A DNA stretch of 36,563 nucleotides from Gammaproteobacteria bacterium (GTDB lineage Bacteria; Pseudomonadota; Gammaproteobacteria; Xanthomonadales; Wenzhouxiangellaceae). Of this stretch, positions 1 through 36,563 are shown piece by piece. The stretch is from positions 1 through 36,563 of the forward strand of contig PWJA01000278.1 of assembly GCA_003560975.1 (NCBI GenBank), read 5' to 3'. The position numbers and the translations under genes were made by a program. Below the pieces are notes generated by a model. It searched no databases and had not been told where the DNA came from. It saw only the letters and a list, made by a program, of their open reading frames with translations. The first letter of the stretch is position 1; each line of letters begins with the position of its first letter.

Positions 1-2
1 GC

Positions 3-920
3 AGCTATTTCCGGGCGTTGTTCGGCCTCAGTTACGAGCTGTGGCGGCTTTTGCATGGTGCTCTGGTGGTTGTCATTCTGGCGCTGGGCCTGGGACATGC
101 GCTGATGGTGGATCACCACCTTGGGGAACTCTGGAAGCAGGCACTGGTGCTGGTGTTCGTCGGCAGCGGGATTGGTCTGGTCGCTTACAGCCGACTGATT
201 CGCCCGCTGCTCTCCCGCCGCCGGCCGTGGAAAGTAGCGTCGGTCAAAGCCGAGCGTGGCGAGACCTGGACACTTAACCTGGAGCCGGTCGGTCACGATG
301 GACTGATTTTCGAACCGGGCCAGTACGCCTGGTTCACCCTGGGTGATACCCCGCTGGCCCTGCAACAGCATCCGTTCTCCATCGCCTGTGCCGCCAATTC
401 GCGCCAGTTGTGCTTCAGCGCCTCTGCAGTCGGCGATTTCACCAAGTCATTAAAGGATGTCAAGCCGGGAACCTGTGCCTGGATCGAGGGACCCTTCGGA
501 TCGTTCGTTCCGGACCCCGATCCGGAGGTCAACTTGTTCCTGGTTGCCGGCGGGATCGGCGTCACGCCGATGATGAGCATGCTGCGCACTTTTCAGCGTT
601 CGGGTGACCGGCGACGCGTGATTCTTCTGTACGCCAATCCAGAGCTCGAGCAGGCGGCCTTTACGAAGGAACTGGAGACACTCGAGCAGGAGTTGAACCT
701 GGAAGTGATCCATGTACTCGAAGACCCACCCGACGACTGGCCAGGCGAGAGCGGACTGATTGACGAAGCCCTGCTGTCGCGCTACCTGGACCGGCTCGAC
801 GGGCCAGTTCAGTACATGACTTGCGGGCCGTCGCCGCTGATGGACCAGGTTGTAGCGGTGCTGCGCTCACATGGCGTGAACTGGCGACGTATTTTTTCCG
901 AACGTTTCCAGATTGTCTAA
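3..920 (+). CDS. Ferric-reductase-like flavoprotein, 3' part (5' end outside window)
   Basis: This is a membrane flavocytochrome/oxidoreductase of the ferric reductase-NADPH oxidase type, which would pass electrons from NAD(P)H through FAD to membrane haem. The frame is already open at base 3, so the start lies upstream; the TTG at 18 is only an internal codon. What is visible is the end of the membrane part (hydrophobic stretches around residues 10-25 and 40-55 of the visible part), then an FAD-binding barrel with HPFSIA, then a nucleotide-binding domain with GGIGVTPMMSML and a late CGPSPLMDQV. The last residues, FSERFQIV, are the family's usual C-terminus. The haem-ligating histidines expected further upstream cannot be checked, although His residues lie in the first segment. 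The next possible gene is a tiny membrane ORF 58 bases downstream. The family call is secure; the electron acceptor is not. Confidence 0.85.
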   Translation, partial: SYFRALFGLSYELWRLLHGALVVVILALGLGHALMVDHHLGELWKQALVLVFVGSGIGLVAYSRLIRPLLSRRRPWKVASVKAERGETWTLNLEPVGHDGLIFEPGQYAWFTLGDTPLALQQHPFSIACAANSRQLCFSASAVGDFTKSLKDVKPGTCAWIEGPFGSFVPDPDPEVNLFLVAGGIGVTPMMSMLRTFQRSGDRRRVILLYANPELEQAAFTKELETLEQELNLEVIHVLEDPPDDWPGESGLIDEALLSRYLDRLDGPVQYMTCGPSPLMDQVVAVLRSHGVNWRRIFSERFQIV

Positions 921-978
921 GAGACCACTTGTGGGCCACTAGCATCTGGTTATCCATACCAAAAGGCTTTCCGACTGG

Positions 979-1083
979 ATGAAACATCAACCACTCTACA
1001 AGTACATCTATCGGGCCGTCGAGGTTTTCGTGCTGGTCACCCTGCTCGCCGTGCTGGCTTTTGCATTGGTGCAGGGCAACTGA
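979..1083 (+). CDS. Possible 34-residue single-span membrane protein
   Basis: A short ATG-to-TGA frame encodes a 34-residue peptide. It has a polar, aromatic N-terminus (KHQPLYKYIYR) followed by one strongly hydrophobic segment of about 18 residues ending in VQGN. The composition (basic-aromatic start, then Val/Leu/Ala-rich helix) is what a small bitopic membrane protein would show. An AAAAGG lies about 12 bases upstream, farther than ideal for ribosome binding. It sits 58 bases after the ferric-reductase-like gene on the same strand, so it may be cotranscribed and could be an accessory peptide of that flavocytochrome. I do not recognise a family, and a chance ORF remains possible. Confidence 0.45.
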   Translation: MKHQPLYKYIYRAVEVFVLVTLLAVLAFALVQGN

Positions 1084-1501
1084 CCCCTTCGGTCATTCAG
1101 GGTCATCGGTATCGAGAGCAGTTCCATGACTTTTTGCAGGACTGCTGTCGGAAATGTCTTCCACTTCGACAATAGCCATCGTCAGGAACTGTTGTCGGAT
1201 AGACGGAGATACACAGGAGGAGATAAACGGGACAGCAACAATCCAGGCTGCGTCGACCGACAGGCCAAACAGCTTGTAGCGGTCACGATACAGGGTCGGC
1301 TGAGAGCGTGGCTGCATCCTCCCCGAGGGCGACACCGCTGATGAAGCCGCGCGCACTGATCCGGGCCAATCCGCGGACACGGAGGATACGGCAGATCATG
1401 GGTGTCCGGCACTACTTGATCGAGCGGCGCGCCTGGTCTATAAGACTTACTTCGGCAGCACCAACCCGGCCACCGAGGACTGCGTGGGGAGACTGAGGCG
1501 C
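1084..1501. other. Intergenic stretch without a recognisable gene
   Basis: These 418 bases hold no gene I can support. The segment around 1126-1260 is visibly poorer in G+C than its neighbours. The minus strand has an open frame over 1093-1380 whose second half contains a mildly hydrophobic stretch (SVDAAWIVAVPFISS), but I recognise no family and its ATG near 1318 touches its only purine-rich site. The plus-strand frame of the downstream acylase gene is open back to about 1304 without a convincing start. This could be decayed coding sequence. Confidence 0.4.
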
Positions 1502-3868
1502 ATGATCAAGCGAGTGCTGCTCTGGACCATGATCCTGGCGTTGGTCATTGGGATGGCATTGTCCGGCTACATCGGCCTGACGCTCTGGCGCGCCCACGGC
1601 GGGGTGCCGGACTGGGACGGCAGTTTCGAGGTGACCGGGCTCGACGGCCCGGTGGAAATCCTGCGCGATGGCAACGGCGTGCCGCACCTGTTTGCCTCCA
1701 GCGAGCGCGACGCCTTGTTCGCCCAAGGCTTCGTGCATGCCCAGGATCGCCTGTGGCAGATGGCGCTCAATCGCCAGACCTTGTCCGGACGCCTGTCGGA
1801 GTGGATGGGCCCGCTGGCACTGCACAGTGACCGGGTCAGTCGCATCCTGGGTCACTCGGAAATGGCCGAGCGTTTGTGGGCGCAGTTCCCTGCCGACGAG
1901 CGCGAGCTGCTCGAAGTCTACGCCGCGGGGGTCAACGCATGGCTGGAAAGTCCTGAATTCAAAAGACCGCCGGAGATGGTCATTCTCCATGTCCGGCCCG
2001 AGCGGTGGCGGCCGGAAGACAGCTTCATTGTCTATCGCGGCGTCCACCAGGTGCTGTCCGGCTACGGCCAGGAGCCCGCAAGCGCACGTTACGCGCTGCT
2101 GGCCGAGCACGTCGATGCGCTCGACATGATCAATACCAGCAATCAGCCGGTGCCGACCATCATCCCGCCTGTTGACGACACTTCCCTTCAGCCGGCCTTG
2201 CCGGGCAAGGAGCGCGGGTTCTCCAACAGCTGGCTGGTTTCCGGTGCGCATACGGCCAGCGGCCTGCCGCTGCTGGCCAACGACCCGCAGTTGCCGGCGA
2301 CCCTGCCCAACCTCTGGTACCTGGTCCATTCATCGGTCGATGGGCAGAGCGTGGTCGGCGCCGGCCTGCCTGGGATACCCGGCGTTGGCATCGGCCACAA
2401 CGGTCGCATTGCCTGGGGCGTGACCAACGCCATGATCGACGTCAACGACATCGCCTTGATCGAAACCCATCCGGATGACGAGGGCCGCTTCCGGCGCGGG
2501 CCTGGCGAACCCTGGCAGGCATTCGAAACCCGCTCCGAACAGATTCGCGTGCGCTTTGGTCGCGACCAGACCGAGGTGGTACAAGTGACGCCTGATGGCC
2601 TCATGCTGCCGCGCCGGCTGCTCTCCAGTCCGCTCACTGACCTGGCGCAGGCTGAAGCTGAATTCCGTTTCCATGGGCTCGACCAAGACACCTCGATCGC
2701 CGCCATCCTGCGACTCAACCGGGCCAAAAGCGTCGCCGACGCCATTGACGCGCTGAGCGCGTTCAGCGGTCCGCCCCTGAACTTCTCGATCGCCGATATC
2801 GAAGGCCGGATCGGCTACCTGGCCGCCGCCCGCATCCCTGATCGACCCGTCGAACATGCCACGACGGTGGGATTCTGGCCAGAAGACGGCAATGCGCGCC
2901 GCTACTTGCCAGCCGAGGCCAATCCGCGTCTGATCGACCCGGTTCCCGGTCGTATCGTCACCGCCAATCAGCGCATTGTCGGCGACGAATACCCGCACTA
3001 CCTCAGTGACAGCTGGGCACCGGCCGACCGCGCCTGGCGCATCCATGAATTACTCGACCAGCGGCCGGCCCACGACCTCGACAGCTTCCAGGCGATGCAG
3101 AACGACCGCCTGTCGGCGGTCGCCCGACGCCTGGTGCCGCTGCTTCTGGCGGTCGAGGCTGCCGATCCGGCTGACCAGGCGCTGGTGGATCTGCTGGCAA
3201 ACTGGGATTTCCGCTTCGACCCGGAATCATCGGCGCCGACGGTGTTCCTGACCTGGTACGAGATGCTGGTGCGGGCCATCGTCGAGCCGCGTATCGGTCC
3301 TCGCTTGCCGACCAACCGCAGTCTCCACTACGGCAACATCGAGGCCGCTCTGAACGGAGAGCGACCCGAGTGGTGCCAGGCCGAATCCGACGATCCGCGC
3401 GACTGCGCGGCACTCTTGGCCCTGACCCTGAATCAGGCCCGCATGGCACTGGAACAGGGCCTGGGTGCGGACCTGAGTGACTGGCGCTGGGCGGCTGCCG
3501 GGCGCCTCCACATGCCGCATCTGGGTTTTGCCGGATTACCGCTGCTCGACGGCTGGTTTTCGCGCCTGACCCCGTTCCCCGGCGGTCCGGAATCCCTGTT
3601 CACCAACGACATCGACGCCGCCACCGCGCCGGTCTTCCATCGCGCAATCTTCAACTCCAGCCTCCAGGCCGTGTATGACCTTGGCGACCTGGAACGCGCC
3701 CGCTTCGCGATGGCCGGTGGCCAGTCCGGACACTTCCGGTCGCCCTTCTACGACAATCTCACCGCAGCGCTGATCCAGGGCGAACGCTTCGAGATTCCCG
3801 TTGACCCGGCCCTGATCCAACCAACCGGCCGGATCCTGCTGCGCCCGTCCGCACCGGCCCGAGATTGA
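1502..3868 (+). CDS. Penicillin acylase family (Ntn hydrolase) precursor
   Basis: This is an N-terminal nucleophile amidohydrolase of the penicillin acylase family. Members hydrolyse amide bonds of acylated small molecules (beta-lactam side chains, N-acyl-homoserine lactones) in the periplasm after self-cleavage into two chains. The protein has 788 residues, normal for the family. An N-terminal hydrophobic segment (about residues 6-27) would act as signal or anchor. The alpha-chain motif FAQGFVHAQDRLWQM is followed by GFSNSWLVSG, in which Ser241 is the expected new beta-chain N-terminus and nucleophile. GHNGRIAWGVTNA and a later ANQRI segment are also typical. The ATG at 1502 is preferred over the in-frame GTG at 1484 because purine-rich GGGGAGACTGAGG lies just upstream. 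Substrate cannot be read from sequence. The gene ends where an IS21-like scar begins on the other strand. Confidence 0.9.
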   Translation: MIKRVLLWTMILALVIGMALSGYIGLTLWRAHGGVPDWDGSFEVTGLDGPVEILRDGNGVPHLFASSERDALFAQGFVHAQDRLWQMALNRQTLSGRLSEWMGPLALHSDRVSRILGHSEMAERLWAQFPADERELLEVYAAGVNAWLESPEFKRPPEMVILHVRPERWRPEDSFIVYRGVHQVLSGYGQEPASARYALLAEHVDALDMINTSNQPVPTIIPPVDDTSLQPALPGKERGFSNSWLVSGAHTASGLPLLANDPQLPATLPNLWYLVHSSVDGQSVVGAGLPGIPGVGIGHNGRIAWGVTNAMIDVNDIALIETHPDDEGRFRRGPGEPWQAFETRSEQIRVRFGRDQTEVVQVTPDGLMLPRRLLSSPLTDLAQAEAEFRFHGLDQDTSIAAILRLNRAKSVADAIDALSAFSGPPLNFSIADIEGRIGYLAAARIPDRPVEHATTVGFWPEDGNARRYLPAEANPRLIDPVPGRIVTANQRIVGDEYPHYLSDSWAPADRAWRIHELLDQRPAHDLDSFQAMQNDRLSAVARRLVPLLLAVEAADPADQALVDLLANWDFRFDPESSAPTVFLTWYEMLVRAIVEPRIGPRLPTNRSLHYGNIEAALNGERPEWCQAESDDPRDCAALLALTLNQARMALEQGLGADLSDWRWAAAGRLHMPHLGFAGLPLLDGWFSRLTPFPGGPESLFTNDIDAATAPVFHRAIFNSSLQAVYDLGDLERARFAMAGGQSGHFRSPFYDNLTAALIQGERFEIPVDPALIQPTGRILLRPSAPARD

Positions 3869-4030
3869 TCGCGCCGAGCGTCTGCTCCAGATCGCGGTGG
3901 TCAGGGCTTCGTCTCCGGCCAGCAGTTCGCTCCAGTCCCGCACGCTCCTGTTTGTAGTGAGCGGGATGGAACCTCGACCGTAACGATTGGTGACCAGCCG
4001 GAAGAGCAAACATTGAAACGGAAAACTCGC
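3869..4030 (-). pseudogene. istB: IS21-family IstB helper ATPase, C-terminal remnant
   Basis: Read on the minus strand from about 4030 down to 3869, the sequence encodes LLFRLVTNRYGRGSIPLTTN, then RSVRDW, LLAGDEALTTAIWSR. This is the well-known IstB C-terminal pattern (LF.LV..RYERGS...TTNR....W.....D..L.TAI.DR). Only about 50 residues survive: the Walker motifs and N-terminal part are missing, and the frame then runs into the antisense of the acylase gene. No IstA transposase or clear terminal inverted repeats are visible. It is therefore a scar of an IS21-type insertion, lying between the acylase gene and the Rnf genes. Confidence 0.75.
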
Positions 4031-4172
4031 TTAAGCAGGTCAAAACATTATCGGGAAACCAAGGCGGAGACCGCCTGACGCCCTGCATCCGATGGCCGTC
4101 TCATTTAGTGCCTGTCCCGAAATTCGAGGGAAGAAAAAACACCCTCATTAACAGAACGCCTAAACTGTGTCC
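4031..4172 (+). other. Leader region of the rnfBCDG operon
   Basis: About 140 bases between the IstB scar and rnfB. The part from 4125 to 4166 is A-rich (GAAGAAAAAACACC, then CATTAACA and TAAACT), unlike the surrounding GC-rich DNA, and is the only place an rnf promoter could lie within the window. I see no clean -35/-10 pair and no strong ribosome binding site. No trace of rnfA, which normally precedes rnfB, is present. Confidence 0.35.
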
Positions 4173-4727
4173 ATGCTGATCGCCATCTCCGTACTGACCG
4201 CACTGGTGATGCTCCTCGGTGCCGGCCTGCTCTGGGCCGGCAAGCGGCTGACCCCCGATGAAACCTCGCTGACCGAGCAGATCAACGCGGTGCTGCCGCA
4301 GACCCAGTGCGCGCAGTGCGGGTATCCGGGCTGTCGGCCCTATGCCCAGGCCATTGCCGACGGCCAGGCCGATATCAACCAGTGCCCGCCCGGGGGCGAG
4401 GAAGGCGTGCGCGCGCTGGCCGACCTCCTGGGTGTGGAGCCCAAGCCGCTGGATGCCGCGCGCGGCGAGCACAAGCCGCCGATCGTGGCGCTGATCGACG
4501 AGGAGCGCTGCATCGGCTGCACGCTGTGCATCCAGGCCTGTCCGGTCGATGCCATCATCGGGGCTCCGAAACTGATGCACACGGTGATCGAGAGCGAGTG
4601 CACCGGCTGCGAACTGTGCCTGCCGCCCTGCCCCGTCGACTGCATCGACCTGGTCGCGCGGCCCCAGCCCTACGTACCACCCAAGCCCGTTCCGATTCCC
4701 GTTCCCGTTCGGATCCGCACGGCATGA
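4173..4727 (+). CDS. rnfB: Rnf complex iron-sulfur subunit RnfB
   Basis: RnfB is the multi-cluster ferredoxin-like subunit of the membrane Rnf (Rsx) complex, which couples electron flow between ferredoxin and NAD to ion movement, or keeps SoxR reduced. The 184-residue protein starts with one membrane helix (about residues 1-22). A four-cysteine cluster domain follows (CAQCGYPGC with a later C before PPGG), then two ferredoxin motifs, [16 protein letters not shown] and [16 protein letters not shown]. The proline-rich C-terminus (KPVPIPVPV) is slightly unusual. ATG at 4173 is chosen; a GTG at 4167 in frame is an equally possible start, and neither has a good ribosome binding site. Its TGA overlaps the rnfC ATG by four bases, indicating translational coupling. 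Confidence 0.95.
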
Positions 4728-6259
4728 GCCAGGAAAATCCCGCCATTCGGCTGCACGACTTTCACGGCGGCCTGGTGCTGGCCCCGCACAAAGCGGTATC
4801 ACTGGAAGTTCCGCTGGCCTCGGCCGGCCTCGCGGAGCGGGTCTACGTGCCGATCGGCCAGCACCAGGGGCAGGCCGGAGAGCTGCTGGTCGCGCCCGGT
4901 GACCGGGTGCTGGCCGGACAGGCGCTGACCGCGTCCGACGATGATTTCGAGGTGCCGGCCCATGCGCCCTGCTCCGGCACCGTGGCAGGCCTGTGCGAGC
5001 GGCCGGCCAGTCATCCGCCCGGCAGTCGGCGGCGCTGCATCGAGATCCTTGCCGACGGGCGCGATGAATGGGTGGCGCCGATCCCCTTGAGCGACTGGGC
5101 CCAGCGCCGACCCGCCGAGATCGTCGATCATCTGCACGCCATGGGCCTGGTGGGCCTCGGCGGCGCGATGTTTCCGACCGCGGCCAAGCTGCGCGGCCCC
5201 TGGGGCGCCATCCACACCCTCATCCTCAACGGCGCCGAATGCGAGCCCTGGATTTCCTGCGACGAGACCCTGATGCGCAGCCGGCCCGAGGCGGTGATCC
5301 GCGGCGGCCGGATCCTGGCCGCCGCCGTGGCCGCCGAGCGGGTGATCATCGCGCTGGAAGACGATATGGAAGGGCTTGCGGCCACCCTGGGAAAAGCCGT
5401 CGCCGAGCAGGACTCCGGCCCGGCGATGGCAATCGTCGAAGTGCCGGCCGTCTACCCGCAGGGCGGCGAGCGCCAGCTGATTGAAACGCTGACCGGGCTG
5501 CAGGTGCCCAGCAACGGCCTGCCGCAGGACATCGGACTGCTGTGCCACAACGTGGCCACCGCCGCCGCGGCCTGCGACGCGGTGGAACACGGCCGACCGC
5601 TGACCGAGCGCATCGTCACCGTTACCGGGCCCGGCGTCCAGCGCCCGTGCAATCTGCGCGCGGCGGTGGGCACGCCGATCGCCCACTTGATCGCCGCCGC
5701 CGGCGGCTATCGTGAGGAGGTCACCCGCCTGGTCCTCGGCGGCCCGATGTCGGGCACGGCCCTGGCCAGCGATGAAGTGATCGTGACCAAGGGCAGCCAC
5801 TGCGTGCTGGCGCTCACCGACCGGGAACTGGCGCCCGGACCGGAACCCATGCCCTGCATCAACTGCGGTGACTGCGTGGCCGCCTGCCCGGCCAGCCTGA
5901 TGCCGCAGCTGCTGTTCCGGGCGCTGGCCGCCGACCGTCACGAACAGGCGCGCGAGCTGTCCCTGCTGGAGTGCATCGAGTGCGGCTGCTGTGCGGACGT
6001 TTGTCCCAGCCACATCCCGCTGGTCGACTACTATCGCCACGGCAAGGCGCGCCTGCGCCTGAGCGACCTGGACCACCGCCGCGCCGCGCTGGCCCGGCGC
6101 CGCTTTGAAGCGCGCGAGCAGCGCCTGACCCGGCAGCAGGCCGAACGCAAGGCTCGACGTCGAGCGCGCGCCGAGCGCCTGCAAAAGACCGAGGTCGCCC
6201 AGGACGAGATCCAGGCGGCCATTGCTCGCGCCAAGGCCAAAAAGCGCACGGGGGACTGA
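4724..6259 (+). CDS. rnfC: Rnf complex NADH-binding iron-sulfur subunit RnfC
   Basis: RnfC is the peripheral NADH-binding subunit of the Rnf complex, related to NuoF/NqrF-like flavin and quinone-site folds. The 511-residue protein has an N-terminal barrel-sandwich segment ([12 protein letters not shown]..), the conserved [13 protein letters not shown] and [16 protein letters not shown] motifs (about residues 143-190), and two [4Fe-4S] ferredoxin motifs, [12 protein letters not shown] (near residue 379) and [12 protein letters not shown] (near residue 417). The C-terminus is a charged, Arg/Ala-rich coiled coil of about 70 residues, the short form rather than the long repeat tail of E. coli RsxC. 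The ATG overlaps the rnfB stop (ATGA), and rnfD follows after 9 bases, so the genes form one transcription unit. Confidence 0.95.
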
Positions 6260-6268
6260 GGCCGCATC

Positions 6269-7297
6269 ATGCAGTTTTCCACCGCCGGCGCCCCGCACCG
6301 GACGCCCACCAACCGCGTCGATCGCGTCATGCGCCAGGTGCTGTACGCGCTGCTGCCCGGGATTCTGGCCCACTGGCTGGTCTTCGGCCTGGGCATCTTC
6401 TTCCAGATCGGCCTGGCGGTGGGCTTTGCCCTGCTGTTGGAGTGGCTGATGCTGCGGCTCCGACAGCGCCCGGTGCGGCCGTTCCTGACCGACTACAGCG
6501 TGGTCGTCACCGCTGTCCTGTTCGCCCTGTGCATGCCGCCGCTGGCGCCGTGGTGGGTTGCCGCCACCGGCATGCTGTTTGCCGTGGTGATTGCCAAGCA
6601 GCTCTACGGAGGCCTGGGCTTCAACCTGTTCAACCCGACCATGGTCGGCGTGGCGGCGGTCATCATCGCCTTTCCCATCGAGCTCAGCCAGTGGCTGGCG
6701 CCGCGGTCGCTGAGCCCCGGCCTGCCCGGCGTCTGGGACACCGCCCGGGCGGTGTTGACCGGGCAGACCGCCCACCTGGACTGGGACGCCATCACCCGCG
6801 CCACGCCGCTGGACCTGCTGCGCAGCGGCACCATCGAGGGGCTGCGCATTCCCGAGATACAGCAAGACCCGGTGTTCAGCCGCTTCGGCGCCCAGGGCTG
6901 GGACTGGATCGTGCTGGGCTACCTGGCCGGCGGCCTTTGGCTGTGGTCTCGGGGCGTGATTCGCTGGCAGGCGCCGATGGGCGTGATCCTGACCACGCTG
7001 ATCGTCAGCGGCGTGGTCTGGCTGAGCGGCCTGGACGTGCATCCCTCGCCCAGCCTGCAGCTGTTCGCCGGCAGCCTGATGCTGGCCGCGTTCTTCATCG
7101 TGACCGATCCGGTCTCCGGCAGCGCCACGCCGCGCGGGCGCCTGATCTTCGGCACCGGCGTGGCCCTGATCACCCTGGCGATCCGGCACTGGGGCGGGTT
7201 TCCCGACGGGGTGGCCTTCGCCGTGCTGCTGATGAACATGTTCGTCCCGCTGATCGACCGCTACACCCAGCCGCGGGTCTACGGGGTGGCGCGATGA
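6269..7297 (+). CDS. rnfD: Rnf complex membrane flavoprotein RnfD
   Basis: RnfD is an integral membrane subunit with covalently bound FMN, homologous to NqrB. The 342-residue protein has about nine to ten hydrophobic segments. The family motif [ST]xAT for FMN phosphodiester attachment appears as TRATPLD, making Thr179 the predicted flavin site. Other family landmarks are GGLGFNLFNPTMVG (near residues 112-125) and DPVSGSATPRGR in the C-terminal part. The N-terminal SxAPHxRTPT signature appears as STAGAPHRTPTNRVDRVM. The gene follows rnfC by 9 bases, and its TGA overlaps the rnfG ATG by four bases, so rnfD and rnfG are probably translationally coupled. Confidence 0.95.
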   Translation: MQFSTAGAPHRTPTNRVDRVMRQVLYALLPGILAHWLVFGLGIFFQIGLAVGFALLLEWLMLRLRQRPVRPFLTDYSVVVTAVLFALCMPPLAPWWVAATGMLFAVVIAKQLYGGLGFNLFNPTMVGVAAVIIAFPIELSQWLAPRSLSPGLPGVWDTARAVLTGQTAHLDWDAITRATPLDLLRSGTIEGLRIPEIQQDPVFSRFGAQGWDWIVLGYLAGGLWLWSRGVIRWQAPMGVILTTLIVSGVVWLSGLDVHPSPSLQLFAGSLMLAAFFIVTDPVSGSATPRGRLIFGTGVALITLAIRHWGGFPDGVAFAVLLMNMFVPLIDRYTQPRVYGVAR

Positions 7298-7908
7298 TGG
7301 GCAGTCGACGGTTCCGGGCCGCGCTCTCGCTGACCCTGCTCGGGCTGGTCGCGGCCGTGTTGTTGAGCGGCATCGACCGCCTGACCCGCGAGCGCATTGC
7401 TTCGGCCGAGCAGCGCCGGGCCCTGGCGACTTTGACCGAACTGGTGCCCGCTGCGCGGTTCGACAACGATCCGCTCTTCGACCGCATCGAGCAGCGCATC
7501 GGCGGCTTCGAGGAGCCGGCGGTGATCCATCGAGCGCGCCGCGGCGACGAGCCGGTTGCGCTGATTTTCGACGTGACGACGGGGCGCGGTTATTCCGGCG
7601 ACATCCGCCTGCTGGTGGCGCTGGAGCCGGACGGAACCGTCCAGGGCGTACGCGTGCTGCGCCATCGTGAAACCCCGGGCCTGGGCGACCGCATCGAGAT
7701 CGAGCGCAGCGACTGGATCCGCCAGTTCGCCGGCCGCTCCCTGGACGACCCCCCGCCCCGGCGCTGGGCCTCGGACCGCCGCGGCGGCGCCTTCGACACC
7801 CTGACCAGCGCCACGGTCACGACCGATGCGGTCGTCGATGCGGTCCGCCGGGTGCTTCTGGAAGCGGACGACGAGACCCGGGACCTGTGGCGGGCGCCTT
7901 CGGAATAG
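7294..7908 (+). CDS. rnfG: Rnf complex periplasmic flavoprotein RnfG
   Basis: RnfG is the single-span subunit whose periplasmic FMN-binding domain carries a covalent FMN, homologous to NqrC. The 204-residue product has one N-terminal membrane helix (LSLTLLGLVAAVLLSGIDRL, about residues 10-30), a central GRGYSGDIRLLVAL segment, and RHRETPGLGDRIE, all family hallmarks. The C-terminal flavinylation motif reads TSATVT, with Thr174 predicted to carry FMN; Ser replaces the more common Gly. Two ATG codons in tandem (7294 and 7297) could serve as start; the first overlaps the rnfD stop. The usual next gene, rnfE, does not follow. A convergent fbp gene lies 45 bases downstream. Confidence 0.92.
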   Translation: MMGSRRFRAALSLTLLGLVAAVLLSGIDRLTRERIASAEQRRALATLTELVPAARFDNDPLFDRIEQRIGGFEEPAVIHRARRGDEPVALIFDVTTGRGYSGDIRLLVALEPDGTVQGVRVLRHRETPGLGDRIEIERSDWIRQFAGRSLDDPPPRRWASDRRGGAFDTLTSATVTTDAVVDAVRRVLLEADDETRDLWRAPSE

Positions 7909-7953
7909 GGCCATCGCCAACGCCCGGGCAACCCTGAAAACCTGGAAAACCCC

Positions 7954-8970
7954 TCAGCCCACCTCGGCGTGATAGGCCACCAGGCGTTCGACCTCCACGC
8001 GCGAGCCGAGGATGACCGGGACGCGCTGATGCAGCTCTTCGGGCTGAAGGTCGAGAATGCGCTCCAGGCCGGTGCTGGCCGCCCCGCCGGCCTGTTCCAC
8101 GATCAGGGCCATGGGGTTGGCTTCGTAGAGCAGGCGCAGCTTGCCGTTCTTGCCGGCCGCGGCCAGGCGGCGATCCGAGGGGTACAGAAACACCCCGCCC
8201 CGGGTGAGGATGCGATGGACCTCGGCGACCATGGAAGCCACCCAGCGCATGTTGAAATCCTTGCCGAACGGGCCTTCGCTGCCCTGCAGACATTCCTGGA
8301 TGAAGCGCTGCACCGGCGCCTCCCAGAAGCGCTGGTTGGAGGCGTTGATCGCGAATTCACGCGTTTCTTCGGGGATCCGAACCCCCTCGCGGGTCAGCAG
8401 GAACTCGCCGATGTCACGGTCCAGGGTAAACATGCTGACGCCGTTGCCGGTGGTCAGCACCAGCAGCGACGAAGGGCCGTACAGGCAGTAGCCGGCGGCA
8501 ACCTGCTCGGCGCCGGGGCGAAGAAAATCGGCCAGTTCGATCGCGCGCCTGCCTTCCGGCGCGCGCAGGATCGAAAAAATCGTGCCGACCGAGACATTGA
8601 CGTCAATGTTCGAGGAACCGTCCAGCGGGTCGACCAGCAGCAGGTAGTTGCCGCTCGGTTTGTGCAGCGGCACGGAAAAGAACGCTTCCATTTCTTCCGA
8701 GGCCAGGCCGGCGATGTGGCCGTTGTGCTGCAGGGCATCGATCATCAGCTCGTTGGAGATCACGTCGAGCTTTTTCTGGGTTTCGCCCTGGACGTTCTCG
8801 GATTCCGCGCTGCCCAGGACGTTGACCAGGTCGCCCTTGTTGACCACGTCGGCGATTTTCTTGCAGGCCACGACGATGTCGTTGAGCAGGCCGGTGAACT
8901 CCCCGGTCGCGCCCTGAACGTCGCGCTGGTTTTCGATGATGTAGTTGGTCAGTGTGGTGCCAATGCGCAT
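7954..8970 (-). CDS. fbp: Class I fructose-1,6-bisphosphatase
   Basis: This enzyme hydrolyses fructose 1,6-bisphosphate to fructose 6-phosphate, the committed gluconeogenic step in the cytoplasm. The 338-residue protein matches class I FBPases throughout: [11 protein letters not shown] at the N-terminus, LASEEMEA, the metal-binding [11 protein letters not shown] (about residues 109-119), then [33 protein letters not shown], and [20 protein letters not shown] near the C-terminus. The start is ATG at 8970; the frame extends to a TTG at 8991, but the conserved [11 protein letters not shown] fits the ATG. Unusually, it sits on the opposite strand between rnfG and rnfE. The two genes share no obvious function beyond central redox/carbon metabolism, so this looks like a rearranged locus. 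Confidence 0.97.
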
Positions 8971-9079
8971 GCCCCAGAAACCCTTTGTCAACCCGATTCA
9001 TGTCCCGGACCCATAGTGTATCCGGCCGCTCGGCGGCCATGGGCTGCATCGACGCCGAACGGGTCGACTGCGCGCCGAC

Positions 9080-9088
9080 TGCTAGAAT
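9080..9088 (+). promoter_or_regulatory. Extended -10 element upstream of rnfE
   Basis: TGCTAGAAT is an extended -10 box (TGn plus TAGAAT, five of six matches to TATAAT). It lies 36 bases before the rnfE ATG, which would give a leader of about 30 bases. No good -35 is visible, as is usual for extended -10 promoters. It explains how rnfE is transcribed although it is separated from rnfBCDG. Confidence 0.5.
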
Positions 9089-9124
9089 CCAGGCGTCGCT
9101 TTTTTCCGGAATCGCAACGACCGC

Positions 9125-9799
9125 ATGCTTGACGCTCACCGACAAATCTGGGGCCAGGGTCTTTGGCACAACAACCCGGGGCTGGTCCAGCTGCTCGGCC
9201 TGTGCCCGCTGCTGGCGGTCACCAACACCGCCGTCAACGGCCTGGGCCTGGCCGTGGCCACCCTGTTCGTCCTGGTCGGCTCGAACCTGGCCGTGTCCGT
9301 GCTGCGCACCCGCCTGGTGCCGGAAATCCGCATTCCGGCCTTCGTCCTGGTCATCGCCACGCTGGTGACGGTGGTCGATCTGAGTCTGCAGGCCTGGCTG
9401 CACGACCTCAGCCGCACGCTTGGCATCTTCGTACCGCTGATCGTGACCAACTGCACCATCCTGGCCCGGGCCGAGGCCTTCGCTTCGCGCCAGCGCCTGC
9501 TTCCTTCACTGCACGACGGCCTGGCCCAGGGCGTCGGCTTCGGTCTCGTCCTGCTCGCGCTCGGAGCCGGGCGCGAAATCATCGGCCAGGGCACGATCTT
9601 TGCCGGCGCCGAGCTGCTGCTGGGGGAATGGGCGGCCGGGTTGAGCCTGCGCCTGTTGCCGGAAGGCTACGGCCTGCTCCTGGCCCTGCTGCCGCCCGGC
9701 GCGTTCATCGGCCTTGGCCTGATGGTGGCCCTGCGCCAGTACCTCATCGCCCGACCCGCGCGCCGGCCGGCCGGTCAGCCGGCCGCATCATCGCCCTGA
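9125..9799 (+). CDS. rnfE: Rnf complex membrane subunit RnfE
   Basis: RnfE is one of the two homologous six-helix subunits (RnfA/RnfE) that form the membrane core of the Rnf complex. The 224-residue product aligns well with E. coli RsxE: an amphipathic start with QGLWHNNPGLVQLLGLCPLL, then RIPAFVLVIATLVTVVDL, LGIFVPLIVTNCTILARAEAF (iron-binding LIVTNC motif), GAGREIIGQGT, and LLPPGAFIGLGLM. GLW.NN and the AEAFA segment identify it as RnfE and not RnfA. It stands alone: its sister genes end at 7908 and fbp intervenes. It ends two bases before the stop of the convergent kinase-like gene. Confidence 0.95.
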   Translation: MLDAHRQIWGQGLWHNNPGLVQLLGLCPLLAVTNTAVNGLGLAVATLFVLVGSNLAVSVLRTRLVPEIRIPAFVLVIATLVTVVDLSLQAWLHDLSRTLGIFVPLIVTNCTILARAEAFASRQRLLPSLHDGLAQGVGFGLVLLALGAGREIIGQGTIFAGAELLLGEWAAGLSLRLLPEGYGLLLALLPPGAFIGLGLMVALRQYLIARPARRPAGQPAASSP

Positions 9800-9801
9800 A
9801 A

Positions 9802-11364
9802 TCAGCGCCCTGAAATCAGCCCCTCGACCCAGCCGCCGGCGCGATCGACCGCATCGGGCACGCCGGTATCGATTGGCAACACGTTTCCCTCGCCGGGCGC
9901 GCACGGCTCGACCGTCTCGAGCTGCCGGGCCAGCACCGACCGATCGGCCTCCGAGGCATCGTTGCCCAGCGCATCCCGGGCCCGGATCCGTTCTTCCAGC
10001 ACCTCGACTTCGGCCTGGCAGGCGAGGATCCCGAACGGCACCTCGAGCTCTTTGGCCAGATCGGCAAAATGCGCTCGCCGCTCACGCTCCAGAAACGTGG
10101 CGTCGACCAGCGCCGGATAACCCGCCCCAACGATACCCGCGGCCAGCTTGGCCAGGCGGGCATAGGTGCTTGCGGTGGCCTCGGCCGAGTACAGGCCCCG
10201 GCCCAGACCGGAGTCACTGGACTCGTGCTCGGCCAGTCCGTGGAGGCGCTTGCGCTCGACGTCGGAACGCAGGCGGACCAGTCCGGCCCGTTCGACGAGA
10301 CGTTCGCTCAACCAGGACTTGCCGCTGCCGGACACGCCGCAGGTCAGAATCAGCGCGGGCCGCCGGGTGGAGGCGATCGAACCGGCCAGGGCCAGATAAT
10401 TGTCCACATCCCCGGCCAGGCGCGCTCGCTGCACGTCATCGGCCGCGTCGGCCAGGCTGAGGGCGGCCACCTTGGCCCGGACCATGGCCCGGTAGACGGT
10501 GTAGAACGCCAGCAGTTCCAGACCCTCGTAGTCCCCGGTTCTTGCCAGGTAGCGATCGAGCAAGCGCCAGCTCAAACGCTCCGCGCCGCGGTCGCGCAGG
10601 TCCATGACGGCAAACGCCAGATCGGCCATGACGTCGGTCCAGCGCAGCTCGGGGCTGAATTCCAGGCAGTCGAACAACAAGGTGCGCCCGCGCAGCAGGG
10701 CCACGTTGCCGAGATGGACATCGCCGTGGCATTCGCGCACGAATCCGCGCTCCAGCCGCTCCTGCAGGCGGCCGGAAAGGCGATCGAACTGCGTCTCGGT
10801 CCACTGGCGGAGTTCCTGCAGCCGTCGTCTGCGCGCGGGAGACTCAACGCAGTCCAGCAGGGTGTGGAAGTTATCGCGCATGGGTGCGACCACCTGGGCC
10901 GGCGTTCCGAACTCGCCGGCCGGGTCGGCGTGATCGGCCCGGGCGTGCAGAGCGGCCAGTTCGGCGGCCAGCTCGTCCATGCGCTCCGGTTCCAGCCGAC
11001 CGGCGGCCAGAAGCTGATCGAACCGGCTGTCTTCGTCAAAGCGGTGCATGCGAACGGCAAACTCCACCGGCTCGCCGCTCCCGCCCAGCACGGGGTCTTC
11101 GGGCGAGCCGGTGATGGGCACCACGGCGTCGTACAAGTCCGCGGCATGGCGCCGGTTCAGGCGCAGCTCTTCGTGACAGAAATGCTCGCGGAGGGCCAGC
11201 GTGGAGAAATCCAGAAACCCGAAATCGACCGGTTTCTTGATCTTGTAGACCCAGTCGCCGGCCAGCAACACCCAGGAAATATGCGTTTCGAGCAGCCGCA
11301 CCTGGTCGACCGGGTGGGGGTAACGCGCGGGCTCGCGAAGCGCCTCGACCAGATCGCTGTGCAT
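9802..11364 (-). CDS. Fused APH-like kinase and P-loop ATPase/kinase protein
   Basis: This 520-residue protein joins two phosphotransfer folds. The N-terminal part (about residues 1-310) is aminoglycoside-phosphotransferase-like, with the catalytic-loop signature RECHGDVHLGN and a metal-binding FDCLEFSPELRWTDVMADLAF. The C-terminal part (about residues 330-520) is a P-loop kinase domain starting LILTCGVSGSGKSWLSERL, followed by LRSDVERKRLHGL, as in gluconate-kinase/zeta-toxin-like ATPases. The family is widespread in proteobacteria (annotated as bifunctional AAA family ATPase/APH) with unknown substrate. The start is ATG at 11364, preceded by GGGGAAG; the frame is open far upstream but that part is antisense to nth. 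A TATACT -10 candidate lies at 11409-11414 on this strand. It probably phosphorylates a small molecule; that is inference. Confidence 0.88.
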   Translation of the reverse strand: MHSDLVEALREPARYPHPVDQVRLLETHISWVLLAGDWVYKIKKPVDFGFLDFSTLALREHFCHEELRLNRRHAADLYDAVVPITGSPEDPVLGGSGEPVEFAVRMHRFDEDSRFDQLLAAGRLEPERMDELAAELAALHARADHADPAGEFGTPAQVVAPMRDNFHTLLDCVESPARRRRLQELRQWTETQFDRLSGRLQERLERGFVRECHGDVHLGNVALLRGRTLLFDCLEFSPELRWTDVMADLAFAVMDLRDRGAERLSWRLLDRYLARTGDYEGLELLAFYTVYRAMVRAKVAALSLADAADDVQRARLAGDVDNYLALAGSIASTRRPALILTCGVSGSGKSWLSERLVERAGLVRLRSDVERKRLHGLAEHESSDSGLGRGLYSAEATASTYARLAKLAAGIVGAGYPALVDATFLERERRAHFADLAKELEVPFGILACQAEVEVLEERIRARDALGNDASEADRSVLARQLETVEPCAPGEGNVLPIDTGVPDAVDRAGGWVEGLISGR

Positions 11365-11481
11365 GATGCTGACTTCCCCGAGGGCCGGGTGTGACGGGCT
11401 CAAGATCCAGTATACCGAGGAAGGCCGATGGTATGCTTTTGGCCCGTCCCAACCCCTGCCTGCTCCGCGCCCATGCCCGCG

Positions 11482-12135
11482 ATGAACGCCGCAGACCGGC
11501 TGGAGGTTTTCCGCCGTCTGGCCGAGATCAACCCCAGCCCCCGCACCGAACTGCGCTATTCCACCCCCTTCGAGCTGCTGGTGGCGGTCACCCTGTCGGC
11601 CCAGGCCACCGACGTCGGGGTCAACAAGGCCACAGCGCGGCTGTTCCCGGTCGCCAATACGCCGGCTGCGATCCTGGCCCTGGGTGAGGACGGGCTCAAG
11701 GAACACATCCGGACCATCGGCCTGTTCAACAGCAAGGCGAAGAACGTGATCGCCACCTGCCGCATTCTGCTCGAGCAGCACGGCGGCGAGGTCCCGCAGA
11801 CGCGCGCAGCCCTGGAAGCCCTGCCCGGCGTGGGCCGCAAGACCGCGAACGTGGTCCTCAACACCGCATTCGGCCAGCCCACCATGGCGGTCGACACCCA
11901 TATCTTTCGGGTCTCCAACCGCACCGGCCTGGCCCCGGGCAAGACCCCGCTGGCCGTGGAAAAAGCCCTGCTCAAGCGGGTTCCCGCCGACTACCTGCTC
12001 GACGCCCATCACTGGCTGATCCTGCACGGGCGCTACACGTGCCGGGCTCGCTCGCCGCTGTGCGCCGAGTGCCCGGTGGTGGACCTGTGCCGCTGGACGG
12101 GTCGGAAAGCCAGGCTTCAGGGCACAGGGGCGTAA
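11482..12135 (+). CDS. nth: Endonuclease III (DNA glycosylase/AP lyase)
   Basis: Endonuclease III removes oxidised pyrimidines from DNA and nicks the resulting abasic site. The 217-residue product is almost collinear with E. coli Nth. It has VTLSAQATDVGVNKAT, the helix-hairpin-helix LPGVGRKTANVVLNTAFG with the catalytic Lys near residue 120, and VDTHIFRV with the catalytic Asp near 138. The C-terminal [4Fe-4S] loop is C-x6-C-x2-C-x5-C (CRARSPLCAECPVVDLC). ATG at 11482 matches the E. coli start; an ATG at 11473 and a frame extension to 11428 exist but add residues absent from the family. The 3' end overlaps the convergent TraB/GumN gene by 19 bases. Confidence 0.97.
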   Translation: MNAADRLEVFRRLAEINPSPRTELRYSTPFELLVAVTLSAQATDVGVNKATARLFPVANTPAAILALGEDGLKEHIRTIGLFNSKAKNVIATCRILLEQHGGEVPQTRAALEALPGVGRKTANVVLNTAFGQPTMAVDTHIFRVSNRTGLAPGKTPLAVEKALLKRVPADYLLDAHHWLILHGRYTCRARSPLCAECPVVDLCRWTGRKARLQGTGA

Positions 12136-13013
12136 GGCGGGCGCACCGGCTCGACCAGGAATCCACGTCCTCGCAACAACGCGATCAGCCCTTCCCCGCC
12201 GGGCAGGTGCAGCGCGCCGACGGCAATGACCAGACCCCCCTCTTCCAGCCAGTCCAGGGCCCGCTCGACCATGGTGTGGTTGCGCCGGATCATGCCGATT
12301 TGCTCGAAGTGCTCGCGCAGCGCCGGATCCAGCTCCGCCATCTGCTCCCCGGCCACGGATTCCAGGGCGTCGAGATCACCGTCCAGGTAGGTCGTGACCA
12401 GCTGCTCGAACAGTTCACTCTGGCGACCGTGATCGGCCAGGGCCTGACGCAGGAGATCCAGCTGCATGGCCTTCGGCATGCCGGCCAGGAACTCCAGCTG
12501 CTCGTCCACGCGCTCCAGGGCAACCACGTCCAGGCCGAGGCTGCGCGCGCGAACGGCCAGGGCCAGGTCCATGAACAGCCCGGTCTGGGGCGGCGGAACC
12601 GAGATCGTCATGGCCGCGGCCCAGGGTCGCAGGCGCCGGACCGCCGGCTCGCCCATGCCGTAGTGCGCTTCCAGAATCGCAACCAGCTGGTCGTACAGGT
12701 CGTCCTCGAGCACTTCGTGCAGCCGCGGCCGGGCGTAGTGCATGGCCTGGTTGAGCTGCTCGAGCACGCCCGCGTCGGGAACCAGTTCCAGGGCCAGACG
12801 ATTTGAGCGCTCCAGCGCCGTCAGGACTTCCGCAGGGAAATCCAGCAGGCGCGCGTCTTCGCTGTGGACCGTTCCCAGCAGCCAGTTCTGCTGGCCATCC
12901 GGGCCTTCCACCGACCACAGGACCTGGGCCTGGGCCGGGGCCAGCAGCAGCCAGGCCAGGGCCAGCCCCGGCACCAGGACGAACCGGAAAACGCCTCTTC
13001 GATCACCGCTCAT
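12117..13013 (-). CDS. TraB/GumN family secreted protein
   Basis: This 298-residue protein belongs to the TraB/GumN family, a Tiki-like metal-dependent protease-related fold whose bacterial role is mostly uncharacterised. A signal peptide is clear: basic start, hydrophobic core [16 protein letters not shown], then AQAQ, so it is exported. The family's first motif, [11 protein letters not shown] (with His), occurs about 25 residues into the mature protein. The paired C-terminal motif appears as [22 protein letters not shown], followed by the G-rich FLVEPV end. ATG at 13013 is used; a GTG at 13019 is also possible. It is divergent from rnt with a 58-base gap, and its 3' end overlaps nth. Confidence 0.88.
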
Positions 13014-13071
13014 GCGCACAAGCCTTTACCATGGGAGTCGTAATCTTACCGCTCCCAGCCGATTCGCACTG

Positions 13072-13680
13072 ATGATGCCCATCGCCCAACGTTTTCGAGG
13101 CTTCCTGCCGGTCGTCGTGGACGTCGAAACCGGCGGCTTCCATGCCGCCAGCGACGCGCTGCTGGAGCTGGCGGTGTGCGTGATCCAGATGGACGACGCC
13201 GGCTGGCTGCATCCGGCCGAGGTCCAGATGCACCACATCGAGCCGTTCCCGGGCGCCAACATCGAGGAAGCGGCCCTGGAGTTCAACGGCATTCGCCCCG
13301 ATCATCCGCTGCGCCCGGCGGTGGACGAGGCCACGGCGCTGCGCTCGCTGCTCCAGCCGATTCGCCAGGAATTGCGCGATACCGGGTGCAAGCGCGCCGT
13401 CCTGGTCGGCCACAACGCCCATTTCGACCTGGGCTTTCTCAACGCGGTCATCGCCCGGGTCGGCTACAAACGCAACCCCTTTCACCCGTTCAGCTGTTTC
13501 GACACCGCGACCCTGGGCGGCCTCGCCTACGGCCAGACCGTGCTGGCCCGCGCCGTGGCGGCCGCGGGCCTGGAATGGGACAAGAACCGCGCCCATTCGG
13601 CCGCCTACGATACCGAGCGCACCGCCAGCTTGTTTTGCACCATCGTCAACCGCTGGCGCCACCTGCAGGATCTGGAATGA
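13072..13680 (+). CDS. rnt: Ribonuclease T
   Basis: RNase T is a DEDDh 3'-5' exoribonuclease that trims the CCA end of tRNA and the 3' ends of other stable RNAs. The 202-residue product begins [23 protein letters not shown], containing the first acidic motif (DVETGG). It continues with [35 protein letters not shown] (second Asp) and [11 protein letters not shown], with the catalytic His and last Asp. RNase-T-specific basic residues near [13 protein letters not shown] are also present. Two tandem ATG codons (13072 and 13075) offer alternative starts. It precedes sodB on the same strand by 125 bases. Confidence 0.95.
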
Positions 13681-13805
13681 ATCCGGCACGGCATTGACGA
13701 GTTGCTGGTATCTTGAAAGCGTACTGAAACAGTCCCCAAATCTGCCGTTGGATCCTGAGCGATTGCGACGGAACGCGTTCAACCCATTCGAAAGAGGAGA
13801 ACACC

Positions 13806-14384
13806 ATGGCTTTTTCCCTGCCCGAGCTGCCCTACGCCAAAAACGCGCTGGAGCCGCACATCTCCGCCGAAACTCTGGAATACCACTACGGCAAACACCA
13901 CAAGACCTACGTCGACAAGCTCAATGGCCTGGTCGAAGGCACCGACATGGCCGACAAGTCGCTGGAAGACATCATCCGCAACTCCAGCGGCGGCCTGTTC
14001 AACAACGCCGCCCAGGTCTGGAACCACAGCTTTTACTGGGAGTGCCTGTCGCCCAACGGCGGTGGCACGCCCACCGGCACGCTGGCGGACCTGATCCAGC
14101 GCGACTTCGGTTCGTTCGACCAGTTCGTCGAGAAGTTCAACGAATCCGCGGTCGGGAATTTCGGGTCCGGCTGGACCTGGCTGGTTCAGAACCCGGACGG
14201 CAAACTGGCCATCGTCAACACCGACGACGCCGAAACGCCGCTGACCGGCGAGGCCAAGCCGCTGTTGACCTGCGACGTGTGGGAGCACGCCTACTACGTC
14301 GACTACCGCAACGCCCGGCCGAAGTACCTGGAGGCCTTCTGGCAGCTGGTCAACTGGGACAACGTCGCCGCGCGCCTGAGCTGA
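13806..14384 (+). CDS. sodB: Iron superoxide dismutase
   Basis: This cytoplasmic enzyme dismutates superoxide. The 192-residue protein has all metal ligands of the Fe/Mn family: His in EYHYGKHHKTYV (near residue 27), His in VWNHSFYW, and Asp and His in DVWEHAYYVDYRN. The iron type is supported by GGLFNNAAQVWNH, in which the Gln two residues before the Trp-Asn-His is the iron-SOD second-sphere residue, and by overall likeness to E. coli SodB. A strong ribosome binding site, AAAGAGGAG, lies just before the ATG. A strong GC-rich hairpin follows 16 bases after the stop. Confidence 0.97.
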   Translation: MAFSLPELPYAKNALEPHISAETLEYHYGKHHKTYVDKLNGLVEGTDMADKSLEDIIRNSSGGLFNNAAQVWNHSFYWECLSPNGGGTPTGTLADLIQRDFGSFDQFVEKFNESAVGNFGSGWTWLVQNPDGKLAIVNTDDAETPLTGEAKPLLTCDVWEHAYYVDYRNARPKYLEAFWQLVNWDNVAARLS

Positions 14385-14400
14385 ACGGCGACCGATCTGC

Positions 14401-14430
14401 ATCACGGGCCGGCGCCGCCGGCCCCGTGAT
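14401..14430 (+). terminator. GC-rich hairpin after sodB
   Basis: A near-perfect inverted repeat with arms ATCACGGGCCGGC and GCCGGCCCCGTGAT (one bulged C) gives a 13-pair stem with a three-base loop. It starts 16 bases after the sodB stop. No T-run follows (CCCCCTACAA), so it may end transcription inefficiently or simply protect the 3' end. A TACAAT (-10-like) at 14436-14441 just downstream may belong to an argD promoter. Confidence 0.55.
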
Positions 14431-14470
14431 CCCCCTACAATAGCGAACTGGCACCGTCCGGCAGATTGCC

Positions 14471-15649
14471 ATGTCGCACCTGTTCAACACCTACGCACGC
14501 ATGCCCGTGACCCTGGTTCGGGGCGACGGGGCCTGGTTGTTCGATGACCAGGGCCGGCGCTACCTCGACGCCTTGAGCGGAATTGCCGTGTGCAGTCTGG
14601 GCCACGCCCATCCGCGCATCGCCGGCGTCATCGCCGACCAGGCCGCCACCCTGATCCACACCGCCAACATCGTCCACTTGCGCGAGCAGGAAGCACTGGC
14701 CGAACGCCTGTGGGAACTGAGCGGGCTGGAGCGGGTCTTTCTGGCCAACTCCGGCGCCGAGGCCATCGAATGCGCCCTGAAGCTGGCCCGCCGCCACGCC
14801 CACGCGCGCGCCATCGACCAGCCGGCGGTCCTGGTCGCCAGCGACAGCTTTCACGGCCGCACCCTGGCCGCCCTCAGCGCCTCGGGCAATGCGGCCATCC
14901 AGGACGGGTTCGGGCCGCTGGTTCCGGGCTTTGTTCGGGTCCCCTACGACGACGCCCAGGCCGCCGCCCAGGCCTTCGCCGACCATCCGGACATCGTTGC
15001 CGTCCTGGTCGAACCCATCCAGGGCGAAGGCGGTGTGCGCGTACCCGGGTCGGGGTACCTGGGCGCGCTTCGACAATTGTGCGATCAGCACCAGGCGCTG
15101 TTGATCCTCGACGAGATCCAGACCGGAATCGCCCGCACCGGACGCTGGTTCGCCTTTCAGCACGAGCCGGATCTTCGTCCCGACGTGGTCACCGTCGCCA
15201 AGGCGCTGGGCAACGGCATTCCCATCGGCGCCTGCCTGGCCACCGAAGCGGTCGCCGCGCTGCTCGCGCCCGGCTCGCACGGCACCACCTTCGGCGGCAA
15301 TCCCTTCGCCTGCCGCGTTGCCCTGGAGGTTCTGACGATCATGCAAGAAGAGCAGATCCCTGCCCGGGCCGCCCGGGCCGGCGAGCGCCTGCTCGGGGCC
15401 CTGAAAAAGCAGATTGGCGACCACCCACAGGTCGCCGACATCCGCGGGCGCGGACTCATGGTCGGGGTAGAACTCAGCGAGCCCTGTCCGGAACTGAAGG
15501 ACACGGCGATGAGCCGCGGCCTGATCATCAACGTCACCCGCGGCAACACCATCCGCCTGCTGCCGCCGCTGATCGTCGACGACGAACAGGTCGACCAGAT
15601 CGCCAGCATCGTCAGCGACGTGGTTCGCAACAAGTTCGCCCCAGGCTAG
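14471..15649 (+). CDS. argD: Acetylornithine aminotransferase
   Basis: This PLP-dependent class III aminotransferase interconverts N-acetylglutamate 5-semialdehyde and N-acetylornithine in arginine synthesis; many also act on succinyl-diaminopimelate semialdehyde in lysine synthesis. The 392-residue product has the ArgD-type start (LFNTYARMPVTLVRGDGAWL), GIAVCSLGHAHP, ANSGAEAIECALKLAR, SFHGRTLAAL, LILDEIQTGIARTG, and the PLP-binding Lys244 in VAKALGNGIPIGA. HGTTFGGNPFACR and RGLIINVTRGNTIRLLPPL complete the family pattern. It follows sodB after a hairpin and is convergent with purK, 16 bases away. No other arg genes are in the window. Confidence 0.93.
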   Translation: MSHLFNTYARMPVTLVRGDGAWLFDDQGRRYLDALSGIAVCSLGHAHPRIAGVIADQAATLIHTANIVHLREQEALAERLWELSGLERVFLANSGAEAIECALKLARRHAHARAIDQPAVLVASDSFHGRTLAALSASGNAAIQDGFGPLVPGFVRVPYDDAQAAAQAFADHPDIVAVLVEPIQGEGGVRVPGSGYLGALRQLCDQHQALLILDEIQTGIARTGRWFAFQHEPDLRPDVVTVAKALGNGIPIGACLATEAVAALLAPGSHGTTFGGNPFACRVALEVLTIMQEEQIPARAARAGERLLGALKKQIGDHPQVADIRGRGLMVGVELSEPCPELKDTAMSRGLIINVTRGNTIRLLPPLIVDDEQVDQIASIVSDVVRNKFAPG

Positions 15650-15665
15650 TGGGCCATACGGCTAA

Positions 15666-16796
15666 CTAGCCGCCCGTCTCCAGGTCGGTCCTGGCCAGCA
15701 GTTCGGCCGTATCCGCATCCAGCAGGGGGCGGATCCCGGCCAGAATCCGGCCCAGGGCCTCGCGGTCTTCGGCGACCACGGTGGCGTGTCCAACCTTGCG
15801 GCCCGGTCGCGGCGACTTGTGGTAATCGTGCCAGGCCAGCCCGGGCACGCCCAGCCAGGCGTTGCGGTCCGGCAGCGCCCCCAGCCAGTTCAGCATCAGC
15901 GAAGCGCCGCGCGGGCGCGTGCTGCCCAGCGGGAGATCGCAGACCGCACGCAGGTGATTTTCAAACTGCGAGGTCACCGCCCCCTCGATGGTCCAGTGGG
16001 CCGAGTTGTGCGGCCGCGGGGCAAACTCGTTGGCGATCAGACCGGCCTGGGTGGCGAACATTTCCAGGGTCAGGCAGCCCACGTAATCCAGTTCCTCGAG
16101 CAAACGCGTCAGCGCCTTCTCGGCGGCGGCCTGCAAAGCCGCCGGCGCATCGAGCATGGCTGCGGCCAGGCGCAGCACGCCGTTGCGATGAACCGTGAAG
16201 CTGATGGGGTAGAAGCGGATTTCGCCGTCAACGGCGCGCACGGCGGTCAGGGCGAACTCGTGGTCGAAGTCGATCCAGCCTTCGAGGATCAGCTCGCGGC
16301 CGCCCAGACGCTGCCAGGCCGGCTCCAGATCCTCGACCGAGGTGAGGACCTCCTGACCCTTGCCGTCATACCCCAGCCTGCGCGTCTTGAGAACCGCCGG
16401 CAGGCCGATCTTCTCGACCGCCGCGAGCAGGTCCGGGCGGCTGGAGACTTCGGCCACCGGTGCCACCGGAATGTCGAGACGCTCAAGCAGCTGCTTTTCG
16501 CTCAGCCGATCCTGGCCGGCCGCAAACGCCGCCGGCGGCGGGCGCACCGATGTCCGGTCGGCCAGATCGGCCAGAACCGCGGCCGGCACGTTCTCGAAAT
16601 CACAGGTGATCCGATCGCAAGCGGCCAGGGCCCGGCCGGCGGCGGCATCGTCCCAGGATCCGACGTGCAGCGTGCCCAGCGCTCCGGCGCAGGCGTCGGC
16701 GGACGGGTCCAGAAAGGAAAAACGCAGGCCCAGCGGGCCCCCGGCCTCGGCCATCATCCGCGCCAGCTGGCCGCCACCAAGGATGCCGACGTGCAC
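15666..16796 (-). CDS. purK: 5-(carboxyamino)imidazole ribonucleotide synthase
   Basis: PurK uses ATP and bicarbonate to carboxylate AIR, giving N5-CAIR in purine synthesis. The 376-residue ATP-grasp protein starts VGILGGGQLARMMAEAG and contains CDFENVPAA, SEKQLLERLDIPVAP, LPAVLKTRRLGYDGKGQ, the metal-binding GCLTLEMFAT and ANEFAPRPHNSAHWTIEGA, and HDYHKSPRPGRKVGHATV near the C-terminus. The start is taken as GTG at 16796, two bases after the purE stop (TGAACGTG), because this gives the standard N-terminus; the frame is open farther upstream but inside purE. purE and purK thus form a tight operon transcribed leftward. Confidence 0.96.
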   Translation of the reverse strand: MHVGILGGGQLARMMAEAGGPLGLRFSFLDPSADACAGALGTLHVGSWDDAAAGRALAACDRITCDFENVPAAVLADLADRTSVRPPPAAFAAGQDRLSEKQLLERLDIPVAPVAEVSSRPDLLAAVEKIGLPAVLKTRRLGYDGKGQEVLTSVEDLEPAWQRLGGRELILEGWIDFDHEFALTAVRAVDGEIRFYPISFTVHRNGVLRLAAAMLDAPAALQAAAEKALTRLLEELDYVGCLTLEMFATQAGLIANEFAPRPHNSAHWTIEGAVTSQFENHLRAVCDLPLGSTRPRGASLMLNWLGALPDRNAWLGVPGLAWHDYHKSPRPGRKVGHATVVAEDREALGRILAGIRPLLDADTAELLARTDLETGG

Positions 16797-16798
16797 GT

Positions 16799-17293
16799 TC
16801 AGCGACCCGGAATGTTGTTGGCCAGCACGGCCTCGGTCTGGCGCTTTCGCCAGGCCGAGTAGCGCTCGGCCAGGTCCGGATCGAATGCCGCCAGCATGGC
16901 CGCGGCCAGAAGGCCGGCGTTCCTGGCCCCGGCCTTGCCGATGGCCAGCGTGCCGACCGGGATGCCGGCCGGCATCTGGGCAATCGAGAGCAGCGAGTCC
17001 AGCCCGTTGAGGGTGCGCGACTGCACGGGAACCCCGAGCACCGGCAAGGTGGTCTTGCTGGCCACCATACCGGGAAGGTGGGCGGCCCCGCCGGCGCCGG
17101 CAATGATCACCTTCAGACCGCGTCCGGCGGCCGATTCGGCATAGGAAAACATCGCATCGGGCGTGCGATGGGCCGAAACGACCCGACATTCATGCGAAAC
17201 CGCCAGCTCCATGAGAATTTCGCTGGCCGGCCGCATCGTCTCCCAATCGCTTTGCGAACCCATGATGACGCCAACGCAAGGGGCCTTGTCCAT
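16799..17293 (-). CDS. purE: N5-CAIR mutase, catalytic subunit PurE
   Basis: PurE moves the carboxylate of N5-CAIR to form CAIR, following the PurK reaction. The 164-residue class I PurE has [14 protein letters not shown] at the N-terminus, [34 protein letters not shown], and [26 protein letters not shown]. The ATG at 17293 has GGAG about 8 bases upstream; the frame is open to 17398, but that extension is unlike PurE. It is followed directly by purK. It is divergent from the Trm112-like gene, with 128 bases between the starts. Confidence 0.97.
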
Positions 17294-17323
17294 GCCGTTA
17301 CTCCGCGCTCCAGTGAGCTGGCA

Positions 17324-17332
17324 ATGGTAGCA
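17324..17332 (-). promoter_or_regulatory. Extended -10 candidate for purEK
   Basis: On the minus strand TGCTACCAT forms an extended -10 element (TGn plus TACCAT, four of six matches), placing a start about 25 bases before the purE ATG. No clear -35 is seen. No obvious PurR palindrome is visible nearby. Confidence 0.35.
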
Positions 17333-17421
17333 GGGCTGGCCGGGCAGGAACATGTCCGCCTGTGTGCGCGGCGTCGAATCCTGACGCAACCCACACACCC
17401 GCCTCGGTTACACTACGGCCC

Positions 17422-17691
17422 ATGAACCTGCCCGACCATCTACTCGACATACTGTGCTGCCCGGTCAGCCATGAGCCGCTGCTTCCGCTCTCGCGCGCGA
17501 AGCTGAAAATACTCAACGAGCACATCGCCGCCGGAGAGATGGTCTACGTCGACAACGAACCGGTCGAAGCCGAACTCACCGGCGCCCTGATCACCCGCGA
17601 CAGCAAGGTGATCTACCCGATCGAAGACGGCATCCCCGTTCTGCTGTCGGAACGCGGCATCGGCACCACGCAGCTCAAGGAACCTCTGTAG
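17422..17691 (+). CDS. Trm112-like small protein
   Basis: This 89-residue protein belongs to the Trm112/YcaR family. Eukaryotic relatives activate methyltransferases; bacterial members are small, uncharacterised and often lie near lipid A or nucleotide-metabolism genes. The family pattern is visible: HLLDILCCPVSHEPLLPL at the start, a central insertion, and VIYPIEDGIPVLLSE near the end. The usual CP.C pair is reduced: CC-P-V-S replaces the second Cys, so zinc binding at this site is doubtful. The insertion between the motifs (about residues 27-58) is longer than in E. coli YcaR. ATG at 17422 fits the family start. It is divergent from purE and convergent with the photolyase gene. Confidence 0.8.
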   Translation: MNLPDHLLDILCCPVSHEPLLPLSRAKLKILNEHIAAGEMVYVDNEPVEAELTGALITRDSKVIYPIEDGIPVLLSERGIGTTQLKEPL

Positions 17692-17698
17692 CCCCACC

Positions 17699-19225
17699 TC
17701 AGAGGCGCTCGATCTCCGAGCGCACCAGATCGGCCCGTGCACGAACGTCCGCCAATCGATCCGGGTCCATGCGGTCGACGTTGCGGTACATCATCTTCAT
17801 GCGCGGATTGGACTCGAACCGGTCGCGATGCCGGACCAGAAAATCCCAGTACAGGGCGTTGAACGGACAGGCCGAATCGCCGGTCGTGTCGGCAACCTTG
17901 TATTCGCAGTGCTTGCAGTGGTCGCCCATGCGCTGGATGTATTTGCCGCTGGCGGCATACGGTTTCGAGGCCAGTAACCCGCCGTCGGCGTGCATGACCA
18001 TACCCAGCGTGTTGGGCAATTCCACCCAGTCGTAGGCGTCGGCGTAGACGGCCAGATACCATTCGCAGATCGCTTTCGGCACCACCCCGAGCAACAGGGC
18101 GAAGTTGCCGGTGACCATCAGCCGCTGGATGTGATGGGCGTAGGCGTTGCGCCGGGTCGCGTCGATGGCCTGGGCGAGGCAGCGCATCCGGGTCTTGCCG
18201 GTCCAGTACCAGCTCGGCAGCGGCTGCTGATTGTCGAGCTCATTGAGTTCCGCGTATTCGGGCATCTTCAGCCAGTACAGGCCGCGCACGAACTCGCGCC
18301 AGCCGATGATCTGGCGGATGAATCCTTCGACCGCGTTGAGCGGCGCCTTGCCGTCGCGCCAGGCCTGTTCGGCGGCCTCACAGACCTCCAGCGGCGACAA
18401 CAGGCCCAGGTTGAGACTGCTGGAGAGACGACTGTGAAACAGATAGTCCTCGTCGTCGGGCAAGGCATCCTGAAAGTCTCCGAACCAGGGCAAGCCGGTG
18501 CGAATGAAATGGGCCAGGCCGCGCCGCGCCTGCTCGCGGGTTACCGGAAAATCGAAGCCATCGAGCACGCCGAAAGCGCCGGGCTGCCCGTCCACCAGCT
18601 CCAGCACCTCTTCGGTGATCGGGTCCGGGGTAAAGCGCATCGGCTGAGCGGCAGGCGGCTCGCCCTTCCAGCGCTTGCGGTTGGCGGCGTCGAAATTCCA
18701 GCTGCCGCCTGCCGGCTGGTCCTGTTCCATCAACAAGCCGGTCCGGCGACGCATCTGGCGATAGAAAAACTCCATGCGCAGCTGCTTTCGCCCCGCCGCC
18801 CAGTTCTCGAACTCCTCCAGCGTGCTCAGGAAACGCTGATCCGGCAGCACCGTCACCGGAACGTTCAGGGCCTTCTCCCAGGCGCGTACCTCGGCCAGTA
18901 CCCGCCACTCGCCGGGCCAGCTGACGACCACCTCTTCAATCCGGGCCCGATCACAGGCCCGGTCGACCAGCTCGGTGAAGGTCCTTACCGGGCTGTCCGG
19001 GTCGAAGTGGTGGTAGTCCAGGCTCCAGCCGGCCGCGCGCAATTCGTCGGCAAAGTGACGCATGGCGGCGAAGATCAGGGCAATCTTCTTGGCGTGATGT
19101 GGAACGTAGCTGACTTCTTCATGCAGTTCCGCCATGACCAGACGATCGCGTTCCGGGTCCAGCGATTCCAGCACGGCATGATCCAGGTGGAGCTGGTCCC
19201 CGAATATCAGTCCGAGTCTGGCCAT
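17699..19225 (-). CDS. Iron-sulfur (6-4) photolyase / bacterial cryptochrome-photolyase
   Basis: This 508-residue flavoprotein belongs to the FeS-BCP (PhrB/CryB) class of the cryptochrome-photolyase family, whose studied members use blue light to repair (6-4) pyrimidine photoproducts. The N-terminal antenna-type domain (LGLIFGDQLHLDH) is followed by a helical FAD domain. The four cluster cysteines fall at 349, 437, 440 and 453 (MRCLAQ, CKHC, ACPF). From memory, Agrobacterium PhrB has them at 350, 438, 441 and 454, a constant offset of one. The active-site His pair (AHHIQRLMVTGNFALLLG, 364-365) is also conserved with the same offset. ATG at 19225 gives the family start. No light-response regulators are adjacent; it is divergent from ompW and convergent with the Trm112-like gene. 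Confidence 0.93.
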   Translation of the reverse strand: MARLGLIFGDQLHLDHAVLESLDPERDRLVMAELHEEVSYVPHHAKKIALIFAAMRHFADELRAAGWSLDYHHFDPDSPVRTFTELVDRACDRARIEEVVVSWPGEWRVLAEVRAWEKALNVPVTVLPDQRFLSTLEEFENWAAGRKQLRMEFFYRQMRRRTGLLMEQDQPAGGSWNFDAANRKRWKGEPPAAQPMRFTPDPITEEVLELVDGQPGAFGVLDGFDFPVTREQARRGLAHFIRTGLPWFGDFQDALPDDEDYLFHSRLSSSLNLGLLSPLEVCEAAEQAWRDGKAPLNAVEGFIRQIIGWREFVRGLYWLKMPEYAELNELDNQQPLPSWYWTGKTRMRCLAQAIDATRRNAYAHHIQRLMVTGNFALLLGVVPKAICEWYLAVYADAYDWVELPNTLGMVMHADGGLLASKPYAASGKYIQRMGDHCKHCEYKVADTTGDSACPFNALYWDFLVRHRDRFESNPRMKMMYRNVDRMDPDRLADVRARADLVRSEIERL

Positions 19226-19304
19226 GCCGTTTCCTTTCGAGTGCGGAGATTTTCAGAGGGTAGCAAGCCGGGTGCGGCAAAAACGTGCAGCCGGGGCCAG
19301 GTTT

Positions 19305-19318
19305 TTGATCGCGGTCAA
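19305..19318 (+). promoter_or_regulatory. FNR/Anr-type binding site upstream of ompW
   Basis: TTGATCGCGGTCAA matches the FNR/Anr consensus TTGAT-N4-ATCAA at nine of ten defined positions. Its centre is near 19311.5. A weak TAAGCT (-10-like) at 19340-19345 would give a start near 19352, placing the site at about -41, the class II activator position. ompW is FNR-controlled in enteric bacteria, which supports the assignment by analogy. Confidence 0.6.
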
Positions 19319-19393
19319 ATTATTCGCCGGGGACAGGCGTAAGCTGGCGCTAATACAACAACGTGTTCACACGGCCACAAGGAGAGAGCCATC

Positions 19394-20071
19394 ATGTTTC
19401 GCAAGTTAGCTATCGTCAGCGTTGTCTGCCTGTTTTCCGCCAACGTCATGGCCCAGGGTGCCGGAGACTGGATCGCTCGCGTCGGCCTGGGTCACGTCAA
19501 TCCGGATACGTCCAGCGGCAACCTTGCCGTCGCCGGCAGTGAGCTTCCCGGCTACCAGATCGACGTCGGCAGCAACACCCGCCCGATCGTCAACCTGACC
19601 TATTTCGCCACCGACCATATCGGTTTTGAAGTGCTGGCCGCCTGGCCGTTCGAGCACGACATCGACGGTGACGGCGTACTCGACGGGGCCGGCAAGCTGG
19701 GCGAAACCAAGCACCTGCCGCCAACGCTGAGCCTGCAGTATCACTTCATGCCTGGCGCTGCCTTCCGGCCGTATGCCGGCATCGGTCTGAACTACACCAC
19801 CTTCTTCAGCACGAGCACCACCGATACCCTGGACGGCGCTCTGGGCGGACCGTCGAGCATGTCGATCAAGGACTCCTGGGGCTTCGCACTGCAGGTCGGC
19901 GCGGATTTCGACATTACCGACACGCTGTTTCTGAACTTCGATCTGCGCTACATCGAAATCGAGGCAGACGCACGCATCCGCACGCAGACGGCCGCTGGAG
20001 AAGTCCGCAGCCAGATCAAGGCCGACATCGACCCGCTGGTGTTTTCGGCCGCCGTCGGCTTCCGCTTCTAA
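19394..20071 (+). CDS. ompW: OmpW family outer membrane protein
   Basis: OmpW proteins are small eight-stranded outer membrane barrels forming a narrow hydrophobic channel, often induced by oxygen limitation or stress. The 225-residue product has a clean signal peptide (MFRKLAIVSVVCLFSANVMA-Q), then GDWIARVGLGHVNPD, the family start. Alternating strands follow: PIVNLTYFATDHIGFEVLAAWPFEHDI, LPPTLSLQYHF, FRPYAGIGLNYTTFF, SWGFALQVGADFDI, LNFDLRYIEIE and a terminal Phe in VGFRF, required for barrel insertion. The ribosome binding site AAGGAGAG precedes ATG 19394. An FNR/Anr-like box lies upstream and a strong terminator 43 bases downstream, so it is a single-gene unit. Confidence 0.95.
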   Translation: MFRKLAIVSVVCLFSANVMAQGAGDWIARVGLGHVNPDTSSGNLAVAGSELPGYQIDVGSNTRPIVNLTYFATDHIGFEVLAAWPFEHDIDGDGVLDGAGKLGETKHLPPTLSLQYHFMPGAAFRPYAGIGLNYTTFFSTSTTDTLDGALGGPSSMSIKDSWGFALQVGADFDITDTLFLNFDLRYIEIEADARIRTQTAAGEVRSQIKADIDPLVFSAAVGFRF

Positions 20072-20114
20072 GCGACTGATCGAACGAAAAATTCAACAAA
20101 ACATCAAGCTCTAC

Positions 20115-20145
20115 GCCGTGCCCGCTTTGCGGGCACGGCTTTTTT
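20115..20145 (+). terminator. Intrinsic terminator of ompW
   Basis: GCCGTGCCCGC and GCGGGCACGGC form a perfect 11-pair stem with a TTT loop, followed by TTTTTT. It lies 43 bases after the ompW stop and cleanly isolates ompW from the acyltransferase gene. Confidence 0.95.
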
Positions 20146-20205
20146 CGTGCTTGACGAATCGGTTATAACTGTTGATCGTTCTCCGCATTCAGGCCTAGCC
20201 AGCTC

Positions 20206-21291
20206 ATGGGGCCAGCCACTCACTACCTGACCGTTGCAGAACCGTTCCTGATGTATCGGGGCGGCGAGCTGCCCGACGTGCGCATCGCCTGGGAGTCCTG
20301 GGGCGAACTCAACCCGCGCGCCGACAACGCGGTGCTGTTGTTTACCGGGCTTTCGCCAGACGCCCACGCCGCCTCGTCCAGCGCCGATCCGGAACCGGGC
20401 TGGTGGGAGGGCATGATCGGTCCCGGGAAACCGATCGATACCGATCGCTTTTTCGTGCTCTGCGTCAACTCCCTGGGCTCGTGCAAGGGATCGACCGGTC
20501 CGTCCAGCATCAACCCGGCCACGGGCCGGCCCTGGCGCCTGAAATTCCCCGAACTGGCCATCGAAGACATTGCCCGCGGTGCCCGACTGGTGGTCGAGCA
20601 CCTCAACATCGGCCGCCTGCATGCCATCATCGGTCCCTCCATGGGGGGATTTACCGCGCTGGCCTGGCTGAAACAGTTTCCCGGGACAACGGCCCGCCTC
20701 GGCCTGATCTCGAGCGCCTGCTCGGCCACGCCCTTCGCCATCGCCATTCGCTCGCTGCAGCGCGAAGCCATCGTGACCGACCGCAATTTTCGCAACGGCA
20801 CCTACAGCGAAGACGAGTGGCCCGAGGTCGGCATGCGTCTGGCCCGCAAGCTGGGCATGATTTCGTATCGCTCGGCCAACGAATGGCAGCGCCGGTTCGG
20901 CCGCTCGCGCCAGGACTACTTTCCCGCCACCCTGTTCGGCATGCGCTTTGAAGTCGAGTCCTACCTGGAAACCCACGCGCGCAAGTTCGTCGGTCGGTTT
21001 GATCCCTGCAGCTACCTGTACCTGTCGCGCGCCATGGACATGTTCGACGCCTGCGACAGCGACGAGACCCTGAAAAATCTGTTCCGGCGAAGCTTTACCG
21101 GGCATGCGCTGGTGCTGGGTGTGGACAGCGACATTCTCTTTCCCCTGCACCAGCAGCGCGACCTGGCCGGCGCGCTGGAATCCAGCGGCTCCGAGGTCAG
21201 CTTCCACGCCCTGCCCTCGATCCAGGGCCACGATGCCTTTCTGGTGGATTTCGACAGCTTCGGACCACCGATCCGCGACTGGCTGGGCTGA
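20206..21291 (+). CDS. MetX-family O-acyltransferase, serine O-succinyltransferase type
   Basis: MetX-fold alpha/beta hydrolases acylate the hydroxyl of homoserine (methionine route) or, in a Xanthomonas/Stenotrophomonas branch, succinylate L-serine (cysteine route). The 361-residue product carries the catalytic triad: Ser145 in GPSMGG, Asp in GVDSDILFP and His in QGHDAFLVDF. TGLSPDAHA, DPEPGWWE, GPGKPIDTDRFFVLCVNSLG and SLQREAI resemble, as I recall them, the Xanthomonas serine O-succinyltransferase more closely than classic MetXA. The ATG at 20206 fits the family start; a TATAAC (-10-like) lies at 20164-20169. No met or cys genes adjoin; tRNA-Leu follows. The family is certain; the serine/succinyl assignment rests on remembered similarity. 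Confidence 0.82.
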   Translation: MGPATHYLTVAEPFLMYRGGELPDVRIAWESWGELNPRADNAVLLFTGLSPDAHAASSSADPEPGWWEGMIGPGKPIDTDRFFVLCVNSLGSCKGSTGPSSINPATGRPWRLKFPELAIEDIARGARLVVEHLNIGRLHAIIGPSMGGFTALAWLKQFPGTTARLGLISSACSATPFAIAIRSLQREAIVTDRNFRNGTYSEDEWPEVGMRLARKLGMISYRSANEWQRRFGRSRQDYFPATLFGMRFEVESYLETHARKFVGRFDPCSYLYLSRAMDMFDACDSDETLKNLFRRSFTGHALVLGVDSDILFPLHQQRDLAGALESSGSEVSFHALPSIQGHDAFLVDFDSFGPPIRDWLG

Positions 21292-21361
21292 GCCGGGTCC
21301 GCCTGCGACTGCGAGGTTCGCTCGAGCCGACCCGGCCGGAGTCGGAAACTCGATTCAGGGC

Positions 21362-21390
21362 TTTACAGCGACCCCGTGCGCGCGGACAAT
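21362..21390 (+). promoter_or_regulatory. Sigma70-type promoter for tRNA-Leu
   Basis: TTTACA (21362-21367, five of six to TTGACA), a 17-base spacer, and GACAAT (21385-21390, four of six to TATAAT). The predicted start is near 21397, about 11 bases before the tRNA. Confidence 0.6.
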
Positions 21391-21407
21391 ATGGGGTCCT
21401 ATCCCCT

Positions 21408-21494
21408 GCCGGGGTGGCGGAACTGGTAGACGCGCCGGACTCAAAATCCGGTTCTGGCAACAGAGTGCGGGTTCGATTCCCGCCCCCGGCACCA
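21408..21494 (+). tRNA. tRNA-Leu (anticodon CAA)
   Basis: The acceptor arms GCCGGGG and CCCCGGC pair fully, followed by A and an encoded CCA. The anticodon loop is CTCAAAA (anticodon CAA, reading UUG), flanked by CCGGA/TCCGG. The long variable arm (TTCTGGCAACAGAGT) is the class II shape of leucine tRNAs, and the T-loop GTTCGATT is standard. The DNA changes character immediately downstream, and the 3' end appears to be duplicated near 23344-23364. Confidence 0.97.
21471..21494 (+). repeat. Left copy of tRNA-3'-end direct repeat (attachment-like)
   Basis: The T-arm and 3' end of tRNA-Leu (GTTCGATTCCCGCCCCC, then GGCACCA) recur in direct orientation at 23344-23364 with one substitution and the GGC missing. 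Integrases commonly recombine at this part of tRNA genes and leave such a flanking pair. Confidence 0.45.
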
Positions 21495-21758
21495 TTAAAT
21501 ATCCTTATTTATCAATAACTTATGGAGCTTATTGGCCGGCATCTTTCATCTTCTGCGTCGGCCGAATCGGCCTCACGGACAGGTCCTGCCCGGGAATCAC
21601 ATCGCTTCAATCAACACCTAAAGGGCACGGCGCTGCAGTACAACAGACCCGATCATTCCTGAAAGCAGGATCAGCGCAAGCAATCCCGGCGGATTCAATT
21701 CGATGAGCACTACCAGCAAACCAGGCCACCATCGGCAGCCGGGCTTGTGGGTCTGGGT
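21495..21758. other. Low-G+C stretch after tRNA-Leu; possible membrane-peptide frame
   Basis: No gene with a normal start is seen. The first 40 bases are A/T-rich (ATTAAATATCCTTATTTATC). On the minus strand, the frame of the repeat-protein fragment continues past its amber stop for 46 codons to a TAG at 21618. This extension has two hydrophobic stretches (WWPGLLVVLIELNPPG and LLALILLSGMIGSVVL) and ends QRRAL. It could be a lost membrane anchor or a tiny hydrophobic peptide from a GTG or TTG start. Confidence 0.4.
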
Positions 21759-22121
21759 CTACTGAAAGCGGCTCCTAAAAATCTCGTCCGGCCGATCATC
21801 CACCCTGAACGTCACGTTCACCGTACAGTTCGCGGTTACCCTGGTGGTCGTGAACGTCAAACCACTCAGGCTACCCGCCCCACAGGTATCAAATGTGACC
21901 TGGTTGACGGGATATCCGCGCGCTGGCTGGATCTGGATAGTAGCCGGCTCGTTCTCGACCACACGCTCAGATTCTGATTCGGCAGACACTGATCCGCCCT
22001 CGCCTCCGACCTGGGCAACCACCAGGAAGGTATCCGCATACACAGCCTGCAGCGTGACAGTGCTGGCTGGCATGTAGACCGTCGTCTCGGCAGCAAGGAT
22101 ATCTTCAGACCGGCCTTGCAA
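21759..22121 (-). pseudogene. 3' fragment of a secreted repeat protein
   Basis: The minus-strand frame encodes the tail of a large extracellular protein built of short beta-rich repeats of the InlB B-repeat-like type. TVTLQAVYAD looks like the end of one repeat. VVAQVGGEGGSVS, a GYPVNQVTFDTCGAGSLSG segment and TANCTVNVTF make a complete repeat with a conserved Cys pair. The protein ends EIFRSRFQ, a short tail I associate with secreted proteins of Wenzhouxiangella-like bacteria. The frame opens only at a TTG directly after a stop, without signal peptide or ribosome binding site, so the 5' part is lost and this is probably not expressed. The junction near 22115-22121 marks a deletion or insertion boundary inside the accessory stretch. 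Confidence 0.65.
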
Positions 22122-22201
22122 CGCTCAATGAGGCCGCTGCCGGACGCGGGGTAGGTGGTTTCGGGAAGTCGGCAATTGGGGCGCGCAGGCGGGCACGGTA
22201 T

Positions 22202-22222
22202 CTGATATCGCCCCGATATCAG
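22202..22222. repeat. Perfect inverted repeat
   Basis: CTGATATCG and CGATATCAG are separated by CCC: a perfect 9-base palindrome with a three-base spacer. The symmetric form and the A/T-rich core suggest a protein-binding site (operator or recombination site) rather than a terminator, as no T-run follows. Its user is unknown. Confidence 0.55.
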
Positions 22223-22258
22223 CGGCTCGCTGTGCTGAGGGTGGGCTTGTCCAACTTG

Positions 22259-22289
22259 GGATAAGGTCGCGGCTGCGCGCGACCTATCC
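22259..22289. terminator. Hairpin downstream of hicB
   Basis: GGAT-A-AGGTCGCG and CGCGACCT-ATCC form a 12-pair stem with one bulged A and a six-base loop. It begins 15 bases beyond the hicB stop, where a terminator of the leftward hicAB transcript is expected. However, the T-rich flank (TTGTTTG) is on the plus-strand side, so its direction is ambiguous. Confidence 0.4.
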
Positions 22290-22303
22290 TTGTTTGTTCG
22301 GCA

Positions 22304-22636
22304 TCAGAGGGCAACACGTTGCGCGAGGGCCTCTTGGGCCAGCGTGTTTATGCTTTTGCCCTCCGCCTGAGCGGCTATGGCGAGCCTCTCGTGAAGTTCT
22401 GGAGGAATTCGAAGATTGAACTTCCCGGAGTAACTCCGCCGGGGTTCAATACCCTTCTCTTTGCAGACCTCAAGGAACACCGTCAAGGATTTCTTGAACT
22501 CTGTTCTGAGTTCCTTCGGGGTCTTGCCGTAGAAGTCGGCTCCGCCAGTAAGACCGAGAATCTCCCCCCGGAACATATCAATCTCCGGGTCGTACTCAAT
22601 CTTTGCGTTGTATCCGTCAACCGTCATCACGTTCAT
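22304..22636 (-). CDS. hicB: HicB family antitoxin
   Basis: HicB neutralises the HicA mRNA interferase and represses the operon. The 110-residue protein has the family's two parts: an N-terminal degenerate RNase-H-like fold (YNAKIEYDPEIDMFRGEILGL, then ADFYGKTPKELRTEFKKSL) and a C-terminal ribbon-helix-helix DNA-binding segment (KFNLRIPPELHERLAIAAQA). The RHH class of HicB binds palindromes at its own promoter. ATG 22636 overlaps the hicA stop by four bases. The order is toxin first, usual for hicAB. Its location in the tRNA-Leu-bounded accessory stretch fits a mobile addiction or defence-linked module. Confidence 0.93.
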   Translation of the reverse strand: MNVMTVDGYNAKIEYDPEIDMFRGEILGLTGGADFYGKTPKELRTEFKKSLTVFLEVCKEKGIEPRRSYSGKFNLRIPPELHERLAIAAQAEGKSINTLAQEALAQRVAL

Positions 22637-22887
22637 GGCTTCACTCCGTGTTGTTCAAGCCACCTCTTCACTGACACCACTGCACCCTTGTCTGTCTTTG
22701 GCGACGGATGCGGTCTGTGGAAGACGCGGACTTCCTGGAACAGAACGATTGCGACTCGGCTACCTTCGCGTTCGGTGACTTCCGCGCCGAGACCAATCAG
22801 TAGCGCTTCTATGTCCTTCCAAGCGATATTCGCGCTGGTCGGGCGGGCAAAGACTGCTTCGAGTGTCTTCCGATGGGCACGCTTCAT
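22633..22887 (-). CDS. hicA: HicA family mRNA interferase toxin
   Basis: HicA is a small double-stranded-RNA-binding-fold toxin that cleaves mRNA. The 84-residue protein shows the family layout: RKTLEAVFARP, a helix with DIEALLIGLGAEV, EREGSRVAIVLF, then the catalytic-His motif VFHRPHPSPKTDKGAV, and a final helix VKRWLEQHGVKP. The catalytic His and downstream residues are intact, so it should be active. ATG 22887 begins the standard N-terminus (MKRAHRKTLEAV). The 3' end overlaps hicB by four bases. The upstream DNA holds direct repeats that may be the autoregulatory site. Confidence 0.93.
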   Translation of the reverse strand: MKRAHRKTLEAVFARPTSANIAWKDIEALLIGLGAEVTEREGSRVAIVLFQEVRVFHRPHPSPKTDKGAVVSVKRWLEQHGVKP

Positions 22888-22893
22888 GTAACG

Positions 22894-22918
22894 ATGGTAC
22901 TGCAGGATGGTACCGTAC
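22894..22918 (-). promoter_or_regulatory. Repeats in the hicAB promoter region
   Basis: ATGGTAC occurs at 22894-22900 and again at 22907-22913, separated by TGCAGG, and is followed by CGTAC; the palindrome GGTACC lies within. They end 7 bases upstream of the hicA ATG. Such spacing (13 bases) fits a site for the HicB ribbon-helix-helix dimer pair, which is inference. Confidence 0.4.
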
Positions 22919-23271
22919 GCAACACGGATGGATTCTGATGTCTAACGGCAGAACTGACCGACGCGGGCGGCCAGTGATGTCCGATTCGAAAACTGGCATC
23001 GCCCGGGCCAGTGACCTTGAGGGGGAGCAGTCCATGCGGCCCAGACGCCCCATCCAGGCCAATCCAAAAAGCTTGCCTGGTGCGGGCTTTTGGGTTTACG
23101 CGAAAGCGCGCGCCCCTGCGAAGCTCTCAATTAACCAGCGCAAGGCCAAGGCTTTCCCCCTGAGCCGATATGTGGCTTTATTCTTGAGTGGACCCCAAGA
23201 GATTTTTATTTGTTAGCCTGCGAGTTGAAAGGGAATCGAACCCACAACCGGTTCCTAGCCACGGTTTTTTT

Positions 23272-23290
23272 GGGGGCACTTGAGGGGGCA
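23272..23290 (+). repeat. GGGGGCA direct repeats, 12-base period
   Basis: TTTTTTTGGGGGCACTTGA is followed by GGGGGCAT: two GGGGGCA units exactly 12 bases apart (23272-23278 and 23284-23290). Similar G-rich tandem units flank attachment sites of tRNA-targeting tyrosine integrases as I recall them. Confidence 0.4.
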
Positions 23291-23343
23291 TAAAACAGAA
23301 CGTTAAGCAGGAAATCATATATAAATCAGATTTTTACGACACC

Positions 23344-23364
23344 GTTCGATCCCCGCCCCCACCA
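23344..23364 (+). repeat. Right copy of tRNA-3'-end direct repeat (attachment-like)
   Basis: GTTCGATCCCCGCCCCC followed by ACCA reproduces the 3' end of tRNA-Leu (21471-21494) with one base change and loss of GGC. It lacks the rest of a tRNA and sits directly before the conserved nspC gene, where the right end of an integrated element would lie. Confidence 0.45.
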
Positions 23365-23373
23365 TCCTGAAAC

Positions 23374-24540
23374 TCAGGACAGTCTTCCCCTGTAGTCCTG
23401 GTAATCGAACTGGCGGATCACGCGCAGGGTGTCGGTTTCGCTGTTCCAGATCGCCAGCGCAGGCAGGCGCACCCCGTTGAAGGTGGTGGTCTTGACCATC
23501 GAATAATGGGCCTGGTCCAGGAAGGCGACGCGCGTGCCGATTTCCGGGGCATCGGCAAAGGCGTAGCGTCCGATCACATCGCCCGCCAGACAGCTCGGGC
23601 CGCCGAGACGGACCCGGGTTTGACCGCCCTCGTTGAGCAGCGCAGGGCGGTAAGGCGCTTCGAGCACGTCCGGCATGTGGCAGGTGGCGGAGACGTCCAG
23701 GACCGCATTCAGGCCGTCGTTTTCCACGAGATCCAGCACTTCGCCGACCAGGATGCCGGCATCCAGCGCGACCGCCTCGCCGGGTTCCAGGTAGCAGTGC
23801 AGGCCGGTTTCGGCGTTCACGCGCTGGAGGAAAGCGATCAGCCCCGCGCGATCGTAGTCGCTGCGGGTGATATGGTGGCCGCCGCCGAAATTGATCCACT
23901 GCAGCTGCGGCGCCAGCTCGCGGATGCGGGGGGCGATGTGATTCCAGATCGCAAGCAGCGGAGCCAGATCCTGCTCGCAGAGCGTATGCATGTGCAGTCC
24001 GTCCACGCCTTGCAGCGCCGCCGCATCGATGTGTTCCAGCGGTGTTCCAAGCCGGGATCCGGGGGCTGCGGCATCGTACTTGGGGTCGTCGCCCACGGCC
24101 AGACCGGGATTGAAGCGCAGGCCGACGCGGACGGCTTTGCCGCTCCCCCGGATCCGGGGCAGAAAACGGTCCTTCGCGGCCGCTGTATTGAACACGATCT
24201 GATCCGACAGCCGGATGATCTCGTCCATCTCGTCGACCTTGTAGCCGGGCGAGAAGGTCTCGACGAGGCCACCGTACTGTTCGCGCCCCAGCCGAGCTTC
24301 CCACAGCCCCGAGGCGCAGACGCCCGCCAGGTAGCGACGGACCAGGGGCGCAAGTTCCCACATCGAAAACGCCTTGAGCGCGCAGAGTACGGTGGCGCCG
24401 GATCGCGCCTGGACATCCGCGAGGATGCGCAGATTGGCTTCCAGCCTTGTTTCATCCACCACGAAGCAAGGCGAGGGAACGCGGTTGAGATCAAAGCGAC
24501 GAAACGCGCCCGGATCTCCCGCGAAGGTCTGCATTGCCAT
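23374..24540 (-). CDS. nspC: Carboxynorspermidine/carboxyspermidine decarboxylase
   Basis: NspC is an alanine-racemase-fold PLP decarboxylase that removes the carboxyl group of carboxyspermidine or carboxynorspermidine, the last step of the aspartate-semialdehyde-dependent polyamine route. The 388-residue protein has NRVPSPCFVVDETRLEANL, the PLP Lys near residue 56 in LCALKAFSMWE, HMHTLCEQ, INFGGGHHITR, YLEPGEAVALDAG and CHMPDVLEAPYRP with the catalytic Cys. All are characteristic of NspC rather than lysine or diaminopimelate decarboxylases. ATG 24540 overlaps the upstream dehydrogenase stop (TGATG), so the two are cotranscribed and probably coupled. The 3' end abuts the accessory relic. Confidence 0.93.
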   Translation of the reverse strand: MAMQTFAGDPGAFRRFDLNRVPSPCFVVDETRLEANLRILADVQARSGATVLCALKAFSMWELAPLVRRYLAGVCASGLWEARLGREQYGGLVETFSPGYKVDEMDEIIRLSDQIVFNTAAAKDRFLPRIRGSGKAVRVGLRFNPGLAVGDDPKYDAAAPGSRLGTPLEHIDAAALQGVDGLHMHTLCEQDLAPLLAIWNHIAPRIRELAPQLQWINFGGGHHITRSDYDRAGLIAFLQRVNAETGLHCYLEPGEAVALDAGILVGEVLDLVENDGLNAVLDVSATCHMPDVLEAPYRPALLNEGGQTRVRLGGPSCLAGDVIGRYAFADAPEIGTRVAFLDQAHYSMVKTTTFNGVRLPALAIWNSETDTLRVIRQFDYQDYRGRLS

Positions 24541-25763
24541 CAGAAATCAACCGGGGACGACAGCTCGATGATCGACCACGGCAGGCCGTGCCGGTTCAGC
24601 AGTTTCATGAACGGGTCCGGGTCCAGTTGCTCGGTGTTGAAGACCCCCGCCCCCGCCCAGGTGCCATTGAGCATCAGGGCCGCGCCGATGAAGGCCGGCA
24701 CGCCGGTCGTGTAGCTGACCGCCTGCGATCCCACCTCGCGATAGCATTCCTCGTGGTCGCAGATGTTGTTGATGTAGTAGGTCTTTTCGCCCGACCCGTC
24801 CTGAGCAGGTCCGGTGATGATGTCGCCGATATTGGTCTTGCCCCTTGTGCGCTCGCCCAGATCCCCGGGATTCGGCAACACGGCTTTGAGAAACTGCAGC
24901 GGAATGATCCGGTGGCCCTCGTAGTCCACCGGCTCGATCGAGGTCATGCCCACGTTCTGCAGCACGGTGACGTGGTTGATGTAGGCATCGCCGAAAGTCA
25001 TCCAGAAGCGGGCGCGCTCGATTTCGGGGAAATGGGTGACCAGGCTCTCCAGTTCCTCGTGATACATCAGGTACATGTTTTTCGGGCCGACCTGATCGAA
25101 GTTGAATTCAACCCGGGTGGACATGGCCGGACTGGTAACCCAGCCGCCGTTCTCCCAGTGCCGGACTTTGGCGGTGACCTCGCGAATATTGATTTCGGGG
25201 TTGAAGTTGGTGGCGAAGGGATGGCCGTGATCGCCCCCATTGCAGTCGAGAATGTCGATCAGGCGGATGCCCGAGAGGTAATGCTTGCGCACATAGGCTG
25301 CGAAAATGCTGGTCACGCCGGGATCGAACCCGACGCCAAGCGTGGCCATCAGTCCGGCATCCACGAAGCGCTCATGCAGCTTCCACTGATGGGAATACTC
25401 GAATTTCGCTTCCTCGGGTGGCTCGTAGTTGGCGGTGTCCAGGTAATCCACACCCGTGCGCAAGCAAGCCTCCATCAGCGCCAGATCCTGGTAGGGCAGA
25501 GCCAGATTGACCAGCAGCGCGGGCTTGATCCTCTCGATCAGGGCAACGGTCTGGTCCACATCGTCGGCGTCGATCCGATAGGTCTCGATCTCGACGCCGG
25601 TGCGGCGCTGGACCTCCTTTGCGATCGCATCGCATTTGGCCAGCGTGCGGCTGGCGACCGCAAGCCGCCCCGGAAACAGCTCGGGGTTCATCGCCATCTT
25701 GTGCAGCGTGACCGAGGCCACGCCGCCCGCTCCGATCACCAGAATGTCTTTGTTGTCAGTCAT
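24540..25763 (-). CDS. Carboxynorspermidine dehydrogenase (saccharopine dehydrogenase family)
   Basis: This enzyme condenses aspartate semialdehyde with putrescine or diaminopropane and reduces the imine with NADPH, giving the substrate of NspC. The 407-residue protein starts with a Rossmann nucleotide site (ILVIGAGGVASVTLHKMA). It carries LLVNLALPYQDLALMEACL, YLDTANYEPPEEAKFEYSHQWK, LGVGFDPGVTSIFAAYV and DCNGGDHGHPFATNFNPEIN, all typical of this branch (LYS1-like, CANSDH) and distinct from true saccharopine dehydrogenases. ATG 25763 has GGGAG 8 bases upstream; the longer open frame (to 25907) lacks a comparable site. It forms a two-gene operon with nspC. Whether the product is spermidine or norspermidine depends on the diamine available and cannot be told from this window. 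Confidence 0.9.
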   Translation of the reverse strand: MTDNKDILVIGAGGVASVTLHKMAMNPELFPGRLAVASRTLAKCDAIAKEVQRRTGVEIETYRIDADDVDQTVALIERIKPALLVNLALPYQDLALMEACLRTGVDYLDTANYEPPEEAKFEYSHQWKLHERFVDAGLMATLGVGFDPGVTSIFAAYVRKHYLSGIRLIDILDCNGGDHGHPFATNFNPEINIREVTAKVRHWENGGWVTSPAMSTRVEFNFDQVGPKNMYLMYHEELESLVTHFPEIERARFWMTFGDAYINHVTVLQNVGMTSIEPVDYEGHRIIPLQFLKAVLPNPGDLGERTRGKTNIGDIITGPAQDGSGEKTYYINNICDHEECYREVGSQAVSYTTGVPAFIGAALMLNGTWAGAGVFNTEQLDPDPFMKLLNRHGLPWSIIELSSPVDF

Positions 25764-26075
25764 TGCTGTGCTCCCGCTCGTCGTCAGTGTAGCCGCCAAT
25801 CGCCCGGCCGCAATCATCTCACCGATCATCCGATCCCGCTCGATGACCACCGGCTCCCATGCGGCACCGGGCTGGTTCGCCGCCAGCTGGACGCGCGGTG
25901 GCGCCAACAGGCAACAGCGTATTTCGGCAGCGCTGCCGCTTCATGCTACAGTCAAATCGTCATTGACCCGGCCGCAACGGTCGGGGCCGCGAAGCGAGGA
26001 CATTTGCGGACATGCGCCGCAGATGCCGGGCACTGTCGCGTACCCCGGCCTGGCGCGGAACGGACAGGAGTCGAA
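25764..26075. other. Divergent promoter region with palindrome
   Basis: This 312-base gap separates the leftward polyamine genes from the rightward DUF2845 gene. The minus-strand frame of the dehydrogenase stays open to 25907 but without ribosome binding site or family similarity. A perfect 14-base palindrome, CGGCAGCGCTGCCG, lies at 25925-25938, followed 8 bases later by TACAGT (-10-like, 25947-25952). No further gene is seen. Confidence 0.4.
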
Positions 26076-26360
26076 ATGAAACACCTGCTGATCGCCCTTG
26101 TCATCGTCCTGAGCTTTCCTGCGTTCGGGCAGTCGGTTCGGTGTGGTCAATCGCACCGCTTTGGCACCGAACTCATCATGATCGGGGATTCGGAGCGCCG
26201 CGTTCACCAGGTCGCGGGTCGACCGGACCTCGAGCGCCGCCTGGAAAACCCACAAGGCGGCGCAGCCGGCTTCCGGCTGGACTATTACCAACACGGTCAA
26301 ACCGTTCAGATCTATGTTCAGGCCGGAGTCGTCACCCGCATCTGCCGCGTTCGGGATTGA
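26076..26360 (+). CDS. DUF2845 small secreted protein
   Basis: This 94-residue protein has a signal peptide (KHLLIALVIVLSFPAFGQS) and a short mature domain starting VRCGQSHRFGTELIMIGDSE. Continuing through VHQVAGRPD, YYQHGQTVQIYVQAG and ending VVTRICRVRD, it fits the DUF2845 family (Cys near the start; G(D/E)S...V...G.P; Y...G..V.....G.V..I). Members are periplasmic or lipoprotein-like with unknown function. Two Cys residues (CGQS and ICRV) could form a disulfide linking the ends. A clear AGGAG lies 5 bases before ATG 26076. It stands alone between the polyamine operon and a convergent VOC gene. Confidence 0.75.
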   Translation: MKHLLIALVIVLSFPAFGQSVRCGQSHRFGTELIMIGDSERRVHQVAGRPDLERRLENPQGGAAGFRLDYYQHGQTVQIYVQAGVVTRICRVRD

Positions 26361-26410
26361 CCCAGACCCGGCGGCAGGGAGCCTGATCGAACCGGCACGG
26401 CAGGCGCCCT

Positions 26411-26854
26411 TCAGGGATAGGCTTCAAGATCGCTTTCGAACAACATCCGGATATCGCGGAAGGCCTTGAACTCCAGGCAGTTCCCGCTCGGGTCGGTGAC
26501 GAACAGGGTCGCCTGCTCGCCCTTGCGGCCCTCGAAGCGCACGCAGGGCTCGATCAGGAAATTCACCCCTGCCGCCCGCAGGCGATCGGCGAGCGTTGCA
26601 AAACAGTCCCAGTCGAGAATCGGACCGAAATGGCGGGCCGGCACCTCGTGACCGTCAACGGGATTCGTTCGCTCTTGCGTACGATCCGATTCATCGGTCA
26701 GGTGCAGAACCAGCTGGTGTCCGAAAAAGTCCAGGTCGATCCAGCGATCGGATCGTCTGCCCGTGGCGCAACCGAGAATCTCGGTATAAAAATCACGGGT
26801 TTGTTCCAGATCCTTGACCCCAATGGCCAGGTGAAAACGCGGGTAGTCGCTCAT
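26411..26854 (-). CDS. VOC family (glyoxalase/dioxygenase-like) protein
   Basis: This 147-residue protein has the vicinal-oxygen-chelate fold: HLAIGVKDLEQTRDFYTEILG at the N-terminus (metal-ligand His), GHQLVLHLTD in the middle, RHFGPILDW starting the second module, and FVTDPSGNCLEFKAF with a C-terminal metal-ligand Glu. The specific FGHQLVLH and RHFG.ILD features fit the 'glyoxalase-like' group annotated as possible dioxygenases, of unknown substrate. ATG 26854 is used because the domain begins directly after it; the ATG at 26872 adds six residues. Neither has a good ribosome binding site. It is convergent with the DUF2845 gene, and the SUMF1 gene lies upstream on the same strand, 42 bases away. 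Confidence 0.85.
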   Translation of the reverse strand: MSDYPRFHLAIGVKDLEQTRDFYTEILGCATGRRSDRWIDLDFFGHQLVLHLTDESDRTQERTNPVDGHEVPARHFGPILDWDCFATLADRLRAAGVNFLIEPCVRFEGRKGEQATLFVTDPSGNCLEFKAFRDIRMLFESDLEAYP

Positions 26855-26896
26855 GGGCGGAAGGCAGTTCATCCAATCGGAAACCAGGACGGTATT

Positions 26897-28405
26897 TTAC
26901 AGCTCGCGCGCAACGCGGAAACCCAGACGCATGTCCGTTGAATCCTCCGCACCGGAAATTCGATAGGCCGAGCGCGACATGTCCGGCGTGCTGCTCCAGG
27001 AGCCGCCGCGGATGACGCGGTGGCCGCAGCCCGGATTGATCCAGGCCGAACCATCGGTGGGCGCACGGACAAAGCTGTCATGCCAGCAGTCCCGGGTCCA
27101 CTGCATGACGTTGCCCCCCATATCGTAGAGTCCGAACGGGTTCGCTTTCAGGGAACCAACCGGCGCCGGCCCCCAGAACCCGTCGCTGTAGCCGCTAAAA
27201 GCGACGTTCCAGCGCGCATTGGTCGGCGAGATGTCGCCATCCCCGGTAAGATTTTCCACTGGCTCCGACGGCGTATCGTCACCCCACCAGTAGCGGGTCT
27301 GGCTGCCGGCGCGCAGGGCGTATTCGAACTCGGCCTCGGAGGGAAGTCGATAGGTTCTGCCCGTCTGGCCGGAAAGCCAGTCGGCGTACGCCGTCGCATC
27401 GCGCCACGACACGTGCACAACCGGCAGGTCCATCGCCGCCTCGCGACCCCGGTAATCGTGGCGCCAGTTGATCCGGTTGCGGCGCGTCATGCGACCGGAA
27501 CGGGGCTCGTAGATCCGCGACCAGCCGCGTTCTTCGGCATCGGTTCGGTAGCCGGTTTCGGCGACGAATCCAGCAAAGGCATCCACGGTGGTCTCGGTCT
27601 GGGCAAGAGCGAAACCCCGCTCGAAGGTCACCCGGTAGCGTGGCCCCTCGTGGCTGCGCCGTCCGGACTCGCTTTCCGGCGAGCCCTTCATGAAAGTCCC
27701 GGCCGGAATCACCACCATGACCGGCCCGTATTCGCCGGGCTCGGCCAGGGGATCGGCAAACGTCTGTCCGGGTCGCAGCGTGCCGTACAGGCGAGCATCG
27801 GCCAGAGCACGTCGAACCGCCTGGAGCCGCGCTTGATCCAGACCGATGGCCACCAGCTCGGTGATCCGGTCCTCGGCGCGCTCGAACCGGCGGCTATCGA
27901 TCAATCCGACCACGGACTCCTCGGCCTCGGCCAGTCGACGTTCACGAATGGCCGCGATGCGGCCCAGCGCCCAGGCAAACAGCAGCGCGTCATCGTGCAG
28001 CTCGGCGGCCTCGTCGAGCAGGGATCTGGCGGACTCGAAATCCGAGTCCCGGGCCATCAGAACGGCCTCATCCAGCAGCTGCCGATGAATATCGACCAGG
28101 GCTTCGCGTCCACCCTCATGGTCGGGAAGGATGCGCAGAACCTCGCGATACAGATCGGCCGCGCTGCGTCCTCGCGGGCGCAGAATCCAGCCCCGCTCCC
28201 GTGCCGCTTGTGCCTCGGCCAGCAGGCGCTCGATCAGAGCGGATTCTTCCTCCGACAGGCGCGACGATGGGGCTGCCGGCGCTGCTTCGGTTTCCTCAGC
28301 GGCCGCGACCGGCACCGGCAATGAACCCGCCCGCTCCTGAGCCGCCGCGCCGACCAGCAGCATCGAGGCAAGTGCGCAGGACTGGGTGATCGCGGCGAAA
28401 AACAT
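26897..28405 (-). CDS. SUMF1/formylglycine-generating-enzyme-fold secreted protein
   Basis: This 502-residue protein has an N-terminal signal or anchor (FFAAITQSCALASMLLVGAAA), an Ala/Glu/Arg-rich helical region of about 190 residues resembling tetratricopeptide-like repeats (two FESARSLLDEA/ADLYREVL-type motifs), and a C-terminal SUMF1 fold from about residue 225. The fold's motifs are clear: VVIPAGTFMKGSPESESGR, PVVHVSWRDATAYADWLS, YRLPSEAEFEYALRAG, GLYDMGGNVMQWTRDCW, RVIRGGSW and MRLGFRVARE. True formylglycine-generating enzymes have two Cys after RGGSY; here SSTPDMSRSAYR has none, so sulfatase activation is unlikely. The protein may bind a ligand or act in an assembly in the periplasm; its role is unknown. 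It is divergent from rnd. Confidence 0.88.
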   Translation of the reverse strand: MFFAAITQSCALASMLLVGAAAQERAGSLPVPVAAAEETEAAPAAPSSRLSEEESALIERLLAEAQAARERGWILRPRGRSAADLYREVLRILPDHEGGREALVDIHRQLLDEAVLMARDSDFESARSLLDEAAELHDDALLFAWALGRIAAIRERRLAEAEESVVGLIDSRRFERAEDRITELVAIGLDQARLQAVRRALADARLYGTLRPGQTFADPLAEPGEYGPVMVVIPAGTFMKGSPESESGRRSHEGPRYRVTFERGFALAQTETTVDAFAGFVAETGYRTDAEERGWSRIYEPRSGRMTRRNRINWRHDYRGREAAMDLPVVHVSWRDATAYADWLSGQTGRTYRLPSEAEFEYALRAGSQTRYWWGDDTPSEPVENLTGDGDISPTNARWNVAFSGYSDGFWGPAPVGSLKANPFGLYDMGGNVMQWTRDCWHDSFVRAPTDGSAWINPGCGHRVIRGGSWSSTPDMSRSAYRISGAEDSTDMRLGFRVAREL

Positions 28406-28621
28406 GACCAGAAGAGAGACTCCAGAAAATGCGGGTGCAGCAAGTGTTCGATCCGAACACGGCGGTTGCGATGAGAGGTTGACCAGATGGCTGTTCGGTC
28501 ATTATCCAGAAATCCGCTGCCGATGGCCAGCCGGGCGCCTGCGGCAACCGACCACAAGCCCATTCGCCCCGGTAGGACTGCTTTCGCGTATCCTCCGGTC
28601 TTTCGATGAATCTTTTCTCTG

Positions 28622-29752
28622 ATGATTGCAGTTTCCACCAACGTGCCGGCGTCCGCCGAGCAGGCTGCGAACCAGGCCGTGGCCGAGGCTCGCTTTGTTG
28701 CCGATAGCGCAAGCCTGAACCAGCTGCTCGACCGCCTTGGCCATTGCCGCGCCGTCGGGATCGACACCGAGTTCGTGCGCGAGCGAACCTACTTTCCTCA
28801 GCCTGGACTGATCCAGCTCAGCGACGGGTCCGAGGTGTTCCTGCTCGATCCGGTGGCTGTCGCGCAGATGCCGGACCTGGGAGTGCTGCTCGGCGACACC
28901 ACCACGACCAAGATCCTGCACAGCGTCGGCGAGGACATGGAGATTTTTCGCATCGTGGCCGGGGCCGTGCCACGTCCGCTGTTCGATACCCAGATCGCGG
29001 CCGCCATGCTCGGCTACCCCCTGCAAACCCGCTACGAATCTCTGGTCGGTGACGTGCTCGGTCTCGAGCTGGCCGGCGGCAAGGCCCGGTCGAACTGGCT
29101 GAAACGTCCGCTGTCGCCGGACCTTCTTGTGTATGCCGGTCAGGACGTGATCTGGTTGCCGCTGCTCCACGACCTTCTGGCCGAAGCGCTGGACAAGCAC
29201 GGTCGCCTGGTGTGGCTGCAAGAGGACTGCGCGCGCCTGGTACAGAACGCCGAAAACGGCAGCGGCGATGCGGCCGTCACCCGCGTCAAGGGAGCCGGCC
29301 AGTTGCCCGACGAGGCGCTCGCGGTGCTCTCCGCTCTCGCCGAGTGGCGCGACAATCAGGCCCAGGCGCGCGATCTCCCGCGCGGCTTCGTCATCCGCGA
29401 CGAAGCCTTGATCGCGCTCGCGGCCGCACGCACCGAGGACCAGCTGGAACAGAATCTGCGAACTCTGCCGCGACCGGTGCAGCGGCGCTATGCCGACCGG
29501 CTCAAGGGGTTGATCCAGAGCGTCGACACGACCAACTTCGAGCGGCCGGCGGCGCTGATGTCGCTGGATCGAGAGCAGCGCGATGCCGTGAAGCAGGCGC
29601 AGGCAACGGTGGCCGAAATCGCTGCCGGTCTGGGGGTCGAGCCGGCCCTTCTGGCCAGCCGACGCGACCTCTCGCGACTCGCCCGAGGCGAGTCCCCCGA
29701 CTGGATGAGCGGCTGGCGCGGAACGCTTCTGGCCGATGTGACTTTTTCCTGA
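28622..29752 (+). CDS. rnd: Ribonuclease D
   Basis: RNase D is a DEDDy 3'-5' exonuclease that trims tRNA precursors. The 376-residue protein has exonuclease motifs AVGIDTEFVRERTY (two acidic residues), HSVGEDMEIF, and DLLVYAGQDVIWLPLLHD with the catalytic Tyr and Asp. HRDC-type helical domains follow (LAEWRDNQAQARDLPRGFVIRDEALIALA, then repeated helices to the C-terminus). The length equals E. coli RNase D. ATG 28622 lacks an obvious ribosome binding site, and about 20 residues precede the conserved FV.. region, so a slightly later start is possible. tRNA-Arg lies 97 bases downstream. Confidence 0.94.
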   Translation: MIAVSTNVPASAEQAANQAVAEARFVADSASLNQLLDRLGHCRAVGIDTEFVRERTYFPQPGLIQLSDGSEVFLLDPVAVAQMPDLGVLLGDTTTTKILHSVGEDMEIFRIVAGAVPRPLFDTQIAAAMLGYPLQTRYESLVGDVLGLELAGGKARSNWLKRPLSPDLLVYAGQDVIWLPLLHDLLAEALDKHGRLVWLQEDCARLVQNAENGSGDAAVTRVKGAGQLPDEALAVLSALAEWRDNQAQARDLPRGFVIRDEALIALAAARTEDQLEQNLRTLPRPVQRRYADRLKGLIQSVDTTNFERPAALMSLDREQRDAVKQAQATVAEIAAGLGVEPALLASRRDLSRLARGESPDWMSGWRGTLLADVTFS

Positions 29753-29849
29753 GAATTCGCCGGCCGGACCGCGGGCGACGCGACCACGTTGCCCGAACGT
29801 CGCAAGGGTTCCGATTACGAGATCTCTGCTACCATTTCTATCCGATTTT

Positions 29850-29925
29850 GCCTCGGTAGCTCAGGGGATAGAGCAGCCGCCTCCTAAGCGGCAGGTCGCA
29901 GGTTCGAATCCTGCCCGGGGCACCA
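29850..29925 (+). tRNA. tRNA-Arg (anticodon CCU)
   Basis: The acceptor arms GCCTCGG and CCGGGGC pair (one G-T), then A and an encoded CCA. The anticodon loop CTCCTAA between GCCGC and GCGGC gives CCT, reading AGG. The T-arm CAGGTTCGAATCCTG is standard. A TACCAT (-10-like) lies at 29830-29835. Confidence 0.97.
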
Positions 29926-29940
29926 CTCTCACAACCTCTC

Positions 29941-30480
29941 TCAACCAATAAACCGGACAAAATTCTCCATAAACGAAGCCGCCTGCTTGCGCAGATCCGC
30001 GTCCACTGCCCCGCTGTCCGGCAGGACCTGGTCCGCCCGCGATACCCGCAGGTAGTCCGGGAAAAGCTGACAGCCCAGCTGACGCAGGTTGATCAGCGAG
30101 CCGGCCTGCGCAAACGCCGTGCCGAACTGGCCCGGCGTGGCCCCAACCAGCGCGGTGGGGCGATGGCCAAAGGTCGGCTTCATCTCCGAACCTGGCCGCG
30201 TCAGCCAGTCCAGGGCGTTTTTCAGCACCCCCGGCATACCGGCGTTGTATTCGGGCGTGGCGATGATCATGCCGTCGGCACCCTTGATTCGAGCGCGCAG
30301 GGACTCGACCGCTTGCGGAATACCGTGCTCTTCTTCCACATCGCCGTCGTAGAGCGGAATTCCCTTCAGCGTTGCCTTTTCGCACTCGACCCCTTGCGGA
30401 GCGCTCTCGACCAGAAGATCGACCAGACGGGTGTTGAACGACGCCGCACGCAGGCTGCCGCTGATTGCAATCAGTTTCAT
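29941..30480 (-). CDS. NAD(P)H-dependent FMN reductase family protein
   Basis: This 179-residue flavodoxin-fold protein belongs to the NADPH-dependent FMN reductase/azoreductase group (SsuE/ChrR-like). These enzymes reduce FMN, quinones, chromate or azo dyes in the cytoplasm. The phosphate-binding loop IAISGSLRAASFNTRLV begins at residue 4; the PLYDGDVEEEHGIP segment and the second flavin-binding motif ATPEYNAGMPGVLKNALDWLTR follow, with LVGATPGQFGTA later. ATG 30480 gives the typical start. It is divergent from fabI. Substrate cannot be named; a quinone or chromate reductase role is a fair guess. Confidence 0.9.
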   Translation of the reverse strand: MKLIAISGSLRAASFNTRLVDLLVESAPQGVECEKATLKGIPLYDGDVEEEHGIPQAVESLRARIKGADGMIIATPEYNAGMPGVLKNALDWLTRPGSEMKPTFGHRPTALVGATPGQFGTAFAQAGSLINLRQLGCQLFPDYLRVSRADQVLPDSGAVDADLRKQAASFMENFVRFIG

Positions 30481-30634
30481 GTTTGTTCGCTCCATCAGGA
30501 AGTAGCCAGACAAGAAACGGACGGTACAACGGCGCGTGCATGTGCGCAATGAAAGCGGACCGGCCACGAGTGCGCCCTGCCCCAGTACAATCCCAAGGGA
30601 TTGCCAACCCACCTCTCAACCAAAGGACCACGCC

Positions 30635-31420
30635 ATGGGCATGCTGACCGGAAAGAAGGCCCTGATCGTCGGAGTCGCCAGCGCACGTTCGATCGCCTGG
30701 GGCATCGCCGAAGCGATGCATCGACAAGGCGCCGAGCTGGCTTTCACCTACCAGAACGAAAAGCTCAAAAGCCGCGTCGACAAGATCGCCGGGCAAACCG
30801 GCTCGGAACTGGTCCTGCCGCTGGACGTCACCAGCGACGCCCAGATCGCCGCCGTCTTCGACGCCATCGCGGAGCATTGGGACGGGCTGGACATCATCGT
30901 CCACGCCGTGGGCTTCGCCCCGCGTGAGCAGCTGGAAGGCGAGTTCGCCGACGTGGTCGACCGCGAGGGGTTCCGTATCGCCCACGACATTTCGGCCTAC
31001 AGCTTTCCGGCCCTGGCCCGGGCGGGACGAGCGCTGATGCAGGGCCGTCAGGGCGCGCTGCTGACCTTGAGCTACCTGGGCGCGGTTCGGGCCATGCCGA
31101 GCTACAACGTCATGGGCCTGGCCAAGGCTTCCCTGGAAGCCTCCGTGCGCTATCTTGCCCATGGGCTGGGCCCGGAGGGGATTCGCGTGAACGGAATTTC
31201 GGCCGGACCGATCAAGACCCTGGCCGCGGCCGGCATCCCGAAATTCCGCGCCATGCTCGACCACGTCGAACAGACCGCGCCGCTGCGCCGCAGCGTGAAC
31301 ATCGAAGACGTCGGAAACGTCGCGGCGTTCTTGTGTTCCGATCTCGCCGCCGGGATCACCGGCGAGATCACCTACGTCGATGCCGGTTACAACATCGTCG
31401 GAATGGCCGGCCTCGAATGA
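30635..31420 (+). CDS. fabI: Enoyl-[acyl-carrier-protein] reductase (NADH)
   Basis: FabI catalyses the last reductive step of each fatty acid elongation cycle, reducing trans-2-enoyl-ACP. The 261-residue short-chain dehydrogenase has [20 protein letters not shown] for nucleotide binding, [29 protein letters not shown], and the FabI-type catalytic arrangement [20 protein letters not shown], with Tyr and Lys six residues apart. [18 protein letters not shown] and [15 protein letters not shown] close the pattern. AAAGGA precedes ATG 30635 by 7 bases. A TACAAT (-10-like) lies at 30586-30591. It is convergent with ppiD. Confidence 0.96.
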
Positions 31421-31465
31421 GCTAAGGGCGCCTGAGAACGGCGCCAGTCAGCCACAAATGGGCCT

Positions 31466-33367
31466 CTACAGCCGCTCTTCCACAACCCGAACCCGGGTGG
31501 TCTCGCGCAAATACGCCAGCAGCCCCATCAACTCGGTGTTGGCGCGGGAGAACCGAATCTGCTGACCGACCAGGTCGCGTTCTTCGGGGCTGGCAAGGAC
31601 CGGATTGCCGGGCTGGACTTCTTCCAGCCGAACCACGGCAAAACCCTGATTGCGCGGCAACACATGGATTGATGCTTCGCTGTCCGGTGCCGGGAGTCGG
31701 AACAGGCGATTGAGAAAGTCCGGTCCGTGCTGGAAGTCGTAGCGTCCGACGGTCTCGCTTTCGGAAACGTTCAGATCTTCCTCGGCGGCCAGTTCGGACA
31801 GGCTCAGGCCCTCGGCAAGAACCCGCTCGCGCAGGGACTGGGCCTGGGCTTCGGCCATGCTCCGGGCATCCTCGTTGATCAACCGCTGGCGGATATTGTC
31901 AACGACCTCGTCCAGCGGCCGCGGCTCGGCCGGAAAATGTTCGTCCAGCTGGATCACCACCATGCGGTTGCGATCGAGCTCGATTGGATCCGACACCGTG
32001 CCGTCCAGCAAAACCATGTCGGAAAAGGCCGCTTCGATGACTTGCCGGTTGGCCGCCACGCCCGTACCACCCGAGCGGCTGAACGGGCCGGTCTGGCGGA
32101 TTTCCAGGCCCAGCTCGTCGGCCAGCGGAGCCAGGGTGCTGTCGTCGGCAAACACCAGATCGACCAGACGCTCCGACATTTCAATATAAATTTCTTCGGC
32201 TTCGCGCTCGCGGAACTCGGCAAGAATCTCGTCACGCGCTTCCTCGAAGCTCATCCCTTCCGGCGGCCGAATCTCTTCCAGGCGAATGACGTGCCAGCCG
32301 AACTGACTGCGCACCGGCTCGGCGAGCTCACCGCTGACGGTCAAATCGAACAACGCGTTTTCGAAGGCCTCGACCATGTCGCCGGCTTCGATCCAGCCCA
32401 GATCGCCGCCCTCGTCGGCCGACCCCAGGTCATCGGAATACTCGCGCGCCAGCTCGTCGAAAGACTCGCCGTCCAGGGCGCGCTCGTACAGCTGCCGGGC
32501 CAGGGCCCGGGCCTGGTCTTGATCGCGCTCATCCCCGGCCTCGATGAGAATGTGGGAGGCCCGGCGGCTTTCGGGTGTGAGGTAGCGCTGGCTGGCCGCT
32601 TCGTAGCGCTGGCGCAGCTCTTCTTCGCTCAGCTCCAGGCCGTCAGTCATGGCCGTGGCGTCGAGTTCGATGTAGCGGATGCTGACTTCCTCGGTGGTCA
32701 GAAAGTCGCCGGTATTGGCCTCGTAGTACTCGCGTACCCGCTCATCGCCCACGTCGACCTGCTCGCGGAACGGAGCGATCGGCACTTCGATCAGGCTCAG
32801 CCGGCGCGTTTCGTTTTCCAGGCTCAGCATGCGGTCGATCTCGGCCTCGGTGACGATGGTCGAAAACGAGACCGAGGTCGGCAACAGGCGGACCATCAGA
32901 TCTTCTCGCAGCTCGCGCTCGAAGCCGCGTGGTGTCCGGCCCGATGCCCGCAAGGCCTGCTGGTACAGCCCCGGATCAAACCGGCCTTCGAGCTGGAACG
33001 CCGGAATCTGGCTGATCAGGTCGCGCAGCATGCCGGGGCTGATCGTCAAGCCCAGTTCCTGGGCATGCTGGCGCAGCAGCAGCTCGTCGATCAGGCTTTC
33101 GAGGTGCTGACGGCGCACCACCGGCTGGTTGGTTGCGATCTCGTCGTAGGCGTCCCCCTGCTGCTGGCGAAGTTCGGCACGATAGCGAGCAAAGCTGGTC
33201 TGGAATTCCGATGTGCTGATCTCGGCATCCCCCACCGTCGCCACAGCATCCTGTGGTACCGCGCGAATATAGCTCTCCACGCCGAAGAACAGGAACGGCA
33301 CGGCCAGCAGACCGAGAATGAAGATGGCAACGACGCCGGTAACGCGTTCGCGAATGGCCTGAAGCAT
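31466..33367 (-). CDS. ppiD: Periplasmic folding chaperone PpiD (parvulin-type)
   Basis: PpiD is an inner-membrane-anchored chaperone near the SecYEG exit that assists outer membrane protein folding. The 633-residue protein has an N-terminal cytoplasmic stub (MLQAIRERVTG), one membrane helix (VVAIFILGLLAVPFLFFGV, about residues 12-30), a SurA-N-like chaperone region (LESLIDELLLRQHAQELGL), a parvulin domain starting RRASHILIEAG (about residues 267-365) with SDDLGSADEGGDLGWI and FGWHVIRLEEI, and a long C-terminal chaperone module. ATG 33367 matches the family N-terminus. It lies downstream of lon, hupB and two tRNAs in the same direction, but a hairpin terminator intervenes, so it likely has its own promoter. 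Confidence 0.95.
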   Translation of the reverse strand: MLQAIRERVTGVVAIFILGLLAVPFLFFGVESYIRAVPQDAVATVGDAEISTSEFQTSFARYRAELRQQQGDAYDEIATNQPVVRRQHLESLIDELLLRQHAQELGLTISPGMLRDLISQIPAFQLEGRFDPGLYQQALRASGRTPRGFERELREDLMVRLLPTSVSFSTIVTEAEIDRMLSLENETRRLSLIEVPIAPFREQVDVGDERVREYYEANTGDFLTTEEVSIRYIELDATAMTDGLELSEEELRQRYEAASQRYLTPESRRASHILIEAGDERDQDQARALARQLYERALDGESFDELAREYSDDLGSADEGGDLGWIEAGDMVEAFENALFDLTVSGELAEPVRSQFGWHVIRLEEIRPPEGMSFEEARDEILAEFREREAEEIYIEMSERLVDLVFADDSTLAPLADELGLEIRQTGPFSRSGGTGVAANRQVIEAAFSDMVLLDGTVSDPIELDRNRMVVIQLDEHFPAEPRPLDEVVDNIRQRLINEDARSMAEAQAQSLRERVLAEGLSLSELAAEEDLNVSESETVGRYDFQHGPDFLNRLFRLPAPDSEASIHVLPRNQGFAVVRLEEVQPGNPVLASPEERDLVGQQIRFSRANTELMGLLAYLRETTRVRVVEERL

Positions 33368-33426
33368 GGTGTATCGGGAACCTCGGTTGGATGGCAGACG
33401 GTCAAGAACAAGCGACTGAAACAAAC

Positions 33427-33453
33427 AGGGCGCCTGACGGAGGCGCCCTGTGT
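33427..33453 (-). terminator. Intrinsic terminator of the hupB-tRNA unit
   Basis: An 11-pair perfect stem (ACAGGGCGCCT / AGGCGCCCTGT) with a five-base loop, followed on the minus strand by TTGTTT. It starts 8 bases beyond the 3' end of tRNA-Asp, ending the tRNA transcript just before ppiD. Confidence 0.8.
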
Positions 33454-33461
33454 GCTGACTG

Positions 33462-33538
33462 GCGGAGTGGACGGGACTCGAACCCGCGACCCCCGGCGTG
33501 ACAGGCCGGTATTCTAACCAACTGAACTACCACTCCAA
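33462..33538 (-). tRNA. tRNA-Asp (anticodon GUC)
   Basis: On the minus strand, acceptor arms GGAGTGG and CCACTCC pair fully, followed by G and an encoded CCA. The anticodon loop CTGTCAC gives GTC. D-arm (AGTTCAGTTGGTTAGAAT) and T-arm (CGGGTTCGAGTCCCG) are standard. It lies 6 bases after tRNA-Val, so both are cut from one transcript. Confidence 0.97.
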
Positions 33539-33544
33539 AAAACC

Positions 33545-33620
33545 TGGTGGGTGCTGACGGGCTCGAACCGCCGACCCTCGCCTTGTAAGGGCGATGCTCT
33601 CCCAGCTGAGCTAAGCACCC
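33545..33620 (-). tRNA. tRNA-Val (anticodon UAC)
   Basis: On the minus strand, acceptor arms GGGTGCT and AGCACCC pair fully, with A and encoded CCA. The anticodon loop CTTACAA gives TAC. It begins 15 bases after the hupB stop with no terminator between, implying processing from a hupB-tRNA transcript or a promoter inside hupB. Confidence 0.97.
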
Positions 33621-33635
33621 CGGGCAACAAGCCCG

Positions 33636-33908
33636 CTATTTTATCGCGTCTTTGAAACCTTTACCAGCCTTGAAGGAAGGAGTTTTCGAGGCTTTGATCT
33701 TGATGGTTTCGCCGGTGGCCGGATTGCGGCCGGTGCGCGCTGCGCGCTTCTTGACCGAGAAGGTACCGAAACCGATCAGGGAGACGGTATCGCCCTTCTT
33801 CAAGGTCTTGGCAATGGCCCCGGTGAACGCCTCGAGCGCGCGCTGTGCGTCTGCTTTGCTCAATCCGGCATCGGCCGCCATTGCTTCGATCAATTCAGCT
33901 TTATTCAT
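33636..33908 (-). CDS. hupB: DNA-binding protein HU-beta
   Basis: HU is a dimeric nucleoid protein that bends and constrains DNA without strict sequence specificity. The 90-residue product is a textbook [29 protein letters not shown], then [29 protein letters not shown] with the DNA-contacting arm (RNPATGE), and a basic end [13 protein letters not shown] 33908 is the family start. Its place directly after lon is the classic proteobacterial order lon-hupB-ppiD, here with two tRNA genes added between hupB and ppiD. A promoter candidate lies about 105 bases upstream. Confidence 0.97.
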
Positions 33909-34011
33909 TCTGTCATGCTCCAAAATCTATGTGAGAACTTCTGTTTGGCTGGAGATTCCGATCCGGCGTAGCCCCGCCGTGTTCGGCGACCAGCCACCTC
34001 GAACCCGCCCG

Positions 34012-34040
34012 ATGGTAGCCCAAGCCGTAGCACTCAGCAA
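34012..34040 (-). promoter_or_regulatory. Promoter candidate for hupB
   Basis: On the minus strand, TTGCTG (34040-34035), a 17-base spacer, and TACCAT (34017-34012) form a sigma70-like pair. This would leave a leader of nearly 100 bases before hupB. Confidence 0.4.
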
Positions 34041-34051
34041 GCTTGAGCCCC

Positions 34052-34087
34052 AAGGGATACGGGGGACGAATTCCCCCCCGAGCCCTT
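34052..34087 (-). terminator. Two-step hairpin between lon and hupB
   Basis: Nested arms AAGGG/CCCTT (outer) and CGGGGG/CCCCCG (inner) make a strong stem with a nine-base loop 32 bases after the lon stop. No T-run follows on the minus strand, so it could attenuate rather than stop transcription. Confidence 0.4.
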
Positions 34088-34118
34088 ATTCTAGCGCGGA
34101 TTGGCCAGGATCACAGGC

Positions 34119-36539
34119 CTAATGTGCCCGAATCGAGCTGCCGGAGGATTCCGACTTCGCCCGCGACTTCGCATCCGGGTCTTCGGCCTCGGGCAGATGC
34201 TCCAGAGCCAGCTCCAGGACTTCATCAATCCACTGCACCGGCTTGATTTCCAGATCCTTTTTGATGCGCTGGGGAATCTCGACCAGATCCTTTTCGTTTT
34301 CGCTGGGAATCAGCACCAGGCGAATACCGCCGCGCAGAGCCGCGAGCAGTTTCTCCTTGAGGCCGCCGATGGGCAGGACCTTGCCGCGCAGGGTGATCTC
34401 ACCGGTCATGGCCACGTCCGACCGAACCGGAACGCTGGTCAGAATGGACACCAGCGCGGTGACCATCGCCACACCGGCGCTCGGCCCGTCCTTGGGAGTG
34501 GCGCCTTCCGGCACGTGGATATGGATGTCGCGATTCTGGTAGAAATCCTCGGCAATGCCGAGCGCGCCGGCGCGTGACCGAACCACCGACAGGGCCGCCT
34601 GTACCGATTCCTGCATGACGCTGCCCAGCTGACCGGTGTGGGTCAACTTGCCCTTGCCCGGCACGGCGGCTGCCTCGATCTGCAGCAATTCCCCGCCGAC
34701 CTCGGTCCACGCCAGACCGGTCACCTGACCGATCTCGTTTTCCTCTTCGGCGCGGCCGTAGCGGTGGCGACGCACGCCCAGGTACTTGTCCAGGTTGCGT
34801 ACGGTCACCTGACGGCTCTTCAGCTTGTCGTCCAGGCTCAGCTCCTTGACCACCTTGCGGCAGATCTTGGCGAGCTCGCGCTCGAGGTTGCGGACCCCGG
34901 CTTCGCGCGTGTAGTAGCGAATGATGTCGGTAATCGCGCCTTCGCTGATCGAGATTTCGCCTTCCTTGAGACCGTGCTGGCGAATCTGCTTGGCCAGCAG
35001 GTAGCGGGTGGCAATGTTGAGCTTTTCGTCTTCCGTGTAGCCCGGAATACGGATGATTTCCATCCGGTCCAGCAGGGCCGGCGGAATGTTGAGCGAGTTG
35101 GCCGTGGCCACGAACATGACTTCCGAGAGGTCGAAATCGACTTCCAGGTAGTGATCGCCGAAGGTGTTGTTCTGCTCGGGATCGAGCACTTCCAGCAACG
35201 CCGATGAAGGATCGCCGCGGAAGTCCATCGACATCTTGTCGAGCTCGTCGAGCATGAACAGCGGGTTGCGCGTTCCGATCTTGCCCAGGCTCTGCAGGAC
35301 ACGGCCCGGCATCGAACCGATGTAGGTCCGGCGATGACCGCGGATCTCGGCCTCGTCGCGCACGCCACCCAGGCTCATGCGAATGAACTCGCGCCCGGTG
35401 GCCTTGGCAATCGAGCGACCCAGCGAGGTCTTGCCCACCCCGGGCGGTCCGACCAGGCACAGGATCGGCCCCTTGAGCTTTTTGACCCGCTGCTGCACTG
35501 CGAGATACTCGAGAATGCGTTCCTTGACCCGCTCCAGGCCGTAATGATCGGCTTCAAGCACGTCCTCGGCCGCGCGCAGGTTGTTGCGAATCCGGCTGCG
35601 CTTCTTCCACGGCATCATCAGCATCCAGTCCAGGTAGTTGCGCACCACCGTGGCTTCGGCCGACATCGGCGACATCATCTTGAGCTTGTTGAACTCGGTT
35701 TTCGCCTTTTCCAGGGCTTCAGGCGGCATGCCGGCTTTCTCGATCTTGGTTTCCAGATCGCCCAGATCGGTGCCGGTCTCGTCGAGATCGCCCAACTCCT
35801 TCTGGATCGCCTTCATCTGCTCGTTGAGGTAGTACTCGCGCTGGCTCTTCTCCATCTGGGTCTTGACCCGTCCGCGAATCCGCTTTTCGAGCTTGAGCAC
35901 GTCGATCTCGCCCTCGATCAGCGCCATCAGTCGTTCCATGCGCTGCAGGATCGAGGCCGTTTCCAGAATCTGCTGCTTGTCTTCGATCCGAATGCCGAGG
36001 TGGGCGGCAATGGTATCGGCCAGGCGGCTCGGATCCTCGATGCCGGACAAGGTCGTCAGCAGTTCCGGCGGAATCTTGCGGCTGAGCTTGACGTACTGCT
36101 CGAACAGGCTGATCAGGCTGCGCGTGGTGACTTCCAGGGCCCGCTCGTCGTCCGGCTCCGCCGCTTCGAGATGGCTCCAGCTTCCGGCCAGGTACCCGTC
36201 CTGCTCTTCGAGATCGTGGATGCGCACGCGCTCCACGCCCTCGACCAGCACCTTGGTGGTGCCGTCCGGCAGACGCAGCATCTGCAGGATGCTGGCGATC
36301 GTTCCGCATTCGAACAGGTCTTCGGCTTCGGGTGACTCGGTCTCGGGGTTTTTCTGGGTGACCAGCAGAATCTGCTTGTCCACGTTCATGGTTTCCTCGA
36401 GCGCCCGGACCGAGCGCTCGCGTCCGACGAACAGCGGAATCACCATGTGCGGAAACACGACGACGTCGCGCAGGCTCAGAACCGGTGTCGGCTGTTGGGG
36501 CGGTCGGGCGGAAGCGCTGGAGGATGCTTGGCTAGCCAT
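34119..36539 (-). CDS. lon: ATP-dependent protease Lon
   Basis: Lon is the hexameric AAA+ serine-lysine protease that degrades misfolded and regulatory proteins. The 806-residue protein is complete. The N-terminal substrate domain begins near [23 protein letters not shown] coiled-coil linker follows ([20 protein letters not shown]). The ATPase has Walker A GPPGVGKT (residues 364-371) and Walker [11 protein letters not shown]. The protease domain has the catalytic Ser687 in PKDGPSAG and Lys near 730 in [12 protein letters not shown]. The C-terminus has an Asp/Lys/Ser-rich tail of about 25 residues beyond the family core. ATG 36539 is the only good start; the preceding AAGAGA is a weak ribosome binding site. 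hupB follows in the same direction. Confidence 0.98.
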
Positions 36540-36563
36540 AATCGAAAAGTCTCTTGGGAAAAA

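Follow-up and report, generated by a model that had tools for sequence, protein, structure and literature searches.

Among the MetX acyltransferases, group G3a holds both homoserine O-succinyltransferases (HSTs) and serine O-succinyltransferases (SSTs), according to PMC9506716. The SST residues are listed there, numbered on G3a enzymes, as Gly-Leu-Ser-Ala/Pro at 52-55, Ser-Leu/Met (not Ser-Tyr) at 149-150 and Asp360 in X. campestris numbering, together with Arg183 in F. aurantia numbering. That paper, relaying Bastard 2017 and citing Oda 2013 for key residues, gives them as required for serine O-succinyltransferase activity and describes an O-succinylserine route in fungi and animals. Xanthomonas hortorum has a metXS gene, which is named homoserine O-succinyltransferase in a gene table of PMC9040725. 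The search found no title on the cysteine route of the source organism or on cysE loss in its order, which is weak evidence of absence because subscription journals were thinly covered. DcsE is known from the structure 3vvl, which Foldseek titles as L-serine-O-acetyltransferase of the D-cycloserine pathway, and from its G52A-P55G mutant, 3vvm. By our alignments, the two substitutions convert TGLSPDAHA of DcsE to TALSGDAHA, so that the mutant carries ALSG, the homoserine-type motif. The specificity of this mutant is reportedly moved towards homoserine.

The gene described here lies in a window of 36,563 nucleotides, the window being the whole stretch of DNA that was analysed. The source organism is close to Wenzhouxiangella, as seen from the 78-89% identity of five homologs of that genus to the window protein (L076, L077, L079, L080 and L082); the homolog of Xanthomonas sp. 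XNM01 is 57% identical, both values being taken from the best 80 of 568 loci. The reading frame is complete, from an ATG preceded by 10 open-frame codons to a stop codon ending at 21291, and it is a real gene. With a probability of about 0.8, its product is a MetX-G3 serine O-acyltransferase, most probably a succinyltransferase, which serves cysteine synthesis and replaces an absent CysE. Enzymes of this kind (MetX-G3) are already known, and the window gene adds a member. The segments that an earlier note on this DNA had quoted from the protein (TGLSPDAHA, DPEPGWWE, GPGKPIDTDR, CVNSLGSCKGSTGP and GPSMGG) are all found in it. Coordinates are given in Table 1.

Table 1. Positions in the window of the gene, its diagnostic and catalytic codons and the flanking elements.
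Feature	Position	Strand	Remark
MetX-fold serine O-acyltransferase gene (probable serine O-succinyltransferase)	20206..21291	+	361 aa; homology, tree, structure match
GLSP, serine-specificity motif	20347..20358	+	residues 48-51, equal to 52-55 of Xanthomonas sp. XNM01
Nucleophile elbow GPSMGG	20632..20649	+	residues 143-148 with Ser145; Ser-Met agrees with the SST list
Arg182, clade-specific	20749..20751	+	aligned to R183 of order homolog L072
Catalytic Asp309 codon	21130..21132	+	homolog alignments
Catalytic His342 codon	21229..21231	+	homolog alignments
Terminator-like hairpin	20115..20139	+	11 pairs, then T6; between upstream ompW gene and window gene
tRNA-Leu(CAA)	21408..21494	+	downstream of window gene; no sulfur gene directly linked

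The best NCBIfam model for the window protein is NF001209 (PRK00175, homoserine O-acetyltransferase), whose cut-off it passes (415 bits, cut-off 331), so annotation as a homoserine acetyltransferase, which the earlier note called wrong if its serine reading holds, is to be expected. The protein stays under the cut-offs of TIGR01392 (MetX homoserine O-acetyltransferase, 359 bits, cut-off 500) and of NF047916 (MetX_succinyl, homoserine O-succinyltransferase, 288 bits, cut-off 560). Among solved chains, DcsE is the first match by sequence (3vvl, 395 bits), followed by its mutant 3vvm, and homoserine acetyltransferase structures appear from 262 bits down, with 2b61 as the best of them. With these scores to PRK00175 and DcsE (415 and 395 bits), the resemblance to the MetX family is beyond chance. 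The predicted model, built from a 23-row alignment (mean pLDDT 92.7, pTM 0.91), also has 3vvl and 3vvm as top Foldseek matches, 3vvl with a TM of 0.95 and 54% identity. The protein has the alpha/beta-hydrolase MetX fold and a Ser-Asp-His triad formed by Ser145, Asp309 and His342, and it keeps TGLSPDAHA, with the serine-type GLSP.

A maximum-likelihood tree of 83 rows (82 distinct), whose bootstrap was not fully settled, was built with the window protein, homologs, four PDB references, paralogs and 12 proteins above the NF047916 cut-off, which are named HSTs by this model and not by assay. The place of the validated X. campestris and F. aurantia sequences, which are absent from the tree, was taken by homologs, that of Xanthomonas sp. 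XNM01 among them. A split with 100/100 support separates 61 rows, with the window protein, DcsE and the Xanthomonas/Lysobacter homologs, from 22 rows, with three homoserine acetyltransferases (HATs), the 12 HSTs, other paralogs and the second MetX of the source genome (entered twice); many branches inside the 61-row clade have weak support. The window protein lies outside the rows of homoserine acetyl- and succinyltransferases (the latter assigned by model); a place among them is what the earlier note had named as telling against its proposal. Gly48 occurs in 60 of the 61 clade rows, the remaining one having a gap, and is absent from the 22 others; Ala takes its place in all 15 HAT and HST rows. 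Arg182 is also found in 60 of the 61 rows, and this position is Asn in 12/12 HST rows and Asn, Asn and Gln in the three HATs. Pro51 is less constant (54/61, with Ala in five rows, Val in one and a gap in one), and the other side of the split has Gly or Ser. Over 129 loci, the window included, a set in which near-relatives are over-represented and some organisms are counted twice, no locus departs from Gly48 or Ser50, and 127 keep Arg182.

GLSP and Ser-Met, listed for the SSTs of MetX-G3, are both present in the window protein. Its Ser145-Met146 correspond to positions 149-150 of Xanthomonas sp. XNM01, and GLSP (52-55) and Ser-Met (149-150) of XNM01 agree with the X. campestris numbering quoted in PMC9506716. 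Arg182 would correspond to Arg183 of the F. aurantia SST, judging from R183 of L072, and Asp360 of the list is perhaps D348 (D355 in XNM01), a correspondence drawn with the X. campestris sequence outside the alignment. The earlier note had presented GPSMGG at the nucleophile elbow as a departure from GNSMGG or GGSMGG. The motif is there but is ordinary in the clade, since the residue preceding the nucleophile is Pro in 84 of the 129 homologs (Asn in 27, Ala in 10, Cys in 7, Ser in 1); GGSMGG proves to be the homoserine-side form, with Gly in 12/12 HST rows, 3/3 HAT rows and the second MetX of the source genome. In a quick tree, DcsE 3vvl and another actinobacterial homolog, L124 of Marinitenerispora sediminis, fall in an 11-row set together with Lysobacteraceae homologs (98 SH-aLRT), which suggests a transfer into actinobacteria as the source of the D-cycloserine enzyme.

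The source genome (3.08 Mb, 286 contigs, 99.16% complete) has no cysE (TIGR01172) above the cut-off, as the earlier note had predicted, and the sole match, of 22 bits, lies inside the gene of GlmU (573 bits to TIGR01173). One other MetX homolog is present, on contig C42 and 34% identical to the window protein. The start of this metX2 overlaps by 4 bp the end of metY (684 bits to the OAH/OAS sulfhydrylase model), and its product, without GLSP and without Arg182, falls on the homoserine side of the tree, so the genome has no second MetX nearer to the serine enzymes, the finding that the note had named as telling against its proposal. The overlap of metX2 with metY indicates that homoserine activation is covered elsewhere than by the window gene; no MetA was found in this genome. 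A CysK (L008, 401 bits) and a PRK10717-type cysteine synthase (L007, 498 bits) are both above their cut-offs, and so is a cystathionine gamma-synthase/lyase-like protein (L012, 541 bits, cut-off 513), while a Cds1-like protein (557 bits, cut-off 600) and a CBS-like protein (L006, two CBS domains, 415 bits, cut-off 510) stay under theirs. The genome thus has sulfhydrylases without CysE, plus parts for reverse transsulfuration.

The window gene is probably transcribed on its own. The 3-kb region has four terminator-like sites, against a mean of 2.3 in shuffles, and the three other than the hairpin of Table 1 have 5-6 pairs. The gene neighbourhood was rejected as a functional clue, with no recognised sulfur gene in the 45 largest neighbour clusters of 130 loci (window included); these clusters contain ompW-like genes in Wenzhouxiangella and, outside this genus, what we take to be cytochrome-maturation-like and EngA-like genes. 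Positions 14000-28000, which surround the gene, showed no biosynthetic cluster. Other genes of the window are an overlapping HicAB toxin-antitoxin pair (22304-22636 and 22633-22887, minus strand; HicB 82 bits, HicA_toxin 37 bits), a deoxyribodipyrimidine photolyase-related protein (17699-19225, minus strand; DPRP, 259 bits), and adjacent Orn_DAP_Arg_deC decarboxylase and saccharopine-dehydrogenase-like genes (23374-24540 and 24540-25907, minus strand), which probably serve carboxynorspermidine synthesis.

In the order, 140 of 151 genomes carry the gene, counted at 50% identity or more among the matches listed, and four of them (G017, G061, G130, G132) were counted on partial matches. Of the 11 non-carriers, four (G019, G102, G128, G143) are without a match and one (G073) shows a 42% paralog; in the other six (G006, G045, G054, G055, G122, G148) the best E is 1e-20 to 1e-35, outside the matches listed, and a gene fragment is possible there. 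cysE passes its cut-off, a strict one that 8/14 named control genomes pass, in 1/140 carriers vs 2/11 non-carriers among the matches listed (p 0.014 in a Fisher test that, as in all such tests here, for order and class, treats genomes as independent and ignores phylogeny); these genomes are G066 (carrier, 7% contaminated), G054 and G019. At 150 bits or more the counts are 2/140 vs 3/11 (p 0.0027), with G132 (carrier) and G122 (non-carrier) added, and 8/11 non-carriers are without such a match as well. At 80 bits or more the contrast in the order is weaker, with 12/140 vs 3/11 (p 0.08). Seven weak matches were scanned, of about 152 bits in G122 and G132 and of 92-112 bits in G016, G099, G124, G126 and G134, and all are under both the cysE and the EpsC cut-offs. 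The last five (L051-L055), whose best model is cysE or EpsC, occur in carriers of the serine-type MetX. Such weak cysE/EpsC-like matches may be polysaccharide-associated acetyltransferases, and a role as serine acetyltransferase is possible for these five. G054, with no serine-type MetX among the matches listed (best E 3.5e-24), is a case in favour of the replacement of CysE: it has cysK beside cysE (229.5 bits) at 992841-994284 of its 1.18-Mb contig C2.

MetA, a homoserine acyltransferase unrelated to MetX, is found in 22 of the 151 order genomes. Nineteen of these are carriers, 18 of them without a 150-bit cysE match, and with MetA present the window-type gene is hardly needed for homoserine in these 18. 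In 14 other order carriers, G065, G020 and G072 among them, the serine-type MetX is the sole MetX match and MetA is absent; G065 is of the same family as the source genome and 99% complete, and a dual serine/homoserine role is possible in these 14. The PRK10717-type cysteine synthase is not supported as a general obligate partner (a Cys1a analogue), being found in 33/151 genomes at E <=1e-130, a limit that may miss weaker members, vs CysK over its cut-off in 128/151; G094, G099, G124 and G129 have the PRK10717 type and no CysK match at E <=1e-100. Three genomes of one family of the order (G066, G030, G011) have a MetX of the other clade joined in one frame to a homoserine-dehydrogenase-like half (L171-L173, 722-759 residues; in L171, Pfam Homoserine_dh 120 bits and an NAD-binding domain 57 bits), and these proteins are, as read from their sequence, MetX-homoserine dehydrogenase fusions. 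A MetX fusion in L174 was rejected, the frame being read by us as an artefact.

The class was sampled with 185 genomes of 177 genera, of which 21 are carriers, the minimum being set at 276 bits and 48% identity; the matches of G166 and G275 are partial, and G183, which has cysE and a broken match of 46%, was entered as a non-carrier. cysE is above its cut-off in 6/21 carriers (G234, G270, G275, G296, G304, G305) vs 119/164 non-carriers (p 1.2e-4), and in 6/18 carriers when the order itself is left out (p 2.0e-3). At the cut-off, carriers therefore have cysE less often than non-carriers, in the order as well as in the class.

The window enzyme very probably acylates serine and not homoserine, and this part of the earlier proposal stands on the residues, the tree and the DcsE match. 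A homoserine O-acetyl- or O-succinyltransferase for methionine, as in the automatic annotation, or a bifunctional serine/homoserine enzyme, would agree with the NF001209 score over the cut-off, with the homoserine succinyltransferases that G3a is said in PMC9506716 to include, and with the 14 order genomes where no other homoserine acyltransferase was detected. We consider it quite improbable, since tree placement and residues oppose it, the metX2-metY pair of the source genome fills the homoserine role, and the window-type gene is kept beside MetA, without a 150-bit cysE match, in 18 order genomes. For the serine-acting enzyme, the donor is likely to be succinyl-CoA, a reading that follows group membership; the succinyl donor of the earlier note is favoured, with acetyl as a possibility. 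An enzyme like DcsE, with acetyl-CoA as donor and O-acetylserine as intermediate, would have the same substrate and pathway role, and it would suit the title of the top structural match (L-serine-O-acetyltransferase, 3vvl) and the canonical CysK of the source genome. GLSP, Ser-Met and Arg182 are common to DcsE, so these residues cannot separate acetyl from succinyl. An acyl-donor signature was sought in the clade, HST and HAT columns and rejected as not convincing: F280 is the only column uniting the clade and HST rows against the three HATs, and there is no clear succinyl signature. The same residues are, however, those listed for serine O-succinyltransferase activity in group G3a in PMC9506716, and the acetyl donor is regarded as unlikely.

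We hold with good confidence that the window enzyme feeds cysteine synthesis in place of CysE. Against a serine-cysteine role stand the NF001209 name, the cysE of 6/21 class carriers, and L006 and L012, which could yield cysteine from homocysteine. A serine-acting enzyme whose O-acylserine is used otherwise, most cysteine coming by reverse transsulfuration (CBS and CGL), would accommodate this CBS-like and CGS/CGL-like pair, and DcsE itself is, by its PDB title, part of D-cycloserine synthesis. Yet, with no cysE in the genome, the two cysteine synthases would then have no substrate, no biosynthetic cluster is seen in 14000-28000 and cysE is rare among carriers, which leaves this the least probable of the alternatives.

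In the preferred serine-to-cysteine reading, the acyl group, most probably succinyl, would move from its CoA ester onto Ser145, with Asp309 and His342 as relay, and would be passed on to the hydroxyl of L-serine, a ping-pong mechanism being suggested by the family. GLSP and Arg182 would form a pocket suited to serine and not to homoserine. The O-acylserine and sulfide would then give cysteine by L008 (CysK type) or L007 (PRK10717 type), so that the window enzyme would replace CysE, with methionine served by the C42 MetX and MetY. The sequence class, the residues, the phylogeny and the gene content are direct results, from which substrate, donor and pathway flux are deduced. A broader reading is that a MetX-type serine O-acyltransferase displaced CysE as the cysteine entry in nearly the whole order and in many other gammaproteobacterial families, with the O-succinylserine route ordinary there and rare reversions in which the gene was lost and cysK-cysE gained; we give this somewhat less than an even chance, because the cysE contrast weakens at 80 bits.

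The homoserine O-acetyltransferase name of the current family model would hide the first cysteine step and invent a methionine step in metabolic models, and the misnaming touches a large order, with Xanthomonas among its members. Should succinyl-CoA be the donor, the cysteine supply would depend on the TCA cycle and not on acetyl-CoA, and the complex of CysE with CysK would be missing, along with its feedback control. The breadth of the cysE pattern and the persistence of the misnaming in a current model take the case beyond routine.

Among the known systems, DcsE (3vvl, 3vvm) is nested in the same clade and shares with the window protein, besides the 54% identity and the TM of 0.95, GLSP, Arg182 and the catalytic triad; it differs in being an antibiotic pathway enzyme, in its titled acetyl donor and in the Ala preceding the nucleophile, which is Pro in the window protein, and no cluster of that kind is seen by the window gene. 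The homoserine MetX enzymes (2b61, 2pl5, 5w8o and the NF047916 members) have the same fold, triad and architecture, whereas they carry Ala at position 48, are without Arg182 and stand on the opposite side of the 100/100 split. In PMC9506716, the fungal and animal Cys2 enzymes are described with the same proposed reaction and the same residue set, a likeness by description, and belong to a different subgroup, MetX-G3c. The SSTs of X. campestris and F. aurantia, of group G3a, have the key residues listed in that paper, and these, where placeable, are found in the window protein. These two enzymes are validated, whereas the window member is predicted and comes from a different family, that of Wenzhouxiangella, with the XNM01 proxy at 57% identity.
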